Assembly (NCBI RefSeq): GCF_001458255.1
Contig: NZ_CYSB01000040.1
Coordinates: 310,001 to 374,000, forward strand
Source of the DNA: Thalassovita autumnalis
GTDB taxonomy: Bacteria; Pseudomonadota; Alphaproteobacteria; Rhodobacterales; Rhodobacteraceae
Direction of reading: 5' to 3'
DNA length: 64,000 nucleotides
Shown here: positions 1 to 64,000 of the stretch, piece after piece
Position numbering within the stretch: the first letter of the stretch is position 1
Layout of the letters: every line of letters starts with the position of its first letter
The notes under the pieces: generated by a model
What the model was told of the DNA's origin: nothing
The model's input: only the letters and a program-made list of their open reading frames with translations
Databases searched by the model: none
Translations under genes and position numbers: made by a program

Positions 1-753
1 CCGCTGCCAGCCAATTCCTACGGATTTGTCTGCTCTGGGGTTGAGCCACAGGATACGGTTACGGATGGCACGCTGAACTGGCTGCGCCGCGAAGATCGCT
101 TTGGCCGCCGTTTGGGCAGCATCTGTTCGGGCGCCTTTGCACTGGCGCGGGCCGGCATCCTGAAAAACCGCCGCTTTACAATGCATTGGGAAAACCAGCC
201 CGGCCTGATTGAGGAGTTTCCGGACCTGCAGCCCTCACCCAACCTCTATGAGGTGGACGGCCGTATCATGACCTGCGGCGGTGGCAACTCCGCTCTGGAT
301 ATGATCCTGACCTTGATTGAACAGCGGCACGGTTCTGAGCTGGCGATCATGGTGGCGGATATGTGTATCCACATGCGCTCAGGCGCGCAGCGGGCCCCGC
401 AACGCTCCGCCAACTCGGCCGCGATCGGCTGTCGCAACCGCAACCTACTGGCGGCGATCCAGATCATGGAACAGGAAATCGAAGAGCCGCTGTCGATGGA
501 TGACATCGCCAACAAGCTTGGCGTTTCACGTCGTCAGGTGGAACGACTGTTCAAACGCTACCTGAACCAGAGCCCGATTTCCTATTATAACGACCTGAGA
601 CTGTCGCGGGCCTATGGCATGTTGAATGAAACCGACCTGACCGTCACGGAAATCGCGGCTGCCACCGGCTTCCGCTCCTCCAGCCATATGGCGCGGGTGT
701 TCCGGGAAAAATACGGCTCTTCCCCGAACGCACATCGGAAATCCTGGGCCTGA
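1..753 (+). CDS. GlxA family transcriptional regulator (DJ-1/PfpI + AraC), 5'-truncated
   Basis: The frame is open from the first base, so the N-terminus (roughly 65-75 residues by comparison with ~320-residue family members) lies outside the window. The first ~100 residues are the end of a DJ-1/PfpI amidotransferase-like domain with the nucleophile-elbow motif ICSGAF (Cys about residue 42 of the visible part). The last ~100 residues are an AraC-type pair of helix-turn-helices (ISMDDIANKLGVS-like first HTH, then VTEIAAATGFRSSSHMARVFREKYG). Family members are cytoplasmic DNA-binding regulators of amine, betaine or arginine catabolism; the ligand here cannot be told. It converges on the thioredoxin gene that ends the sox locus, so it is probably not a sox regulator. 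Confident on family, not on function. Confidence 0.9.
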   Translation, partial: PLPANSYGFVCSGVEPQDTVTDGTLNWLRREDRFGRRLGSICSGAFALARAGILKNRRFTMHWENQPGLIEEFPDLQPSPNLYEVDGRIMTCGGGNSALDMILTLIEQRHGSELAIMVADMCIHMRSGAQRAPQRSANSAAIGCRNRNLLAAIQIMEQEIEEPLSMDDIANKLGVSRRQVERLFKRYLNQSPISYYNDLRLSRAYGMLNETDLTVTEIAAATGFRSSSHMARVFREKYGSSPNAHRKSWA

Positions 754-756
754 CCG

Positions 757-1380
757 CTACCAGACGTCCGGATCGATCCCCTGTTTGCGCAGCTTGGCAA
801 ACTTATCCTGCAAGTAACGTTGGAAGCGCTGGGTCTCATAATGGCCTTCCGCCACAAACTCGAGCGAGCTGAGATAGTGGAAGGGTTTCAGATACCCCGG
901 CATGCGGAAGCTTTCCGCCGCTGATAGACCGGTGGCGTCGGCATTGTCGCGGTGAAACAGCTGCGTTGTCGGCGTGAAGTTCACAAACCACTTGCCCGCC
1001 AGTCCACGTTCTTCCAGCGCCTCGCCGTCAAAATCCAGCACCTCACGGGATCCGAACATATCCAGCTGCACCACATCGAAATGTTCCTGGATGTAATCGG
1101 TGATTTCGGGGCGGGCAAAATTCACCGCATGCAGCTCACGGCAATAGGGGCAACCGCGTTGTTCCCAGAGAACCATCAGGCCGCGCCCGCTGTCTGCGGC
1201 GGTCTGCAGATCGTCCCCCAGTTCAAGAAAACTGTCCGTGAACCACGGCTGTTTGTGTAGGCCATCGTCCCCCAGTTCCAGCCCATCCGCGCCACCGGCG
1301 GCCCGGATCGAACCCGGCATCATCGCCCCTGCTACCAGGCTTCCGGCCGCACCACTCATTAGCTTGCGTCGTGTAATCAT
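757..1380 (-). CDS. SoxW-like exported thioredoxin (second copy, distal end of sox locus)
   Basis: About 207 residues. The ATG at 1380 is preferred to an upstream in-frame ATG because GGGAGGA sits 5 bases before it. The N-terminus is a Tat-like signal (TRRKL followed by a hydrophobic Ala/Gly stretch), so it acts in the periplasm. The thioredoxin domain has the redox motif CPYC in the context EQRGCPYCRELH. It is clearly paralogous to soxW at 10231-10794: both have LGDDGLHK after the signal, EQRGC-x-YC, a DFDGE motif and FTPT (cis-Pro region). The likely role is reduction of Sox proteins or of their thiol/persulfide intermediates, fed by SoxV. It follows soxF but is separated from it by a strong hairpin, so it may be expressed at a lower level or separately. 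Confidence 0.85.
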   Translation of the reverse strand: MITRRKLMSGAAGSLVAGAMMPGSIRAAGGADGLELGDDGLHKQPWFTDSFLELGDDLQTAADSGRGLMVLWEQRGCPYCRELHAVNFARPEITDYIQEHFDVVQLDMFGSREVLDFDGEALEERGLAGKWFVNFTPTTQLFHRDNADATGLSAAESFRMPGYLKPFHYLSSLEFVAEGHYETQRFQRYLQDKFAKLRKQGIDPDVW

Positions 1381-1426
1381 AGCATCCTCCCAGTATGACA
1401 CTGTGCCACGACATCACCAAAACGCA

Positions 1427-1451
1427 AAACGGGGCGCAAAACGCCCCGTTT
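1427..1451 (-). terminator. Stem-loop between soxF and the distal thioredoxin gene
   Basis: A perfect 10-bp stem (AAACGGGGCG / CGCCCCGTTT) with a 5-base loop. On the minus strand it is followed by TTTTGCGTTTTGG, a broken T tract. It could end most soxF transcripts or act as an attenuator or processing hairpin. Confidence 0.6.
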
Positions 1452-1470
1452 GGTCGCAATATTCTGACCT

Positions 1471-2733
1471 TTAGCCAAACATGTCCGAGGTGATCCCGGC
1501 ATACCAGCCGATGGATTCCTCATAGGTGGCTTTGCGCAGATCCGCATCCTCACCGGTTTGCGAAATGAACCCGTCCACCTTGGCAATCTTCTCATCCGTT
1601 GCCTCATAGGTGGCGCCCACTTTGACACCATCATCCGTGGCAATGAGCGACCAACAGGTGTTGGAGAATTTCGCCGGGAAGACCTTGGAGCCGGTCAATG
1701 CACCGCGCACCGCCATCGCCGCCACCTTGGCCTGCGAATTGGCCGAGAAGCCAGATTTCGGCATATCCCCCTGATTGGTCGCATCGCCCAGCACATGGAT
1801 GTTTTCATCCAGCCGGCTTTGCATGGTGTGACCTGAGACCGGGGCCCAGTTGCCCTCGGTGATGCCGGCCATTTCGCAGATCCGGCCTGCCTTCATTGCG
1901 GGGATCACGTTGCAGGCATCCACCTTGGTGACTTCGCCGTCGATGGTGACCGTCATCTCGTCAGCATTCACCTCAACATTGCCACCGCCGAAATCGGCGC
2001 CGATCCAATCGACCATGCCCGCGTAGTGGTTGGCCCAGCCTTCCTGGAACAGGCCCATTTTGGAAAACTTAGGCTTTGGGTCGGCCACAATGATCTTGGC
2101 GGTTGGGTTGGTCTGTTTCAGCAGATGCGCCACCATCGAGATCCGCTCATAAGGTCCGGGTGGGCAACGGTAAGGATTGGGCGGGGCGACCATGGCAAAG
2201 GTGCCGCCCTCTGGCATAGCCTCAATCTGCGCTTTCAGCAGTTCCGTCTGTGACCCGGCCTTATAGGCGTGTGGCATCTTGTTTTGGGCTGAAACATCCC
2301 AGCCCGGCACCGCCCCGTCTACAAAATCAATTCCCGGTGACAGGATCAGCCGGTCATAGGGCAGCACCGCCCCGCCAGCCAGGGTCACCTGCCGCGCATC
2401 GCGGTCGATGCCCACAGCCCAATCATGCACCACATTGATCCCATAGGCAGAGGCCAGCGTGCCATAGCTGTGCGCGATGGAGGAAAGCTGTCGGAAGCCA
2501 CCGATGTAAAGGTTTGAGAAGAAGCAGGTGTAGTAACTGCGGCTGGGTTCCACCAGCGTCACATCAATTGCGCCCTTGGCCCCTTTGGCAATGTAGCGCG
2601 CCGCGGTCGCACCACCTGCACCACCGCCGATCACCACGACCCGCGGTTTGCCTGCGCCCAGCACCGCCGGGGCTGCCAGACTGGCCGCAGCCAGTGATGT
2701 GGTGCCTATAAAGCTCCGTCTGTTCAATTTCAT
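1471..2733 (-). CDS. soxF: SoxF, flavoprotein subunit of flavocytochrome c sulfide dehydrogenase type
   Basis: 420 residues, the usual FCSD flavoprotein length. It starts with a twin-arginine signal (NRRSFIG) and, after cleavage, the FAD-binding motif VVVIGGGAGG (residues ~33-42). YYTCFFSN carries the Cys that in this family binds FAD covalently, and a second Cys near residue 275 (ACNVIPAM) fits the partner of the redox-active pair. The family oxidises sulfide to polysulfide/sulfur in the periplasm with a cytochrome partner; the partner here is expected to be SoxE just upstream. The RBS GGGAGGAAG is well placed. It sits 107 bp after soxE and is followed by a hairpin and a thioredoxin gene. 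In Paracoccus SoxF speeds up, but is not essential for, thiosulfate oxidation. Confidence 0.95.
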   Translation of the reverse strand: MKLNRRSFIGTTSLAAASLAAPAVLGAGKPRVVVIGGGAGGATAARYIAKGAKGAIDVTLVEPSRSYYTCFFSNLYIGGFRQLSSIAHSYGTLASAYGINVVHDWAVGIDRDARQVTLAGGAVLPYDRLILSPGIDFVDGAVPGWDVSAQNKMPHAYKAGSQTELLKAQIEAMPEGGTFAMVAPPNPYRCPPGPYERISMVAHLLKQTNPTAKIIVADPKPKFSKMGLFQEGWANHYAGMVDWIGADFGGGNVEVNADEMTVTIDGEVTKVDACNVIPAMKAGRICEMAGITEGNWAPVSGHTMQSRLDENIHVLGDATNQGDMPKSGFSANSQAKVAAMAVRGALTGSKVFPAKFSNTCWSLIATDDGVKVGATYEATDEKIAKVDGFISQTGEDADLRKATYEESIGWYAGITSDMFG

Positions 2734-2840
2734 GTCTCTTCCTCCCTAAGTAAATCAATGTCTTATTGGGGCCTTTTGGGTAAAAACCCCCTCAGGACTT
2801 ACTTTTTCTCAATGGCTTACCCGCCATGACGGCGTGCTTG

Positions 2841-3548
2841 TCACTCCAGCCCTGCGAAATACGCGGCCAGCGCCGCAATCTCTTCATCAGACAGGCGACC
2901 GGCCATCATTTGCATTACCGGATGGTCACGCTGTTTCTGTTTGTAGGCATGCATGGCAATGACGAAATCTTCGGTCGGCCAGCCGATGATGGCGGGAATG
3001 CCGTCATAGTCGCCATCGGTCTGATGACAGGTGGTGCATTCGGTTGACAGATATTCGCCGAAATCGGGATCCCCCACCAGCGCCAGCACCTCAGGGGGCA
3101 GATCAATCTCAACCTTGCGGGCGGTTGGCGCCGCTTCGGGAATATCTGCAGGATTGTCCGAAAACTGCCGCAGGTAGGCCAGTAGGTCCGCGCGGTCCTT
3201 GGGCTTTTTCAGACCCGCGAAGCTCATCTTGGTGCCGGGCACTGCTTTGCGGGGATTGGTCAGAAACGCCTCCAGCCCCTCAAGATCCCACAGCAGCCCA
3301 CTGTCGGCAGCGCGGCGCATGCCTTTGGAATATTTATACCCGGCAAAGCTGGCAGCGGGACGAAAGAAGATGCCGTTCAGATGTGGGCCAATCCGATGTT
3401 TGGCGCCCTCGCCCACCTGATGACACGCCTGACATTTTTTAAAGATTTTGGCGCCACGATCCGCGTCACCAATGGCCGTGGCCGCTTCATCAGAAAGTGC
3501 GGCCCCTGCAAGGGCCGCCCAGAGTGATATGATGGCAATGGCACGCAT
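2841..3548 (-). CDS. soxE: SoxE, diheme periplasmic cytochrome c
   Basis: 235 residues with an N-terminal signal peptide (MRAIAIISLWAALAGAALS). It has two c-type heme motifs: CQACH in an N-terminal cytochrome c2-like domain (distal Met in GTKMSF) and CTTCH in a C-terminal domain with a likely Met ligand in the PVMQMM stretch. Family role: electron-accepting partner of SoxF and/or electron carrier for the Sox system. It starts 3 bp after the soxD stop, so it is translationally coupled. Its N-terminal domain closely matches the C-terminal domain of SoxD (both have KKC-x-ACHQVGE, YSK, and TKMSFAGLKK), which points to duplication within the locus. Confidence 0.93.
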   Translation of the reverse strand: MRAIAIISLWAALAGAALSDEAATAIGDADRGAKIFKKCQACHQVGEGAKHRIGPHLNGIFFRPAASFAGYKYSKGMRRAADSGLLWDLEGLEAFLTNPRKAVPGTKMSFAGLKKPKDRADLLAYLRQFSDNPADIPEAAPTARKVEIDLPPEVLALVGDPDFGEYLSTECTTCHQTDGDYDGIPAIIGWPTEDFVIAMHAYKQKQRDHPVMQMMAGRLSDEEIAALAAYFAGLE

Positions 3549-3551
3549 CGC

Positions 3552-4610
3552 TTACTTGCCTACGCTTTTTAGGTATTCCGTCACCGCGGTGATGTCGGCT
3601 TCCTTTTTCAACCCGGCAAAGCTCATCTTGGTTTTCTTCAGGAACTTCTTGGGCTTGGTCAGGAAAGCGGTGAGGTTTTCGTCATCCCAGACTTGCCCCT
3701 CTTCGCCCAGGGCTTTCATCGCTTTGGAGTATTTGAACCCCTCCACCTGGCCGATGGGCGCGCCGATGATACCGTTGAGGATCGGGCCGGTCTTGTTCTT
3801 GGCCTTTTCTCCGACTTGGTGGCAGGCTTTACACTTCTTAAAGACCTTTTCACCTTTCTTCACCAACGCTTCATCCAGCGCGGCGACCTCGGCAACGGGT
3901 TCTGGCGCGGGCTCTGGTTCAGGCGCGGGCTCAGGCGTTGCGGCGGCTTCGACGACGGCCGGGGCCTCCGCCTTGGCGGTTTCATCCTCGGGCGTCACAT
4001 CCAATACGGCGGCACGCATGGTGATTTCCACCACATCCTTGCAGTTTTCCATGCAGGGTTCCGTCCAGAAATGCGCCTCAGTGGTGTCGCGATCATCCAG
4101 GATGAAGCCCTGCGCATTGGGCAGTTCAACCTCCATGAAATTTTCGTTGCTCAGCACAAAATCCTCATCCACCAGATCGTTGGAATAAAGGATATATGCG
4201 GTGATTTCATAGACCTGATCATCCGTCAGGCTCTGCGCATTGCCAAAGGGCATGGAGCGGCGGATGTAATCAAACGAGGTCGACAGATACGGCCAGTAGG
4301 AGCCAACGGTCTTCAGCGGATCCTTGTCTGCCAAGGTGTCTGCGCCACCAGCCAGTTTTGGCCAGTTATCAACGCCTTCAGCGAAATCCCCGTGGCAAGA
4401 CGCACAGAACTCGGCAAAGGTTTCTTCCCCATCAAGCACCGATCCACTGCCCACAGGCAGGCCGGTGCCATCCGGTGCAATGTCCAGATCCCAGGCAGCG
4501 ATCTCTTCCGGCAGGGCGGGACGGCCCAAGCCGAACTTGCCCGCCAGTGCCGGACCGGCCACGACCGAGGCCGCAGCAACACAAAGCAAAAGGTTACGAT
4601 ACTTCGACAT
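3552..4610 (-). CDS. soxD: SoxD, cytochrome c subunit of sulfane dehydrogenase SoxCD
   Basis: 352 residues from the ATG at 4610, chosen because GGAAGGTG precedes it and it opens directly into a Sec signal (MSKYRNLLLCVAAASVVAG). Upstream in-frame residues belong to the end of soxC. Two heme domains: an N-terminal one with CASCH (with a Met-rich SMPFGNAQSLTDDQ region), then a Pro/Glu/Ala-rich linker (PEPAPEPEPAPEP), and a C-terminal cytochrome c2 domain with CKACH and TKMSF. SoxD passes the six electrons released by the molybdenum subunit SoxC during oxidation of the SoxY-bound sulfane. Its start overlaps the soxC stop by 17 bp, giving coupled, stoichiometric synthesis. Confidence 0.95.
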   Translation of the reverse strand: MSKYRNLLLCVAAASVVAGPALAGKFGLGRPALPEEIAAWDLDIAPDGTGLPVGSGSVLDGEETFAEFCASCHGDFAEGVDNWPKLAGGADTLADKDPLKTVGSYWPYLSTSFDYIRRSMPFGNAQSLTDDQVYEITAYILYSNDLVDEDFVLSNENFMEVELPNAQGFILDDRDTTEAHFWTEPCMENCKDVVEITMRAAVLDVTPEDETAKAEAPAVVEAAATPEPAPEPEPAPEPVAEVAALDEALVKKGEKVFKKCKACHQVGEKAKNKTGPILNGIIGAPIGQVEGFKYSKAMKALGEEGQVWDDENLTAFLTKPKKFLKKTKMSFAGLKKEADITAVTEYLKSVGK

Positions 4611-5865
4611 TTTCACCTTCCCCATTGGATTTGATCCACCAGGTCTGAATGCAGTTATTGTGGTAAATCGAGTTTTCGCCGCGGGTTTCGCGCAGCATGG
4701 CTTTGGTCGGCTGGACATAGCCGGTCTCATCCATCGCGCGGCTCTGCAGCAGCATTTCTTCGCCGGTCCAGGTGGTGTCCAGATAGAACCGGGTCAGCGC
4801 CATCGGTTGGCCGGGATTGGCCAGACGCGCGGTTTCCCAGGTCTTGCCACCATCCTTGGAGACATCCACACGGGTGATCGCGCCGCGGCCAGACCAAGCC
4901 AGACCAGTGATGACCAGCGGGCCATGACCATGTTTGATCGGCGACTGCGGCGAGGGCGAGGTGACAACGGATTTCGCATCCATCACCCAGGTCCACTTCC
5001 GGCTTGTGCCATCTTCCAGCGTGTCTGTGTACTTTGAGGTTTCTTCACGGCTTTCAATGGGTTGATCCGTCACCTCAATGCGGCGGATCCATTTGACCCA
5101 CATGTTGCCTTCCCAACCGGGCACAACCAGACGCGCGGGATACCCATGTTCCTTGCGCAGCGCTTCGCCATTGGCTTTGAAGGCGATCATACAGTCATCC
5201 AGCGCCTTTTCCAGCGGGATGGAACGCCCGTTTGACGACGCATCCGCGCCCTCAACATAGACCCATTTGCCCTCAGGCTTGATGCCAGCCTCTTCCAGCA
5301 GGCTGCGCAGCGACACGCCGGAATATTCCATGTTGTGGATCATGCCGTGGGTGAACTGCGCCCCGTTCAGCTGGGCCCCTGCCCATTCCATGCCGGTGTT
5401 GGCCGCGCATTCCAGGAAGAAGGTGCGGTTTTCGCGCGGGAACCGTTCCAGATCCGCGTAAGAGAAGACCAGAGGCGTATCGACCAAGCCATTGATCATC
5501 AGCCGGAAATCTTCTTTGCGCATGTCGATCGCGCCCGAATGGTGGCGTTCAAACGCGCAACCCTGCGGGGTGATCGTGCCGTCCAGCGCGTGGATCGGGG
5601 TAAAGTTGATCGAGCTGATGGTATCCGCGGTCAGCCATTCCACGTTCCGGCGCACCACGTCGCCTTCGTATTGGATCGGCAGACCATAGGGTGATGCATC
5701 GACACCATCACCGGTGCCCTGCGCCCAGGGTTGCTTTTCAACGATCAGGGGATCGGGGCTGGCTGCAAGGGCTGCGCCGCCCCCGGCCATGCTGCCACCT
5801 ACCGCTGCGGCCCCTTTCAGGAAGGCCCGTCGCGAGGGCGTCAGGCCCTTCGGTTTATTCGACAT
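4594..5865 (-). CDS. soxC: SoxC, molybdenum sulfane dehydrogenase subunit
   Basis: 423 residues from the ATG at 5865 (GGAGG about 9 bases upstream). A Tat signal (SRRAFLKGAAAVGG) fits export of the folded, cofactor-loaded enzyme. The body is a sulfite-oxidase-fold protein: the Moco-binding Cys lies in FFLECAANTG, GVSLRSLLEEAG and PARLVVPGWEG follow, and a C-terminal dimerisation domain starts around ITGLAWSG. With SoxD it removes the sulfane of SoxY-cysteine persulfide, which lets the pathway oxidise thiosulfate fully to sulfate without storing sulfur globules. It is the first gene of soxCDEF after a 192-bp gap that holds a likely SoxR operator. Confidence 0.96.
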   Translation of the reverse strand: MSNKPKGLTPSRRAFLKGAAAVGGSMAGGGAALAASPDPLIVEKQPWAQGTGDGVDASPYGLPIQYEGDVVRRNVEWLTADTISSINFTPIHALDGTITPQGCAFERHHSGAIDMRKEDFRLMINGLVDTPLVFSYADLERFPRENRTFFLECAANTGMEWAGAQLNGAQFTHGMIHNMEYSGVSLRSLLEEAGIKPEGKWVYVEGADASSNGRSIPLEKALDDCMIAFKANGEALRKEHGYPARLVVPGWEGNMWVKWIRRIEVTDQPIESREETSKYTDTLEDGTSRKWTWVMDAKSVVTSPSPQSPIKHGHGPLVITGLAWSGRGAITRVDVSKDGGKTWETARLANPGQPMALTRFYLDTTWTGEEMLLQSRAMDETGYVQPTKAMLRETRGENSIYHNNCIQTWWIKSNGEGENVEVS

Positions 5866-5894
5866 TTTGATTCTGCCTCCGGCACTTATAATCA

Positions 5895-5912
5895 AATTCA
5901 TTTTAATGAATT
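5895..5912. promoter_or_regulatory. Putative SoxR operator upstream of soxC
   Basis: Perfect palindrome AATTCATT-TT-AATGAATT, 30-47 bp before the soxC start on the minus strand. It has the same outer half-sites and spacing (AATTCA-N6-TGAATT) as the palindrome before soxX. The size and AT-rich symmetry suit an ArsR-family dimer such as SoxR. Function inferred from position and repetition. Confidence 0.7.
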
Positions 5913-6018
5913 AATTCGAGAAAGTGAACCCCAGATAGGGTATTTGCTGCCAACTAATTCAAGAGGCTGGTTGCGAAACAGGCACTTTTACTCGTCCCGC
6001 AACCCGTTGTTTTTATGA

Positions 6019-6048
6019 CTTCTTCAAGCAGACACCCGTGCGAAGAAG
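6019..6048 (-). other. Weak stem-loop after soxB
   Basis: 7-bp inverted repeat CTTCTTC / GAAGAAG with a 16-base loop, just after the soxB stop. There is no T tract. It may stabilise or loosely terminate the soxB message before the soxC promoter. Confidence 0.3.
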
Positions 6049-6057
6049 AAAGATGGC

Positions 6058-7761
6058 TTAGGCGCCAACAACCTTGACGTTGTCACGCGGGGTGACGGTC
6101 ACGGTCCCCAGCTTTTTGATGTGATCTTCCACCACATCCATGATCTGCGGCCCCTCGGTGCCTTCGTTGACCGAGGCCCAGCCGGCGACCACATAATTCT
6201 TTGCTGGATCAATGGCCTCACCAGTTTTCAGCAAGGTCATATCGCTGATCCGGCTGCCCTGCGGTTTGGTGATGTCGATCTTGTAGCCAAGGCCACCCAC
6301 ACGCACCATGTCCCCACCCTGCTGATAGTAAGGATCCACGTTGAACAGGTTGTCGGCCACATCCTCCAACACCACATGGATGAACTCACCGGTCATTTCA
6401 GTGCGGTAGGCTTCGCCGTAGCTCATCGAGGTGACATTCCAGATGTCTTCGCGGGTGATGTCCTGATCCGGCAGGATCGACGGGCCCCAGCGCACGCCGG
6501 GCGACATGGCGATGTCCGCCTCACGCTCCGACAGAAGCGCGTCACAGATCAGGTCATCCCAGGTGCCGTTGAAGTTCCCACGACGGTAGAGCAGACTATC
6601 GTCATCGGTGCGGCCGATGACCTCTTCCAGCTGGTCCTTGTAGGGCGCGCGCTGCGCGTCAATCACGGCGGCCACCTCTTTGTCGGGCTCAATCACATCC
6701 GACAGGATCGGAATCAGCTTGTGGCGGAAGCCCATCATGCGGCCATCCCGCACGTCCAGATCCACCCGGCTGACGAATTTCCCGTTCGAGCCTGAGGCGA
6801 CGATGATCGTCTCGCCAACCAGCACCGGTTCGGGCACAGCGTCATGGGTGTGGCCCGAAAGGATCACGTCGATGCCTTTGACGCGGCTGGCCATTTTCTT
6901 ATCCACGTCGAAACCATTGTGGCTGAGCAGAACCACCAGTTCAGCACCCTCGGCGCGAGCTTCATCTACCACTTCCTGCATCCGTTCATCCCGGATCCCG
7001 AACGAGTACTCAGGGAACATCCAGCGCGGGTTGGCGATGGGCATATAGGGGAAGGCCTGACCGACCACTGCGATCTTGGCCCCGCCCCGTTCAAACATCT
7101 TGTAGGCCTCAAAGTTCTCCGACGGCTCATCCCATTCCGCGTCAAAGATATTGGCGCCAAGGGCCGCAAACGGCAGGCCGTCCACAACTTCCTGCACCCG
7201 GTCTGAGCCCAGCGTAAATTCCCAGTGGAAGGTCATCGCATCCGGCTTCAGCGCGTTCATGACGTTGACCACATCCTGGCCTTGGGTGTGGTGGCAGGTG
7301 TAGGACCCATGCCAGGTGTCACCGCCGTCCAGCAGCAGCGCATCGGGGCGCTCGGCCCGGATCGCGTTGATCACCGTGGCAACACGGTCCATGCCGCCCA
7401 CCTTGCCATAGCCCCGCGCCAGCGAGGTGAAATCGTCATAAGTCAGCGCATAGGCCGAGGCCGAACCGTCCTCGATCCCGTACATCTTGCGGAAATCTGC
7501 GCCGGTGACATGGGGCACCTGACCCAGCGCCGGACCAACGCCCAGGTTGATCGACGGTTCGCGGAAATAGATCGGTTTCAGCTGTGCGTGAATGTCGGTG
7601 ATATGGATCAGCGACACATTCCCGAACGTATCAAACTCCAGCAGCTGGTCTTGGGTCAGCTTCTGCTGTGCTGCCAAACGCCCCCAGCTGCCATAGGCGG
7701 ATCCGCCCAGCATTGCAGTGGCGGCCATTGAAACCTGCAGGAAATCACGACGCGAAATCAT
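6058..7761 (-). CDS. soxB: SoxB, periplasmic dimanganese sulfate thiol esterase (thiohydrolase)
   Basis: 567 residues, typical for SoxB. It has a Tat signal (ISRRDFLQ, then a hydrophobic stretch). The metallophosphatase/5'-nucleotidase fold shows the metal ligands in order: HITDIHAQ, LLDGGDTWHGS, LLSHNGFD and ILSGHTHD. The C-terminal 5'-nucleotidase domain follows (GGLGYKIDITKPQGSRISD). SoxB hydrolyses the terminal sulfonate from SoxY-cysteine S-thiosulfonate, releasing sulfate. It is separated from soxA by 135 bp containing a GC-rich stem-loop. Confidence 0.97.
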   Translation of the reverse strand: MISRRDFLQVSMAATAMLGGSAYGSWGRLAAQQKLTQDQLLEFDTFGNVSLIHITDIHAQLKPIYFREPSINLGVGPALGQVPHVTGADFRKMYGIEDGSASAYALTYDDFTSLARGYGKVGGMDRVATVINAIRAERPDALLLDGGDTWHGSYTCHHTQGQDVVNVMNALKPDAMTFHWEFTLGSDRVQEVVDGLPFAALGANIFDAEWDEPSENFEAYKMFERGGAKIAVVGQAFPYMPIANPRWMFPEYSFGIRDERMQEVVDEARAEGAELVVLLSHNGFDVDKKMASRVKGIDVILSGHTHDAVPEPVLVGETIIVASGSNGKFVSRVDLDVRDGRMMGFRHKLIPILSDVIEPDKEVAAVIDAQRAPYKDQLEEVIGRTDDDSLLYRRGNFNGTWDDLICDALLSEREADIAMSPGVRWGPSILPDQDITREDIWNVTSMSYGEAYRTEMTGEFIHVVLEDVADNLFNVDPYYQQGGDMVRVGGLGYKIDITKPQGSRISDMTLLKTGEAIDPAKNYVVAGWASVNEGTEGPQIMDVVEDHIKKLGTVTVTPRDNVKVVGA

Positions 7762-7863
7762 ATCCGTGTTGCTCCGAAACGATGTAAGAGATCAACCGGC
7801 AGCCAAGCACTGCAGATGTCAGCCCAAGGGCGGTGATCTTATAGGTGAGATGGAGGAGGAGCC

Positions 7864-7883
7864 GGGGCGGTCGTCGCCGCCCC
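7864..7883 (-). other. Intercistronic stem-loop between soxA and soxB
   Basis: GGGGCGG / CCGCCCC, a perfect 7-bp stem with a 6-base loop, 13 bp after the soxA stop. No T run follows on the minus strand, so an mRNA-stabilising or processing role is as likely as termination. Confidence 0.5.
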
Positions 7884-7896
7884 AGTCAGAGTGGTT

Positions 7897-8751
7897 TTAG
7901 TTGCGCACCGAGGGTGCTTCGACCGACAGGCCGTTGCCACGGCTGGCGACGTAAAGCTCCAGCGCAACAAAATCGGCGCTTCCGGGGCTATAGGTTTCGG
8001 CGCGGGTGTCACGCACACAGCCTTTGAAACGCGCGTGAACCGAGTTCAGCTTGGCGTTTTTCAGACGGTAGACGGGGAACCCGTTGATCTGGCCCTGGCT
8101 CAGGTGATCCGCACGGATCATGTTGCCGTAGTTCTGCTCATGGCAGTTGGCGCAGGACAGTTCCAGCTGACCGGTGCGGGTGTAGTAGAGCTCTTTGCCC
8201 TGTTCCCACATGGCCTGTGCCGGACCATCGATGGCCACGTTCACGGGCATGCCACGCGACTGCAGCGAGATCAGCGCAACCATGTTGGTCAGCGCGCCAC
8301 TGGTGTAGCCCAGCTTCTCGGCGCCCATCTGGTTTTCGCGGCAATCGTTGACCTGCATCTCCAAGGTCCGCACTTCGCCAGCGGCTTCGTTCCACTTCGG
8401 ATAAACCGCGCGCACGCCGGCCATGCTCTCTTCCACGTCGCCGTGGCAGGATGCACAGGATTTTTCGGCGGTGCCTTCAACGGTTTCCCAGGCGTCGATG
8501 GCCAGTTCAACACCCAGCATGCCAGGGTTGTCAAAATCGTCCATCTGCAGCGCCTGCGTCTCATCCGAGCGGAAATGCCAGCCCGAGATCACCTCATCGA
8601 GGTCATCTGCCAGGTGAGCTGGCGCAGCGGCTTTGGTTACCATTTCCAACTCATCGTTGACGATCAGCGTATCATCATCCGCTTCGGCGATCGCCAGCGT
8701 TGGGACTGCCAGCAGCAGGGCAGCAATCGCAGTTGTTGGCTTGAATGTCAT
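7897..8751 (-). CDS. soxA: SoxA, diheme cytochrome c of the SoxAX complex
   Basis: 284 residues with a Sec signal peptide (cleavage near LAIAEA). Two heme sites, CASCH (middle) and CANCH (C-terminal half), mark the diheme SoxA type. KGCVRDTRAETYSPGS near the C-terminus contains the Cys that in characterised SoxA is the persulfidated ligand of the active-site heme. SoxAX joins thiosulfate oxidatively to the SoxY carrier cysteine. GGGAGGA lies 7 bases before the ATG. It is the fourth gene of soxXYZA, with a strong stem-loop in the soxZ-soxA gap. Confidence 0.96.
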   Translation of the reverse strand: MTFKPTTAIAALLLAVPTLAIAEADDDTLIVNDELEMVTKAAAPAHLADDLDEVISGWHFRSDETQALQMDDFDNPGMLGVELAIDAWETVEGTAEKSCASCHGDVEESMAGVRAVYPKWNEAAGEVRTLEMQVNDCRENQMGAEKLGYTSGALTNMVALISLQSRGMPVNVAIDGPAQAMWEQGKELYYTRTGQLELSCANCHEQNYGNMIRADHLSQGQINGFPVYRLKNAKLNSVHARFKGCVRDTRAETYSPGSADFVALELYVASRGNGLSVEAPSVRN

Positions 8752-8778
8752 CTAGCTTCCTCCCTGTGATATCTCAGA

Positions 8779-8800
8779 TCCCGCCGGCGCACCGGCGGGA
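8779..8800 (-). other. Intercistronic stem-loop between soxZ and soxA
   Basis: Perfect 9-bp stem TCCCGCCGG / CCGGCGGGA with a 4-base loop. It has no following T tract. It probably protects the upstream soxXYZ message or marks a processing point. Confidence 0.55.
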
Positions 8801-8818
8801 CAGAAACATCTATTTTTA

Positions 8819-9148
8819 TTAAGCGATTGCGACCTTTTTGGCGGTCTCATAGACCGAGCCATCATCGTCATACCAGGTGAACTGGAATTCGCCCGCTTCG
8901 GGCACAACGGCCTCAAACTCGAAGTAAGGGTTGGTCGAGATCGCTGGCTCCAGCTTGACGTCCACAACGGTCTTGCCGTTGAAGGCGCAAGTGAAACGGT
9001 TGATGATCGACCGCGGGATGACGCTGCCATCCTTGTTCTTACGCTGACCCGATTCCATCTTGTGGCTGATCAGGGTCTTCAGGGTAACGGTTTCGCCAGC
9101 AGCCGCCTTTTTCGGGGCTTTAACGCGAGGTTTTACACCTTTTGCCAT
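8819..9148 (-). CDS. soxZ: SoxZ, sulfur carrier complex subunit
   Basis: 109 residues without a signal peptide, as usual for SoxZ, which is exported as a complex with the Tat substrate SoxY. It begins MAKGVKPRVKAPKKAAAGETV and has the Ig-like SoxZ fold signature (ISHKMESGQRKNKDG; FTWYDDDGS near the end). SoxZ partners SoxY and positions its swinging arm. The RBS AAGGAG is well placed. It lies 22 bp downstream of soxY. Confidence 0.97.
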   Translation of the reverse strand: MAKGVKPRVKAPKKAAAGETVTLKTLISHKMESGQRKNKDGSVIPRSIINRFTCAFNGKTVVDVKLEPAISTNPYFEFEAVVPEAGEFQFTWYDDDGSVYETAKKVAIA

Positions 9149-9170
9149 GTCTTTTCTCCTTCGATCCTGA

Positions 9171-9590
9171 TTAGCCGCCGCAGCCGCCGATGGTGACCTT
9201 TACGGTCTGACCAGCTTTGACAAAGCTGCCGTCGGCCATTTTGGCGATGGCGACCACGTCCTGGGTGCCTGCCAGACGGATACGAGTCGAAGCCGACTGG
9301 CTGCCTGCCAGCTCACCAAAGGTGAAGGTGGCAACACCCGGGGTCGGGTTGCCCATGGCCAACAGCATGATGGCTTCGGCGCCTTCTGCCTCAACCGACA
9401 CAGGAACGGTGTTGCCGTTTTCTGCAATTTCCGGTGCGGTCAGGGTCAGACCACCCTCGCCCAGATCGGCTCCGCCGGTGAACTCGGCGATAAAGTCATC
9501 CGCTGCAGCTGCGTTCACCTGGAAAGGCAGAACGGTCAGCGCAGCAGCACCCAGGCCCATGGCCAGCGTGTCGCGTCGTGAGAATTCCAT
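9171..9590 (-). CDS. soxY: SoxY, covalent sulfur-carrier protein
   Basis: 139 residues with a Tat signal (FSRRDTLAMG). It ends in GGCGG, the flexible carboxy-terminal arm whose Cys carries all pathway intermediates. That Cys is the only conserved Cys of the mature protein. SoxYZ shuttles between SoxAX, SoxB and SoxCD in the periplasm. It lies 30 bp after soxX with its own AGGAG. Confidence 0.97.
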   Translation of the reverse strand: MEFSRRDTLAMGLGAAALTVLPFQVNAAAADDFIAEFTGGADLGEGGLTLTAPEIAENGNTVPVSVEAEGAEAIMLLAMGNPTPGVATFTFGELAGSQSASTRIRLAGTQDVVAIAKMADGSFVKAGQTVKVTIGGCGG

Positions 9591-9620
9591 TGTGATCTCC
9601 TTAATTTCGTCGCGCCCAGA

Positions 9621-10094
9621 TCACTCGGTCAGAGTGGTCAGGAAAGCGACAACATCTTCGATTTGCTGTGCAGAGAGCAGCGGATCCAGCGGGCCCTTGG
9701 GCGCCTTGCCGGTATACGCATCGCCCGGACGGACAAAACCGCTGACCTTGTAGTAGGACGGCATAACAGTGCCATCATAGACACCTTTGGCGTTGACCAG
9801 AATGCCGCGCAGTTCAGCAGCGTTCCAGCGATCCCCCACACCATCCAGTTCCGGGCCAACTTCACCGTGGAACGGTGCGTCATTCAGCGCGGTGACCGCA
9901 TGGCAGGCAATGCAATTGCCCATCTTTTTCGACGCCATGATCTTGGCGCCCATTTCCGCGTCCCCGGCGGTGCCGGTCAACGAGGCTTCGACCGCCCCGT
10001 ACTCGTCGAAAACAACATCAGCAGGCGCAACTGGGTTGGCAAATGCCGCCCCAGCAGACAGCGCCGCCACCAGTGTCAAAGTCGTAAGCTTCAT
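9621..10094 (-). CDS. soxX: SoxX, monoheme cytochrome c of SoxAX
   Basis: 157 residues from the ATG at 10094, chosen over an upstream in-frame ATG because GGGAGGA is 5 bases before it and the signal peptide (MKLTTLTLVAALSAGAAFA) begins there. Single heme motif CIACH and a distal Met in GTVMPSYYKVSG. It takes electrons from SoxA and passes them to the respiratory chain. First gene of soxXYZA; the 136-bp gap to soxW holds a clear palindrome proposed as a SoxR site. Confidence 0.96.
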   Translation of the reverse strand: MKLTTLTLVAALSAGAAFANPVAPADVVFDEYGAVEASLTGTAGDAEMGAKIMASKKMGNCIACHAVTALNDAPFHGEVGPELDGVGDRWNAAELRGILVNAKGVYDGTVMPSYYKVSGFVRPGDAYTGKAPKGPLDPLLSAQQIEDVVAFLTTLTE

Positions 10095-10174
10095 GTTTCC
10101 TCCCATGGCTACCCGTTAAGTGGCTAAGCTCGCTTTTGTATACGGTAGTCGACGGCTGCGCATGACGCAACAAC

Positions 10175-10194
10175 AAATTCATTATCGTGAATTT
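10175..10194. promoter_or_regulatory. Putative SoxR operator upstream of soxX
   Basis: Perfect inverted repeat AAATTCA-TTATCG-TGAATTT (7-bp arms, 6-bp spacer), 81-100 bp before soxX. It shares AATTCA-N6-TGAATT exactly with the soxC site, and the spacing of about one helical turn suits a winged-helix dimer. Binding by SoxR is inferred. Confidence 0.75.
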
Positions 10195-10230
10195 ACCAAT
10201 ATGAACGCAAGCTAATTTGTGGATTGATGA

Positions 10231-10794
10231 TTATTGCGCAGATAGAGTCCGCGCGAGATATTTTTGGAACGGCTCCTCGGAAAGGTAACCCTTTTCCAAC
10301 ACCCAACGCAACATAGCCAAAGTGGTGCCTTTGCCAAATGCCCCCGGAACGGTTGCAACAGCCGCCTGCCCTGCGGTCTGACCCTCAGTAACCTCTTCTG
10401 GCAAAAACAGCATCGTCGGGGTGAACATCAGCCCCCATTTGCGCACCATCTCTTTCTCAGCCAGAGATTCGCCATCAAAGTCCGTGACCTCGACATCGCC
10501 GAACATATTGATCTGCACAACGAAGTAATCCTGCTCTAGGCTAAGCGCGATTTCGGGGTCGGGAAAGACCTCCTCATGCATCTTGGTGCAATAGATACAG
10601 CCACGCTGTTCAATGATAACCATCAGGCGTTTACCTGCAGCGTTGGCCTCTTCCAGATCCTCGGACAGGTCTTTGAAGGTATCCTGCATCCAAACGGTCT
10701 TGTGCAGCCCGTCATCCCCCAGTTCAGCCGCCACGCCCACCGACGGTGCAGCCAGCCCAAGTGCCAAAACACATGCTGTCAAAATTGATCTCAT
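10231..10794 (-). CDS. soxW: SoxW, periplasmic thioredoxin
   Basis: 187 residues from the ATG at 10794 (GGGAGGA upstream), with a Sec signal (MRSILTACVLALGLAAPS). Redox motif CIYC in EQRGCIYCTKMHEE; cis-Pro loop in FTPTMLF. The SoxW family receives reductant from the membrane protein SoxV and keeps the periplasmic Sox cysteines (notably SoxYZ) reduced. soxV lies directly upstream. It is paralogous to the thioredoxin at 757-1380, sharing the LGDDGLHK, EQRGC and DFDGE segments. Confidence 0.93.
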   Translation of the reverse strand: MRSILTACVLALGLAAPSVGVAAELGDDGLHKTVWMQDTFKDLSEDLEEANAAGKRLMVIIEQRGCIYCTKMHEEVFPDPEIALSLEQDYFVVQINMFGDVEVTDFDGESLAEKEMVRKWGLMFTPTMLFLPEEVTEGQTAGQAAVATVPGAFGKGTTLAMLRWVLEKGYLSEEPFQKYLARTLSAQ

Positions 10795-10823
10795 GCTCTC
10801 CTCCCTCTTCAATTCACACGCCC

Positions 10824-11561
10824 TTAGCCCAGCGTCGTCAGCGATGGCATCCAGCGGATCATCACATCCGCGATCAGCCGCACACCGTTGGTGGCAATCA
10901 AAATCGCGAAAAGGATCAGCATCCCGCCCATGATTTTCTCAGCATATTGCAGCTTGGAACGGTGGCGCCCCAGCCAGCGCAGAAACGGCTTGGCAAAAAG
11001 CGCGGCCACTACAAACGGCGCCGTCATCGACAGCCCATAGACCAGCAGCAGCAGACCGCCGCGCCAGATATCGCCCATCCCACTGGCGATCATCAGGATG
11101 GAGGCCAGCGCCGGCCCCACGCAGGGCGTCCAGCCAAAGCCAAAGGCCAGGCCCATCACATAAGCGCCCATAAGCGTAGACGGCGCCATAGTACTTTCCA
11201 ACTTGGCCTCACGGTAGAACAGACCAATCCGCAGCAGCCCGATGAAATGCAGACCAAACAGCAGCAGCACCGCCGCTGCCACCCAGCGCAAGGTGTCCAG
11301 CCACTGGGCAAAGACCTGCCCCAGCGCCGTTGCCCCCATGCCCAGCAGCACAAAAATCGTGCTGACACCAAAGGCAAAGGCGATGGCCGAAATCACCAAC
11401 CGCCGCTGCGCCCCTTTGGCGATTGTACCGTCGCCCTGCAGCTCGGTCATCGAAAGACCGGCCATGTAGCACAGATAAAACGGAACCATCGGCAGAATGC
11501 ACGGAGTGAAGAAGCTCAAGAGACCCGCAAATGCCGCAGCTGCAAATGAAATATCAATCAT
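10824..11561 (-). CDS. soxV: SoxV, CcdA/DsbD-type membrane thiol-electron transporter
   Basis: 245 residues with six predicted membrane helices. Two Cys lie in the classic CcdA contexts FTPCILPMVP (first helix) and GWTPCVGPAL (middle), which pass electrons across the membrane from cytoplasmic thioredoxin. In Paracoccus SoxV reduces SoxW and is needed for thiosulfate oxidation. First gene of the leftward sox transcript and divergent from soxS across 60 bp that hold an imperfect AT-rich dyad. The RBS is weak (AAGGG). Confidence 0.94.
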   Translation of the reverse strand: MIDISFAAAAFAGLLSFFTPCILPMVPFYLCYMAGLSMTELQGDGTIAKGAQRRLVISAIAFAFGVSTIFVLLGMGATALGQVFAQWLDTLRWVAAAVLLLFGLHFIGLLRIGLFYREAKLESTMAPSTLMGAYVMGLAFGFGWTPCVGPALASILMIASGMGDIWRGGLLLLVYGLSMTAPFVVAALFAKPFLRWLGRHRSKLQYAEKIMGGMLILFAILIATNGVRLIADVMIRWMPSLTTLG

Positions 11562-11578
11562 GTCCGGCCCTTGATGAA

Positions 11579-11606
11579 TTCATACATTCACATTATGTAG
11601 TATGAA
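11579..11606. promoter_or_regulatory. Dyad in the soxV-soxS divergent promoter
   Basis: TTCATAC (11579-11585) and GTATGAA (11600-11606) form perfect 7-bp arms; TACAT/ATGTA nested inside extends the symmetry. It sits between divergent start codons and carries TTCA/TGAA half-sites like the soxX and soxC palindromes but with wider spacing. Likely a SoxR site controlling both directions, weaker than the other two. Confidence 0.5.
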
Positions 11607-11621
11607 AGAGGATCGTCAATC

Positions 11622-12008
11622 ATGTTGCAACCCTTGCGTCAACGTTTTGCCATAGCGGCCACCCTGCTGGCCAGCACATTCACCAGCCCCCTTTGGGCGG
11701 CGGAATTGTTTATGGTGGAAACGCCGGGCTGCCATTATTGCATCCAATGGAAAGAAGAGATCGGCCCGATCTATCCCAAGACCGCCGCAGGTCAGTTTGC
11801 CCCGCTACAGCAGATCGACATCGATGATCCCCTGCCCGACGGCCTGAGTTTTGCGCGCAAGGTGGTTTACACACCCACCTTTGTGCTGGTTGAGGAGGGT
11901 CAGGAAATCGGCCGCATCGAAGGCTACCCGGGCGAAGATTTCTTCTGGGGCCTGCTGGAGATGATGCTGAAGGCCAAAACGGATTTTGCCACAGAAAGTG
12001 GCACCTGA
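11622..12008 (+). CDS. soxS: SoxS, small periplasmic thioredoxin-like protein
   Basis: 128 residues with a signal peptide (cut near LWAAE) and one thioredoxin-type motif CHYC in VETPGCHYCIQWKEE. A TPTFVL segment provides the cis-Pro loop. In Paracoccus the protein named SoxS is a periplasmic thiol reductase that activates SoxYZ; it is not related to the E. coli regulator SoxS. It is divergent from soxV and followed by soxR, matching the soxS-soxR order of other alphaproteobacteria. GAGG lies about 10 bases before the ATG. Confidence 0.88.
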   Translation: MLQPLRQRFAIAATLLASTFTSPLWAAELFMVETPGCHYCIQWKEEIGPIYPKTAAGQFAPLQQIDIDDPLPDGLSFARKVVYTPTFVLVEEGQEIGRIEGYPGEDFFWGLLEMMLKAKTDFATESGT

Positions 12009-12063
12009 GGGCAACGCCGCCCATCAGAACGCCGTTGCGATACGGCTGTGACTTTACGCTTGA

Positions 12064-12084
12064 GGCCTCATTCGCTATGAGGCC
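12064..12084. other. Stem-loop between soxS and soxR
   Basis: Perfect 8-bp stem GGCCTCAT / ATGAGGCC with a 5-base loop, 55 bp after the soxS stop and 27 bp before soxR. There is no T run. It may be a processing or attenuation element, or part of a regulator site for soxR. Confidence 0.45.
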
Positions 12085-12110
12085 CCATAGGAACAAGGAT
12101 CGAGGGTGAC

Positions 12111-12461
12111 ATGGGTCTGCCTGTCTTTGACGACAACATCTCTGACTCGGAAATGGACCGCATGGTGGAAAACGCCACCAATGCGTCAAACTTCCTCAAG
12201 GCTGTCAGCCACGAAGGCCGCCTGATGATCCTCTGCCATCTGGTGTCGGGCGAAAAATCCGTGACCGAGCTGGAAGATCTGCTTTCGGCCCGGCAGGCCG
12301 CTGTCTCGCAACAGCTGTCGCGTCTGCGCCTCGAAGGTCTGGTTGTGCCACGGCGCGAAGGCAAGGCGATTTATTATCGTTTGGCGGATGACCGTCCCAA
12401 GCGTATGCTTGAACTGGTCTACGATTTGTTCTGCGCCGACGACAGCGAAAGCCAAGCATGA
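12111..12461 (+). CDS. soxR: SoxR, ArsR-family persulfide-responsive repressor
   Basis: 116 residues, a winged-helix ArsR protein (recognition helix region ARQAAVSQQLSRLRLEGLV, wing RREGKAIYYRL). It has exactly two Cys, Cys42 (LMILCHLV) and Cys108 (YDLFCADD). That spacing matches the two Cys that form a tetrasulfide in the relatives SqrR and BigR, so it should lose DNA affinity when reactive sulfur is present. Family role: repressor of sox genes without thiosulfate or sulfide. Likely targets are the palindromes before soxX and soxC and the soxV-soxS dyad. Confidence 0.93.
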   Translation: MGLPVFDDNISDSEMDRMVENATNASNFLKAVSHEGRLMILCHLVSGEKSVTELEDLLSARQAAVSQQLSRLRLEGLVVPRREGKAIYYRLADDRPKRMLELVYDLFCADDSESQA

Positions 12462-12503
12462 GCTGCTGAGCCTGCGCAGGGCCGCGTTGGGAGGCGCGCG
12501 CCC

Positions 12504-13562
12504 ATGATCGATATCATCGGAGAGTATTGGACCACCGCGCTGTTTGGCGGGGTTGGTGGTCTTGTTCTGGGGCTGGCAGCACGGCTGGGCCGCTTCTGCA
12601 CCATGGGCGCAATTGAGGATCTGCTTTACGGCGGCTCAGACATTCGCATGCGCATGTGGGTGCTGGCGATCGGGGTCGGCATCTTGGGCTGTTTCGGCCT
12701 GACCGGCGCCGGGATGATGCAGCCCGAGGCCTCCTATTACCTGTCCATCCGCTGGATGCCCTTGGCCTCAATCCTTGGCGGGTTGACCTTTGGCTACGGC
12801 ATGGCGCTGGCCGGCAACTGTGGCTACGGCGCCATTGCGCGCCTTGGTGGCGGGGATTTTCGCGCCTTTGTGATCGTGCTTGTGATGGGCGTCGCCGCCT
12901 ATGCCACCCTGTCAGGCCCGTTGGCGCCGTTGCGCAACATGGCCTTTCCACAGGTTGATGTGACCAGTGAAGTGCCACCGGGCATCGCCCATTTCCTGGG
13001 CCGCTTCCTTGGCATGTCACCCGTCCATATCGGTCTGGCATTTGGCGCGCTGATCACCCTTGGGGCGCTTGGCTCCCGCAAGTTTCTGCAGGATCCGAAA
13101 TCCGTTTTCTGGGGCGTGGTGGTCGGGCTTGCCATCACATCGGGCTGGGCCGGCAGCTACTATGCCGCCACCGCCGGCTTCGAAGACCTGCCTGTGGTAT
13201 CGCACAGCTTCTCTGCCCCCGTGGGCGAAACGCTGATCTATTACATGACCGCATCGGTGCGCGAACCCAGCTTTGCAGTTGGCTCCATCACCGGGGTGGC
13301 GCTTGGCGCCTTCATCGGTTCCCTCATCAAAGGGCATTTCCGCTGGGAGGCCTGCGATGACCCGCGCGAGCTGCGCCGCCAGATCATCGGCGCGGGTCTG
13401 ATGGGGATCGGCGCGGTGCTGGCCCTTGGCTGCACCGTGGGTCAGGGCATGACCGCCTTTTCCACGCTGGCCTGGTCAGCACCCGTGACCTTTGCGGCGA
13501 TCTTTGCCGGGGCCGCGCTGGGTCTGCGCCAGTTGATCGAAGGATTTCAGCCCGCCGAATAA
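12504..13562 (+). CDS. YeeE/YedE-family sulfur (probably thiosulfate) transporter
   Basis: 352 residues with about nine to ten membrane helices in two related halves. It carries the conserved Cys of the YeeE/TsuA family: Cys32 (GRFCTMGA), Cys106 (AGNCGYGA) and Cys310 (LGCTVGQG). In TsuA the equivalent Cys relay thiosulfate through the membrane. GGGAGG lies 9 bases before the ATG. It is the last gene of soxS-soxR-yeeE and thus probably under SoxR. Direction and substrate are inferred: it could import thiosulfate for assimilation, or move a sulfur intermediate between periplasm and cytoplasm. Confidence 0.85.
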   Translation: MIDIIGEYWTTALFGGVGGLVLGLAARLGRFCTMGAIEDLLYGGSDIRMRMWVLAIGVGILGCFGLTGAGMMQPEASYYLSIRWMPLASILGGLTFGYGMALAGNCGYGAIARLGGGDFRAFVIVLVMGVAAYATLSGPLAPLRNMAFPQVDVTSEVPPGIAHFLGRFLGMSPVHIGLAFGALITLGALGSRKFLQDPKSVFWGVVVGLAITSGWAGSYYAATAGFEDLPVVSHSFSAPVGETLIYYMTASVREPSFAVGSITGVALGAFIGSLIKGHFRWEACDDPRELRRQIIGAGLMGIGAVLALGCTVGQGMTAFSTLAWSAPVTFAAIFAGAALGLRQLIEGFQPAE

Positions 13563-13623
13563 ACGACGGGCCTGTGTTGTATTACTTTGCCAGTAGATAA
13601 AACCTGACCGCTTCTACGATGGC

Positions 13624-13642
13624 GGAGGGGCAATGCCCCTCC
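13624..13642. terminator. Bidirectional stem-loop between the sulfur transporter and acyl-CoA dehydrogenase genes
   Basis: Perfect 8-bp stem GGAGGGGC / GCCCCTCC with a 3-base loop, between two convergent genes. No T tract on either side, so termination efficiency is unclear. Confidence 0.55.
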
Positions 13643-13655
13643 ACAATGACCGGGA

Positions 13656-14885
13656 TCAGATCCGCTCCTGCGTGTATTTGCGCAGTTCCGTCCGCGCAAT
13701 CTGACGCCGGTGCACCGCATCGGGGCCGTCAGCCAGACGCAGGGTACGCACATGGGTCCATTTTGACGCCAGCGGCGTGTCCTGTGAAATCCCCATCGCG
13801 CCAAACATCTGCGCCGCCTCATCAATCACCTTCAGCGCCATCCGGGGCGCAACAGTCTTGATCATGGAAATCCACGGCGCTGCCGCACGGGCGTCCCCCT
13901 GATCCATGAACCACGCCGCCTTGAGGCACAGCAGACGCGCCTGCTCAATCTCCATCCGGGCCTCAGCGATGATGTCATAGTTCGCACCCAGGCTGGCCAG
14001 CGGCTTGCCAAAGGCCTCCCGCTCCAGCGCGCGTTTACACATCAGGGTCAGCGCAGATTCTGCCTGACCAATGGCCCGCATGCAGTGATGGATCCGTCCC
14101 GGGCCAAGCCGCCCCTGACTGATCTCAAACCCGCGTCCTTCGCCCAGCAGCATGTTTTCCGCAGGCACCCGCACATCGGTGAACCGGATGTGCATATGCC
14201 CATGCGGCGCATCATCCGCGCCGTAGACATGCATCGGGCGCAAGACCTCAATCCCCGGCGTCGCCGCATCCACCACAATCATCGAATGGCGCTGATGTTT
14301 CGCAGTGTCCTCGCCACCGGTTTTCACCATAACGATATAGACCTTACAGCGCGGATCCCCCGCGCCCGAGGCCCACCACTTTTCGCCGTTGAGCACATAA
14401 TCGTCGCCATCACGCACACAGGACATCGACACATTGGTCGCATCCGAGGAGGCAACATCGGGTTCCGTCATCAGATAGGCCGACCGGATTTGCCCCTGCA
14501 GCAGCGGTTCCAGCCACCGGGCCTTCATCGCATCGGTTCCGTATTTGTGGAACACTTCCATGTTGCCAGTGTCGGGGGCTGAGCAGTTGAAAACCTCCGC
14601 CGCCAGACCAACACGGCCCATTTCCTCGGCGAAATAGGCATATTCCACGGTCGAAAGACCCAAGCCGCGGTCGCCATCGGTCAGCCAGAAATTCCACAGT
14701 CCTGCCGCTTTGGCCTTGGCTTTCAGCCCTTCCAGGATCTCAGCCTGCCGGTCCGTGTATTGCCAACGATCGCCCTTGGCGACCTCACCCTCATATTCAT
14801 CCTGCAGCGGTGCAATCTCGGTGTCGATCATCGCGATCACCCGATCCAGCAGCTTGCGGTTTTCTGCACGAATACCAAAATCCAT
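13656..14885 (-). CDS. Acyl-CoA dehydrogenase family protein
   Basis: 409 residues from the ATG at 14885, chosen because GGAGGAGG lies about 7 bases upstream. A full acyl-CoA dehydrogenase: N-terminal helical domain, middle beta domain with FAD contacts (AYLMTEPDVASSDATN; NGEKWWASGAGDPRCKVYIVM) and a C-terminal helical domain (KRALEREAFGKPLASLG; MFGAMGISQDTPLASKWTHVRTLRLADGPDAVHRRQIAR). It is longer than the common ~380-residue fatty-acid enzymes and looks like the ACAD10/11-like group. The substrate is not identifiable, and it has no adjacent beta-oxidation genes. Confidence 0.9.
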   Translation of the reverse strand: MDFGIRAENRKLLDRVIAMIDTEIAPLQDEYEGEVAKGDRWQYTDRQAEILEGLKAKAKAAGLWNFWLTDGDRGLGLSTVEYAYFAEEMGRVGLAAEVFNCSAPDTGNMEVFHKYGTDAMKARWLEPLLQGQIRSAYLMTEPDVASSDATNVSMSCVRDGDDYVLNGEKWWASGAGDPRCKVYIVMVKTGGEDTAKHQRHSMIVVDAATPGIEVLRPMHVYGADDAPHGHMHIRFTDVRVPAENMLLGEGRGFEISQGRLGPGRIHHCMRAIGQAESALTLMCKRALEREAFGKPLASLGANYDIIAEARMEIEQARLLCLKAAWFMDQGDARAAAPWISMIKTVAPRMALKVIDEAAQMFGAMGISQDTPLASKWTHVRTLRLADGPDAVHRRQIARTELRKYTQERI

Positions 14886-14958
14886 GGTCATCCTCCTCCA
14901 CTTGGGGCGACTAGACCACCGGATTGCCCTCAGGGAAAGGGCTGGGTTGTGTGACGTT

Positions 14959-14987
14959 GGGGCGGAATGCAACCTGCACGCCGCCCC
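14959..14987 (-). terminator. Stem-loop downstream of putA
   Basis: GGGGCGG / CCGCCCC outer stem with an inner TGCA-acc-TGCA mini-stem, starting 13 bp after the putA stop on the minus strand. There is no T tract. Placed to end or protect the putA message. Confidence 0.5.
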
Positions 14988-14999
14988 GATGTCCTGATC

Positions 15000-17900
15000 T
15001 TAGCCGTTTTGGCCCGCCAGCAGGTTGGCATTGCCGCCCGCCGCAGTGGTGTCAACACATAGGTGACGTTCATGCAGCACGTGGCCCGCGTCAGGGGCAT
15101 CGGTGACCAATGCCACCAGTGGCCCATCCCGGTCCGCCAGCGCCGCAGCATAGCCGCGCGCCAGTCCCAAATCGCCCCACCAGATCACGGCGGCCAGATC
15201 GCGCAGGCTGCGCATCGCGCCAGGATCAACCACGCCGGGCTGCTCCACCGCGACGCCCCCCAGACCGCGCACCAGCGCCGCCTGTTCCGCCGCCAGCTTC
15301 ACCCCTGGTCCCAGACACAGCACCGGACCGCGTGCATAGGCGCTGAGGCGGTTCATCTCCCCGGTCGGTCCGGGCATGTCGCGTTGCATCACCGGTGCGC
15401 TTGGCACCTCGGCGCTGCTCAGCTGACGCTGCACCTGCTCGCTGGCCACCGGGTTGGTCGCCTGCGCGCCCTCAGGCGAAACCGCCGCGCGGGTGAACCG
15501 TGGCAGGTAGTTCGGCCCGCCCGCCTTGGGACCTGTGCCCGACAGACCTTCGCCACCAAACGGCTGGCTGCCGACAATGGCGCCGATCTGGTTGCGGTTC
15601 ACATAGAGGTTGCCGACATGCACCGCATCGGCCACCTCCTGCACCCGGGTGTCGATACGGGTGTGCAGACCAAAGGTCAGACCGTAGCCCGTCGCGTTCA
15701 CCGCCGCGATCACATCGTTGATCTCCCCCGCTTTGAAAGTGGCGATATGCAGCACAGGGCCAAAGACCTCTTTGCCCAGATCCGCAATGCCGCCCACCTT
15801 GATCAGCGACGGCGCCACAAAGTGCCCCTCGGCTGGCGCATCCAGCTGATGCAGCAGGCGACCTTCTGCCTTGGCCGTCGCGATATGGGCGTTGATCTCG
15901 GCCTGAGCCGCTGCATTGATCACCGGGCCGATGTCAGTTTCCAGATCCCAAGGGTTGCCCACCCGCTGTTCGTTCATTGCGCCGATCAGCATCTCACGCA
16001 GGGCCGGTTCAATGTCTTCCTGAACATAAAGGCACCGCAGGGCCGAACAACGCTGACCCGCCGACTGGAAGCTGGAGGCCACGATATCCCGCACCGCCTG
16101 TTCCGGCAGGGCGGTGGAATCCACGATCATGGCGTTCAGACCACCGGTTTCCGCAATCAGCGGCGCGCCCGGGGCCATCGATCCGGCCATGGCCGCCTGA
16201 ATACGTTTTGCCGTTGCGGTGGATCCGGTGAAGGCCACGCCAGAAATCCGCGGGTCAGAGGTCAGCGCCTTGCCCACCACAGATCCTGGTCCCGGCAGCA
16301 ATTGCAGCGCGGTTTTCGGCACGCCGGCTTCATGCAGCAATTGCACCGCGCGGGTGGCAATCAACGGGGTTGTTTCAGCAGGTTTGGCCAGCACCGCATT
16401 GCCCGCCGCCAGCGCCGCCGCAATCTGGCCGGAGAAAATGGCCAAGGGGAAGTTCCACGGACTGATACAGGTGAAGATCCCGCGCGCCGGATTGCGCAGG
16501 CTGCCAGCCTCCAACGCATAGTAGCGCAGGAAATCCACCGCCTCGCGCAGTTCCCCCACCGCATCCATCAGCGTTTTGCCAGCCTCACGCGCCAAGAGCT
16601 GGAACAGCTCACCATAGTGCTCCTCATAAAGATCCGCCGCCCGGTTCAGCACTGCCGCACGCTCCGCCATAGGCGCATTCCAGGGCGTTGCTGCCTCAAG
16701 GGCGGTGGCCACGTCTTTTTCAGACGACAGGGTGATCTGGCCGATCTCCTCCCCAGTGGCCGGGTTGATGCTAGGCTCAACAGCCCCGCCCTCCACGGCC
16801 CCCGCGATCTGCGGCCCTGCCGCGGTGAGCGCCTGACCGCCGCGCGCAACCTCAATCTGGCGCAGCTCATTCACATCAAACAGATCGAACCCTTTGGCGT
16901 TTTTGCGATCCGCGCCAAACAGCTCAGGCCCGTATTTCAGATAACCCAGCTCCTGCGCCAGATCCGCATCGACTTGCGCAAAGGGACAGGCCGCCACTTC
17001 AGCTGGGCTGATATCCTCATCCACAATCTGGTTCACAAACGAGGAGTTGGCGCCATTTTCCAGCAGACGCCGCACCAGATAGGCCAGCAGATCACGATGC
17101 GCCCCAACCGGCGCGTAGATCCGGCAACCCGTCTTTTCATCAGACAAAACCAGATCATGCAGGCTCTCGCCCATGCCGTGCAGGCGCTGGAACTCATAGG
17201 CCTCATTCGGCAGCTCATTGGCCATTTCCAGCACTGCGGCCACGGTGTGGGCATTGTGGGTGGCGAACTGCGGATAGATTCGGTCTGTCATCTGCAACAG
17301 TTTGCGCGCATTGGTGACATAGCTGACATCAGTGGCGGATTTGCGGGTGAACACCGGGAAATCAGTCAGGCCTTCGACCTGCGCCAGTTTGACCTCCGTG
17401 TCCCAATAGGCGCCCTTCACCAGTCGGATCATGATGCGGCGCTCATGGCGCTGCGCCATGTCATAAAGCCCATCGATCACGTCACCTGCACGCCGCCCAT
17501 AGGCCTGCACCACAACGCCGAACCCATCCCAGCCGGCCAGCTGCTCGTCGGCCAGGACCGCCTCAATCACCTTCAGCGGCAGGCCAAGACGGTCGGCCTC
17601 CTCCGCATCGATGTTAAAGCCCATGCCCGCCCGCGCCGCCTGCCGCGCCAGATCGCGCACCACCGGCACCAGTTCGGCCATCACACGTTCGGTTTTGGCC
17701 ACCTCATAACGCGGGTGCAGCGCCGACAGTTTGACCGAGATACCGGGGTTCATCCGAATATCACCGCCCTTGCAGCGGTCGGTGATCGCGGTGATCGCAT
17801 CGGCGTAGGCCTTGGCATAGCGGGCGGCATCTGCGGCGGTCATCGCCGCCTCGCCCAGCATATCGTAGGAATAGGAATAGCCCTTGGCCTCCATGCCTTT

Positions 17901-18440
17901 GGCGCGCTCCATCGCGGCCTGGATGTCCTGACCCAACACAAACTGGCGGCCCATTTCCCGCATGGCGCGGCCCACAGCGGTCCGGATCACCGGTTCGCCC
18001 AGACGTTTCGCGGCACCGCGCAGGGTGCCCGCCAGGCCTTGTGCGTCATCTTTCAGCACCCGCCCGGTCAGCAACAGACCCCAGGTGGAGGCGTTGACCA
18101 GCGGTGAGGCCGAGTTGCCAAGGTGTTTGGACCAATCCGACGGGGCGATCTTATCCTCGATCAGCGCATCGATAGTGTCGGCATCGGGCACCCGCAACAG
18201 CGCCTCGGCCAGACACATCAGCGCAATGCCTTCATCGGTCGACAGGCCATATTCGGCCAGAAACACCTCCATCAAGCCCGGTTTGGATTCGGTCCGGATC
18301 CGGCTGACCAATGTGCTGGCCCGTGCCACGATCCTGTCCCGCGTCGCTTGATCCAGCGCCGCCTGTTCTACAAGGGCGGCGACGGTTTCTACTTCGTTAC
18401 GACGTTTGTTCTGATCCCAGCGGGGGTCCAGGTTGATCAT
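15000..18440 (-). CDS. putA: PutA, bifunctional proline dehydrogenase / P5C dehydrogenase
   Basis: 1146 residues. The N-terminal half is a FAD-dependent proline dehydrogenase TIM barrel (residues ~130-470, with RLVKGAYWDTEVKLAQ and ATHNAHTV). The next ~450 residues are the NAD-dependent aldehyde dehydrogenase, with AETGGLNAMIVDS and the catalytic Cys in SAGQRCSALR. A C-terminal ~100-residue ALDH-superfamily tail follows. There is no ribbon-helix-helix domain at the N-terminus, so unlike the E. coli protein it does not repress its own gene; that job falls to the divergent putR. It converts proline to glutamate by substrate channelling at the inner membrane. Confidence 0.96.
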   Translation of the reverse strand: MINLDPRWDQNKRRNEVETVAALVEQAALDQATRDRIVARASTLVSRIRTESKPGLMEVFLAEYGLSTDEGIALMCLAEALLRVPDADTIDALIEDKIAPSDWSKHLGNSASPLVNASTWGLLLTGRVLKDDAQGLAGTLRGAAKRLGEPVIRTAVGRAMREMGRQFVLGQDIQAAMERAKGMEAKGYSYSYDMLGEAAMTAADAARYAKAYADAITAITDRCKGGDIRMNPGISVKLSALHPRYEVAKTERVMAELVPVVRDLARQAARAGMGFNIDAEEADRLGLPLKVIEAVLADEQLAGWDGFGVVVQAYGRRAGDVIDGLYDMAQRHERRIMIRLVKGAYWDTEVKLAQVEGLTDFPVFTRKSATDVSYVTNARKLLQMTDRIYPQFATHNAHTVAAVLEMANELPNEAYEFQRLHGMGESLHDLVLSDEKTGCRIYAPVGAHRDLLAYLVRRLLENGANSSFVNQIVDEDISPAEVAACPFAQVDADLAQELGYLKYGPELFGADRKNAKGFDLFDVNELRQIEVARGGQALTAAGPQIAGAVEGGAVEPSINPATGEEIGQITLSSEKDVATALEAATPWNAPMAERAAVLNRAADLYEEHYGELFQLLAREAGKTLMDAVGELREAVDFLRYYALEAGSLRNPARGIFTCISPWNFPLAIFSGQIAAALAAGNAVLAKPAETTPLIATRAVQLLHEAGVPKTALQLLPGPGSVVGKALTSDPRISGVAFTGSTATAKRIQAAMAGSMAPGAPLIAETGGLNAMIVDSTALPEQAVRDIVASSFQSAGQRCSALRCLYVQEDIEPALREMLIGAMNEQRVGNPWDLETDIGPVINAAAQAEINAHIATAKAEGRLLHQLDAPAEGHFVAPSLIKVGGIADLGKEVFGPVLHIATFKAGEINDVIAAVNATGYGLTFGLHTRIDTRVQEVADAVHVGNLYVNRNQIGAIVGSQPFGGEGLSGTGPKAGGPNYLPRFTRAAVSPEGAQATNPVASEQVQRQLSSAEVPSAPVMQRDMPGPTGEMNRLSAYARGPVLCLGPGVKLAAEQAALVRGLGGVAVEQPGVVDPGAMRSLRDLAAVIWWGDLGLARGYAAALADRDGPLVALVTDAPDAGHVLHERHLCVDTTAAGGNANLLAGQNG

Positions 18441-18564
18441 GGCGGCGCCTCATTCAAAAGGGGTATTCACTTCTGACAGGATAGCGCATTTCAACGGTAC
18501 TATTTGACCAATTCCTGCCCTATCATAGACGAACCGTCTTTTGATTCTGTATCAGGCAGCACAA

Positions 18565-19053
18565 ATGAACCAAACCCTCCCGCCACCAGCAGAGCTGGAC
18601 AGTTTTGACCGCAAGATCCTCGAAATCCTCTCGGTGGAGGCGCGGATTTCGATGACGGAATTGGCTGCGCGGGTTGGCCTTTCAAAGACGCCGGTGCTGG
18701 CGCGGGTCAAACGTCTGGAAAAGGATGGCATCATTACGGGCTACCGCGCCCAGCTGTCCGCCACACGCCTGGGGCTAGATCATGTCGCGTTTATTGAGCT
18801 CAAGCTCTCAGACACCCGGGAGGCCGCGCTGACCGCGTTTAATGAGGCAGTGCGCAAGCTGCCCGAGGTTGAGGAATGTCACATGATTGCGGGCGGTTTT
18901 GATTATCTGATCAAGGTGCGCACCCGCGACATTCGTGATTATCGCCGTGTGCTGGGCGATGGTATTTCCCGCCTGCCGCATGTGGCGTCCTCTTCGACCT
19001 ATGTGGCGATGGAGGCCGTGAAAGACCGGGATGTCAGTGCGCTGGAGGGTTGA
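18565..19053 (+). CDS. putR: PutR, Lrp/AsnC-family activator of putA
   Basis: 162 residues from the ATG at 18565; a TTG 24 bases upstream is in frame but has no support. N-terminal HTH (MTELAARVGLSKTPVLARVKRLE) followed by a RAM/AsnC ligand-binding domain (VEECHMIAGGFDYLIKVRT). It is divergent from putA, with 124 bp between starts, the standard putR-putA layout in Rhodobacter and Agrobacterium, where PutR activates putA with proline. It converges on the histidine kinase gene with only 19 bp between stops. Confidence 0.9.
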   Translation: MNQTLPPPAELDSFDRKILEILSVEARISMTELAARVGLSKTPVLARVKRLEKDGIITGYRAQLSATRLGLDHVAFIELKLSDTREAALTAFNEAVRKLPEVEECHMIAGGFDYLIKVRTRDIRDYRRVLGDGISRLPHVASSSTYVAMEAVKDRDVSALEG

Positions 19054-19072
19054 GGGATTACGGGTTGAGCGC

Positions 19073-21700
19073 TTACGGGCTGAGCGCCTCCAGTTGATGA
19101 CGGGCTGCGTCAACTAGATCCGGCAGTTCACTGGCCTGCTGCGCCGCGGGCAGATCCTCGATCGCTTTCAACGCGCTCTGCAGATCCGCTTCCCCCAGCA
19201 ACCCGGCCATGCCGGCGAGGTTATGTGCCTCCTGCACCGCCTCGGCGGACAAGGCCTCTGCCCCCTGCAAGGAGGTCAACAAAGCGCTGGCATCCTTACT
19301 GAATTTGCCGATGAGGGCAGCAAACTTATCCTGCCCCATCCGATCCACAAAATCGTCCCGTGTCTGGCGCCCCAGCTGGCTGTGATCGGTCTCGAACACC
19401 CGTCCCTCAGGCCCCCCAGCCCCCTCATCCGCCAAGGCAGACAGCGCCTTGTGCAATTGATCCAGGCTGACCGGTTTGGTGACGATGCCGGCGAACCCTG
19501 CCGCAAGGATGCGTTTGTGATCTTTGGCCGAGGCATGGGCGGTGACCGCCAAAGCAGGGCTTTCAACACCCGCCCGACGCATATGTGACAACGCCTCGAT
19601 CCCGTCCATGCCGGGCATCGAAATATCCATCAGGATGATGTGCTGCCACTCGGTCTGCGCCGCCTCAATGCCTGTTGGACCATCCGGTGCGGTTTCCACC
19701 TCCTGTCCAAGTTCGGTCAGCATATCGGTCAGGATATCGCGGTTGATCTCATTGTCCTCAACCACCAGCACCTGCCGGGGTGGCAGGTCTTCCAGAACCT
19801 CAACCTCAGCCTCTGCAGCTTGCAGCGGTGCCTCAACCTGTGGCAGCGGCAAAGTGATCTGAAACAGGCTGCCTTCGCCCTCAATACTGTCGACCATGAT
19901 TGACCCGCCCATCCGGGTGACCAGCCGTTTGGTGATCGCCAGACCCAACCCGGTGCCGCCACTTTCACGGCCAAAACTGGGGTCAACGGTCACAAACTCA
20001 TCAAAGATGCTGTCGATCTTATCTTCGGGAATACCGCTGCCGGTGTCGCTGACGCGGATTTCAACGGTCGCGCCATCTTGCAGGCGCTCAATCTCCACAA
20101 GGATTTCACCATCCTGGGTGAACTTGACCGCATTGCCCACCAGATTGACCAAACAGCGGTTCAGCGCCGCTGGATCACCCAGCACGTGGGTCAAACCGTC
20201 GGTCAGGTATTGCGCCCGCAGCGCGGTGCCCCTGGCTTTGGCCGGGGCTGATTGCGCGGTCATCAAACCCTCCACCAATTCGGGCAGATCAAAGGGTACG
20301 TTTGCCGCCGCTTCCTGCACGCCCTCAAAGCGGGAGAGATCCAGCACATCATTCACATGGCTCAGCAGCAGATCGCCCGACAGTTTCGCCGCCCGCAGGC
20401 TACGCAGCTGGCGTTCGCTCAGCGGATCGCGCTTGAGCAACTCCAATGAGCCCAAAATACCGTTGAGCGGCGTGCGCATTTCATGGCTCATCACGGTCAG
20501 CAGGTCGGATTTCGCCTTCTCACCCGCGCGGGCCTCATCCCGGGCGCGTTCCAGATCAGCCTCAGCCTGCACCTGATGGGTGATATCGCGCAGAAAACTG
20601 ACAAAGACAGTGTGACGGCCCAGCTCGGCGGCGGTGATCGACAATTCCACCGGGAAGATCTCACCAGATTTTCGCATCGCTTCCAGCCGTAACCGGCCGG
20701 CATCAATCACCTTTTTCTCACCGGTCGCCAAAAAGCGCCTCATCCCCTCAACATGTGCACCGCGCAGATGTTGTGGAATAATCTTCTGCGCCATGTTTTT
20801 GCCCAGCACCTCCTTGCGGCTGTAGCCAAACACGGTTTCCGCCGCGCCGTTAAACTCAAGGATCCGCCCCTTGCGGTTGACCACCAGAATCGCGTCGAGC
20901 GAGGAGGCCACCATCGTTTCCAAACTGGCCCGCACCTCTTCGTTTTCCGCCGCCACACGCCGACCCTGGCGCAACAGACGCAGCAACTTCAGCGCCAAGG
21001 ACATCAGGACAGCGATCAACAGCAGCGAGGACAGCGCCAATCGGGTCAGCGTCTGCGACAGGGCTGCACGCGCTTCGTCTGAAGTTTGGGCAAATTGCGC
21101 CACACCATTCAGCAAAAGCGCGCGAACCGGTTTTTTCTGGGCTGCTGTCAGCTGCCCCAGTTCCGCCAAATGGGTACGGAACTCTGCGTCAGGCGTATCC
21201 ACCAAGACGGCACCGGATTGCAGGTAGTCACGCAACCCTTTCAGGATCGCGGCATTTTCTGCACCCTGCCACAAAGGTTGATAGAGGTGCCCATGTTCAT
21301 AGGTGGCGATGCGGCTGTAGAAAATATCAAAACGTGTGCGCAGACTGGCTGCGGCATCTGCGGGTGTTGTCTCCTCTGCCTCCACCTGCTGCGCGGTGGT
21401 TGAGATTTGCGCATCCAACCGCAGCAACTCCACCTCAAGCTGCGCGATGTTCCATTGCAGGTTATCGGTTGAGGCCGTCGACAGATCGCGCAGGCGGCCA
21501 TAGACCTCCGCCATCAAAATCCCCGTCAGGACAAACATCGCAACCAGCAATGCGGCAAACATCAGCTTAACCTGTTTCAAGGGGAAAAGAGGCTTCTTTG
21601 ACAAGGTGTTACTGACTTTCGCGTTGTCGATATCCAAAGGTCTTGCAGCAAAAGGTGCCCGGCAAAACAGGGCACCCTTCAGCGGTTTCAAAACACGCAA
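19073..21700 (-). CDS. Hybrid sensor histidine kinase (PAS-HisKA-HATPase-REC-Hpt)
   Basis: About 875 residues; the start is uncertain. A TTG at 21700, 9 bp after the upstream stop, gives the longest form, but a TTG near residue 33 is also possible. Order: cytoplasmic N-terminus, TM1 (~47-66), ~150-residue periplasmic sensor, TM2 (~220-240), PAS (~262-380), coiled coil, HisKA with phospho-accepting His406 (VMSHEMRTPL), HATPase with N box (NLVGNAVKFT), DTGSGIP and GTGLGLAI, receiver with Asp692 (ILMDISMPGMDG) and Lys742, and a C-terminal Hpt with His826 (EAHNLAGMAGLLG). This is a full ArcB/BarA-style phosphorelay that needs only a separate response regulator; the divergent gene at 22479 is the obvious candidate. 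Confidence 0.92.
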   Translation of the reverse strand: MRVLKPLKGALFCRAPFAARPLDIDNAKVSNTLSKKPLFPLKQVKLMFAALLVAMFVLTGILMAEVYGRLRDLSTASTDNLQWNIAQLEVELLRLDAQISTTAQQVEAEETTPADAAASLRTRFDIFYSRIATYEHGHLYQPLWQGAENAAILKGLRDYLQSGAVLVDTPDAEFRTHLAELGQLTAAQKKPVRALLLNGVAQFAQTSDEARAALSQTLTRLALSSLLLIAVLMSLALKLLRLLRQGRRVAAENEEVRASLETMVASSLDAILVVNRKGRILEFNGAAETVFGYSRKEVLGKNMAQKIIPQHLRGAHVEGMRRFLATGEKKVIDAGRLRLEAMRKSGEIFPVELSITAAELGRHTVFVSFLRDITHQVQAEADLERARDEARAGEKAKSDLLTVMSHEMRTPLNGILGSLELLKRDPLSERQLRSLRAAKLSGDLLLSHVNDVLDLSRFEGVQEAAANVPFDLPELVEGLMTAQSAPAKARGTALRAQYLTDGLTHVLGDPAALNRCLVNLVGNAVKFTQDGEILVEIERLQDGATVEIRVSDTGSGIPEDKIDSIFDEFVTVDPSFGRESGGTGLGLAITKRLVTRMGGSIMVDSIEGEGSLFQITLPLPQVEAPLQAAEAEVEVLEDLPPRQVLVVEDNEINRDILTDMLTELGQEVETAPDGPTGIEAAQTEWQHIILMDISMPGMDGIEALSHMRRAGVESPALAVTAHASAKDHKRILAAGFAGIVTKPVSLDQLHKALSALADEGAGGPEGRVFETDHSQLGRQTRDDFVDRMGQDKFAALIGKFSKDASALLTSLQGAEALSAEAVQEAHNLAGMAGLLGEADLQSALKAIEDLPAAQQASELPDLVDAARHQLEALSP

Positions 21701-21709
21701 CCTGACCCG

Positions 21710-22204
21710 TTACAGCGCAGCTTCAATACGATGCAGCTGCCAGATGCTGCGTGCGTAGTATTTTTCTGCCTGATAGTCGGGATTGCTGTCAAAAGGATAA
21801 ATAACCCAGAGTGGTCCTTTGTCGCGCACCGACATCGGTTCACCGTTCATCCGATCCGCAATAATGGGACCGCCCTCCACCGCGTCTGACAGGGGAATGG
21901 TCACCGCATAATCATTCAGTGCTACGAAGCTCAACTCTTCTGCCGTTAGCCCCAGTTCGGCAACGAGCGTGGCCAGGGACACGCCCTCAAATTCCACCAG
22001 ACCTTCGGTCCAGATGGTTCGGGTGCGCACCACCTCCCGCGGGAGCTGATCCAGATCCGCGCGTTCCAGCGCGATCGAACGATCCGAGCCGGTGGATTTT
22101 ACGGTCAAAATTGGCTCAGCCAAAGCAGGCAAGCTGGTCGTGGCGAGTGTGAAAACAAGAGTGGCGGCCACAGCGATGGGGCGGAAGACAGTTGTGAAAA
22201 ACAT
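21710..22204 (-). CDS. Exported molybdopterin-binding-fold protein without catalytic Cys (possible sensor partner)
   Basis: 164 residues from the ATG at 22204, which starts a signal peptide (FFTTVFRPIAVAATLVFTLATTSLPALA). The mature part resembles the oxidoreductase molybdopterin-binding fold: VEFEGVSLATLVAELGL, NDYAVTIPLSDA, DKGPLWVIYPFD, and a final SIWQLHRIE. It has no Cys at all, so it cannot ligate Mo as SoxC does. It lies 9 bp upstream of the histidine kinase and is surely co-transcribed with it. A plausible role is a periplasmic ligand-binding accessory to the kinase sensor domain. That role is inference. Confidence 0.7.
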   Translation of the reverse strand: MFFTTVFRPIAVAATLVFTLATTSLPALAEPILTVKSTGSDRSIALERADLDQLPREVVRTRTIWTEGLVEFEGVSLATLVAELGLTAEELSFVALNDYAVTIPLSDAVEGGPIIADRMNGEPMSVRDKGPLWVIYPFDSNPDYQAEKYYARSIWQLHRIEAAL

Positions 22205-22279
22205 TTGGGGACCTCTTAGCGCTGCCCCCTTACTGTGACGCTTTTGAATTCGTCTGTGTCTGTGCAGTGGGATAGGCAA

Positions 22280-22295
22280 CTAACCTTTGGGATAG
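22280..22295. promoter_or_regulatory. Dyad box CTAACC-TTTG-GGATAG between kinase operon and response regulator
   Basis: Near-perfect inverted repeat 76-91 bp before the exported-protein/kinase operon and 184 bp before the response regulator gene. 14 of 16 bases match the box upstream of algF. A second partial copy (GTGGGATAGG) lies at 22268-22276. Likely binding site of the response regulator. Confidence 0.6.
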
Positions 22296-22478
22296 TTTGC
22301 CTCAACCATCGCCAAATCGGCTGACCTCTTGCCCGGCTGGCGGGAATTCGCGCTCGCCTCAAGGTCAGGGAAGGAAATTTGTTCAAACCATGCTATTGTT
22401 CTCCCGTGGGATGAGTGCGGCATGGTTCTTGCTAGTATCGGTTTTTACACCGGCGATTTACGATGAGAGGGTTACAAC

Positions 22479-23090
22479 ATGCGTATTTTGATTGCCGACG
22501 ATCACGAAATGGTGCGCGACACGCTGACTGTGTTTTTGAATTCCGAAGGCCGTATTCAGGTTCTGCCTGCGGCCTCGCTGAAGGAAGCGATACAGGTCAT
22601 CGAAGCCAAAGGTCCCTTTGACCTGGTCCTGTTGGACTACAAAATGCCTGGCATGAACGGGCTGCAAGGCCTGAAACAGGCGATTGCCGATTATCCCAAC
22701 CAACCTTTTGCCATCCTCAGCGGCACCGCGCCCAATTCGGTTGCGCAAGAGGCTGTTGATGCCGGGGCACTGGGTTTCCTGCCGAAAACCATGGGGGCCA
22801 AAAGCATGGTCAACGCCATCCGTTTCATGGCCCTTGGTGAGACGTATATCCCTGCAGATGTGATGCAGGCGGCGAATTCCGCCGAAGATCCTTTCGACAA
22901 CCAGTTGAGCCAGCGCGAAACCGAAGTGCTGAGCGGCCTTTGCGCGGGCCATTCCAACAAGGAAATTGCCCGCGATCTGGGTCTTCAGGAGGTGACGATC
23001 AAACTGCATGTGCGCACTCTCTGCAAGAAACTGGATGCCCGGAACAGAACGCATGCGGCGGTGATTGCCAAAGAAGCAGGGTTTGCCTGA
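22479..23090 (+). CDS. NarL/FixJ (LuxR-type) response regulator
   Basis: 203 residues. The receiver domain (1-~120) has acidic residues in IADDHE, phospho-acceptor Asp53 (LLDYKMPGMNG) and the conserved Lys in LPKTM. The C-terminal LuxR HTH (~140-203) reads LSQRETEVLSGLCAGHSNKEIARDLGLQEVTIKLHVRTLCKKL. It is divergent from the exported-protein/hybrid-kinase operon, and the kinase Hpt domain could phosphorylate it. Regulators of this family bind short dyads, and one conserved dyad occurs in this intergenic region and before several alg genes. Confidence 0.93.
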   Translation: MRILIADDHEMVRDTLTVFLNSEGRIQVLPAASLKEAIQVIEAKGPFDLVLLDYKMPGMNGLQGLKQAIADYPNQPFAILSGTAPNSVAQEAVDAGALGFLPKTMGAKSMVNAIRFMALGETYIPADVMQAANSAEDPFDNQLSQRETEVLSGLCAGHSNKEIARDLGLQEVTIKLHVRTLCKKLDARNRTHAAVIAKEAGFA

Positions 23091-23117
23091 CATCCACCGC
23101 CGCATCCCTCCCCTTCC

Positions 23118-25736
23118 TCAGAAAACCAGACTGTCATAAAGGGCATCGGATTGGGTCAGCAGATCCAGACCGGTGCCCGTCAGCTCAACGGTGCAGGCCC
23201 CAAGGTCCATGCTGATCGTCCCATCCAGCGCCTGGGTGACCGCGCCTGCGAACCAGGTTTCACTGTCGCCAAGGCTGACCTGACGCAGGTCCAGATAGTC
23301 CCCTTCATCGATGTCATAATCGCGGATCTCAACGGTGGAGTTGTCCAGATCCCGATCGCGGAAGATGAACCGGTCCGCACCGTCACCGCCATAGGCGATG
23401 TCATCCCCGGCCCCCAGGAACAGGCTGTCGCGTCCGGCACCACCGTCAAGCACATCATCCCCAGATCCGGCCGCCAACGTGTCACGCCCTTCGCCGCCTG
23501 ACAGGGTATCGTGCCCCGATCCACCATTCATTCGGTCGCGGCCCGCGCCTCCTGTCAGATCGTCATCCCCAGAGCCACCGTAAAGCGTGTCATTTCCGGA
23601 ACCACCATCCAGCGCATCCGCACCTGATCCACCTGACAGGCTATCTGCGCCATCATCGCCGCGCAGGTCGTCACTGCCGCCGCTGCCTTCCAGCGTGTCG
23701 GCCCCTTCGCCGCCCATCAGCAGGTCATCATGGCTGCCGCCGCGCAGGACATCGTCACCGGCATCGCCGGAGAGCGTGTCAGCGCCCGAGTTTCCCAGCA
23801 ACAGATCGTTGCCCTCCCCGCCGTTCAGCAGGTCATCCCCGGTGCGCCCGTCCAGCGTATCCGCCCCCGCGCCGCCCTCCAGCGTGTCACGGTCACTGCC
23901 GCCGTTCAGATCATCAGCGCCCTCACCGCCCATCAGGTGGTCAAAGCCGGTGCCGCCTTGCAACGTGTCGTCACCAGTGCCACCCAGCAGCGTGTCATGG
24001 CCGGCCGATCCCGCAATCAGATCGTCGCCAATCCCACCGCTGAGCCAATCGTCGTTTTCCGGCAAGAGGTTGCCTAGGTGATCATAGCGCGCACCCTCGG
24101 CGTCATAGGTTGAGGCCGGGCCGGTGGCCACCGCATCAAACCCGGCGCCGCCGTGCAAGCTGTCATTGCCCTCACCGCCCATCAGGCTGTCGCCAATGGC
24201 CCCGCCGGTCAGCAAGTCCTCCCCAATGCCGCCCTCCATGGTGTCAGCACCGCCGCCACCCTGCAGGTCATCATTGTAGCTCAACTCACCTTCGGCCGTG
24301 GCCACCAGCTGCAGATCGCGGATCAGCACTGTGGCCTCCAAATCCACCGCCACAAACGGACTTAGCGCATTGGGGTCTGCGGCACCGTCATTTGAGTAGG
24401 ACCGCGGCGCATCTGTCACCAGAACCAGCGTGGCAGTTTGGGTGGCCTGATCAATCTCCACCCGGTAGATCCCGCCCGAAGCGCCAGTGGCATTGTTCAT
24501 ATCATGATCGCCTGAATTGCCGCCGACAAACAGCGTGCCATCAGTGTCATAGATCGCGGCACCAAAGGTAATCGCCGGGGTGCCGGTCAGCAGTTGATCG
24601 CCCACCTGAGTATGCGTCACAAGAATTGACGAAATCTGCGGCGTATCACCGGATACATCCACCGTGACCAGCGTTGCAGGTGCGCCCTCATACGACCCGC
24701 GGGCCACACCCGAAAAGCTCTGCGTGTTGGCATCAAAAGACAGGTCATAGACATTCAACCCAAAGAGCGCGTCGTTCAGGTCAATGCGTTCTTCAACCGG
24801 GTTACCATTGGCATCCAATGTGTCCACATCAATTTTGCTGAGGAAGTTCAGACGCGAATTAAAAATCCACAGGTTGCCCTGATCGTCAAAGTCACCGGTC
24901 CAGCTGCGGAACGGGCCCTCGCCGATACGGTAAACGTTGCCCTCGGCGTCAAACATCACCAGATCGTCGCGGCTGACCTGGTTGCCCAGCGCGTCCTGAC
25001 CGGTACCAACAGCAACACCATAGATCAGGCTGTCCTCCTGGTTGAAGCCAATGGCATTGACGTTCACCGTGCCATCCGCGCCCACCTGCTGGTACGTTGA
25101 GGTTTCCGTGTCAAATACATGCAGCGTGCCGTTAAAGACCTGATAGAGGTTGGCCTGACCAGGCGCGAAGGCCGCCACTGTTATCTCCTGGCCACCAATG
25201 GTCACCTGCGTGTCGGTAGTGTAGACCGCGCCGCTGGTGTCAATCACCGGTCCGCTGCCACTGCCTTCCAGCGTGCGCAGTGTAATTTCGGAACTGCTGC
25301 CAGTCGCGGTGAAGGTAAAACTGTGATCGGCAAAGGCACCGCTCTGGCTGTCATAGCTGGCGACGACGACACCATCGACCAGCACCTCAACCCCGGCATC
25401 CACATGCCCGCCGGCAAAGTTCGCAGCCAGCGACAGCGACAGCTCATAAACACCCTGCGCTTCGGTGCTGACGGTCTGACTCATCTCCTGATGGCCGCTG
25501 GGCAGGGTTGTCACCTGCCAGGCGCCAAGGCTCGCATAGTCCGAAAAACTAAGGGAGGCACCGGCATCCCCCAAAAGGTTTGCCTCAGCATAATCGCCAT
25601 AAATTAGGTCGTTGCCACTATCACCGGCAAGGGTGTCATCGCCTGACAGGCCCACCATTGTGTCCTGCCCTGCCCCAGCGTTCAGATCATCTGACAGGCC
25701 GGTGCCCTGGATCAACTGGTCCAGTAGATTAGACAT
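23118..25736 (-). CDS. RTX calcium-binding protein with beta-propeller-like domain
   Basis: 872 residues, no Sec signal. N-terminal ~45 residues have a few GxGxD motifs. Residues ~50-170 form a beta-sandwich-like region. Residues ~175-480 look like a DUF6923-type beta-propeller (IGFNQEDSLIYGVAVG, DDQGNLWIFN). Residues ~495-810 are about 30 tandem GGxGxDxLxGG nonapeptide repeats, which form Ca-binding beta-rolls. The C-terminal ~60 residues, ending in DALYDSLVF, fit an uncleaved type I secretion signal. AAGGAG precedes the ATG. It follows algD on the same strand. No exporter is adjacent; the one at 58-63 kb could serve it. It is extracellular, probably a matrix protein or adhesin, not a recognised enzyme. 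Confidence 0.85.
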   Translation of the reverse strand: MSNLLDQLIQGTGLSDDLNAGAGQDTMVGLSGDDTLAGDSGNDLIYGDYAEANLLGDAGASLSFSDYASLGAWQVTTLPSGHQEMSQTVSTEAQGVYELSLSLAANFAGGHVDAGVEVLVDGVVVASYDSQSGAFADHSFTFTATGSSSEITLRTLEGSGSGPVIDTSGAVYTTDTQVTIGGQEITVAAFAPGQANLYQVFNGTLHVFDTETSTYQQVGADGTVNVNAIGFNQEDSLIYGVAVGTGQDALGNQVSRDDLVMFDAEGNVYRIGEGPFRSWTGDFDDQGNLWIFNSRLNFLSKIDVDTLDANGNPVEERIDLNDALFGLNVYDLSFDANTQSFSGVARGSYEGAPATLVTVDVSGDTPQISSILVTHTQVGDQLLTGTPAITFGAAIYDTDGTLFVGGNSGDHDMNNATGASGGIYRVEIDQATQTATLVLVTDAPRSYSNDGAADPNALSPFVAVDLEATVLIRDLQLVATAEGELSYNDDLQGGGGADTMEGGIGEDLLTGGAIGDSLMGGEGNDSLHGGAGFDAVATGPASTYDAEGARYDHLGNLLPENDDWLSGGIGDDLIAGSAGHDTLLGGTGDDTLQGGTGFDHLMGGEGADDLNGGSDRDTLEGGAGADTLDGRTGDDLLNGGEGNDLLLGNSGADTLSGDAGDDVLRGGSHDDLLMGGEGADTLEGSGGSDDLRGDDGADSLSGGSGADALDGGSGNDTLYGGSGDDDLTGGAGRDRMNGGSGHDTLSGGEGRDTLAAGSGDDVLDGGAGRDSLFLGAGDDIAYGGDGADRFIFRDRDLDNSTVEIRDYDIDEGDYLDLRQVSLGDSETWFAGAVTQALDGTISMDLGACTVELTGTGLDLLTQSDALYDSLVF

Positions 25737-25854
25737 AAAAACTCTCCTTTGTGACGGGTCCCCTTGGGGGAAAATCGGTTGGGGGAAGGTGGATGGCCGT
25801 CATGCGGCCATCAGAGGGGTGAAGCCCAAGCTTGAGCCGGCTCAGCGCCTCAGA

Positions 25855-27315
25855 TCACCAGCCAATGCCTTCCAGCGGTGCGCGGGTTTCGCAGGGGCTG
25901 TTGTAAAGCCCCACCAGATCAATCACGGCCCGTGCATGGCTGCGGCGCATCTTGCTGCGATAGGCCTCAGAGGCATGGCAGACCACCAAGACCTCAGCGC
26001 CCTCAACAACCTCATCCAGATCGTCATTCAGCATCCCCGGCAGGTTCGCCGCCAGTTCTGCGCCGCCTTTGGAGCCGTGGCGTACGTAGGCGAGCTGACC
26101 CTCCAGCGGGGTGTCCTTGGTGATCGCCTCATCATGCACCTGCAGGGCAACACCTTCGGCATGCAGCGCGGCCATAACCTCCAGGATCGGGCTTTCGCGC
26201 AAGTCATCCGTGCCAGGCTTAAACGCCAGCCCAAGGATCCCAACCCGGCGGGCACCGGTGGTCCGCACCATACGCACCGCCTCTTCGATATGTTCACGGT
26301 TCGAGCGTTCCAGATTGCCGATCATGGGCAGGGTGACACCGGCCTCCTTGGCCATGTGCTGCACCGCACGCACCTCTTTTGGCAGGCAGGAGCCGCCGTA
26401 GGCAAAGCCCGGTTTCAAGTAATAGGCCGAAAGGTTCAGCTTGTGATCCTGAACGAAGATATCCATCACCTCGCGGCTATCAACGCCCGAGGGTTTACAC
26501 AGGCGGCCAACCTCATTGGCAAAGCAGACCTTGGTCGCATGCCAGACATTATCGACGTATTTCACCATCTCAGCCGCCTCAATGCTGGTAAAGATCGGCT
26601 GCGCATCCACCGGCGCATAGATGTCGCGCAGGATTTCCGCGCTGCGCAGATCGGTGGTGCCGATCACGGTCTTGGGCGGATTGTGGAAATCAGCGATGGC
26701 CACACCTTCACGCAGGAACTCAGGGTTAAAACAGACACCAAAGTCACGCCCCGCCTTGCGGCCCGAAATTCGTTCAATGATCGGTGCCATCACCGACAGT
26801 GTGGTGCCCGGCGGGATGGAGCAGCGCATCACAAAGACGTGGAAGCTGCGTTTGCGGCGCAAACCCCGTGCCATGCCCTCGGCGGCGGCCTCAATGTAGC
26901 GATAGTCACAGCCACCATCCGCTGCTGTCGGGGTGCCAACCGAGACAAAGGTCACATCTGTATCCCAAACCGCGCGTTCCAGATCATCGGTTGCCTCAAT
27001 CAGCCCGTTGGCCACGCCCTCGGAGAGGGTTTCGCCCAGATCTTTTTCATGGATCGGGCTTTCGCCGGCCGCGATCTGTTCCACCTTGCGGGCATCGACA
27101 TCAACACCAATGCAGCGGTGGCCCAGGCTGGACAGGCAGGCCATCGAAACAGCCCCAACATAACCCAGTCCCACCACGCTGATCGCGGGCTTCAGGACGG
27201 GGGTCTTTTGCGGATTTAGAACTGGGCGCAGCGCCGGGGCCAGATCGGGGTTCATTACCGGTTGCGGGGTGTCGACAACATCGGCGTTGCGCAGGTCAAG
27301 ATCCAAAAGTTCCAT
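25855..27315 (-). CDS. algD: GDP-mannose 6-dehydrogenase (AlgD-type nucleotide-sugar dehydrogenase)
   Basis: 486 residues from the ATG at 27315 (GGAGGG upstream). After a ~50-residue extension comes the Rossmann motif SVVGLGYVGAVSMACL. The catalytic Cys is in FAYGGSCLPKEV, a central Lys helix is in WHATKVCFANEVGRL, and a C-terminal UDP/GDP-binding domain has GILGLAFKPGTDDLRESP. From sequence alone a UDP-glucose enzyme is possible, but GDP-mannose is favoured because algA and alg8 lie directly upstream. It makes GDP-mannuronate, the precursor of the polymer. The N-terminal extension is longer than in Pseudomonas AlgD (about 436 residues). Confidence 0.88.
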   Translation of the reverse strand: MELLDLDLRNADVVDTPQPVMNPDLAPALRPVLNPQKTPVLKPAISVVGLGYVGAVSMACLSSLGHRCIGVDVDARKVEQIAAGESPIHEKDLGETLSEGVANGLIEATDDLERAVWDTDVTFVSVGTPTAADGGCDYRYIEAAAEGMARGLRRKRSFHVFVMRCSIPPGTTLSVMAPIIERISGRKAGRDFGVCFNPEFLREGVAIADFHNPPKTVIGTTDLRSAEILRDIYAPVDAQPIFTSIEAAEMVKYVDNVWHATKVCFANEVGRLCKPSGVDSREVMDIFVQDHKLNLSAYYLKPGFAYGGSCLPKEVRAVQHMAKEAGVTLPMIGNLERSNREHIEEAVRMVRTTGARRVGILGLAFKPGTDDLRESPILEVMAALHAEGVALQVHDEAITKDTPLEGQLAYVRHGSKGGAELAANLPGMLNDDLDEVVEGAEVLVVCHASEAYRSKMRRSHARAVIDLVGLYNSPCETRAPLEGIGW

Positions 27316-27410
27316 AGCTACCCTCCTATGAGTTTCCTTGAGATTAGCCACAGAAAGGAGGGGGTGGTGACGCCAGAAAGGACAGAACAACAGACAGAGG
27401 TTCACCCAAA

Positions 27411-27426
27411 CTAACCCTTTGTATAT
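27411..27426. promoter_or_regulatory. Half-conserved dyad box upstream of algD
   Basis: CTAACC-CTTT-GTATAT, 96-111 bp before the algD start. One half-site is perfect and the other degenerate compared with the algF, alg44 and kinase-operon boxes. Confidence 0.4.
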
Positions 27427-27522
27427 CAATAAAAATAGGGGAAAACCCAAACGCAAAAATGGGCCCGCAAGCTGCAGCATGCGGGCCCGACTGACGGGAC
27501 ACAGAGGGTCAGGATGCCACCG

Positions 27523-28950
27523 TCAGGCAACCTCTTCGTTTTGGTCACGCGCATAGATATCTTCATAGCGCGTGATGTCGTCTTCGCCGAGGTAACAACC
27601 CGATTGCACCTCAATCAGTGCCAGGGGCAATTTACCGGGATTTTCCAGCCGATGCACCGCGCCCAGCGGGATGTAGGTGCTTTCATTTTCGCTGACCAAT
27701 TTGGTCTCTTCCCCGACGGTCACCAGCGCCGATCCCTCGACCACGACCCAATGTTCGGCACGGTGCACATGGCTTTGCAGCGAAAGTTTCTGACCGGGAT
27801 GCACAACGATACGTTTGACCTGGAACCGTGCGCCCAGTGACAGGGTTTCATAAAATCCCCAGGGGCGGTGGCAGCGGGGGAATTCCTCGGCCTGCGGGGC
27901 AGACCGGGCGTTCAGCACCTCAATCGCTTTGCCCACGTCTTCGCTGCGGCTGGCATCGGCGACCAGCACCGCATCATCTGTTGCCACAGCCACGATCCCG
28001 TCCAGGCCAAGGCCGACGATGGCCATATCGCTGTTGGTGCTTTTCAGCAGGCTGTTGCGGCAGTCAATCGCACTGGCATCGCCAATCAACGCATTGCCAC
28101 CGGGTTTCTTGACCTGATGGTCGCGCAAGGCTGACCAACTGCCCAGATCAGCCCAGCCACAATCCAGCGACACCACGGTGCAGCTTGGCAGCTTTTCCAT
28201 GATCGCACGGTCAAAGGCGATGGCACGGCAGCGTTTGAACGCATCGCGGTTCAGCCGGTGGAAGCCAAGATCTTCCCCCCCAAGGCTGAGGCCCCCATGA
28301 CAGGGTGGCAGCAGATCCGACGCATGGGTTTTGAACAACTCCAACGCCACATCAACCCGCAGCATGAAGATCCCCGCGTTCCAGAGCGAGTTGCCCCGGC
28401 CCAGCAGTTCCGTCGCGGCAGCCGCATCTGGTTTTTCAATGAATTCAGTGACCTTCTGCACCTTGGCATCACTGCCCCGGTCTACCTGCAGGTAGCCATA
28501 GGCGCTGCTGGGGTGGGTGGGAAACACACCAAAACACACAACCTCACCTTCAGCCGCGGCGTCACGTCCCAGATCTACAGCGGCGTGGAAACCTGCCTCA
28601 TCCGAGATTACATGGTCGCTGGGGCTGATCAGCAGCACCGCTTCGGGCTGATCGCGATGGGCCAGCGCTGCGGTCAAAACGGCGGCTGCGGTGTTGCGCG
28701 CCACAGGTTCCACCAGATGCAGCACATTGCTGGCCCCGGCAGCGCCCATCTGATCCCGCGCAATGAAACGACAGTCTTCCGCGCTGATGACACAGGGGCG
28801 GTCAAAGCGGGGGTCGCTCAGGCGCTTCACGGTCTGTTGGAACAGCGTGTCACCGCCCAGAAGCGGAGCAAATTGTTTCGGCAACGCCTTACGCGAAGCA
28901 GGCCACATCCGGGTGCCGGTACCACCGGCCATAATCACAGGAATAATCAT
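27523..28950 (-). CDS. algA: Mannose-1-phosphate guanylyltransferase / mannose-6-phosphate isomerase
   Basis: 475 residues. The ATG at 28950 is favoured over the adjacent one at 28953 because GAGGG lies 5 rather than 2 bases away. The N-terminal nucleotidyltransferase domain has IMAGGTGTRMWPASRKALPKQF and later VTEFIEKPD. The C-terminal cupin isomerase domain has PWGFYETL, QVKRIVVHPGQKLSLQSHVHRAEHWVVVEG. This bifunctional AlgA/ManC type turns fructose-6-P-derived mannose-6-P, via mannose-1-P, into GDP-mannose in the cytoplasm. It lies between alg8 and algD, supplying the substrate of the latter. Confidence 0.93.
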   Translation of the reverse strand: MIIPVIMAGGTGTRMWPASRKALPKQFAPLLGGDTLFQQTVKRLSDPRFDRPCVISAEDCRFIARDQMGAAGASNVLHLVEPVARNTAAAVLTAALAHRDQPEAVLLISPSDHVISDEAGFHAAVDLGRDAAAEGEVVCFGVFPTHPSSAYGYLQVDRGSDAKVQKVTEFIEKPDAAAATELLGRGNSLWNAGIFMLRVDVALELFKTHASDLLPPCHGGLSLGGEDLGFHRLNRDAFKRCRAIAFDRAIMEKLPSCTVVSLDCGWADLGSWSALRDHQVKKPGGNALIGDASAIDCRNSLLKSTNSDMAIVGLGLDGIVAVATDDAVLVADASRSEDVGKAIEVLNARSAPQAEEFPRCHRPWGFYETLSLGARFQVKRIVVHPGQKLSLQSHVHRAEHWVVVEGSALVTVGEETKLVSENESTYIPLGAVHRLENPGKLPLALIEVQSGCYLGEDDITRYEDIYARDQNEEVA

Positions 28951-29035
28951 CATAACCCTCATTTGTTGCAGTCGTTGTTGCCAGACCAAGATGCCTGCAG
29001 ACGGGAAATAAATGTGGGGGCGAAGGGTCAGTGGA

Positions 29036-29051
29036 CTGTGCAAAAGGTTAG
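29036..29051. promoter_or_regulatory. Half-conserved dyad box upstream of algA
   Basis: On the minus strand CTAACC-TTTT-GCACAG, 86-101 bp before the algA start. The first half matches the algF and alg44 boxes perfectly; the second is degenerate. Confidence 0.4.
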
Positions 29052-29082
29052 GCGTCAGGCTGATCGCATATCAGTGATGGCT

Positions 29083-30672
29083 TCAAAGCCCTGGCAACTG
29101 CATCAGATCGACATAGACCATGATGGCCGTCACAAAGAGGCAGACGGCCGTGCAGAGCTGAAACAGCGCAAACCCATTACGCAACCGATCCTTCAAGCTA
29201 CGCGCCTCCCCCGCAGATTGATTGCCCCGGTTTGACCATTTCTGTTTGGAAAGATGAAAGATCATGTAGATCTTCACCGAGGCGTTAATCACCTGATTAA
29301 GGTAGAGGATAAATGGCCAGCTCATGTCCGCTTTGCGTGAATAGCCAAACAGGAACATCGACAGGGTCACCCGGGAAAAGACCACCCAGATCAAACAGTT
29401 CCAGACATAGCCCGGCGCGATGAAGTTGCCCAGGACCGCCATCACCGGACTGACCATCATGGTCCACATCGCAATGCGCTGATCCACAATGCACCACCAG
29501 ATAAACAGCGGCATCCGGCGTGGGCCCAGCGCAATTGCCCGCGCCCCGTTGCGCAACATGTTGCCCGACCAGCGGCGGAAGTTCTGCACCATCCGCGACA
29601 GCCCGTTTTCCTTGATCACCTCAATTGTGTAGACGGTGGTATCCGGCACATAGGTCATCTTCACGCCATTGCTCAGCAGGCGATACCAGCTGGATTTGTC
29701 ATCGCCAGACAGGAAGCGGAACCGCCCCCACAGCCAGTGATCGAGGTGGTCCGCCTCAATGTTGCGGATAAAGGCGCGGGTCAAAATATGGCGGGCGCGA
29801 AACACGCTCATCCGCCCGGTCAGGGTCAGCACCCGGCCCGCCAGCGCGTGGCTTTGCATGGCCAGCCGGCGCTGCGCAAACCGCATGTCCAGCCAGCGGG
29901 CGATCCAATCCGGACCGTAGCAGATCACCTCTTCATCGGTGGTCAGCGCCCCCAGTTCGGGATCGGCGGCGAACATCGGCAGGCATTTCTGCAGGACATC
30001 CCCGCCATAAAGCGCATCGCCATCCATGAAGATCACCAGATCGTCCGGGTCAACATCTTCGCGGCACATGGCCCGCAGAATCATGCCAATGGCCATACGT
30101 TTGCCCGGCTGGTTCTGCCGTAGGAACACCAGCTTGGCCAGATCATCGGGGATGTCCTGTGCATAGGTTTCGATAAAGTCGCGGATGATGTTTTCATCAT
30201 AGGCGCTGCCGGTGCCGATATAGATCGTCGTCGGGATCTTTTCGCGACGCACCTGCCCCAGGATGGAGCCGATCACCCGTTTAGTGATCGACGGTTCCTC
30301 ATAATAGGTGGTCATCTGGATATGCAGACGCTTGGGCCGCCAGCCCTCCTGCCACAGCGCATCGGCGCGGGCCCGCATGCCGGGCCAAACCAGTTTGCCC
30401 CAGTAGGCGGCGCGCACTGAATGGGTGAACCACCAGCCAAACCGCCAAATCCCCAGCCCGCCCAGGATCAGGGAAATATGCATCACATCGGGATCGAAAT
30501 ACCGGTTTGGCAGGTTGAACATCATCCATTGCAGCGCAAGCACAGTGATCAGCAGAATGCAGATGTGCGGCAACCGCCAGCGGCGCAGGTAACTGAGGCG
30601 CGGCGTTTCATAATCCCGCAGGCGCACCGCCAAATCTTTGTCAAAACCATATTCATCCTCAGGGCTGTACAT
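29083..30672 (-). CDS. alg8: Alg8-type mannuronan synthase (membrane glycosyltransferase)
   Basis: 529 residues from the ATG at 30672, which overlaps the alg44 stop (TGATG). Two N-terminal membrane helices (~38-52 and ~65-85) precede a family-2 glycosyltransferase domain with MDGD (~217), TTDEEV, GDDKSSW and the processivity motif QNFRRW. Several C-terminal helices end near VNASVKIYMIFHLSKQKW, the Alg8 signature tail (about 494 residues in Pseudomonas). It polymerises GDP-mannuronate at the inner membrane and needs Alg44 and c-di-GMP. Cellulose or hyaluronan synthases share the fold, but the partner genes and the tail favour Alg8. Confidence 0.88.
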   Translation of the reverse strand: MYSPEDEYGFDKDLAVRLRDYETPRLSYLRRWRLPHICILLITVLALQWMMFNLPNRYFDPDVMHISLILGGLGIWRFGWWFTHSVRAAYWGKLVWPGMRARADALWQEGWRPKRLHIQMTTYYEEPSITKRVIGSILGQVRREKIPTTIYIGTGSAYDENIIRDFIETYAQDIPDDLAKLVFLRQNQPGKRMAIGMILRAMCREDVDPDDLVIFMDGDALYGGDVLQKCLPMFAADPELGALTTDEEVICYGPDWIARWLDMRFAQRRLAMQSHALAGRVLTLTGRMSVFRARHILTRAFIRNIEADHLDHWLWGRFRFLSGDDKSSWYRLLSNGVKMTYVPDTTVYTIEVIKENGLSRMVQNFRRWSGNMLRNGARAIALGPRRMPLFIWWCIVDQRIAMWTMMVSPVMAVLGNFIAPGYVWNCLIWVVFSRVTLSMFLFGYSRKADMSWPFILYLNQVINASVKIYMIFHLSKQKWSNRGNQSAGEARSLKDRLRNGFALFQLCTAVCLFVTAIMVYVDLMQLPGL

Positions 30673-32141
30673 CACGTGCCCCCGGAGGTTTGCGTTGCGC
30701 CATCATCACTGGACCACAGGCTGTCAACACGCGCCTGCATCCAACCGCGCAGCCCTGCAAACATCTGCCGATCCGCGCTGAGGTTCACCGGCGCCCCGAC
30801 GCGCAGAGCGTCACGCAGCTGGGCATTGGTGAAGCCATCCAGCTGCACCGTGACCTCAATCCCATATTCACCGGGACGGTTCGGAATATCGCCAGCGCGC
30901 ACATCGCTAACGCGGCCGGTGACCTCCTGACGCGTTCCCGCCGTGTTGACCCGCACCCAAGCGGGCATGCCGGGGTAGAGGTCTTCGGCATATTGTTCAG
31001 ACACCCAGCCCACCACATGGCGTGGCGCATCATCTTCCATCTCAACCACGGGCTGGCCCGACAGGACATATTGACCAGGCTGGACCAGCACCGACTGAAC
31101 CACACCCGCATGCGGCGCAATGATCTTGGCCGCTTGCAGGCGGGCCTTGTAGCCATCGCGGGTTGAGCGATGTTGGCGCAGCAGGGTGTTTTCCTCGGCC
31201 AGTCGTTGGCGCAGCATGCGGGCGGTGACCTCCAGCGGGTCACGACCGGTGGCCAGATAGGGCTCATCCCGACGCAGCTGCTTCCAGCGATCGACAAGCG
31301 CATCGTAACCGCGGGGGCCGATCTGCGCCTCATAGATCAGGCCAACCTCCAACAGACGCAGCGCCTCATCCTTGACCCGGGCCAGTTTTTCCAGACGTTT
31401 CAGCGCCTTTTCCAACCGTTTGATCGCGTCACTGGTGGCCGCATAGGACACCCGGCTGGCCTTCAGACGGGCCACAACTTCGGGGTCTTCAATCAGTGCC
31501 AGCACATCGCCGGCGGCCACAACCTGCCCGGCCTCAGCCTGCAGGGCGCTGACCACGCCGGGACGCAGGGCGCTCAAGGCGGCGACGGGGGCAACCACAC
31601 GGCCGTGCTGAACATCGATCCGGTTGATGGCATTAAAGATATTGCTGCCAATGGTGATCATCACCCCGATGAACAGGCTGACATAAATCACCACATGCAC
31701 CACACTGCGCAGCACCTGGGTGATCTTGCGGCGCTGTCCGATCTTGGCCTCTGCCTCCGCCTCGGTTTCTTCAACTGGGACCAGATCCACCGGGGTGTCG
31801 AGTGAGGTGATCACATCGCCTGAGGCGACCATTCGCCCCGACAACAACGCCCGGTAAAACAGCGCCAACACTTCGCGCTGACGCCCTGTCAGATCCTTGA
31901 AGAAGATTTCACGAGTGTCCGGGGCTGGTTCCAAGGTGACCGGAAACCGCACATCAACCCCTTGAAACGGCACGGCAAGGTAGCCCTCCTCGGGACGTTC
32001 TGGCGCGTCTTCGGGCCATTTCAGACCCTGCAGTGACCACTCCCGGATCACCACCGGAACGCCCTCGGGCGTTTCAAAATGCAGCGGTGCCCGGACCATA
32101 TAGTCCAGATCCGCATGGGGAGATCGGTGTTCGACCCTCAT
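30672..32141 (-). CDS. alg44: Alg44-type PilZ / membrane-fusion co-polymerase
   Basis: 489 residues from the ATG at 32141, with GGAGG 6 bases upstream; the longer TTG form lacks support. An N-terminal PilZ domain has RxxxR at residues 2-6 (RVEHR) and WSLQG further on, so c-di-GMP binding should be intact. One membrane helix is at ~145-170. The periplasmic part is HlyD-like: a lipoyl half (GVVSALQAEAGQVVAAGDVLALIEDP), a ~120-residue helical hairpin, and the second lipoyl/beta-barrel half (GVVQSVLVQPGQYVLSGQP). It is ~100 residues longer than Pseudomonas Alg44, mostly from the helical hairpin. It activates Alg8 and may bridge towards the outer membrane. Confidence 0.88.
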   Translation of the reverse strand: MRVEHRSPHADLDYMVRAPLHFETPEGVPVVIREWSLQGLKWPEDAPERPEEGYLAVPFQGVDVRFPVTLEPAPDTREIFFKDLTGRQREVLALFYRALLSGRMVASGDVITSLDTPVDLVPVEETEAEAEAKIGQRRKITQVLRSVVHVVIYVSLFIGVMITIGSNIFNAINRIDVQHGRVVAPVAALSALRPGVVSALQAEAGQVVAAGDVLALIEDPEVVARLKASRVSYAATSDAIKRLEKALKRLEKLARVKDEALRLLEVGLIYEAQIGPRGYDALVDRWKQLRRDEPYLATGRDPLEVTARMLRQRLAEENTLLRQHRSTRDGYKARLQAAKIIAPHAGVVQSVLVQPGQYVLSGQPVVEMEDDAPRHVVGWVSEQYAEDLYPGMPAWVRVNTAGTRQEVTGRVSDVRAGDIPNRPGEYGIEVTVQLDGFTNAQLRDALRVGAPVNLSADRQMFAGLRGWMQARVDSLWSSDDGATQTSGGT

Positions 32142-32241
32142 CGAAACCTCCGGCAACGGGAAACCTAAGGAAACCCTAAGCCCTTCGCACCGAAATAAGT
32201 GCGTTCAGCAGGGCAGTCCGGCGCCCATCGGGTCAGCCGGA

Positions 32242-32257
32242 CTAACCTATCGGTTAG
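32242..32257. promoter_or_regulatory. Perfect dyad box CTAACC-TATC-GGTTAG upstream of alg44
   Basis: 6-bp arms with a 4-bp spacer in the 136-bp gap between algX and alg44, 101-116 bp before the alg44 start. It is the most symmetric copy of the box also found before algF and the kinase operon. Suggests an internal promoter for alg44-alg8. Confidence 0.6.
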
Positions 32258-32277
32258 GAGTGGGAGTGGCCGCAGGC

Positions 32278-33303
32278 CTAACCGTTTTGCGCGGCTTTCA
32301 TCGCCTTCAGAACAGCGCCCAAGCGTTTGGTGGAGTTAAAGTTCTGCGTATAGGGAATTTCCCAAATCACCAGGTCATAGGCCTGATTGTCGAGGCCACC
32401 TGAATTCAGGAAACTCTGCATCGCGCGGTGCAGCCCGCCGCCCGAGATCGAATGGTTCACAACCGAGCGCCCAAAGGCAGACGCCATTGCATCCGCAACC
32501 CGGTAGTGATCGCGTTTGTAGCGGTCAGAAAAGCTGGTACCGACAAGGGCAATCTGCGGTCCCTTAGTGTCATCCAGCAGCCCCGCACCCGGCACATCCG
32601 CAAGGACGGCGATGTTTGATGTCTCTTTCGGAACCTTTTGGTCACAGCTTTTGCGCACCAGATCGGCAAGGGATCCGCGTTCTTCAATCTTGCCTTTCCA
32701 GCCAAGGATCGCAGGCCCCTCGGCCATACGCAGCTTTGGCGCCTCAGCGGCGACGGCCTGGGCCAGCGCTTCGGCGCTATGGGCCGCGCCAACGGTTGTC
32801 CAATGGGTGTCACGGCGGAAATAGAACCGGCGGCGCAGTTGCGGATCGCTTAGCGCCAACACGCTCAGATCCGGCACAATCGCCCCCATGCCCCGATATT
32901 CCGCCAGCATCGCCTGAAAACTGGCCTGCGTTGCGATTGCATCATAGTCGGCCGCTGCCGCCCCCATGGTTTTGCGCAGGATCCCCTGCCCAGCGACCAC
33001 CGGACGTGGCGGCGTGATCAGGATCGCCAGTTTGACGCCTTTGGCCTCAAACCCCTGCACGATTTCCGCCATCATCGCCTTGGGTTTGTCCTTCAGCGCA
33101 AAGGACTGGCGCATCTGGTTGGCGGCGAAGATCCAGCCGGTGTCAGAGCTGGAATAGACCGGCGCAAGGCTGGCATATTTCTCAGGCAGGGCATCGGCGT
33201 CCAACAAGGCTTCGCAATAGGGTGCGGCGGCAAGGGCGGGTGCCAACACGCTGAGACAGGTTGCAAAAACACAGCGAGAAAGGGTTTTGGTGAAACGGGT
33301 CAT
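32278..33303 (-). CDS. algX: SGNH-type alginate O-acetyltransferase, AlgX-related
   Basis: 341 residues with a Sec signal (cleavage near LAAAPYC). The ALGX/SGNH-like domain shows the Asp-His dyad D165/H167 in RDTHWTTVGA and nucleophile Ser257 in ALVGTSFSD. Pseudomonas AlgX (~474 residues) adds a carbohydrate-binding domain that is missing here, so this could equally be a second AlgJ. The family moves acetyl groups onto mannuronate O2/O3 in the periplasm. It lies 1 bp after algJ and before the alg44 promoter gap. Confidence 0.75.
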   Translation of the reverse strand: MTRFTKTLSRCVFATCLSVLAPALAAAPYCEALLDADALPEKYASLAPVYSSSDTGWIFAANQMRQSFALKDKPKAMMAEIVQGFEAKGVKLAILITPPRPVVAGQGILRKTMGAAAADYDAIATQASFQAMLAEYRGMGAIVPDLSVLALSDPQLRRRFYFRRDTHWTTVGAAHSAEALAQAVAAEAPKLRMAEGPAILGWKGKIEERGSLADLVRKSCDQKVPKETSNIAVLADVPGAGLLDDTKGPQIALVGTSFSDRYKRDHYRVADAMASAFGRSVVNHSISGGGLHRAMQSFLNSGGLDNQAYDLVIWEIPYTQNFNSTKRLGAVLKAMKAAQNG

Positions 33304-33304
33304 A

Positions 33305-34327
33305 TCAACCTCCTTGCAGCAAAATGTAACGTTCGGGGATTTCCCAAATGACGATATCGGGCGGGCTGCCGTGCAGCTCAGGTGAGGTCAGGTAATCCCG
33401 CATCGGGGCAAAGGGCCCCTTGCCGATCTGCGCCAGGTTCAGCACGTCCTGACCCAGCGCCGACTTGAGGAACCCTTCGAAATGAAAGTCTGCCTTGGCA
33501 GAATAGGAGGTGCCGATCAGCGCAACGGGCACCCGGGTGTCAGCGAAAAGCGCCATGGCGTCGGTGGCGTCCGCGGCCTTATCCAGCGTTTCATAGCGGG
33601 TGATCCGATCCAGCGGCAGGGCAACCCAATCAGCGAAGCGGCCCGTTTCAGCAAAGACCATCAGGTCGCCGCGAAACGGGTCCTGCCCGTTGGATTGCGT
33701 GACAAAAGCATCCTCCGCCGGTTTCGCGCCCAACTGCTGCGCCAGTGCCTCAGCAACGGCGCGGGCCGCCTCTGGCTGCCAATGGGTGTCCCCGCGCAGG
33801 AACCCATGCGCCTGCATCGCTGAGCGGGTATCCAACGCGGCAAACCCTTCGGCCCGCAGCAGGTCCAGCGCCGCCGCATAGCGGTTTTGCAACGCGGCTG
33901 AGCGGCGATAGGGCAAACGATCCGCATGCACCCGCGCCTTATCCGGCAGGATCACTGGCACCAGCTGCACGCCAAGCGCTGCCAGTTCCGCGCGGGCCTG
34001 CCGCAGCAGGGGCACCGGATCTTCGGCCAGGGCGGGGGTTTCAAACTCCTCCGCCGTGAAGATCCAACCGTCACGGCCCAGCACTGCGCCCTCCGCCACC
34101 TCCTTAAACAGGGCAAGGCGCAGGGCGGCATAGGCCTCCACACTCCAACCGCGCGAGGGCAAAGCATCTGCAAAGGTGCTTTCGTATTGGCGTTGATAGC
34201 TGCCCCCGGTCAGTCCGGTCAGCGCCTGTTCCGGCGCCGCGGCGCGGTGGCCCTGCCATCCGGCCAGCGCAACGGCCAGCCCCAGCAAGGAGGCGAAACA
34301 CATGTTTTGTTGATGATCGCTTAGCAT
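33305..34327 (-). CDS. algJ: AlgJ, periplasmic alginate O-acetylation protein
   Basis: 340 residues. The N-terminal hydrophobic segment (FASLLGLAVALAGW) is an uncleaved anchor or signal. The SGNH/ALGX-type catalytic elements are D180/H182 (RGDTHWQPEA) and Ser274 (LIGTSYSAKAD). AlgJ works with AlgI and AlgF, receiving acetyl groups passed across the membrane. It lies 12 bp after algI. It has the same fold as the following gene, but the two differ widely in sequence outside the motifs. Confidence 0.83.
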   Translation of the reverse strand: MLSDHQQNMCFASLLGLAVALAGWQGHRAAAPEQALTGLTGGSYQRQYESTFADALPSRGWSVEAYAALRLALFKEVAEGAVLGRDGWIFTAEEFETPALAEDPVPLLRQARAELAALGVQLVPVILPDKARVHADRLPYRRSAALQNRYAAALDLLRAEGFAALDTRSAMQAHGFLRGDTHWQPEAARAVAEALAQQLGAKPAEDAFVTQSNGQDPFRGDLMVFAETGRFADWVALPLDRITRYETLDKAADATDAMALFADTRVPVALIGTSYSAKADFHFEGFLKSALGQDVLNLAQIGKGPFAPMRDYLTSPELHGSPPDIVIWEIPERYILLQGG

Positions 34328-34339
34328 TTCAACGTCTCC

Positions 34340-35746
34340 TCAAAACTGGAAGTACAGGAAGGGTGAGTCACTGCGCGCCTGCATCACCAGCACCGCCGAC
34401 AGGAGCAACAGCAACGTGCCAAGGCGCGGCGCTTGCGGCAGGCGCAGATTGACCCGCGCCGCTGACAGCATCGGCCAGAGGGCAATCGCCCAGCCAAGCC
34501 ACATCGCCAGCCATTCCGTCGGCTTGCAGAGCATCCAAACCTCCCCCCGCAAGGCGAGGCCATTCAGGCCAAACATCCCGGCATAGACCTGCCCCGCTGT
34601 GGCCAGATCCGGCGCACGGAACACCACCCAGCCCAGCATCACCAGGACCAGCGTGAAGCCCCAGGCCCCTGCAGATCCGATGTGGCGGGACCAAACGGCG
34701 CCGGATTTGCTGCCCAGTGCCCGTTCCACGGCCATCCAGCCACCGTGCCAGATCCCCCAGAGGACAAAGGTCCAGTTGGCACCATGCCAGATGCCACCCA
34801 GCACCATGGTCAGCAGCAGATTGCGATAAGTTTTCACCGCCCCGGCGCGGTTGCCGCCCAGCGGGATGTAGAGGTAATCGCGCAGCCAGGTTGACAAGCT
34901 GATGTGCCAACGTTGCCAGAATTCCGTTACCGATTGGCTAATATAGGGGGCGTTAAAGTTTTCGATGAACCGAAAACCGATCATCAGCCCTAGACCAATT
35001 GCCATCGCTGAATAGCCCGCGAAATCAAAGAACAACTGCACCGAATAGGCGCTGGCGGCCAGCCAACCCTCTGCCAGCGTGGGGTCCTGCAGGGCAAACA
35101 GGCGATCGACCATCGGGGCCACGCTGTCGGCAATCAAGATCTTCATCGCCAGCCCCAGGGCAAACCGACGGACCCCCATGAGGAACTGGGCAAGGGAATG
35201 ACTGCGGGTCTGGAACTGATCCGCCAGATCCTTGTAGCGCAGCACCGGACCGGCAATCAGCTGCGGAAACAGCGTTGAAAAGGCAAGGAAATCCCAGATA
35301 TTGCGGGCGGGCGGCGCATCACCGCGTGCCACATCGATGACATAGCTGATGCATTGAAACGTCAGGAAGGACAGGCCAATGGGCAGGATAATCTCAGGGC
35401 TGGTGACCTCCCCCCGGCCCAGCGCCTGCCAGAGGGCATCGGCATTGCCGAGGACAAAGTTGGTGTATTTGAAGTAGCCCAGAACCGACAGGTTGCCGAT
35501 CACCCCAAGGCTGACCCAGGCTTTGCGGGTTTGAGCGGACACGGCGCGATTGGCCATTGCCGCACAGACATAGCTGCCAAAGGCCATGGCCAGAACAAGC
35601 GCCAGAAAATCCAGCCGCCACCAGGCGTAAAAGACCGCGCTGGCCAGCAGGATCACCGGCGAGCGCCCACTGCGCGGCACGACGTAGTAAAGCAACAGAA
35701 ACGCCGGCAGAAAGCCAAAGATAAACATCGGGGTGGAGAAGATCAT
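34340..35746 (-). CDS. algI: AlgI, MBOAT-family acetyl-transfer membrane protein
   Basis: 468 residues with about ten membrane helices. MBOAT signatures: FWQRWHISLSTWLRDYLYIPLGG, and the catalytic His in LGGIWHGANWTFVLWGIWHG. It carries acetyl groups from the cytoplasm to the periplasmic acetyltransferases. Similar proteins acetylate cellulose (WssH) or other polymers; alg8 and alg44 nearby favour alginate. It starts 3 bp after algF. Confidence 0.9.
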   Translation of the reverse strand: MIFSTPMFIFGFLPAFLLLYYVVPRSGRSPVILLASAVFYAWWRLDFLALVLAMAFGSYVCAAMANRAVSAQTRKAWVSLGVIGNLSVLGYFKYTNFVLGNADALWQALGRGEVTSPEIILPIGLSFLTFQCISYVIDVARGDAPPARNIWDFLAFSTLFPQLIAGPVLRYKDLADQFQTRSHSLAQFLMGVRRFALGLAMKILIADSVAPMVDRLFALQDPTLAEGWLAASAYSVQLFFDFAGYSAMAIGLGLMIGFRFIENFNAPYISQSVTEFWQRWHISLSTWLRDYLYIPLGGNRAGAVKTYRNLLLTMVLGGIWHGANWTFVLWGIWHGGWMAVERALGSKSGAVWSRHIGSAGAWGFTLVLVMLGWVVFRAPDLATAGQVYAGMFGLNGLALRGEVWMLCKPTEWLAMWLGWAIALWPMLSAARVNLRLPQAPRLGTLLLLLSAVLVMQARSDSPFLYFQF

Positions 35747-35749
35747 GGC

Positions 35750-36352
35750 TCACTCCTCCAGCAGATCACCGATCTGGTTTTCGATCAGCCGCACGCCGTC
35801 ATCTGTCACCAGAACGGTGACATTCTGACCCCGGCGCAGCCGCACCGCGACCTCCCCCAACGGGCGGTCATCATCCGCCAGAACCGCCAAACGGGCCGAG
35901 ACCGGATTGACCATCCGACCACCGCTGGCAAAGGCGTTGGTTTGCTGGATCACCTCATGGCCGGCATCCGCCAGCACCAGCCGCACCGGCTGACCCGAGG
36001 CATTGAGCAGGATCAGGTGGACTTTGGATTTCTGGCCACGCGCGGGTTCCTCCACCAGACGCGCCGTGCCCTCAGGGCCCGCCAGTACCGAATAAAACGC
36101 ACCCGGCTCAGCGCCGTTCAGATGGCGGGCGGAAAGCGGGCGATAGGCCTCCTGGCCTGCGACAGGCTGATGCGGCAGGCCCAACGCGGGCAGCGGTACA
36201 TCGGTATCGACCCAGCGCAGAAAAATCGCATCACTGGGCAGATCCGGCGCATAAAGCGCCGCCTCATCGGTATCCGCGAAAACAGCGGTCGCGGCCATCA
36301 CGCAGGCTGCAACCGCAGCCGCGACCGGGGGGGAAAAGCGTTGTGTAAACAT
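35750..36352 (-). CDS. algF: AlgF, periplasmic alginate O-acetylation accessory protein
   Basis: 200 residues from the ATG at 36352 (GAGGAG 6 bases upstream), with a Sec signal ending near TAVFADTDEA. The rest is an AlgF-type double beta-sandwich protein (ALYAPDLPSDAIFLRWVDTD; LNASGQPVRLVLADAGHEV) with no catalytic residues visible. It is needed with AlgI and AlgJ for acetylation. First gene of the leftward operon; a dyad box lies 72-87 bp upstream. Confidence 0.85.
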   Translation of the reverse strand: MFTQRFSPPVAAAVAACVMAATAVFADTDEAALYAPDLPSDAIFLRWVDTDVPLPALGLPHQPVAGQEAYRPLSARHLNGAEPGAFYSVLAGPEGTARLVEEPARGQKSKVHLILLNASGQPVRLVLADAGHEVIQQTNAFASGGRMVNPVSARLAVLADDDRPLGEVAVRLRRGQNVTVLVTDDGVRLIENQIGDLLEE

Positions 36353-36423
36353 CGGTGACTCCTCTTTGAAGTCATCGCTATCATGTTCACCCCACGCCAA
36401 ACTCGGTGCAGAGGGTGTGCTTT

Positions 36424-36439
36424 ATAACCCTTGGGATAG
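36424..36439. promoter_or_regulatory. Dyad box ATAACC-CTTG-GGATAG upstream of algF
   Basis: Lies 72-87 bp before the algF start, directly after the iron ABC ATPase stop. It matches the kinase-operon box at 14 of 16 bases. Likely main control site of the polysaccharide operon. Confidence 0.6.
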
Positions 36440-36480
36440 GCCTCTACGTCTTCCCCATAGGCGGTAGGAGGCGACGGGGC

Positions 36481-37233
36481 TCAGACCTGCACCAAAACCC
36501 CCGCGTCGGTTTTAACAACCTCAGCATCGGTGCCAAAAACCTGTGACAGCAGCGCTTTGCTGACAATCTCGGCCGGGGGGCCCATTGGCCCCAGCTGACC
36601 GCCGGTAAGGGTCACCATGTGATCGGCATAGGCGCAGGCGTAATTGATATCGTGCAGCACCGTGACCACGGTCCGGCCATGATCATGCGCCAGCGCGCGC
36701 AGGCGTTTCATCAGGGATCGGCTGGCGGCGATGTCCAGATTGTTCAGCGGCTCATCCAGCAGCACGTAATCGGTATCCTGCGCAAAGGTCATCGCCACAT
36801 GGGCCCGCTGCCGCTGCCCACCTGAAAGCGCCTCTAACGGGCGGTCCGCCAGATCCTGCAGGTCAAAGGCCACCAGCGCCTCTTCGACCTTTTGGTGGTC
36901 CTCTGCGGTGGCGCGTCCCCGGTGATGCGGATAGCGGCCAAAGCCAACCAATTCCCGCACCGTCAAACGCGGGGCCACTTCGGCGGCCTGCGGCAGGATC
37001 GCCAGTTTGCGCGCCAAGTCGCGGGTTGGGGTTTTGCCAACCTCCATCCCGTCCACCTCAATCCGGCCCGATTGGATCGGCATCAGACGGGCGATCAAGC
37101 TCAGCAGTGTCGATTTCCCTGCACCGTTTGCCCCAACCAGCGCCGTCACCCCACCCCGCGGCAGGGTCAGGGACAGATCGCTGAGGATCGGCGTCGCGCC
37201 GTAGCGATGGCTCAGGCCCGAGATTTGGATCAT
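36481..37233 (-). CDS. Siderophore/iron-chelate ABC transporter ATPase
   Basis: 250 residues. Walker A GANGAGKST, signature LSGGQRQRAHVA, Walker B YVLLDEPLNNLD and switch His in TVLHDINYA. It belongs to the FecE/FepC/CeuD group. Its start overlaps the stop of the upstream permease (ATGA), so it is the last gene of a four-gene operon. It energises uptake of an iron chelate through the two FecCD-type permeases. Confidence 0.92.
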   Translation of the reverse strand: MIQISGLSHRYGATPILSDLSLTLPRGGVTALVGANGAGKSTLLSLIARLMPIQSGRIEVDGMEVGKTPTRDLARKLAILPQAAEVAPRLTVRELVGFGRYPHHRGRATAEDHQKVEEALVAFDLQDLADRPLEALSGGQRQRAHVAMTFAQDTDYVLLDEPLNNLDIAASRSLMKRLRALAHDHGRTVVTVLHDINYACAYADHMVTLTGGQLGPMGPPAEIVSKALLSQVFGTDAEVVKTDAGVLVQV

Positions 37234-38174
37234 CGACGTAGTCCTTTCAGAAGTAGCCAGAGGAACACCAGCCCCCCTAAGAGATCAACAACCACAGACA
37301 GCGGTGTTGCAAGGCTGAGCACCCGTTCCAGCACGGTTTGACCGCCGACCAGAACAATGCCCGACACCAGCGCCGCTGTTGGCAACAGGATCGCATGGCG
37401 TTCGGTTGGCATGATCTGATGTGTCATGGCCACCACCAGAAGGCCCAGAAAGGCCACGGGGCCCACCAGTGCGGTGGAGACAGACACCAGAACGGCCACC
37501 AGCGTCAGCACCTGGAAATGGCCCCGGCGCGGATCTTCGCCAAGGTTGATCGCCGCATCATAGCCCAGCGCCAGAACATCCAGACGGTGACGCATCCGCC
37601 AGGCCACGATCAGACTGACGGTCATCAAGACGCCGCCGATCAACAACAGCTCAGTATCGATCCGGCTGAAGCGGGCGAAGCTGGCCACCTGGACCAGTGT
37701 GAACTCATTCGGGTCGATCATCCGCTGCATCATATTGGTCAGCGAGCGGAACAGGGTGCCGAAAATGATGCCCGTCAGGATCATCCGCATCAGATCCCGC
37801 CCCCCCGTCAGCAGGAGGGAGCCAAACAGCAACAGCGACGCCCCGATGAGCGCCACCACGGTGACGGCAAAGATCACCTCATTGGGCAGCAGCGCAAAGC
37901 CCTGCCCGCCCAGAAAGAACACTGCCCCCGTAACGATCAGCAGATAAAGCGCATCGAACCCCATGATTGAAGGCGTCAGGATCCGGTTCCGGGTGATGGT
38001 CTGAAACAACACAGTTGCGGTGGAGACCGAGACGGCCACCAGCAGCAGCGACGCCAGCTTGGCCCCGCGAAATGGGATCAGAAAGGACCAGCTGCCTTTG
38101 GCGCCATAGGTCATATAGGCAAGGCAACACAGCCCCAATGCCACGGCCAGCAACCCCAGACGTTTAGCCAGCAT
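37230..38174 (-). CDS. FecCD-type iron-chelate ABC permease (second)
   Basis: 314 residues, about nine to ten membrane helices, FecCD/BtuC fold: LTPSIMGFDALYLL, GRDLMRMILTGIIFGTLFRS and GPVAFLGLLVVAMTHQI near the ATPase-coupling loop. It overlaps the preceding permease gene by 11 bp. The pair forms the heterodimeric channel. The closest types are YclO/CeuC/FatC permeases for catecholate or hydroxamate siderophores. Confidence 0.9.
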   Translation of the reverse strand: MLAKRLGLLAVALGLCCLAYMTYGAKGSWSFLIPFRGAKLASLLLVAVSVSTATVLFQTITRNRILTPSIMGFDALYLLIVTGAVFFLGGQGFALLPNEVIFAVTVVALIGASLLLFGSLLLTGGRDLMRMILTGIIFGTLFRSLTNMMQRMIDPNEFTLVQVASFARFSRIDTELLLIGGVLMTVSLIVAWRMRHRLDVLALGYDAAINLGEDPRRGHFQVLTLVAVLVSVSTALVGPVAFLGLLVVAMTHQIMPTERHAILLPTAALVSGIVLVGGQTVLERVLSLATPLSVVVDLLGGLVFLWLLLKGLRR

Positions 38175-39123
38175 GTTTCGGCCTCACGTTCAGCAGATAG
38201 AGGAAAATTACAGCGCCGATCACACCAAAGACCGTGCCCACCGGCACCTCATAGGGGTAGCGCAGCACCCGGCCCAGAATGTCACAGACCAGCACCATCG
38301 AGCCACCCATCAGCGCGACAATCGGCAGTGTGCCACGTAGGTTATCGCCATACCGGCGCGAAATGATATTTGGCACCACAAGGCCCACAAAAGGGATCAT
38401 CCCCACGGTGACAACGGTCAGCGCAGTAACGATGGAAATCGCGATCAGCCCCAGCAGTACAACCTGCCCGTAGTTGAGCCCAAGGTTTACCGCGGCCGTA
38501 CGGCCCAGGCCAACAATGGCAAACTGATCTGCGATGATATAGGTCAGCGCAGCCGCAAGGGCGGCAATCCACAACAGCTCATACCGGCCTTTCAGCACGC
38601 CGGAAAACTCGCCCGACATCCAGACCTCGATGTATTGCATCAGATCGCCCTGATAGGCGATAAATGTCACCCCGGCCCCCATCAGGCCGCCGTAAACAAG
38701 CCCAACCAAAGGCACCAACAGCGGCTGACTGGGGGGCAGACGACGCACAATCAGCAAAAACCCGATGGAGGCGATCAGCGCGGTCAGCGCCGCCCCCGTC
38801 ATGCGCAGGGCCAAAGGTGCCGTTGGGATGAACAGGGTGACCAGCAGGATGCCCAGCGCCGCGCCCTGGCCGGTACCGGCGGTCATCGGCTCCACAAAGC
38901 GGTTCCGGGCAATCTGCTGCATCAAGGTGCCAGATACGGCCAGCGTTGCACCGGTGATCAGAACCGCCAGCGTGCGGGGCACCCGTGACAGCAGCACCAG
39001 CTGCAATGCTTCGCGATCCCGCAAAAGGTCAGTGGGGGCGACGTCAATCACCCCCACGAACAGGGACAGGCTCGCAAGGCCCGCGAGGGCGATGAGCCCA
39101 ATCTTCCAGGCCTTGCCTTGCAT
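38164..39123 (-). CDS. FecCD-type iron-chelate ABC permease (first)
   Basis: 319 residues with about nine to ten membrane helices. Family marks are SRVPRTLAVLITGATLAVSGTLMQQIARNRFVEP (N-terminal) and GMIPFVGLVVPNIISRRYGDNLR (coupling helix). It starts 3 bp after the stop of the binding-protein gene. Corresponds to the YclN/CeuB/FatD permease in related operons. Confidence 0.9.
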   Translation of the reverse strand: MQGKAWKIGLIALAGLASLSLFVGVIDVAPTDLLRDREALQLVLLSRVPRTLAVLITGATLAVSGTLMQQIARNRFVEPMTAGTGQGAALGILLVTLFIPTAPLALRMTGAALTALIASIGFLLIVRRLPPSQPLLVPLVGLVYGGLMGAGVTFIAYQGDLMQYIEVWMSGEFSGVLKGRYELLWIAALAAALTYIIADQFAIVGLGRTAAVNLGLNYGQVVLLGLIAISIVTALTVVTVGMIPFVGLVVPNIISRRYGDNLRGTLPIVALMGGSMVLVCDILGRVLRYPYEVPVGTVFGVIGAVIFLYLLNVRPKHAG

Positions 39124-39126
39124 GTG

Positions 39127-40017
39127 TTAGCTGCCGGAGAACGCGGTCACAAACTGATCAAGGATCAGGGTCATCGACTGAATGCCGCCACCTGCGATGT
39201 AAAGCGGTGCGCTGTTCAGGTAGATCACCTTGCCGTTTTTCCATGCGTTGGTTTCCTGCACCAGCGCGTTGTCCAGCGTTGCCTGGGCGCTTTCGCCATC
39301 GCGACCGATCGCCGCCAGACGGTCCACAACGATCAGGATGTCGGGGTTGGCGTCGCGGATGAACTCAAAGCTGATGGCCTCGCCGTGGGTCGATTTTTCA
39401 ACTTCATCCACCGCTTCGGGCAGTTCCAGTTCGGCATGCAGCCAGCCAAAGCGGCCACCGGCACCATAGGCCGAGATTTTCGGACCATTGGTCATCACGA
39501 TCAGCGCTTTGCCTTTGCCGTTCACGGCGGCTTTGGCTTCTGTCAGCTTGGCTTCGAAATCCGCTTTCAGCGCGGCGGCTTCGGCTTCTTTGCCAAAGAT
39601 TTTGCCGAAGGCGTCTAGGCGATCAAGGCCCTGACCTACAGTGTCTTCCCAGATGGTCATGTCGATGGTCGGCGCGATCTTAGCCAGATCCGGCGCCACT
39701 TTCGACGAACGGCCACCGGCTACGATCAGGTCCGGTCCCATGGCGGCAATCGCTTCAAAGTCAGGTTCGAACAGCGATCCAACTTTCTCAGCACCGGCCA
39801 CAGCATCGTCCAGATAGGACACAAAGATCGGTGAAACGGCGCCGTCGGGGCTAATGCCCAGCGCCGACAGCGTATCAATCGCGGCAACATCAAAAACGGC
39901 GATGGTTTGGGGGGCGACTTTGACGTCGGTTGCACCGCGATAGGTGTCGACGGTCACGGTCTCGGCCAGCGCGGGGCCCGCCATTAGGGCAAGCGAAAGG
40001 GCAAGCTTCTTCAGCAT
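39127..40017 (-). CDS. Siderophore ABC transporter periplasmic binding protein
   Basis: 296 residues with a signal peptide (MLKKLALSLALMAGPALA). A class III binding protein: TIAVFDVAAIDTLSALG, MGPDLIVAGGRSS, IWEDTVGQGLDRLDAFGKIF, and a C-terminal lobe. It resembles CeuE/FatB/YclQ, which bind catecholate siderophores or their iron complexes. First gene of the operon. The 276-bp upstream region has no clear Fur or RirA box that I could recognise. No TonB receptor is in the window. Confidence 0.9.
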   Translation of the reverse strand: MLKKLALSLALMAGPALAETVTVDTYRGATDVKVAPQTIAVFDVAAIDTLSALGISPDGAVSPIFVSYLDDAVAGAEKVGSLFEPDFEAIAAMGPDLIVAGGRSSKVAPDLAKIAPTIDMTIWEDTVGQGLDRLDAFGKIFGKEAEAAALKADFEAKLTEAKAAVNGKGKALIVMTNGPKISAYGAGGRFGWLHAELELPEAVDEVEKSTHGEAISFEFIRDANPDILIVVDRLAAIGRDGESAQATLDNALVQETNAWKNGKVIYLNSAPLYIAGGGIQSMTLILDQFVTAFSGS

Positions 40018-40293
40018 CTTGGGATCTCCAATCTGACTGCATGGCTTGCCATTTTCGGGTCGGGCTGGCTCTGCGTGAATAATGAAAGGGGCTTATCCCG
40101 CACGTGGATGTATGTCCAGTCTATTCCGACTGTTTTACTCAATCAAATCGCCGTACCCCGCGCTTGTTTGCTTCAGTGAACCTAACCAGATGTGTTCCGC
40201 ACCCTTTGCCCCGGCGTTACATCGCCTGCAGCTGGACGCTTTGCTGTCTTCTTGCTGCATACCAGCAACGGCCCTCAATGACGGGTGCCTCGG

Positions 40294-41274
40294 TCAAAGG
40301 CCGGTAGGTTCAGCAATCAAGCCTTGCAACCAATTGGCAAACCGCCCGGCCGCCGGGTCATGATCGCTGTGCGCCAGAAAGTACCCTTCTGAAACGGCCA
40401 ATTCCTGCCTGCCGCATTGAACAATGTCTCCTTTCTGCAAGGCATCCTGCGCCAGCGACTTTGGCACCAGGGCACATCCTTGACCCGCCACAGCCAACCG
40501 CAACGCCAAGCCATAAGAATCCGCTAGCAGCGCCGGAGGCTTTTGGCCATCCGTCTGGTTGACCGGCGCAGGTGCCCCCTGCCCCGCACCCGGCGCATAG
40601 TATTCCCGCCACCCGGCCGAGGTGCCGACCGTTTCAATGCGGGGCAAAGTGGACCAGTTTTGCCCCGCTGCCCAAGCCGCCTCCCCAGTCAAATCCTGCC
40701 CAACAGGTTGTCCTACACTTTGTACAGTTCCATCATCATCCATTGCCCAAGCCAGTAAGGATGGGGACGCGACCGCGATCAACGCCGCCCCCGCCAAAGG
40801 CACCGCGCCCTGGCCAACCTGCCGTTCCGAGCCAAATCGAATCTCAACATCCGCGCGTGGGGTGGCAAAATCATCCGGCCAAATCGTTGATAAAAACCTA
40901 ACAGAGCGGTCTTTTTCCTGCTGTATGAAGTCACTGAGATGCGGAATGATCAGCCAGTCAATCACACTGACCGAGGCCGCAACGGTTAATACCTGCGGCG
41001 CCTGCGCCAGCTCATACCGCTCCGTCGCTTGCCGCAGCACCTGCAGCGCCGCCTCGACCTGAGGCAGCAACCGCCGCCCCTCATCCGTCAGGGTAAGAGC
41101 ACGCGGCAACCGTTTGAACAGGATCACATTCAACCGGGTTTCCAGCGCCTTAATCTGCTGACTGACGGCCGACTGCGTTAGGCCAATTTCATCCGCCGCA
41201 GCGGTGAAACTCAGATGCCGCGCCGCTGCTTCGAAAGATCGAAACCACGTTAACGGAGGTAAATTTTGCGCCAT
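40294..41274 (-). CDS. LysR-family transcriptional regulator (GcvA/DsdC-like)
   Basis: 326 residues from the ATG at 41274; upstream in-frame ATGs at 41289 and 41325 are possible. N-terminal winged HTH (FEAAARHLSFTAAADEIGLTQSAVSQQIKALETRLNVILFKRLPRALTLTDEGRRLLP), then a type 2 periplasmic-binding-fold inducer domain. It is divergent from the flavin-monooxygenase operon, 104 bp between starts, so it probably controls that operon in response to its substrate or an intermediate. Confidence 0.9.
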   Translation of the reverse strand: MAQNLPPLTWFRSFEAAARHLSFTAAADEIGLTQSAVSQQIKALETRLNVILFKRLPRALTLTDEGRRLLPQVEAALQVLRQATERYELAQAPQVLTVAASVSVIDWLIIPHLSDFIQQEKDRSVRFLSTIWPDDFATPRADVEIRFGSERQVGQGAVPLAGAALIAVASPSLLAWAMDDDGTVQSVGQPVGQDLTGEAAWAAGQNWSTLPRIETVGTSAGWREYYAPGAGQGAPAPVNQTDGQKPPALLADSYGLALRLAVAGQGCALVPKSLAQDALQKGDIVQCGRQELAVSEGYFLAHSDHDPAAGRFANWLQGLIAEPTGL

Positions 41275-41378
41275 GAAGAACCCAACCATTAGCAGGACTA
41301 ATGCTTTAGCCTGAAGTTCTTTCATTTGTCAAAGCTTGCTCTGCGGCGGATCCTCACCCAGCGTAACAGGAGCCCGAA

Positions 41379-41978
41379 ATGACCCCGGAAATTCGAAAAA
41401 TCGTCACCTATGAAGAAGAGACCCTGATCGAAGGGTTTCGCCCCGCTGCCGAGCCCTGGCGCATGTTTGCGGTTGCGGCAGTGCTGAAAAACCCGTGGGC
41501 GGGACGATTTGTTGAAGACCTTAAACCAGAAATTAACGCTTTTGGCCCAATCTTGGGGGAAATGCTGACGACTCGCATCCTGACCTTGGCAGGCGGTGGC
41601 GATGCGATCGAAGCTTATGGCAAGGCCGCTGTGGTGGGCTTGGATGGGGAGGTCGAACACGCCTCGGGCCTGATCCATACCTTACGGTTTGGCAATCATT
41701 ACCGCGAAGCCGTAGCGGCAAAGTCCTACCTGTCGTTCACCAACACCCGCGGTGGCGCCAACGCACCAATTATGGTGCCGATGATGGAAAAAAACGATGT
41801 GGGCCGCCGCTCGCATTATTTGACGTTGCAGTTCGCCATCCCGGATGCACCGCGCGCGGATGAGGTGGTTGTGGTTCTGGCAGGCGCCACCTCGGGTCGA
41901 CCACATCACCGCATTGGTGATCGTTATCAAGACCTTAGGGAGCTGGGCCATGACCTGGAAAACCCAGCCGCGGTCTGA
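41379..41978 (+). CDS. Amino acid synthesis family protein (PF06684/DUF1185)
   Basis: 199 residues, no signal peptide. It matches the family pattern RKIVTYEEETLIEGFR, GILGEMLTTRILTLAGGGDAIEAYGKAAVVGLDGEVEHASGLIHTLRFGNHYR, NTRGGANAPIMVPMMEK, and HYLTLQFAIPDAPRADEVVVVLA. Structures of this family show a chorismate-mutase-like fold, the same general fold as the RutC/YjgF group; no reaction is established. First gene of the operon, with AGGAG before the ATG, and overlapping the hydrolase by 29 bp. Its place in an operon resembling rut suggests a step on a reactive imine/enamine or ring intermediate. Confidence 0.85.
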   Translation: MTPEIRKIVTYEEETLIEGFRPAAEPWRMFAVAAVLKNPWAGRFVEDLKPEINAFGPILGEMLTTRILTLAGGGDAIEAYGKAAVVGLDGEVEHASGLIHTLRFGNHYREAVAAKSYLSFTNTRGGANAPIMVPMMEKNDVGRRSHYLTLQFAIPDAPRADEVVVVLAGATSGRPHHRIGDRYQDLRELGHDLENPAAV

Positions 41979-42798
41979 TTTTGGCCCCTTGCAGGCCATC
42001 GCCGTGCCGGCATCCAGCGGGCCCAACTCACAACAAATCGGGACCACTGCAAAACCGCCTTTGGCAATACTACTGCACGGTGTTGGTCTACGGGCTGAGG
42101 CATGGGCGGCGCAGATCCCGCCATTGACTGATCTGGGATTTGATGTTCTGGCACCAGATATGCCGGGGCATGGCCAAAGCGCGTTTACCCCGTTGGACAA
42201 CGTCCAGGGCTACGCCGCTTTGTTGGGCATCGCACTGGCCCAGCAAGCGCCGGACCGTGACTGCCTACTGATCGGACATTCGATGGGGGCAATGATTGCC
42301 CTGGAATTGGCGCAGCAACACGCCAAACGATGCATCGGCATAATTGCAATGAATGCAGTCTTCCAACGCGACGCCCCTGCGCGCGCTGCAGTCCAAGCCC
42401 GTGCCGCACGATTGGACGGGGTCAACCTGCCGGATCCTTCCCCCACGCTAACCCGCTGGTTTGGCGCGGAAACCTCCGATCCAGCACCCGAGCGGAAGGC
42501 CTGCCATGACTGGCTGACCACCGTGTCGCCGCGTGGGTACCAACAGGCCTATCGCAGTTTTGCCAATTCAGACGGTCCTTCGCCCCTGTCCCTGAAAACG
42601 TTGCGCTGCCCCGCGCTGTTCCTGACGGGCGCGGAGGAGCCGAATTCCACCCCAGCCATGTCAATCGCGATGGCCGATTTAGCACCGAAGGGACGGGCCG
42701 AGGTGATCGCCGGCGCTGCGCATATGATGCCAATGACGCATGTCACCGAAACAAACAGCGCCGTTCTGAATTTCGCAAAGGAGTGCCTGCATGCCTGA
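41950..42798 (+). CDS. Alpha/beta hydrolase (RutD-like context)
   Basis: 282 residues from the ATG at 41950 inside the end of the previous gene. Fold marks: LLHGVGLRAEAWAAQIPPL (oxyanion hole HG), MPGHGQS, nucleophile elbow IGHSMGAM, a late Asp, and the catalytic His in AGAAHMMPMT. It probably hydrolyses an ester, amide or C-C bond formed downstream of the monooxygenase. It overlaps the flavin reductase gene by 8 bp. Confidence 0.88.
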   Translation: MTWKTQPRSDFGPLQAIAVPASSGPNSQQIGTTAKPPLAILLHGVGLRAEAWAAQIPPLTDLGFDVLAPDMPGHGQSAFTPLDNVQGYAALLGIALAQQAPDRDCLLIGHSMGAMIALELAQQHAKRCIGIIAMNAVFQRDAPARAAVQARAARLDGVNLPDPSPTLTRWFGAETSDPAPERKACHDWLTTVSPRGYQQAYRSFANSDGPSPLSLKTLRCPALFLTGAEEPNSTPAMSIAMADLAPKGRAEVIAGAAHMMPMTHVTETNSAVLNFAKECLHA

Positions 42799-43726
42799 CG
42801 CCATCCCCTTTGATCCGCGCACCTTGCGGGACGCATTTGGGCGTTTCATGACCGGCGTTGTCGTCGTCACGGCCCGAAACACAGGAGGCACCCCGATCGG
42901 TTTTACCGCAAATTCTTTCAGCTCCGTCTCAATGGATCCGCCGCTGCTGTCCGTATGCCCGGGTAAATTTCTGTCGACCTATCAGGGTCTTAAAGAGGCA
43001 AGCCATTTCGGCATTTCGATTTTGGCTGACAGCCAGGAGGATATCTCCAACATCTTCGCTCGCTCAAAAGAGGACCGATTTGCCAGGGTTCCCCATCACG
43101 TGGATGGCAATGATGTGCCTCTAATTGACGGCGCCATTGCGACGTTTTCCTGCCAGACCCATCGCTGGATCGACGCCGGCGACCACGCCATTCTGTTGGG
43201 GCAAGTCACGGGGTTCACTCAACGGCCCGGAGACGGGCTCGGCTACCAAAACGGTGGGTATTTCAGCCTTGGTCGTGAACGCCGGGCCGCTGCCCCATCC
43301 GCGAAACATCGGGTGTGCGGCGCCATTGTCGAACATGGCGATCAGGTGCTGCTGGAACAGGGAGAAGACGGGCTGCGACCATTTCAAATTGACGTTCCCA
43401 AAGGGACAAGCGCGCGCAAAACGCTGACCGAGGCGTTGCAAAACCGCGGACTGACGGCCAGCCTGCAACAGGTCTATTCGGTCTTTGACGATCCAACCGA
43501 GCAACGCGAATATTCATATTTCTTAGCACGTTGCACCGCCCCTAGTAACGGTGAGGGACTGGTCTGGACGCGTCGCGCCGAGCTTCCGCACCAACAGTTT
43601 GCCACACCGACCCTTGCCACCCTGCTCAGCCGTTTCGCACGCGAGGCTGAGAGCCGCAATTTCATGCTCTACCTCGGTGATGCCGAGGCCGGAGAACTGC
43701 ACCAAATGACTGATCGGAGCACGTGA
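42791..43726 (+). CDS. Flavin reductase fused to a degenerate Nudix-like domain
   Basis: 311 residues. The first ~160 are a DIM6/NTAB-type flavin reductase (FGRFMTGVVVVTARNTGGTPIGFTANSFSSVSMDPPLLSVCPGK). It supplies reduced FMN to the luciferase-like enzyme encoded next. Residues ~170-311 look like a Nudix fold (HRVCGAIVEHGDQVLLEQGEDG), but the catalytic box is broken: after KGTSARKTLTEALQNRGL there is no REUxEE. This second half may be a ligand-sensing or docking module. AAGGAG precedes the ATG, and the stop overlaps the next start (TGATG). Confidence 0.87.
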   Translation: MPDAIPFDPRTLRDAFGRFMTGVVVVTARNTGGTPIGFTANSFSSVSMDPPLLSVCPGKFLSTYQGLKEASHFGISILADSQEDISNIFARSKEDRFARVPHHVDGNDVPLIDGAIATFSCQTHRWIDAGDHAILLGQVTGFTQRPGDGLGYQNGGYFSLGRERRAAAPSAKHRVCGAIVEHGDQVLLEQGEDGLRPFQIDVPKGTSARKTLTEALQNRGLTASLQQVYSVFDDPTEQREYSYFLARCTAPSNGEGLVWTRRAELPHQQFATPTLATLLSRFAREAESRNFMLYLGDAEAGELHQMTDRST

Positions 43727-44760
43727 TGGAGTTTTCGCTTTTTGCACATATGGAACGGTTGAGCCCGGAGGATCCAGCAGATCAGCTGTACGAAGATTTT
43801 GCCGGTCTTTGCGAAATGGCCGATCAGGGCGGGATGCGCGCGGTCTGGACGGGTGAGCATCATGGGATGGAATTTACCATCGCCCCGAACCCGTTTTTGT
43901 CCCTGGTGGACCTGTCCCATCGCACCAAACAGATCCGCCTTGGCACCGGCACCGTGATTGCGCCGTTCTGGCATCCGATCAAACTGGCAGGTGAAGCGGC
44001 GGCAGCGGATCAGATCACCGGAGGGCGGATTGAGCTGGGCATCGCACGCGGCGCATATTCCTATGAGTATGAAAGACTTATGCCCGGAATGGACGCCTGG
44101 GATGCAGGGCAGCGCATGCGGGAACTGACCCCCCTATTGCCGCAACTTTGGCAAGGCGATTGCGCCCATGACGGGCAGTATTTTCAGTTTCCAGCCACCA
44201 CATCGGCCCCCAAGCCGCGGCAACCAGAGGGCCCCCCGATCTGGATTGCGGCACGTGATCCGAACAGCCACGAATTTGGTGTTCACAATGGTTTCAATAT
44301 TCAAGTGACCCCGCTCTGGCAGGGGATGGAGGAAATTGAAACCTTGATGGACCGGTTCAATGCAGCCTGCGATAGCCATGACGGCAAAAGGCCGAAAATC
44401 ATGCTCCTGCATCACTGCTACGTAGGCCAGGACAGCGCTGATGTTGATCACGCGATCACGGATTTACATCGATATTACAATTACTTCGGCGCTTGGTTTC
44501 AAAACAAACGACCGGTCAGCCAGGGCCACATCGCCGCACTGAGCGCGGATGAGATTGCCGGCAATCCGATGTTCACAGCCGAAAAACTGCGTCAGGATCT
44601 GACCGTTGGCACAGCGCAGGAGGTGATTGATCGGATTAAGAGATATGAAGATCTGGGCTACGATGAGTTTGCCTTTTGGATCGATTCCGGCATGAGCACC
44701 GATCGTAAACGCGCCTCTCTCGCGCGGTTTATCGACGATGTTATGCCCGCCTTCACCTGA
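43726..44760 (+). CDS. LLM-class (luciferase-like) flavin monooxygenase
   Basis: 344 residues from the ATG at 43726. Bacterial-luciferase TIM barrel: FSLFAHMERLSPEDPADQLYEDF, VWTGEHHGMEFTIAPNPFLSLVDLSHRTKQIRLGTGTVIAPFWHPIKLAGEAAAADQITGGRIELGIARGAYSYEYERLM. It uses reduced FMN and O2 to oxygenate an organic substrate, as RutA does with uracil or PyrA-type enzymes with pyridine. The flavin reductase partner is translationally coupled upstream. Confidence 0.9.
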   Translation: MEFSLFAHMERLSPEDPADQLYEDFAGLCEMADQGGMRAVWTGEHHGMEFTIAPNPFLSLVDLSHRTKQIRLGTGTVIAPFWHPIKLAGEAAAADQITGGRIELGIARGAYSYEYERLMPGMDAWDAGQRMRELTPLLPQLWQGDCAHDGQYFQFPATTSAPKPRQPEGPPIWIAARDPNSHEFGVHNGFNIQVTPLWQGMEEIETLMDRFNAACDSHDGKRPKIMLLHHCYVGQDSADVDHAITDLHRYYNYFGAWFQNKRPVSQGHIAALSADEIAGNPMFTAEKLRQDLTVGTAQEVIDRIKRYEDLGYDEFAFWIDSGMSTDRKRASLARFIDDVMPAFT

Positions 44761-44782
44761 GTGCCGTTAACCGAGGTTTCAC

Positions 44783-46258
44783 ATGGATTTACCACATTAC
44801 CAGCTTTTCATTGACGGCACTTGGTGCGACGGCGCAACCGGTCAGACCATGACGTCGGAAAACCCCGCCACGGGTGAGGTCTGGGCAGAATTTGCCTGCG
44901 CCGCGCCCGAAGATGTCAACCGCGCCGTCGCCGCTGCACGGCGCGCACTTGAGGCGCCCGAGTGGCGCGACCTCAGCCAGACGGCGCGCGGTAAGCTGCT
45001 CTATCGATTGGCAGAATTGATCGAAGAACATGCAGAGACCATCGGCCGCGTCGAGACCACCGACAGCGGAAAACTGCTGGCAGAAACGCGCAGTCAGACG
45101 GCCTATGTCGGGGATTATTACCGCTATTACGCCGGCCTGGCGGACAAGCTGGAAGGTGCGGTTTTACCGATCGACAAACCTGACATGCACGTCTTCACCC
45201 GACGGGCGCCCATCGGGGTTGTAGCCGCGATTGTGCCTTGGAACGCGCAAATGTTCTTAACGGCAACCAAGCTTGGCCCGGCCTTGGCGGCAGGTTGCAC
45301 CGTGGTACTGAAAGCCTCCGAACAGGCCCCCGCGCCGATGTTCGAATTTGCCAAGCTGATCGAAGCCGCCGGATTTCCGCCCGGCGTTGTTTCCGTGATC
45401 ACCGGCGACGCCGAGGGCTGCGCAATCCCCCTGACCCGTCACCCTGATGTGGACCGGATAGCCTTCACCGGCGGGCCTGAAACGGCCAAACATGTGGTGC
45501 GCAACTCGGCCGAGAACTTTGCCGTAACCACATTGGAACTCGGGGGAAAATCCCCGATCATCGTTTTTGATGATGCGGATGTGGAGGCAGCAGCAAACGG
45601 GCTGATCGCCGGCAATTTCGGTGCCTCTGGTCAAAGCTGTGTGGCCGGGTCGCGCGCCCTGGTGCAACGCGGCATTTACCCAACCCTGGTGGCCAGAATT
45701 GCGGAGAAAGCCCGCGACATTCGGGTGGGTGACCCGCTGGCCACGGAAACCCACGTCGGCCCACTGTGCACCCAGGCGCAGGTTGAGGTGATCCGACAGA
45801 CGTTAAGAAAATCGCAAGATCAGGGCGCTACGATCAGATTCGGTGGTGCCCCGCTGGACCGCCCCGGCAACTATATGGTGCCAACCTTGGTGGAATGCCC
45901 CGACGCTGAGGTTGAGACCTTGAAGGTGGAAATGTTTGGCCCTGTGATGTCCCTTTTGCCGTTCGACACGGAGGACGAGGCGATTGATCTGGCCAATGAC
46001 ACGGAGTTTGGGTTGGGCTCTGGCGTGTTCACCCAAAACCTGGCGCGGGCACACCGTGTTTCGGGACGGTTGCGTTCGGGCATTTGTTGGATCAACACCT
46101 ATCGCGCCGTCTCCCCCATCGCGCCATTTGGTGGATTTAACCAGTCGGGCTATGGGCGCGAAGCGGGAATGGAGGCGATTTTGGACTACACGCGCACGCA
46201 GACGACCTGGATCAGCACCGCTGAAACGCCAATGGCCAATCCGTTTGTCATGCGGTAA
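44783..46258 (+). CDS. NAD(P)-dependent aldehyde dehydrogenase
   Basis: 491 residues, a complete ALDH: cofactor region APIGVVAAIVPWNAQMFLT, catalytic Glu in TTLELGGKSPI, catalytic Cys in GASGQSCVAGSRA, and EMFGPVMSLLPF. It lies 22 bp after the monooxygenase as last gene of the operon. It likely oxidises the aldehyde released by ring or chain cleavage. Resembles the PyrC-type dehydrogenases of pyridine degradation in context only. Confidence 0.9.
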   Translation: MDLPHYQLFIDGTWCDGATGQTMTSENPATGEVWAEFACAAPEDVNRAVAAARRALEAPEWRDLSQTARGKLLYRLAELIEEHAETIGRVETTDSGKLLAETRSQTAYVGDYYRYYAGLADKLEGAVLPIDKPDMHVFTRRAPIGVVAAIVPWNAQMFLTATKLGPALAAGCTVVLKASEQAPAPMFEFAKLIEAAGFPPGVVSVITGDAEGCAIPLTRHPDVDRIAFTGGPETAKHVVRNSAENFAVTTLELGGKSPIIVFDDADVEAAANGLIAGNFGASGQSCVAGSRALVQRGIYPTLVARIAEKARDIRVGDPLATETHVGPLCTQAQVEVIRQTLRKSQDQGATIRFGGAPLDRPGNYMVPTLVECPDAEVETLKVEMFGPVMSLLPFDTEDEAIDLANDTEFGLGSGVFTQNLARAHRVSGRLRSGICWINTYRAVSPIAPFGGFNQSGYGREAGMEAILDYTRTQTTWISTAETPMANPFVMR

Positions 46259-46555
46259 GTGGGCCTGCGTGAACTGCGAAAATGCAGGGGAAGCCGTCCA
46301 TGACACATGCGGCGGCAGCCCACTCAAAGGAAACCGCACAGTGAGTGGTCATGTTCTTTTGGGACAGACCTTCGTGCGTGTTTCCGATGCCGCACAGCGA
46401 CGATCGTGGTGCCCGCATGAAAAACTCTGTCTGGGGCCAACTGGCACAGGTGATGTTTGCGGGCTCGGCAGGAGCCAAGTCGGGCAAAAATTCCTTTCTT
46501 CGTAAGGTGCAATCGTATACGAATTAATTAGTAATGAATGGACGGAGAGAGTTTG
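46259..46555. other. Intergenic region before the BlaI-type repressor
   Basis: About 297 bp. Short open frames here have no RBS or family features. Near its right end it holds TCGTATACGA (46513-46522), a perfect 10-bp palindrome, abutting AATTAATT (46522-46529). This is a likely operator/promoter for the BlaI-type gene. Confidence 0.5.
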
Positions 46556-46948
46556 GTGCCACGGCGACGCAGTGAGATGCTCACGGATGTTGAATTAGAA
46601 CTGATGATTGCCCTGTGGCAGATCGGATCAGGTTCCGTGCGCGAGGTGATGGCGGCGCTTTCAGGCGAAAGCAAACGGGCCTATACGTCAGTTGCGACCA
46701 TCATGAAGATCCTTGACGACAAAGGATATGTAACCTCAGAGCGGCAGGACCGCAGCCTGATCTACACCCCCACCGTCAAGCGCAGCGAGTATGAAGGCAA
46801 ATCTCTGAAAAACTTATCAGATTCCTTATTTGGGGGGACCCCGACCGCGCTGGTTGCGCGGCTGGTGGACAATGAGGATCTGACGGATGAAATGATCCAA
46901 GAAATTAAGGCGATCATTGAGACGAGGATCAGAAAGGATGACGGTTGA
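46556..46948 (+). CDS. BlaI/MecI/CopY-family repressor
   Basis: About 130 residues. The GTG at 46556 is favoured because GGAG lies 8 bases upstream; an ATG at 46538 has no RBS. Winged helix (LTDVELELMIALWQIGSGSVREVMAAL; AYTSVATIMKILDDKGYVTSERQDRSLIYTP) plus a C-terminal dimerisation helix region (ALVARLVDNEDLTDEMIQEIKAII). BlaI proteins bind as dimers upstream of their own operon and are inactivated by the coupled M56 protease. The next gene starts inside its end. Confidence 0.88.
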   Translation: MPRRRSEMLTDVELELMIALWQIGSGSVREVMAALSGESKRAYTSVATIMKILDDKGYVTSERQDRSLIYTPTVKRSEYEGKSLKNLSDSLFGGTPTALVARLVDNEDLTDEMIQEIKAIIETRIRKDDG

Positions 46949-48050
46949 ACAACTCGTAGGGGGGATGGTCTGGGTCCAGGGAATGGTACTCATGGCCGCG
47001 CTTGTTTTTGCCATTTTTGATGGTCTCTTTGCGCTGTCCGGGCAGCGCCGTAATTTTCTGACGCGACGACGATTGGGGCTGACCGCAATCGCCGCCATTG
47101 CGCTGGTGCCACTGGCCCTGCCGGCCCTGCTGGCGACCAGCTATGCGACCTCGATCAACGCGACGGAACTTGTTGTTTCGCAATATCTTAAGGGCAACCT
47201 GTCGATGTCTGCCGGTGAGGTGACATCGCTGTTGGAGATAAAATCGCGTTGGATTGATCAGTTGAGCCAAGGCAGCAGCTGGCTGGCGCTTGGTGTGCTG
47301 CTGGTCTTTGCTGGCGCCTTTGTCGGCCGGCTGGTCTATCTGATCGTGAACGTCATTCGCATTCGACGCGCCATTCAGGGTGGTCAAGTGTTGCGCCGTG
47401 GCCGTCGGCTGCGCATTGTCCTCAGCCCCAGCGTCAGCGTGCCGTTTTCGACCCGTGGGCTGTGGCACTACTATGTTGTGCTGCCGCTCAGCTTCTGCGC
47501 GGATCGTGATGCCATGCAGATGTCACTGGGTCATGAATTGCAGCATATTCGCCAGGGGGATGTGGATGCTGAGGTGGCGCTGTCGCTAATCTCACCGCTG
47601 GTGGTGCTGAACCCCGGTTTCTGGTTCCTCAGCTCGCGCCTGCGCAAATTGGGGGAACTGGTCTGCGACCGCAACTATCTGCGCCGTCGCCGATTTGATC
47701 CACATGGCTATTCGATGCGGTTGCTCGCCGTGGCGCGGCGCAGCCGTCATGCGGTGGGTCAGCCCGCCGCCTTTGGGGTGCCGCTGGTCGGGCGCGCCCT
47801 GCCCGTTCTGGGGCGTCGGTCGATGCTGAAAGACCGGATCCTGGAAATTGCAGCGGATCAAAGCAGCCCCAGCCGCGATACCCGGGCGCTGAGCATGGCG
47901 ATGTCCTTGGTCATGATCGCTGCTGTGTTGGCCACCGCCACCGCGGTCGCCCAGCCCAAGGACTGGAGCCATGAGCGGATCATGCTGTCCTCCGTGGCCA
48001 ATCTGGAGCGGCTGAACCAGCTTAACACGATGGCACAGCGCAGCTGGTAA
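46938..48050 (+). CDS. M56 family membrane metallopeptidase (BlaR1/MecR1 protease-domain type)
   Basis: 370 residues from the ATG at 46938. N-terminal membrane helices (~10-35, ~50-70, ~115-140), zinc-protease motif HELQH (residues ~199-203) with a downstream acidic region (RKLGELVCDRNYLR), and one C-terminal membrane helix (AMSLVMIAAVLATATAVA). The extracellular penicillin-binding sensor of BlaR1 is missing, so beta-lactam sensing is unlikely; its signal is unknown. It overlaps the repressor gene by 11 bp. Likely cleaves the BlaI-type partner when stimulated. Confidence 0.85.
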   Translation: MTVEQLVGGMVWVQGMVLMAALVFAIFDGLFALSGQRRNFLTRRRLGLTAIAAIALVPLALPALLATSYATSINATELVVSQYLKGNLSMSAGEVTSLLEIKSRWIDQLSQGSSWLALGVLLVFAGAFVGRLVYLIVNVIRIRRAIQGGQVLRRGRRLRIVLSPSVSVPFSTRGLWHYYVVLPLSFCADRDAMQMSLGHELQHIRQGDVDAEVALSLISPLVVLNPGFWFLSSRLRKLGELVCDRNYLRRRRFDPHGYSMRLLAVARRSRHAVGQPAAFGVPLVGRALPVLGRRSMLKDRILEIAADQSSPSRDTRALSMAMSLVMIAAVLATATAVAQPKDWSHERIMLSSVANLERLNQLNTMAQRSW

Positions 48051-48071
48051 GGACGGACTTTCGACCTATTG

Positions 48072-48098
48072 AGGCGGCTCTGAGGGGCCGCCTTTTTT
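48072..48098 (+). terminator. Rho-independent terminator of the BlaI/M56 operon
   Basis: AGGCGGC / GCCGCCT stem with an 8-base loop followed by TTTTTTAT, 22 bp after the stop. A textbook intrinsic terminator. The remaining 215 bp up to the next terminator hold no gene that I can support. Confidence 0.85.
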
Positions 48099-48313
48099 AT
48101 GTGTTGTCCTTGGCTGAGAGCTGACCAATACAGCGCCTCGCTATGCTGTGGGATCACGCGTCCGGTCGATCTTAGCCTGCCAACTGTTTTGAACAGCGCC
48201 AACTGCACTTTAGCCCCGCCTTCACCAAGAGTTCGCTAACAGGCTGGAAGCGGCCAGAGGAACTGTCATCGTAACCAGTCCGGCACCGAACAGAACCGGC
48301 AACGCCAAAAACA

Positions 48314-48343
48314 AAACGGCCCGAGGTTTCCCCCGGGCCGTTT
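48314..48343 (-). terminator. Rho-independent terminator of the glycerol transporter operon
   Basis: Perfect 10-bp stem AAACGGCCCG / CGGGCCGTTT with a 10-base loop. On the minus strand it runs into TTTTGTTTTTGG. It lies 20 bp after the last gene of the operon. Confidence 0.85.
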
Positions 48344-48362
48344 GCATATTTTCAATCCAGCT

Positions 48363-48641
48363 TCAGACTTTCCAGAAGCAGAGGATCCCCCAGCCGATGG
48401 AAATCCCAAGCGGCGCCCAGAGCGGCATACCGACCAGACCCAGCCAGGCCAGGAAGATGAAACTGGTGCCCAGGCAGGTTAGGAACAGGCGGTCGCCACG
48501 GGTGGTCACAAGGCCCAGGATCCCTTTCCGCTCGGCCCCGCCGGGGTATTTGATTTCGATCACCGTCAGCAGACCAATGGCGCTGAACAATCCAATGAAG
48601 ACCAGCGCGGTGGGCCAGGTCCAAGCCATCCAACTCAACAT
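48363..48641 (-). CDS. DUF2160 small membrane subunit of glycerol ABC transporter
   Basis: 92 residues from the ATG at 48641 (GGGAGGG 6 bases upstream). Two to three membrane helices (TWPTALVFIGLFSAIGLLTV; LFLTCLGTSFIFLAWLGLVG; APLGISIGWGILCFW). It starts 1 bp after the glpQ stop. In position it matches the small DUF2160 gene (glpU) of rhizobial glycerol transport operons. Function unknown, probably an integral part or stabiliser of the permease. Confidence 0.85.
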   Translation of the reverse strand: MLSWMAWTWPTALVFIGLFSAIGLLTVIEIKYPGGAERKGILGLVTTRGDRLFLTCLGTSFIFLAWLGLVGMPLWAPLGISIGWGILCFWKV

Positions 48642-48642
48642 A

Positions 48643-49440
48643 TCAAACCCTCCCCATCGCGAAGCCCTTCGCGATGTAATTGCGGACAAAGTAGATCACC
48701 ACGGCACCGGGGATGATGGTCAGCGTGCCCGCCGCCGCCAGAAGCCCCAACTCATAGCCCGCAGAGGATGCGGTTTTGGTCATGGTGGCGGCGATCGGCT
48801 TGGCCGCAACAGCGGTCAGGGTTTTCGCCAGCAGCAGCTCCACCCATGAGAACATGAAGCAGAAGAAGGCAGCCACACCAACACCGGCTTTGATCGTCGG
48901 GATGAAGATCGAGACGAAGAAACGCGGGAAGGAATAGCCATCCACATAGGCCGTTTCATCCAGTTCTTTGGGCACACCGCCCATGAAGCCTTCCAAAATC
49001 CAGACCGCCAGAGGGATGTTGAACAGGCAATGCGCCAGAGCCACGGCAAGATGGGTGTCAAAGATGCCCACCGCCGAATAGAGCTGGAAGAAGGGCAAGG
49101 CGAAGACGGCCGCCGGTGCCATCCGGTTGGTCAGCAGCCAGAAGAACAGCTGCTTGTCGCCGAGGAAGCGATACCGGCTGAAGGCATAGGCCGCCGGCAG
49201 CGCCACCGCGATGGAGATCACCGTGTTCAGCGACACGTAGATGATCGAGTTGATGTAACCCCAATACCAGGTCGGATCGGTGAAGATCGTCTGATAGGCC
49301 TCCAGCGTGAAGGTCTGCGGGAACAGCGAGAACCCGGCGAGGATTTCATTGGTCGTCTTAAAGCTCATCGCGACGAGCCAGTAGATCGGCAGCATCAGGA
49401 AGAAGATGTAAGCGATCGGGACAAGAGAACGTTTGCGCAT
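48643..49440 (-). CDS. glpQ: Glycerol ABC transporter permease GlpQ
   Basis: 265 residues, six membrane helices, MalG-type binding-protein-dependent permease. It begins MRKRSLVPIAYIFFLMLPIYWL. The coupling motif is NIPLAVWILEGFMGGVPKELDETAYVDGYSFPRFF (EAA loop). Forms the transmembrane heterodimer with GlpP, encoded 10 bp upstream. Confidence 0.9.
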   Translation of the reverse strand: MRKRSLVPIAYIFFLMLPIYWLVAMSFKTTNEILAGFSLFPQTFTLEAYQTIFTDPTWYWGYINSIIYVSLNTVISIAVALPAAYAFSRYRFLGDKQLFFWLLTNRMAPAAVFALPFFQLYSAVGIFDTHLAVALAHCLFNIPLAVWILEGFMGGVPKELDETAYVDGYSFPRFFVSIFIPTIKAGVGVAAFFCFMFSWVELLLAKTLTAVAAKPIAATMTKTASSAGYELGLLAAAGTLTIIPGAVVIYFVRNYIAKGFAMGRV

Positions 49441-49450
49441 TCCTGCCTCC

Positions 49451-50314
49451 TTAGTTCAGGTCGTCTTTGGTCATCAGCGTGTAGAACAGCCAGGACACAA
49501 AGAGCGTGATTGCAAAGTAGATGAGCGACATGGCAGCGGCCGGTCCAAGGTCAAACTGACCCAGCGCGATCTTCACCAGATCGATGGACAACAGCGTGGT
49601 CGAGTTGCCAGGGCCACCACCGGTCAGCACGAAGGGCTCGGTGTAGATGTTGAAACTGTCCATAAACCGCAGCAGGATCGCGATGGTCAGGACGTTTTTC
49701 ATCTTAGGCAGCTGGATGAAGCGGAACACCGACCAGTTGGAGGCGCCGTCAATTTTGGCCGCCTGATAGTAGGCCTCGGGGATCGAAACCAGACCGGCAT
49801 AGGCCAGCAGAACCACCAGAGAGGTCCAGTGCCAGACATCCATCGTGATGATGGTCACCCAGGCCGCAATGGGATCTTGGGTCATGTCGTAGTTGATGCC
49901 CAGAACGTGGTTCAGGAAGTAACCCAACAGGCCAATGTCCGGCAGGGCAAAGATGTTCCACATCGCGCCCACGACGTTCCATGGGATCAGCATCGGCAGG
50001 GCCATCAGCACCAGACAGACCGGCACCCAGAAGCCCTGACGCGGCATCGCCAGCGCAATTGCGATGCCCAGTGGCACCTCGATGATCAGGATCAGGAAGG
50101 TGAACATGAACTGCCGCCCCAGCGCCGCATGGAAGCGGTCGGACCGCAGGATCTGTTCAAACCAGGTCAGACCTTCCCAGAAGAAGATGTTATCGCCAAA
50201 GGTTTCCTGCACCGAGTAGTTGACCACGGTCATCATCGGGATGAGCGCGTTGAACGCCACCAGCAATAGAACCGGTAGAACGAAGAACCAGGCTTTTTGG
50301 TTTTCGGTTTTCAT
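49451..50314 (-). CDS. glpP: Glycerol ABC transporter permease GlpP
   Basis: 287 residues, six membrane helices, MalF/UgpA-type. EAA loop near AYAGLVSIPEAYYQAAKIDGASNWSVFRFIQLPKMK. Its start overlaps the glpT stop (ATGA), so translation is coupled. Works with GlpQ. Confidence 0.9.
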   Translation of the reverse strand: MKTENQKAWFFVLPVLLLVAFNALIPMMTVVNYSVQETFGDNIFFWEGLTWFEQILRSDRFHAALGRQFMFTFLILIIEVPLGIAIALAMPRQGFWVPVCLVLMALPMLIPWNVVGAMWNIFALPDIGLLGYFLNHVLGINYDMTQDPIAAWVTIITMDVWHWTSLVVLLAYAGLVSIPEAYYQAAKIDGASNWSVFRFIQLPKMKNVLTIAILLRFMDSFNIYTEPFVLTGGGPGNSTTLLSIDLVKIALGQFDLGPAAAMSLIYFAITLFVSWLFYTLMTKDDLN

Positions 50315-51402
50315 GCCGCGCTCTCCTCTGTTGCGGGCGTGCTGGCGATCCAGCCATCGGCGTAGACGCGGGTTTGGTCAGCGCGGAACTGCAGATGCAC
50401 GGTTTCGCCAACCATCGGCGCGGTGCCGTTCAGGATGGCGGAGATTTTGCTGCCGCCGGCCTCAGCGTCGATGACGTAGTGCCGGCCGACGTCGGACACC
50501 CGGCGCACGGTGGCCTCAATGCCGCTGTCCCCCAGCGAGACAAATTCCGGCCGTACACCAATTTCAACCTTGCCCGTTGTGCCCGGGTTCACCGGACCTT
50601 CCAGAGCAACCTGCTGACCGTGGAAATAGGCCGCGCCATCGCGCAGTTCGGCGGGCAGCACGTTCATGCCCGGAGAGCCGATGAAATGGCCCACAAAGGT
50701 ATGGGCGGGGCGTTCAAACAGCTCCACCGGGGTGCCGATCTGCACCACCTCGCCCAGCTGCATCACCACAACCTTATCGGCAAAGGTCAGCGCCTCAGTC
50801 TGGTCGTGGGTCACATAGATCATCGTCGCTTTGACGCGCTGATGCAGTTCCTTCAGTTTTGAACGCAGCTTCCATTTCAGATGCGGGTCAATCACCGTCA
50901 GAGGTTCATCGAACATCACGACGTTCACGTCATCACGCACCAGACCACGACCCATCGAGATCTTCTGTTTGTTGTCCGGGCTGAGGCCCGCCGCGCGGCG
51001 GTTCAGCATGTCGGTGACTTCCAGCATCTCAGCGATCTCACGGACGCGGCGGTCAATGGTCGCCTGATCCACACCGCGGTTTTTCAGCGGGAAGGCCAGA
51101 TTGTCATAGACGGTCATGGTGTCGTAGATCACCGGGAACTGGAACACCTGCGCAATGTTGCGCTGGTCAGGTGGCAGTTGGGTGACGTCCTGACCGTCAA
51201 AGAGGATCTGCCCCTCAGACGGCACCAAAAGGCCGGAGATGATGTTGAGAAGCGTCGATTTTCCGCAACCGGACGGCCCCAGCAGCGCATAGGCCCCGCC
51301 ATCCTGCCAGTCCAGGTCGACCTCTTTCAGCGCGTAATCCTCAGGCCCTTTTGGATTGGGCATGTAGGAATGGCGCAGGTTTTTCAGTGTAATTTTAGCC
51401 AT
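50311..51402 (-). CDS. glpT: Glycerol ABC transporter ATPase GlpT
   Basis: 363 residues from the ATG at 51402. Walker A GPSGCGKST, Walker B VVMFDEPLTVID and switch His in VTHDQTEA are intact. The signature motif is LSPDNKQ instead of LSGGQ, so it cannot complete a normal ATP site on its partner. A C-terminal TOBE-type domain follows. GlpS upstream shows the complementary defect, which implies an asymmetric pair with one working site. Confidence 0.9.
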   Translation of the reverse strand: MAKITLKNLRHSYMPNPKGPEDYALKEVDLDWQDGGAYALLGPSGCGKSTLLNIISGLLVPSEGQILFDGQDVTQLPPDQRNIAQVFQFPVIYDTMTVYDNLAFPLKNRGVDQATIDRRVREIAEMLEVTDMLNRRAAGLSPDNKQKISMGRGLVRDDVNVVMFDEPLTVIDPHLKWKLRSKLKELHQRVKATMIYVTHDQTEALTFADKVVVMQLGEVVQIGTPVELFERPAHTFVGHFIGSPGMNVLPAELRDGAAYFHGQQVALEGPVNPGTTGKVEIGVRPEFVSLGDSGIEATVRRVSDVGRHYVIDAEAGGSKISAILNGTAPMVGETVHLQFRADQTRVYADGWIASTPATEESAA

Positions 51403-51412
51403 CTCGCCCCCC

Positions 51413-52474
51413 TCAGGCGGCCCGGCTGCCGTCAGCGGCGAAGTAGAAACACGCCCCGGCATCCATGTAAAACGTATGATCCTCGCCCACCTCATAGGGG
51501 TGTGCGCCATGGGCCAGTGAGACCCAGCCGTGATCGTCAAAGGTGAAATGCGCCGAACTTTCAGAACCTGACAGCTCCGTCACGCCAATGCGCCCTTTCA
51601 AGGCCACCGTGGCACCGCCGCTGGGTTGCGGCAGGATATGATGCGGGCGCACCGCAACGGTGTATCCGCCATCGGCCAGTCCGGCTGCGGCCCCTTCGGC
51701 CGCCCAGCTGACATCGCCCATGACAATCCTGTCGCCCTGCTTTTGCACCGGTGCGTAGTTGATCGGCGGGTCTGAGAAGACCTGCGCCGAGGTCAGGCTG
51801 GCGGGCGCACGATAAAGATCTGCGGTGGCGCCAAACTGGGCCACGCGGCCGTCCATCATCAGGGCGGTTTCGCCGCCCAGCAGCAAGGCCTCTTCGGGTT
51901 CTGAGGTTGCGTAGACAACCACAGCGCCGCGTCCTGCAAACAGCTCAGGCAGCATTTCCCGCAGTTCTTCGCGCAGTTTGTAATCAAGGTTGGCCAGTGG
52001 TTCATCCAGGAACACGGCCTGACTGTCCTTTGCAATGGCACGCGCCAGGGCGCAACGCTGCTGCTGACCACCTGAGAGTTCATGCGGGCGACGATGCAGC
52101 ATCGGGGCAAGCTGCAGAATGTCTGCGGCTTCCTGCACGCGGCCCTCAATCTCGGACTTGGCCATGCCGGCCACTTTCAGCGGCGAGGCGATGTTTTCAA
52201 AGACCGTCATATGTGGGTAGTTCACAAAGAACTGGTGAACCAGGCTGATCTTGCGTTTCTGGGTGGTCAGTTTGGTGACATCCACGCCATCCATCAGGAT
52301 CTGGCCCGAGGCGATGGGATCAAGGCCGGCCATCATCTTGATCAGAGAGGTTTTGCCGGATCCGGTTTCGCCGAGGAGAACGTTGAAATGTCCCTGTTCC
52401 AACGTCAGGCTGGTGGGCTTGATATGGGTTACCCCCTGCACCACCTTGGTGATCTCTTTCAATTCAAGTGCCAT
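51413..52474 (-). CDS. glpS: Glycerol ABC transporter ATPase GlpS
   Basis: 353 residues from the ATG at 52474 (AAGGG upstream). Walker A GETGSGKTS, normal signature LSGGQQQRCALA and Walker B VFLDEPLANLD. The switch-loop His is replaced: YATSEPEEA where relatives have VTHDxxEA. The C-terminal domain is shortened, TOBE-type. Pairs with GlpT in the cytoplasm. Confidence 0.9.
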   Translation of the reverse strand: MALELKEITKVVQGVTHIKPTSLTLEQGHFNVLLGETGSGKTSLIKMMAGLDPIASGQILMDGVDVTKLTTQKRKISLVHQFFVNYPHMTVFENIASPLKVAGMAKSEIEGRVQEAADILQLAPMLHRRPHELSGGQQQRCALARAIAKDSQAVFLDEPLANLDYKLREELREMLPELFAGRGAVVVYATSEPEEALLLGGETALMMDGRVAQFGATADLYRAPASLTSAQVFSDPPINYAPVQKQGDRIVMGDVSWAAEGAAAGLADGGYTVAVRPHHILPQPSGGATVALKGRIGVTELSGSESSAHFTFDDHGWVSLAHGAHPYEVGEDHTFYMDAGACFYFAADGSRAA

Positions 52475-52611
52475 TTTGCACCCTTGTATCTTGGGGTTTT
52501 GCGCCACCTCTGGTCAGATGCCGGGCGGCAAGAGGCTGGGGCCATAGGGTGGCCCCAGCCTGCGTCGACCACGGGGAGAGGAGCGGTCAGACGCCGGGTT
52601 TCAGCGGCGGC

Positions 52612-54348
52612 TTAGTTGGCGTTCCAGCGCGCAACCAGATCGTCATAGTTGACGGTTTGGCCCTGCGGCTTTTCGTTGTCCAACTTCGGCTTGGCGCCAC
52701 CGTTTGCGAACCACCACTCAGCGTCTTTTTCTTCGTTCAGACGCGGGCCGCAGCCGCCGTAGATGTTTTGTGCTTCGTCGGCACGCTGCATCCGGGCCAT
52801 GGTGATGTCCATTTCTTCGGCCAGACGGTCCATCGCTTCCTGCGGAGTGAAGGCACCCGAGTTCACATCACCGATCTGCTGCCACCAGATCTGGGCCAGC
52901 TTCGGATAGTCCGGAACGTTCACACCGGTCGGCGACCATGCAACACGATCAGGCGAGCGGTAGAATTCTACCAGACCACCCAGTTTCGGTGCACGTTCGG
53001 TGAAGCTTTCGTGGTTCACGGAACTGTCGCGGGTGAAGGTCAGGCCCACGTGGGACTTCTTCACGTCGACGGTTTTCGAGGTCACGAACTGGGCATAAAG
53101 CCAGGCCGCCTGAGCACGATCCGAGGGGGTCGACTTCAGGAAGGTCCAAGATCCAACGTCCTGATAGCCAACCTTCTGACCTTCTTCCCAGTAAGGACCA
53201 TGCGGGCTGGGCGCCATCCGCCACAGCGGGAAGCCCTCGTCATCCACAGTGTTGTTGCCTTCGGACTTCGGCTTCACCATGTCGGCGGTGAAGGCGGTGT
53301 ACCAGAAGATCTGCTGGGCAACGTTGCCCTGGCTCAGAGCCGGCAGCGACTGGTAGAAGTCAAAGGATGCGGCACCGGGCGGTGCGTAGTTGCGCAGCCA
53401 CTCGTCCCATTTGCGGATCGCATAGACCGCTGCAGGACCGTTTGCTGCACCACCGCGGGTGACCGATGCACCAGCAGGGTTACAGGAACCGGCTTCCATG
53501 CGGATGCCCCATTCGTCGATCGGCACGCCGTTCGGCTCACCTTTGGAACCAGCGCCAGCCATCGACAGCCAAGCATCGGTCATACGCCAACCCAGGTCAG
53601 GGGCGCGTTTGCCGTAGTCCATGTGGCCGTAGATATCGACACCATCGATGTTCTTCACATCGTTGGAGAAGAACTCAGCGATGTCTTCATAGGCCGACCA
53701 GTTGACCGGAACACCCAGATCGTAGCCATACTTGGCTTTGAAGGCTTCCTGCAGGTCGGCGCGATCAAACCAGTCTTTGCGGAACCAGTAGAGGTTCGCG
53801 AACTGCTGGTCGGGCAGCTGGTAGAGGTCGCCATCGGGACCGGTGGTGAACTGGGTGCCCATGAAGTCATCCAGATCCAGCGTCGGGCTGGTGGTCGCCG
53901 CCCAATCCCCTGCCATCTGATCGGTCAGGTTATATGCCAGCTGCAGACGCGAGTGGGTGCCGATCAGGTCGGAGTCATTGACGTAGCCGTCATAGAGGTT
54001 CCGCTTGGTCTGCATCTGGGTCTGCACCGCCTGCACCACTTCGCCCTCACCGAGGATCTGGTGGTTCACTTTGATGCCGGTGATCTCTTCAAAGGCTTTG
54101 GTCAGAACCTCGGCTTCATAGCCGTGGGTTGGAATGCCTTCAGACAGAACGTTGATTTCCATACCAGCGAAGGGTTGTGCAGCTTGAATAAACCACTGCA
54201 TTTCGCTCATCTGTTCATCTTTGCTCAGCGACGACGGCTGGAATTCAGCGTCAATCCACCGCTTGGCGGCAGCTTCGTCAGCATGCAAAGGATGCGTTCC
54301 CGCAATCACGGCGACAGCCGCGACAGCGGACATAAGATACTTGCGCAT
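52612..54348 (-). CDS. glpV: Glycerol ABC transporter periplasmic binding protein GlpV
   Basis: 578 residues from the ATG at 54348, chosen for GGGAGGA and the signal peptide that follows (MRKYLMSAVAAVAVIAGTHPLHA). Family 1 sugar-binding fold but with the ~580-residue length typical of glycerol-transport GlpV. Features: AFEEITGIKVNHQILGEGEVVQAVQTQMQT, and RAQAAWLYAQFVTSKTVDVKKS. First gene of glpV-S-T-P-Q-DUF2160. No glpK, glpD or glpR is in the window, unlike the rhizobial locus. Confidence 0.9.
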   Translation of the reverse strand: MRKYLMSAVAAVAVIAGTHPLHADEAAAKRWIDAEFQPSSLSKDEQMSEMQWFIQAAQPFAGMEINVLSEGIPTHGYEAEVLTKAFEEITGIKVNHQILGEGEVVQAVQTQMQTKRNLYDGYVNDSDLIGTHSRLQLAYNLTDQMAGDWAATTSPTLDLDDFMGTQFTTGPDGDLYQLPDQQFANLYWFRKDWFDRADLQEAFKAKYGYDLGVPVNWSAYEDIAEFFSNDVKNIDGVDIYGHMDYGKRAPDLGWRMTDAWLSMAGAGSKGEPNGVPIDEWGIRMEAGSCNPAGASVTRGGAANGPAAVYAIRKWDEWLRNYAPPGAASFDFYQSLPALSQGNVAQQIFWYTAFTADMVKPKSEGNNTVDDEGFPLWRMAPSPHGPYWEEGQKVGYQDVGSWTFLKSTPSDRAQAAWLYAQFVTSKTVDVKKSHVGLTFTRDSSVNHESFTERAPKLGGLVEFYRSPDRVAWSPTGVNVPDYPKLAQIWWQQIGDVNSGAFTPQEAMDRLAEEMDITMARMQRADEAQNIYGGCGPRLNEEKDAEWWFANGGAKPKLDNEKPQGQTVNYDDLVARWNAN

Positions 54349-54855
54349 CTTGTCCTCCCAAATTGAGTAATTGGCCGGCCTCCCGCCGGATGTGCACACG
54401 TTCGCAGACGTGGATCAAACCGTCAACTAATTTATTAGTAGACATCAGGCGCCGTGGCGTAAGCCCATTATAATCATAGGAATTTAGCGGTTTTCAAATC
54501 ATGCCCCCTGCAGAAGAGGCGCATAACACATCATTCAATTCCGCCAGGCACCGACCGCAAAATACCACAGCACACCGCGAAAACAGCAGCACACATTCAA
54601 CAGTCTAAACCGGATTCGTGTGAGACATGTTACCAAAACACGACACCTGCGTCGACTTTTCGACACCTATGAAGGGAAATTTTGCCTGCAAACACACGGG
54701 ATTACCGCGGATCCACGCCCGATCGTGGCAACAAAAACCCATATTTTGCCTTAATTTCAACAAAAACCACTAGCTTTCGCGGTCTGCCCTATAGTATGCC
54801 TGAAGTAATCTAGATAATGGGCAAAAGCCCTACTTTTTGAGAGAGCAGTAAGCTG
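54349..54855. other. 507-bp divergent regulatory region between glpV and the adhesin gene
   Basis: No coding frame with an RBS is visible. It is clearly richer in A+T than its surroundings, especially 54420-54840. It holds a 14-bp palindrome near glpV (listed separately) and a short GGGC/GCCC inverted repeat at 54819-54830 just before the adhesin. A long leader or several regulator sites for the adhesin are likely. Confidence 0.5.
54426..54439. promoter_or_regulatory. Palindrome ACTAAT-TT-ATTAGT upstream of glpV
   Basis: Perfect 14-bp dyad, 78-91 bp before the glpV start. It occurs in the expected promoter region of the glycerol operon and is a candidate operator (for example for a GlpR-type repressor). 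Regulator identity is inferred. Confidence 0.45.
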
Positions 54856-57800
54856 ATGAGTGCAGTGAATTACTCTGTCCGTAGCGCGGGCGGCACCGTT
54901 TCCTATGGCCAAAGCAGCCCAGCAGACGGCAACATTATTCCTTTTTTCACCGGGTCTCAGATTTCACTGAACCTGGCCCCACAGGATGTTATCGCCTACC
55001 GCACCAGCGGTGACGATCTGATCGTTGAATTAAGCAACGGTCAAACCGTAACGATACAGGGCTATTTCTTTGAGGACGGGCGCGAGCCTGAATTGTTCCT
55101 CTCGGCACATGGTGAAATTCAACATGTAGACTTGGGCGGTCAGGTCGGGGACCAATACCTCGCCTCTTACAACGCGGTCGATACCAGCGGAAAGTGGAGC
55201 GCCTATGACCAGCTGGTCTTCCTGGATCTGGAACGGGTTGAACCCGTGGTGGCCCCTCTGGTGGCCCCGGTCCTTGGCGGGCTGGGCAGTGCCGCAGCCG
55301 CCGGCGCGGCGGTTTTGGGCGGCGGCTACGTAGCCAACAAAGTGATCGGCGGTGGCGGTGAAATCACCCCCACGGTCAACGATCCCGAAGCGACCTATGA
55401 AACCGGTGGCCCGACCCCGGATGCGGTGACCATCTCAGGCACTGGTGAAGAAGGTTCCGACGTCACCGTTGTTGTTGGCGGCTCCGTCCAGACCACAACC
55501 GTGGGCGGCGATGGCACCTGGTCGGTTACCTATCAGGCTGCGGATCTGCCTGCCGATGGTGTGTACGAAAGCCAGGTCACCGTGGTGAACCCGGACGACA
55601 AGACATTCACCCTCGATGGCCCGGCCGTGGACATTGACACCTCCCCGCCTGCCGTTTCGGTCAGCGAAGGCACCGTTTCGGTTGGTGAAGTGGTCAATGC
55701 GGCCGAACATGATGACGGTCACGTGTTGTCTGGCCAGGGCGAAGCGGGTGCAACCGTTACGGTTGAGGTCAACGGCCACAGCCAGACCACCACCATTGCC
55801 GAGGACGGCAGCTGGTCGGTATTCTTTGCGCGCAATGTGCTGGCCGAAGGGGAATACACCATCGACGCCACCATCACTGCGGTGGATGCGCGCGGCAACA
55901 CAACGGTTGTCACCGACAGTATCGAGGTTGACACCATCGCCCCGGCCATCGCCATGGGCACGGTGGAAGGCGACGATGTGATCAACGCGGCCGAAGCCTC
56001 TGACGGGGTGACGCTGGCCGGCACCGGGGAACCGGGCGCAAGCCTGTCGATCTCCTTCCAGGGGCAGACCACCACAACAACCGTCGCAAATGACGGCAGC
56101 TGGTCGCTCTTCTTCAGCGCGGGTCAAGTGGCGGCGGGCACTTACGACAGTGCTGTACAGCTGGTTGCGACCGATGCGGCGGGCAACAGCACCACCACCA
56201 ACTACACCCTGCATATTGACACCGAAGGCAATGTGGCCCTGAACACGCCGATTGCCGGCGATGATATGCTGAATGCCACCGAGGCGGCACAGGGCCTGAC
56301 CCTGACCGGCACGGCTGAAGCGGGATCGACCGTTGTGGTGGAGATGATGGGCGTCACCCGCACCGTCACCGCCACCAACGCGGGAACATGGTCGGCGACC
56401 TACGCGGCCGCCGAGATCCCATCGGGCGAATATGATGCCACCATCAACGTCACCGCGACGGATGGGGTTGGCAATGTCTCAACCACCTCTTCTGTGATGC
56501 GGGTGGACACCTCCACCCTTGTTGGTCTGGACGCGCCGATTGCAGGCGACGATATGATCAATGCGGCTGAGGCTGCAGGAGGCGTCACCCTGACCGGCAT
56601 GGCCGAGGCTGGCGCGATGGTTCAGGTCACGCTCGAGGGCGCAACCCGGCTGGTCACCGCCGCACAGGATGGCAGCTGGTCAGCCAGTTTCACTACCGCG
56701 GACATTCCTGCTGGCACCTATCAGGCAGCCGTCACCGTGACCGCCACCGATCCCGCAGGCAACACCGCCACCACCCGTGCCACAGTGAGCGTGGACACGG
56801 AAATCGGTGTGGCGGTTGATGCAGGTCAGGCCGGGGGTGATGACATCATCAACGCAGCCGAGGCTGGCACAGGCGTGACCCTAACCGGCACCGGCGAAGC
56901 TGGGGCCAGTGTCACCGTTCAGATGGACGGCGTCAGCAAAACCACCACAGTGGCGGCCAACGGCACCTGGGCTGTGACCTACGCCAGCAGCGATATCCGC
57001 GCCGGTGAATATGACACCACTGTTGTTGCGACCATCACCGATGCCGCAGGCAACACAGAACAGGCAAGCCGCGCGATCCGCGTGGACACCACCACCGCCG
57101 CCACCATTGAGGTCACAGAAACCACCATCGGCGGGGACAGCTTTGTCAACGCGGCTGAGATGAGCCAGGGTCTGGTGCTAGATGGCACTGCGGAACCTGG
57201 GGCCTCGGTCACCGTTGTGGTCGAAGGTGTGACCCGCACCACAACCGCTGACGCCAGTGGCAGCTGGTCGGTCACCTATGAACCCGGCAGCCTGCCGCGC
57301 GGTGAATATGAAACCACCGCCACCGTGACCACGATCGATGCCGTGGGCAATGTCGGCACCTCCTCCACCACCTTCTTTGTGGATACCGAGGTGTCCAATC
57401 CGCTGGTCGACAGCGTCACCCAGTCTGATGATGATATCAGCGCGATCACTCTGGTTGCAGATGGTTCGGATCACACGATCTCAACCCTCAACGCCAATGG
57501 CACCACGACCGAGCTTTCACCGACTGAAGTGGATCTGGGCGCCACCACCATGCATGCCTTCAATCCACGGGTTCCTGATGGCACCAATCTGGTGGTCTCG
57601 GCCACGGATGATGCGGGCAATGTGTCCGACACGATGGTGGTTCTGGATGACAACGCAACCAACGCCGGCACATTGGGCCATGCCCAAATCGGTGACTTCC
57701 AGATTGAAGCCATTGAACTGGACTATGCCGCAGGCACCCAGTTGACCCTGACCGAGGCGCAGATCAAGGCGCTGTCGGATACGTCGGACACGCTGACGAT

Positions 57801-57951
57801 CCACGGCAATGGCGACGATCAGGTCACCGTTGCAGGCGCCCAGCGTACCGGAAGTACCGAAACCATCGATGGCGAGGCCTATGATGTTTACACCATCGGC
57901 GATGATGGGGTGACGCTGGTCATCGACCAGGACATCAACGTCATCATCTAA
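54856..57951 (+). CDS. BapA/LapA-like adhesin with Ig-like repeats
   Basis: 1031 residues, no Sec signal. Residues 1-~120 match the BapA prefix type (TGSQISLNLAPQDVIAYRTSGDDLIVELSNGQTVTIQGYFF). A Gly/Ala-rich helix follows (AAAAGAAVLGGGYVANKVIGGGG), perhaps a membrane or outer-membrane retention plug. Then seven ~95-residue bacterial Ig-like repeats occur, each with VNAAE-like, GxGEAGAxVxV, DGSWSV and AGNxxT blocks and a VDT end. The C-terminal ~120 residues (ending GVTLVIDQDINVII, after TIHGNGDDQVTV) are the usual type I secretion end of LapA/BapA proteins. It is followed by its TolC-ABC-HlyD exporter. Small for the family, whose members often exceed 3000 residues. Confidence 0.88.
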   Translation: MSAVNYSVRSAGGTVSYGQSSPADGNIIPFFTGSQISLNLAPQDVIAYRTSGDDLIVELSNGQTVTIQGYFFEDGREPELFLSAHGEIQHVDLGGQVGDQYLASYNAVDTSGKWSAYDQLVFLDLERVEPVVAPLVAPVLGGLGSAAAAGAAVLGGGYVANKVIGGGGEITPTVNDPEATYETGGPTPDAVTISGTGEEGSDVTVVVGGSVQTTTVGGDGTWSVTYQAADLPADGVYESQVTVVNPDDKTFTLDGPAVDIDTSPPAVSVSEGTVSVGEVVNAAEHDDGHVLSGQGEAGATVTVEVNGHSQTTTIAEDGSWSVFFARNVLAEGEYTIDATITAVDARGNTTVVTDSIEVDTIAPAIAMGTVEGDDVINAAEASDGVTLAGTGEPGASLSISFQGQTTTTTVANDGSWSLFFSAGQVAAGTYDSAVQLVATDAAGNSTTTNYTLHIDTEGNVALNTPIAGDDMLNATEAAQGLTLTGTAEAGSTVVVEMMGVTRTVTATNAGTWSATYAAAEIPSGEYDATINVTATDGVGNVSTTSSVMRVDTSTLVGLDAPIAGDDMINAAEAAGGVTLTGMAEAGAMVQVTLEGATRLVTAAQDGSWSASFTTADIPAGTYQAAVTVTATDPAGNTATTRATVSVDTEIGVAVDAGQAGGDDIINAAEAGTGVTLTGTGEAGASVTVQMDGVSKTTTVAANGTWAVTYASSDIRAGEYDTTVVATITDAAGNTEQASRAIRVDTTTAATIEVTETTIGGDSFVNAAEMSQGLVLDGTAEPGASVTVVVEGVTRTTTADASGSWSVTYEPGSLPRGEYETTATVTTIDAVGNVGTSSTTFFVDTEVSNPLVDSVTQSDDDISAITLVADGSDHTISTLNANGTTTELSPTEVDLGATTMHAFNPRVPDGTNLVVSATDDAGNVSDTMVVLDDNATNAGTLGHAQIGDFQIEAIELDYAAGTQLTLTEAQIKALSDTSDTLTIHGNGDDQVTVAGAQRTGSTETIDGEAYDVYTIGDDGVTLVIDQDINVII

Positions 57952-57957
57952 CTTCGC

Positions 57958-57981
57958 GTTGGGGCGGACCGCCGCCCCAAC
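57958..57981 (+). other. Stem-loop between adhesin and exporter genes
   Basis: Perfect 10-bp stem GTTGGGGCGG / CCGCCCCAAC with a 4-base loop, 6 bp after the adhesin stop. No T run follows. Likely partial terminator or mRNA-protecting hairpin that keeps exporter expression below adhesin expression. Confidence 0.6.
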
Positions 57982-58018
57982 CACCCGTCCACCCCAAGCC
58001 ATTCAGGAGACCACCCGG

Positions 58019-59347
58019 GTGATCCCGTCCAAGGCCCTCTCACTGCTCTGCGCGACAACGGTGCTGGCTGGTTGCATGACCGGCGGGCTGGGTGGTGGCC
58101 TGAACTTTGCCCCGCCCCATCTGGCGGGCGAGGCCCCTGCCCCCACGCAAGCGCACAGCAGCCCGGAAGCCACTGATTTTGACGCCGCAGGTGAGGGGGA
58201 AGTGGTTGAAACTCTGGTGGCCCGCCGGTCGGTCCTGCCAGAGGACGGGATTTATGACCGCGTTGCCGATGCTGCACTGACGGCAGGCAGCCGCGCGGCT
58301 GAGGCCGAATTGCGCAGCGCCAAACTGCGGGCGGAGGCTGAGAACAAGAACTGGCTGCCGACGCTTTCCAGCACAGTTTCACTCACCTCACTGGGGGAAA
58401 CCCTGGCCTCACTGGTGGTGGATCAGGTGCTTTATGACAACGGCAAGCGCAAGGCAGAACGCGCCTATGCCGCCGCTGACGTTGAGGTGGCCGCCGTCAC
58501 CCTGTCACAGGATCAAAACGATCGGGTCTATACCGCGCTGAGCCTATATCTGACCACGCTGCGCGGGCAGGACAAAGCGGCGATGGGCGGCAAGGCCATC
58601 AGCCAGATGCAGGGGTTCAAACGGATCGTCGACGGCCGTGTGGCCGGTGGCGTATCTGACAAGGGCGATCAGCGGATGGTTGAGGGCAAACTGCTGGATC
58701 TGCGCGCCTCGCGGGATCTGGACGCCGAACAGGCCAACACCGCCCGCGCCGAACTGCAGGCCATGCTGGGGCTGGATATCCCCGCCTCTGACGTAGCCCC
58801 GCTGAAGTCCTACGCCCCTGACGGATTGGACCCCTTGAGCGTTATCAAGGCCGAAGCCGAGGCCAAACGCACCGTGGCGCAGGCCACAGCGGAACGTGCG
58901 GGCCAACTGCCGGGGCTCAGCGCCTCGGGCACGTTGAACCGCAACGGCACCTCGGGCGCGCTGAACGCTGGCACCTCGCAGGGGTTGGGCTTTGGCACCA
59001 AAGCGCGGCTGGATGCGATTGAAAACAGCAAGGAAACCGCCCGTGAAAACGTGGTGGAGGCGCGCGAAACCGCCCGCCGCAACCGGTCGCGGCTGGAACA
59101 GCGGTTGGTTTCGCTGCAACGGCAGGAACGCGAAACCGCCAAGCTGGTGCGTGAAAGCCGCAAGACGTTCAGCCTGTTCCAGTCACAGTTCAAAGCCGGC
59201 CAGCGCTCGGTTCTGGAAGTGGTCAATATCTACGAACAGCTGACCCGCCGCGAGATGGAGCGGCTGGACGCAAAATATGAGGTGATCCTGGTTCAACTAG
59301 AATTGGCGCGGGATCTGGGTGTGCTGGCTGACGGGGGCGCGATTTGA
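58019..59347 (+). CDS. TolC-family outer-membrane component of type I secretion
   Basis: 442 residues from a GTG at 58019 (AGGAG 9 bases before). It opens a lipoprotein signal with lipobox LAGC (ALSLLCATTVLAGCMTG), so the mature protein is probably acylated. TolC-type helical repeats follow: AAEAELRSAKLRAEAENKNWLPTLS in the first half and LLQ-rich helices with KETARENVVEARETARRNRSRLEQRLVSLQRQ and AGQRSVLEVVNIYEQLTRREMERLDAKYEVI in the second. It provides the exit duct for the adhesin. The stop overlaps the likely TTG start of the ABC component. Confidence 0.88.
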   Translation: MIPSKALSLLCATTVLAGCMTGGLGGGLNFAPPHLAGEAPAPTQAHSSPEATDFDAAGEGEVVETLVARRSVLPEDGIYDRVADAALTAGSRAAEAELRSAKLRAEAENKNWLPTLSSTVSLTSLGETLASLVVDQVLYDNGKRKAERAYAAADVEVAAVTLSQDQNDRVYTALSLYLTTLRGQDKAAMGGKAISQMQGFKRIVDGRVAGGVSDKGDQRMVEGKLLDLRASRDLDAEQANTARAELQAMLGLDIPASDVAPLKSYAPDGLDPLSVIKAEAEAKRTVAQATAERAGQLPGLSASGTLNRNGTSGALNAGTSQGLGFGTKARLDAIENSKETARENVVEARETARRNRSRLEQRLVSLQRQERETAKLVRESRKTFSLFQSQFKAGQRSVLEVVNIYEQLTRREMERLDAKYEVILVQLELARDLGVLADGGAI

Positions 59348-59440
59348 GCCAGAAAGGTCCGGTCATCCTGTCGATCAACCCGACCGTGCCAAAGACGGCA
59401 AAGCCCGCAAATACGCCGGGCCACGCCCAAGCTACGCCTG

Positions 59441-59452
59441 CCCCCCCCCCCC
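59441..59452 (+). repeat. C12 homopolymer that breaks the exporter ATPase frame
   Basis: Twelve consecutive C. The frame opening at 59344 (TTG overlapping the TolC stop) runs into this tract, and the conserved exporter frame lies +1 after it. With 11 or 14 C the two join into one protein with a Pro/Ala-rich junction. With 12 the upstream start gives only a 97-residue product. Possible slippage-based switch or a sequencing error. Confidence 0.75.
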
Positions 59453-59461
59453 ACGGCACCA

Positions 59462-61624
59462 GTGGCAGCTGCTGCACCGGCACAGGACACTGCGCCGGAA
59501 ATCCAATCCCTCATCGAAGGCACCGCCAAACGGATCCAGCACCGTGCCGCGCTGATCGCAACCCTTGCCGGGCTACACGGCGAAGAGGTGCCGCTGACGG
59601 ATGTGGCCGAATACATGTGGGTACAATCCCCTGGTGATGTTTCCCTGAAGGCGCTGGCCAAGGCGCTGGATCACGCAGGCATAGCCCCAAAGATCAGCCA
59701 GAAGGTCACGCCAGCCCCCACGCTCTGGCCCGCGATTGCTGAGATGAGCAATGGGCAGTCCATTCTCATCCTGTCACAAGAAGATGAGGTGCTGACGATC
59801 TATGACACCACCTGCCCCGACAATCGCGCCGAAGTGCCGCTGGCAGAATTCACACCGCATTTCACCGGCACCATTCTGGCCGCCAAAACCAGCCTGCGTC
59901 AGATGGCCGAACGCCATGTGCCGCAACTGACCAAGGGCCATTGGTTCTGGGGCGAACTGCCAAAGTTCCGCCGTCATATCAGTGAGATCATGCTTGGGTC
60001 ATTGGTGGCCAATGTGCTGGCCGTGGCTGTGGCGCTGTTTTCGCTGCAGGTCTATGACCGGGTGATCCCGCATCAGTCCGAGGCGACGCTGTGGGTGCTG
60101 GCCATTGGTGCCATCATGGCCATCGGGCTGGAAGGCCTGTTGAAACTGGCCCGCGCCCGGCTGTCGGATGCGGCGGGGCGGCGGATGGAACTGTCGATCC
60201 AGAACATGCTGATGCGCCGCCTGCTGGGGATGCGGTCTGATCAACGGGCCCTGCCCCCCTCAGGCCTGTTTGCCGCGATGCGCGATTTCGGGTCTGTGCG
60301 CGAATTTTTCACCTCCTCCACCATCGCTGTGTTGGCGGATATGCCTTTTATCCTGTTGTTCCTGGCGCTGGTGGCGTCAATCGCGGGCAATCTGGTCTGG
60401 GTTCTGGTCCTCGGCGGTACCCTGATGGTGCTGCCCGCCTATGTGCTGCAAAAACGCATGATTACGCTGACCCGTCAGACCCAAGGCGCCTCGGCCAAGG
60501 CGGGCCGGTTGCTGCAAGAGGTGGTCAGCGAGCTGGACACGGTGAAGACCCAACGCGGCGAGGACCGTATTCTGCGGCTGTGGGATGAGCTGAACGCCGT
60601 ATCCTCCTATGCCTCGGCAGAGCAGCGGCGCCTGTCATCCACCCTGACTTACTGGTCGCAGGGCGTGCAGCAAACCACCTATATCGCCACCGTGGTCATC
60701 GGCACCTACCTTGTCTTTGCCGGGCAATTCACCGTCGGCACCATCATCGCCACAGGCATCCTGACCAGCCGCACCCTGGCGCCGCTGACCCAGTTTGCCG
60801 GCACATTGGCCCGCTGGAGCAACGTGAAGGCCGCGCTGGAAAGCCTTGATACCATCGCCCTCGCCCCGCAGGAACGTGACAATGAACGGCGCTATCTGCG
60901 CCGTGAGACATTCCAAGGCCAGTTTGAGCTGCGCGAGGTGCATTTCGCCTATGATGAAGACGGTCCGGCCACATTGGACGTGCCTGCTGTGGTGATCAAA
61001 CCCGGTCAGCGCGTCACCATTCTGGGCGCAAACGGATCTGGCAAATCGACTCTGCTGAAACTGCTATCGGGTCTTTATGCGCCCAGCAAGGGGCGGGTGA
61101 TGCTGGACGGCACCGACATGTCCCAGATCGATCCGCGCGACCTGCGCCGCGGGATTGGCTACCTCAGCCAAGATATTCGCCTGTTTGCCGGTTCGCTGCG
61201 CGACAACCTGAACCTCAATCAGTTGGAGCGGGATGATGACCGCCTGATGCAGGCGTTGGAATTTGCCGGTCTTGGCCCCTTCCTGCGGGCACATCCGCAA
61301 GGGCTGGACCTGCAGATCCGCGATGGGGGCGAAGGTCTGTCGATCGGGCAGCGTCAGTCAATCGGCTGGGCGCGCCTGTGGCTGCAGAACCCTTCGATTG
61401 TGCTGCTGGACGAACCGACCGCTGCCTTGGATCAGACGCTGGAGCGGACGCTGGTCAGCCGTCTGGAGGGCTGGCTGCAGGGCCGCACCGCGTTGATCGC
61501 CACACACCGCACCCCCATTCTGGCACTGTCAAACCGCACCCTGATCCTACAGGCCGGTCGTTTGGTCGTGGATGGGCCGCGCGAACAGGTTCTGGCCCAT
61601 CTTGCCAGCGGGGAGCGGGGCTGA
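59462..61624 (+). CDS. Type I secretion ABC transporter (LapB-type, inactive C39-like N-domain)
   Basis: 720 residues in this frame from a GTG; about 39 more (59344-59461) would precede it if the C tract were one base shorter. The first ~125 residues are a C39-peptidase-like domain without catalytic Cys (LIEGTAKRIQHRAALIATLAG; LKALAKALDHAGI), used for substrate binding in RTX/adhesin exporters. Six membrane helices span ~170-430. The nucleotide domain has Walker A GANGSGKST, signature LSIGQRQSIGWARL, Walker B SIVLLDEPTAALD and switch His in IATHRTP. Energises secretion of the upstream adhesin, possibly also the RTX protein at 23 kb. The true start is uncertain. Confidence 0.85.
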   Translation: MAAAAPAQDTAPEIQSLIEGTAKRIQHRAALIATLAGLHGEEVPLTDVAEYMWVQSPGDVSLKALAKALDHAGIAPKISQKVTPAPTLWPAIAEMSNGQSILILSQEDEVLTIYDTTCPDNRAEVPLAEFTPHFTGTILAAKTSLRQMAERHVPQLTKGHWFWGELPKFRRHISEIMLGSLVANVLAVAVALFSLQVYDRVIPHQSEATLWVLAIGAIMAIGLEGLLKLARARLSDAAGRRMELSIQNMLMRRLLGMRSDQRALPPSGLFAAMRDFGSVREFFTSSTIAVLADMPFILLFLALVASIAGNLVWVLVLGGTLMVLPAYVLQKRMITLTRQTQGASAKAGRLLQEVVSELDTVKTQRGEDRILRLWDELNAVSSYASAEQRRLSSTLTYWSQGVQQTTYIATVVIGTYLVFAGQFTVGTIIATGILTSRTLAPLTQFAGTLARWSNVKAALESLDTIALAPQERDNERRYLRRETFQGQFELREVHFAYDEDGPATLDVPAVVIKPGQRVTILGANGSGKSTLLKLLSGLYAPSKGRVMLDGTDMSQIDPRDLRRGIGYLSQDIRLFAGSLRDNLNLNQLERDDDRLMQALEFAGLGPFLRAHPQGLDLQIRDGGEGLSIGQRQSIGWARLWLQNPSIVLLDEPTAALDQTLERTLVSRLEGWLQGRTALIATHRTPILALSNRTLILQAGRLVVDGPREQVLAHLASGERG

Positions 61625-62808
61625 TGTCCGGGATCAGCGAACGCGATTTTGACGAAAGCTTTGACGATCACAGCCGCCTGTCCCGGCTGACCATTCGCTT
61701 GGTCGGGCTGGCCGTTGCCCTGTTCATCGCCTGGGCTGCTTTTGCCGTGGTGGATGAGATTGTGCGCGCTGAGGGCGAAGTTGTCTCCTCCTCTCGATCG
61801 CAGATCATTCAAAACCTTGAGGGCGGGATCCTGTCAGACCTAGCCGTCAAACAGGGCGACCTGGTGGAGGCAGGGCAGATCCTGGCCACCCTGCAGGACA
61901 CCAAGTTCCGCACCGCCTTTGACGATCTGCAGGATCAGATCGACGCGCTGGAGATCAAACGCCTGCGGCTGGAGGCGGAAATTGCCGGCGCCTATGAATT
62001 TGACGTCTCAGAGACGCTGGCCGCGCGATCGCAGACCATCCTGACCTCAGAAAGGGCGCTTCTGAAGGCCCGGCAGACCGACCTGAACTCCCGCCGTGAA
62101 GGGGCGCTGGTTGTGCTGGAACAGGCCAAATCAGAACTCGCCAATATGGAGCGGCTCTATAAGAAAGAGTTTGTCGCCCTGCTAGAGGTCAACAAAGCCC
62201 GCAAAGCCGCCTCTGAAGCCGAAATCCGCTATACCGAGATCAACACCGCCGCCGAGTTGGAACAGGCGGAGGAATACTCCCAAACGCTGAAAGACATTAC
62301 TTCGCTGCGACAGGAAATGCGGCTGGCGCAGGATCAGCTGAACCGCACCGTGATCACCGCCCCGATGCGCGGGATCGTGAACAACCTGTCAGTGACCACC
62401 ATTGGCGGCGTGGTGCGGCCGGGGGAAGAGATCTTTGAGATCATCCCGTTAGGTGAAGAGCTGTTTGTGGAGGCCCGCGTGCGCCCGGAAAACATCGCCT
62501 CTGTCGGGCGTGGTCAAGCGGCCTCAATCAAGCTGACGGCCTATGACTACACGATTTACGGCACGCTCAAAGGCACAGTGGATCTGATTTCCGCTGACAC
62601 TTTTGAGGATGAACGCGACCCAAGGGCCGAGCCTTTCTACCGGGTCTCCGTCAGTGTGGACAGCGCCGGGCTGACCGAACGCCAGAAAGCCATTGAGATC
62701 CGGCCGGGTATGCGGGCACAGGTTGAGCTGCACACCGGCGAAAAGACGGTTCTGCAGTATTTGCTGAAACCGCTCTACAAGTCGCGCGAAGCCTTCCGCG
62801 AACCCTGA
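61624..62808 (+). CDS. HlyD-family membrane fusion protein of type I secretion
   Basis: 394 residues from the ATG at 61624, overlapping the ABC stop (TGATG). A short cytoplasmic N-terminus, one membrane helix (LTIRLVGLAVALFIAWAAFAVVDEIV), a lipoyl half (SRSQIIQNLEGGILSDLAVKQGDLVEAGQILATL), a ~170-residue coiled-coil hairpin, then NRTVITAPMRGIVNNLSVTTIGGVVRPGEEIFEIIP and a beta-barrel end. It links the ABC pump to TolC. The LapC/HlyD/PrtE type. Confidence 0.93.
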   Translation: MSGISERDFDESFDDHSRLSRLTIRLVGLAVALFIAWAAFAVVDEIVRAEGEVVSSSRSQIIQNLEGGILSDLAVKQGDLVEAGQILATLQDTKFRTAFDDLQDQIDALEIKRLRLEAEIAGAYEFDVSETLAARSQTILTSERALLKARQTDLNSRREGALVVLEQAKSELANMERLYKKEFVALLEVNKARKAASEAEIRYTEINTAAELEQAEEYSQTLKDITSLRQEMRLAQDQLNRTVITAPMRGIVNNLSVTTIGGVVRPGEEIFEIIPLGEELFVEARVRPENIASVGRGQAASIKLTAYDYTIYGTLKGTVDLISADTFEDERDPRAEPFYRVSVSVDSAGLTERQKAIEIRPGMRAQVELHTGEKTVLQYLLKPLYKSREAFREP

Positions 62809-62876
62809 TTTTCGCAAATTGCAGCACTGCAAGGTCAGCGCCGAATTGAAGCCGTGACAGGTTGGTTTTTGCTAGC

Positions 62877-63602
62877 TCAGCTCTGACTGGCCAGCAGGCT
62901 CAACACCGATGGATCCAGTGAGGTTCCAACCGAGACGTCACGCCCCGCCATTTCAGCCTTGGCAGAGATCACCGACACCAGATAGGGCCGCTGTCCGCCC
63001 TGCAGGGCAAAAACCGGCGCGCCCGAGGCACCAAAATCAACCTCGCAGTTCAGAACCAAAGTGGCCTGTTTGCGTGCGATCACCTGACAGGGGTAGGCCA
63101 TACGCGGATCCTGACGATTGCCGACGGTATAGGCCACGACACTTAGGATATCCCCCTTTTCAGGCCGGCCTTCAAAGGCCAGGGGGGCCACTTCATTTCG
63201 GCCGATGGGCTGATCCAGCGTCAGAAGAGCCAGATCATGGCCAACCTGCGCCGCACCATTTGGGCGGTGGCGGTATTCGGGATGTGCGGTGGCAGATACA
63301 ACGCTGCGTTCGGCCTTGGCACGGCCTTTGGACAGCCCGGCCTGAAAGGTGATGCGATCAGCACGGACGCGGCGGCCAGTGGCAGGATTATATAGGCAAT
63401 GCGCGGCGGTCAGCACCAGATTGGGGGCCACCAAAGCGCCGGTGCACATGGTTTCGCCCGAGATGGACAAGCGGCCAACCGCTTCCCAACCGGCGATGTT
63501 TTCCACGCTGCGCCAAGGGCCGCTTTCGGCATTGGCTGGATCTGTTTTCGGGGCCACTGCAAAGGACAGGGCCAGCGCCAGGCAGAACTTCGCTAAACGC
63601 AT
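62877..63602 (-). CDS. Exported trypsin-like serine protease
   Basis: 241 residues with a signal peptide (MRLAKFCLALALSFAVAPKTDPANA). Chymotrypsin-fold S1 family with a full catalytic triad: His68 (LVLTAAHCLYN), Asp123 (GHDLALLTL), Ser193 (DFGASGAPVF; GxSGxP rather than the usual GDSGGP). The pair C53/C69 probably forms the classic His-loop disulfide. GGAGG is 4 bases before the ATG. It converges on the exporter operon. Substrate unknown; trimming of surface proteins is a reasonable guess. Confidence 0.88.
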   Translation of the reverse strand: MRLAKFCLALALSFAVAPKTDPANAESGPWRSVENIAGWEAVGRLSISGETMCTGALVAPNLVLTAAHCLYNPATGRRVRADRITFQAGLSKGRAKAERSVVSATAHPEYRHRPNGAAQVGHDLALLTLDQPIGRNEVAPLAFEGRPEKGDILSVVAYTVGNRQDPRMAYPCQVIARKQATLVLNCEVDFGASGAPVFALQGGQRPYLVSVISAKAEMAGRDVSVGTSLDPSVLSLLASQS

Positions 63603-63881
63603 GTTACCTCCAAATGTCTTGCCCTCACTCAGCCAGCCCGCTGCGGCCAGACTGAGGCGGCTTTCGGTTCATTTGACGGCCCGTGACCGACCTGTGCCGC
63701 CTTTGCGCCCGCATTCGCCTTGGTTTTGCCCGGATTACGATTGAGCTGTTCGCTGGCCTCCCCTCCTTAACGGCGCAAAGCTGCCAGATGTGACACCCGC
63801 ATCGCCGCAATTTGGATTTAGCGCAGGCCACGGGCTGACAAATCGGCATCGCGCGATAGGTTGAGGGGGAGAGGAGACATC

Positions 63882-64000
63882 ATGCCACCCAGTAAACCAA
63901 ACCGCCGCCATATTCTGATCGGTGCCGCCGCATCCGCCGCAACCGCCAGCCTGTTGCCCCTTGGGCGCCCGCAAGTCGCCCAAGCAAGTGGCTTTGCCCC
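63882..64000 (+). CDS. Start of a Tat-exported protein (3'-truncated)
   Basis: An ATG at 63882 with GAGGAG 7 bases upstream opens a frame running off the window end (39 residues visible). The visible part is a twin-arginine-type signal: PNRRHILIGAAASAATASLLPLG. It is therefore probably a cofactor-containing or pre-folded periplasmic protein. The family cannot be determined. Divergent from the protease, with 279 bp between starts. Confidence 0.7.
   Translation, partial: MPPSKPNRRHILIGAAASAATASLLPLGRPQVAQASGFA

Follow-up and report, generated by a model that had tools for sequence, protein, structure and literature searches.

The DNA analysed here, a window of 64,000 nucleotides from Thalassovita autumnalis, contains an alginate-type operon that represents a lineage-wide variant of alginate-type secretion in marine Roseobacter-type bacteria, and not the outcome of a one-off gene loss. 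The operon is probably a mainly Rhodobacterales variant of the synthase-dependent alginate system, a judgement that applies to the full mechanism proposed below, with all of its steps taken jointly.

Gene content and distribution of the operon

Open reading frames and family profile matches place eight alginate-type genes on the minus strand, where an earlier note on this DNA had located them, in the order algF, algI, two algJ/X-type acetyltransferase genes, alg44-like, alg8, algA and algD. All eight reading frames are intact. The operon and its neighbours are arranged as follows:

35750..36400, minus strand: algF-like, periplasmic acetylation protein (PF11182, 48.1 bits; cut-off 34.4)
34340..35746, minus strand: algI-like MBOAT protein (PF03062, 111 bits)
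33305..34327, minus strand: AlgJ/AlgX-type SGNH acetyltransferase X2 (PF16822, 236 bits)
32278..33303, minus strand: second AlgJ/AlgX-type SGNH acetyltransferase, X1 (PF16822, 146 bits)
30672..32156, minus strand: Alg44-like protein (HlyD_3, 6.7e-20; no PilZ match)
29083..30675, minus strand: Alg8-type GT2 synthase (tree, DGD and GDDKS motifs)
27523..29043, minus strand: AlgA, GDP-mannose pyrophosphorylase/mannose-6-phosphate isomerase (TIGR01479, 532 bits; cut-off 373)
25855..27480, minus strand: AlgD, GDP-mannose 6-dehydrogenase (399 bits to 1mfz)
23118..25736, minus strand: RTX calcium-binding protein with jelly roll, beta-propeller and RTX repeats (PF00353, DUF6923)
22479..23090, plus strand, convergent: LuxR-type response regulator (PF00072, PF00196)
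21710..22279, minus strand: small protein with partial molybdopterin-oxidoreductase domain (PF00174, 31 bits)
19073..21700, minus strand: PAS hybrid histidine kinase

The alg44-like and alg8 genes overlap by 4 bp. The end of the operon given previously, 36352, is an in-frame ATG within the algF frame, which reaches 36400. At the other end the operon does not stop at algD as had been thought, since the RTX gene starts 118 bp beyond it; this gene and the two-component genes were missing from the earlier gene list. A promoter and terminator scan gave a result at chance level, and a PHROGs search with two of the proteins returned no match.

In Pseudomonas and Azotobacter the alginate operon reads algD-8-44-K-E-G-X-L-I-J-F-A, an order visible in part in the reference loci L112, L114 and L125. 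The window shares with it AlgA, AlgD, Alg8, an Alg44 relative, AlgI, AlgF and AlgJ/X-type acetyltransferases, but differs in gene order, as the earlier note had remarked, and in that AlgK, AlgG and AlgL were not found and AlgE is not in this genome. It differs further in an Alg44 that lacks RxxxR and carries a long hairpin, and in the attached RTX/propeller and two-component genes. Atypical alginate operons without algKE have already been reported (PMC7112194, PLoS Comput Biol 2020), so that loss of algKE as such is already published; the accessible portion of that paper speaks of deep-sea bacteria and not of this clade, and mentions neither an RTX partner nor an adaptor hairpin.

Related loci are represented here by the best 80 of 95, of which 74 are Rhodobacterales by title. 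Genes in these loci, which span 4-21.6 kb, were counted by automatic frame picking, and those cut by locus ends are undercounted. The core of alg44, alg8, algD and the RTX gene recurs across them, over many genera; among the 57 that are at least 19 kb long, Alg44 is present in 53, AlgD in 53, the RTX protein in 51 and the response regulator in 41. In part of the loci AlgA does not adjoin alg8. No report on a Rhodobacterales Alg8 was found in the literature among the matches listed.

The RTX gene is full-length in 47 of the best 80 loci (of 95). Residues 1-520 of its product were modelled with a mean pLDDT of 89.6, and a structure search with the model gave generic propeller matches. Conservation of the propeller (0.72) is above that of any measured part of the Alg44-like protein. 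A role as secreted C-5 epimerase is ruled out, as the protein has a jelly roll and propeller where the Azotobacter RTX epimerases AlgE1-7 have a catalytic beta-helix module ahead of their repeats. An example of the epimerase-like layout is the beta-helix plus RTX protein encoded by the reference locus L118. The RTX/beta-propeller protein, of the type secreted by T1SS, would be co-produced with the polymer and probably binds it with calcium.

Among the same best 80 of 95 loci the response regulator occurs in 47, the histidine kinase in 34 and the small molybdopterin-type protein in 33. The kinase lies beside alg44 in L044, L046, L047, L048, L052 and L079, and the small protein and kinase are found directly upstream of alg44 in six related loci; the two remain linked across rearrangements. 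The kinase is likely to be the partner of the response regulator, and control of the system has probably shifted to this two-component pair.

Precursor supply, polymerisation and acetylation

The earlier note had listed AlgA and AlgD, and a supply of GDP-mannuronate is supported by the matches of AlgA (TIGR01479) and AlgD (GDP-mannose dehydrogenase type). AlgD scores 399 bits to the P. aeruginosa GDP-mannose dehydrogenase 1mfz and 267 bits to the best UDP-glucose dehydrogenase, which rules out the latter identity, and its SCLPK motif is present in 67 of 67 clustered relatives. The true start of AlgD may be downstream of that annotated, because homology begins only near residue 99. Together AlgA and AlgD would produce GDP-mannuronate, which Alg8 would polymerise and move as a chain across the inner membrane.

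The alg8 gene is single-copy in the source genome (G000; 4.36 Mb in 48 contigs, listed as 100% complete), on which the whole-genome checks were run. Its product is 32-38% identical to Alg8 of 20 reference-type genomes, and 70 columns, DGD and GDDKS among them, reach 90% conservation or more in the 81 window-type rows as well as in the 14 reference rows. In a tree, 34 window-type rows (33 from the best 80 of 95 loci and the window itself) form a clade apart from the 14 reference rows with support of 100/100, which upholds the earlier view of a distinct alphaproteobacterial system. The reference rows include L112, L114 and L125 from Pseudomonas-order operons, and L120, near which no other alg gene is labelled. 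Closer to home, the reference-type loci of Rhodobacteraceae and Rhizobium (L111, L118, L119, L110 and L121) have an Alg8 that is 34-37% identical; AlgD is adjoining, as here, in all but L118, and unlike the window they carry a lyase, a Sel1/TPR protein and/or a beta-helix protein.

Searches for the lyase, AlgG, PF13372 and Sel1 covered 12 genomes, comprising four window-type and eight of the 20 reference-type genomes. The alginate lyase family PF05426 was found in none of the four window-type genomes, including a profile search of the whole source genome, and in all eight of the reference-type (G313, G321 and G107 of Rhodobacteraceae/Rhizobium among them), confirming that AlgL is absent. For the epimerase, likewise described as missing, none was found in the operon, nor did either of two AlgG-type queries match the source genome; this absence is weakly tested, because one query matched just two of the 12 genomes and missed G054 and G058, which have an AlgG-type gene. 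With no epimerase, the product would remain polymannuronate.

Acetylated polymannuronate is thus the best guess for the product, because AlgD is of the GDP-mannose type and the Alg8 motifs are common to reference Alg8s; support for the presumed synthesis of beta-1,4-mannuronan from GDP-mannuronate comes from the precursor genes. A different uronate or mannose polymer, made by this deep Alg8 sister clade after a change in donor or linkage and with AlgA and AlgD supplying no more than its precursors, is unlikely. Such a change would fit the depth of the split in the tree, where the inner branches between the clades measure 0.89 and 2.69, as well as 12 clade-specific residue changes in Alg8, the lack of a lyase, and the loci in which AlgA does not adjoin alg8. 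It is opposed by the active-site motifs common to window-type and reference Alg8s and by an AlgD that is clearly of the GDP-mannose type, in 53 of the 57 long loci.

A full acetylation set had been proposed, and AlgI, AlgF and AlgJ/AlgX-type proteins are all in the operon with catalytic motifs intact; the term 'AlgX-like', previously applied to one protein, suits either of the two short SGNH proteins. X2 and X1 (341 and 340 aa) match the SGNH (ALGX) domain only, with no second Pfam domain, and their motifs are DTHW at 180 and GTSYS at 272 in X2, and DTHW at 165 and GTSFS at 255 in X1. All 15 of the clustered AlgI relatives carry the WHG motif. AlgI, AlgF and the two AlgJ-type enzymes would O-acetylate the chain.

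The acetylation genes are an optional module of the system. AlgI occurs in 15 of the best 80 loci (of 95), 13 of which also have both SGNH genes, and close relatives differ, with the module present in L003 and absent from L004 within its flanks. In loci that lack the acetylation genes, the stretch upstream of alg44 showed no recurrent gene. This variation, together with the missing epimerase, scaffold, porin and lyase, could suggest that a full alginate operon was once acquired from another source and survives as a decaying or silent remnant, but with all frames and catalytic motifs intact, and a core conserved across many genera, that explanation is very improbable.

The Alg44-like protein

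The earlier note listed an Alg44. A relative encoded next to alg8 is indeed present, with a cytoplasmic PilZ-like N-terminal part, one TM helix and a periplasmic membrane-fusion part of HlyD adaptor type that holds a 119-residue helical hairpin, but it is no ordinary Alg44. It has no PilZ match and neither RxxxR nor DxSxxG; in alignment the RxxxR columns read D and M, and the DxSxGG columns read E, S, Q and G. The alignment comprised the window and 58 of 72 clustered relatives from the best 80 of 95 loci, selected by aligned length, leaving out 12 of aligned length below 440 plus L007 and L052. The first RxxxR column is never Arg in these 59 sequences, and two of six reference Alg44s (L111 and L118) are likewise without RxxxR. 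Having lost this c-di-GMP motif, the protein would serve Alg8 via its PilZ-like part, which is conserved (0.61).

The hairpin is 94-130 residues long in the 59 window-type sequences versus 6-88 in the six reference Alg44s, of which L115 and L118 carry inserts of 88 and 67 residues. The structure model (mean pLDDT 88, pTM 0.60) has EmrA, MacA and MexA as its best Foldseek matches, and the adaptor part is thus predicted to fold like EmrA and MacA, the adaptors of TolC pumps. In contrast to these, the protein is fused to a PilZ-like domain and encoded beside a synthase with no pump. Moreover, the hairpin is its least conserved part (0.32-0.40) and is missing in eight of the 72 clustered relatives. 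All eight are among the 12 short sequences left out of the alignment, the other four of which have hairpins of 90-123 residues. Four of the eight retain other adaptor parts, whereas in the other four (two Mameliella loci and two contigs of one sediment MAG) no adaptor part aligned. Because eight of the 12 lack the hairpin, confidence is lowered both in the favoured explanation and in the TolC-adaptor reading discussed below.

The pattern RxxxLxxxxxxS/T is that of TolC docking. It was found in five of the 59 Alg44-like sequences, below the 6.7 expected. A search of plasmid records with the Alg44-like protein gave no match.

Passage across the outer membrane

Pseudomonas alginate exits via a dedicated TPR-porin pair, AlgK and AlgE. 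This pair was not found in the source genome, where an AlgK query, run without a positive control, had no match and Sel1 repeats are confined to one 169-aa frame; the absence of the TPR scaffold is to this extent borne out. A search of the rest of the genome for algE, algK, algG and algL, as had been recommended, found none of them save a weak match to PF13372, with AlgG and AlgK weakly controlled. The porin, also called absent, is so from this genome but not from the system as a whole, as an AlgE-type gene adjoins algF in seven of the best 80 loci (of 95).

All seven are among the 13 loci in which AlgI is accompanied by both SGNH genes, and one of the porin-bearing relatives, L043, retains the hairpin. 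Such an arrangement raises the possibility that an AlgE-type porin is the general export route of the family, and that this lineage has either lost it or put an unrelated barrel in its place. A candidate for the latter is the single PF13372 protein of the source genome, on contig C46 (39.4 bits). However, tblastn with the operon porins gave matches in only seven of the best 80 loci, a search of 18 genomes found no homologue in 15, the source included, whereas the three control genomes matched, and PF13372 is missing from the other window-type genomes searched (G135, G067 and G226). A general porin route with such a loss or replacement in this lineage is considered improbable.

The C46 protein itself is judged unrelated to the missing AlgE, because it is encoded apart from the operon, is not significantly similar to the operon porin of relatives and is without a PF13372 counterpart in those three other window-type genomes. 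Comparison with the AlgE-type protein of the relatives' operons and with the Pseudomonas-type AlgE of L114 gave no significant similarity; the L122 barrel resembles it marginally (E 3e-4, 111 columns), and a G313 protein shares 61% identity with it. Its gene adjoins a frame judged by eye to be serine-hydrolase-like.

For the favoured variant system, passage of the polymer through the outer membrane would involve no AlgK and, in this genome, no AlgE either. In the source genome the HlyD-type adaptor part of the Alg44-like protein, with its long hairpin, would extend into the periplasm, and the first candidate for the exit is a shared TolC-type duct contacted by this adaptor. Exit by a TolC-type route is no more than a lead: there are four OEP-family genes in the source genome, and queries with all four found OEP-type genes in one of the best 80 loci (of 95), L004. 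A bolder version, in which the copolymerase has been turned into a TolC-type adaptor that passes polyuronate through a shared efflux duct, free of c-di-GMP control and with calcium gelling by the RTX/propeller protein, is quite unlikely.

A marine clade that is widespread and has no AlgK-AlgE pair in its core operon would allow the minimum for polyuronate export to be tested. It would also point to acetylated mannuronan in marine biofilms, possibly gelled by a partner protein.

Operon layout, precursor supply and polymerase

The eight genes that the earlier note assigned to an alginate-type operon were borne out. Most of their products are named with strong scores by Pfam and NCBIfam, the naming of Alg8 going no further than GT2 and that of the Alg44-like protein no further than HlyD family. 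The relevant stretches of the window are as follows.

25855-36400, minus strand: the eight-gene operon
36481-40017, same strand: ABC-importer genes and a metal/siderophore-type binding protein
54856-62808: a large Ig-repeat adhesin with a BapA-type prefix, then a TolC-type protein, an ABC exporter and an HlyD adaptor

The acetylation genes are separated by gaps of 1-12 bp, a 121-bp gap lies ahead of alg44, alg44 and alg8 overlap briefly, and gaps of about 40 bp lead to algA and algD. A ninth same-strand gene, 118 bp past algD, encodes an RTX protein of 872 amino acids, and is convergent with a response-regulator gene. About 80 bp separate the end of the importer genes from algF, which follows them in the same orientation, so read-through into the acetylation genes is possible.

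In the case of precursor supply, AlgA scores 532 bits, above the GMP_PMI equivalog cut-off of 373, and for AlgD the alignment to the solved P. aeruginosa GDP-mannose dehydrogenase covers chain residues 3-436 and scores 399 bits, as against 267 bits for the best UDP-glucose dehydrogenase. The window's own genome has a single alg8. Alg8 matches were found in 26 of 398 Pseudomonadota genomes; four of them, with 67-100% identity, belong to the window type, and the others fall at 32-38% (20 genomes) or 23% (two). In a 48-row IQ-TREE phylogeny, midpoint-rooted and carrying a warning on long branches among the reference rows, 34 window-type rows are split from 14 reference rows with 100/100 support. 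Seventy columns, including DGD and GDDKS, share one residue across the two groups at a conservation of 90% or more in each, and 12 columns differ between them.

A conserved core with optional acetylation

A scan of GTDB contigs yielded 95 related loci, and the analysis continued with the best 80; judged by the titles of their sequence records, 74 of these are from Rhodobacterales and six are not (L026, L042, L053, L075, L076 and L078).

Table. Loci containing each product. Columns: clustering, best 80 of 95 loci; best BLAST label, same 80; the 57 loci of at least 19 kb. X1 and X2 are the operon's two AlgJ/AlgX-type SGNH acetyltransferases.
Alg44: 72; 78; 53
AlgD: 67; 68; 53
RTX protein: 61; 62; 51
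Response regulator: 47; 47; 41
AlgA: 40 (plus a fragment cluster in 6); 47; 33
PAS hybrid histidine kinase: 34; –; 33
Small molybdopterin-type protein: 33; –; –
AlgI: 15; 15; 13
X1: 14; 14; –
X2: 13; 14; –
AlgF: 10; 12; 9

Thus, alg44-8-(A)-D-RTX makes up the core, which two-component genes often accompany, and the acetylation genes are an optional addition. For instance, locus L003 has the acetylation genes, and L004, equally close in Alg8, lacks them within its flanks. In the window, the genes for the kinase and the small molybdopterin-type protein are found downstream of the operon; in six loci (L044, L046, L047, L048, L052 and L079) they sit immediately upstream of alg44, and in L037 they are upstream but inverted, together with the regulator. 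That the pair is kept together through rearrangement argues for a functional link, while falling short of proof.

The RTX protein is full-length in 47 of the 80 loci, with 45-81% identity over the first 520 residues; the remaining 15 of 62 clustered proteins lack those residues or have a match of only 47 residues. All six of these 15 that were scanned have RTX repeats; the L076 protein also matches DUF4114, and the L065 protein weakly matches the serralysin C-terminal domain. The model of the window's RTX protein (mean pLDDT 89.6) combines a jelly roll with a beta-propeller, and conservation is highest in the propeller (0.72). Foldseek returned generic propellers with TM-scores near 0.27, so the matches point to no particular enzyme activity. 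Two distant plasmid relatives were found, one beside another polysaccharide-type cluster and one not. The RTX protein may have a calcium-dependent matrix or polymer-binding role.

Elsewhere in the set, AlgD and a different RTX protein adjoin alg8 on the opposite strand in L058, L061, L062, L064, L065 and L066; the four such proteins scanned (L058, L061, L065 and L066) are mainly repeats. L075 and L078 carry alphaproteobacterial relatives of window-type Alg8 that do not belong to Rhodobacterales; in both, an MBOAT gene lies downstream.

The Alg44-like protein and the route of export

Residues 20-105 of the Alg44-like protein are predicted to fold as a domain rich in beta structure, with pLDDT above 90 for the most part. 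They can be aligned to the PilZ region of reference Alg44s and retain many of the invariant residues. The two RxxxR arginines, c-di-GMP binders in P. aeruginosa Alg44 according to the excerpted text of PMC8461298, are replaced by D and M; the first of these columns is Arg in none of 59 sequences, and the arginines are also missing in two of six reference Alg44s, both of Rhodobacterales loci. The periplasmic part contains a hairpin of 119 residues (94-130 across the 59 sequences, which were chosen by length), and the corresponding position spans 6, 7, 30, 34, 67 and 88 residues in the six reference Alg44s.

A TolC role as an adaptor is one possible reading of the protein. The best structural matches of its model (mean pLDDT 88, pTM 0.60) are EmrA, MacA and MexA, with low whole-chain TM-scores of 0.29-0.39 in the matches listed. 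Against a TolC role, hairpin conservation is low, the TolC docking pattern shows no excess over chance, and the hairpin is missing in part of the clade. Among 12 clustered relatives left out of the 59 and looked at separately, some of whose frames may be short through contig ends or frame errors, L032, L036, L060 and L064 have a hairpin of 90-123 residues; L054, L062, L065 and L066 lack the hairpin while having other parts of the adaptor; and L069, L070 (short contigs of one MAG), L072 and L073 align to the N-terminal part only, the frame being a PilZ-like part next to alg8. Across the clade, the PilZ-like part is constant and the adaptor is not.

Together, the genes at 54856-62808 make up a type I secretion set, which the window contains along with the operon, and in L004 a TolC-type gene, 90% identical to the window's, lies about 5 kb from alg44.

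Missing genes and known alginate systems

The earlier note described the operon as lacking AlgE. An operon-type AlgE gene had no match in the own genome or in 14 of the 17 other genomes searched, the three that matched being positive controls. The description holds for the own genome but not for all relatives, as an AlgE-type gene heads the acetylation genes in seven loci (L043, L044, L045, L046, L047, L052 and L079). Against PF13372, the full-length copies reach 65.9 bits (L043) and 62.3 bits (L045); the other five, cut by the locus start, were assigned from 42-52% identity to L043. Thus, some genera carry the porin gene within the cluster, and in most loci it was not seen there. In L025, the two halves of the cluster flank a gene for a TPR/Sel1 protein.

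Across 12 whole genomes, the alginate-lyase family was matched in all eight searched reference-type genomes (eight of the 20 with Alg8 at 32-38%) versus none of four window-type genomes. PF13372 was matched in six of the 12 and, among the window-type genomes, only in the own genome, as a barrel on contig C46 away from the operon. Queries for AlgG (weak positive control) and AlgK (no positive control) had no match in the own genome, where Sel1 repeats are confined to a single frame of 169 amino acids; the three other window-type genomes have longer Sel1 frames.

Other alginate-type loci were also recorded. A Loktanella salsilacus plasmid (L111, 10588-25323) carries a fuller Rhodobacterales operon with AlgD, Alg8, Alg44, a nucleotidyltransferase, a beta-helix protein, MBOAT, AlgF and a Sel1 protein. 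L118 (9321-16012, genome G313), of the same family as the window, has Alg8, Alg44, an alginate lyase and a further protein, with both a beta-helix and RTX repeats, that resembles an Azotobacter-type secreted epimerase. The Rhizobium-type L110 and L121 (Pfam assignment for L121 only) have AlgD-Alg8-Alg44, a beta-helix protein of about 1255 amino acids, an alginate lyase and large Sel1/TPR proteins. L115, L116 and L117 (Pfam for L115 only, AlgL by clustering) encode AlgD-Alg8-Alg44 together with a member of polysaccharide lyase family 14 and an AlgL-type protein; their Sel1 protein, of family f51, is about 900 amino acids long.

No work on this Rhodobacterales clade was among the literature matches listed. 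Atypical alginate operons with algKE lost and alg44 diverged are described in the excerpted text of PMC7112194. The system is a well-defined variant of a type already known.
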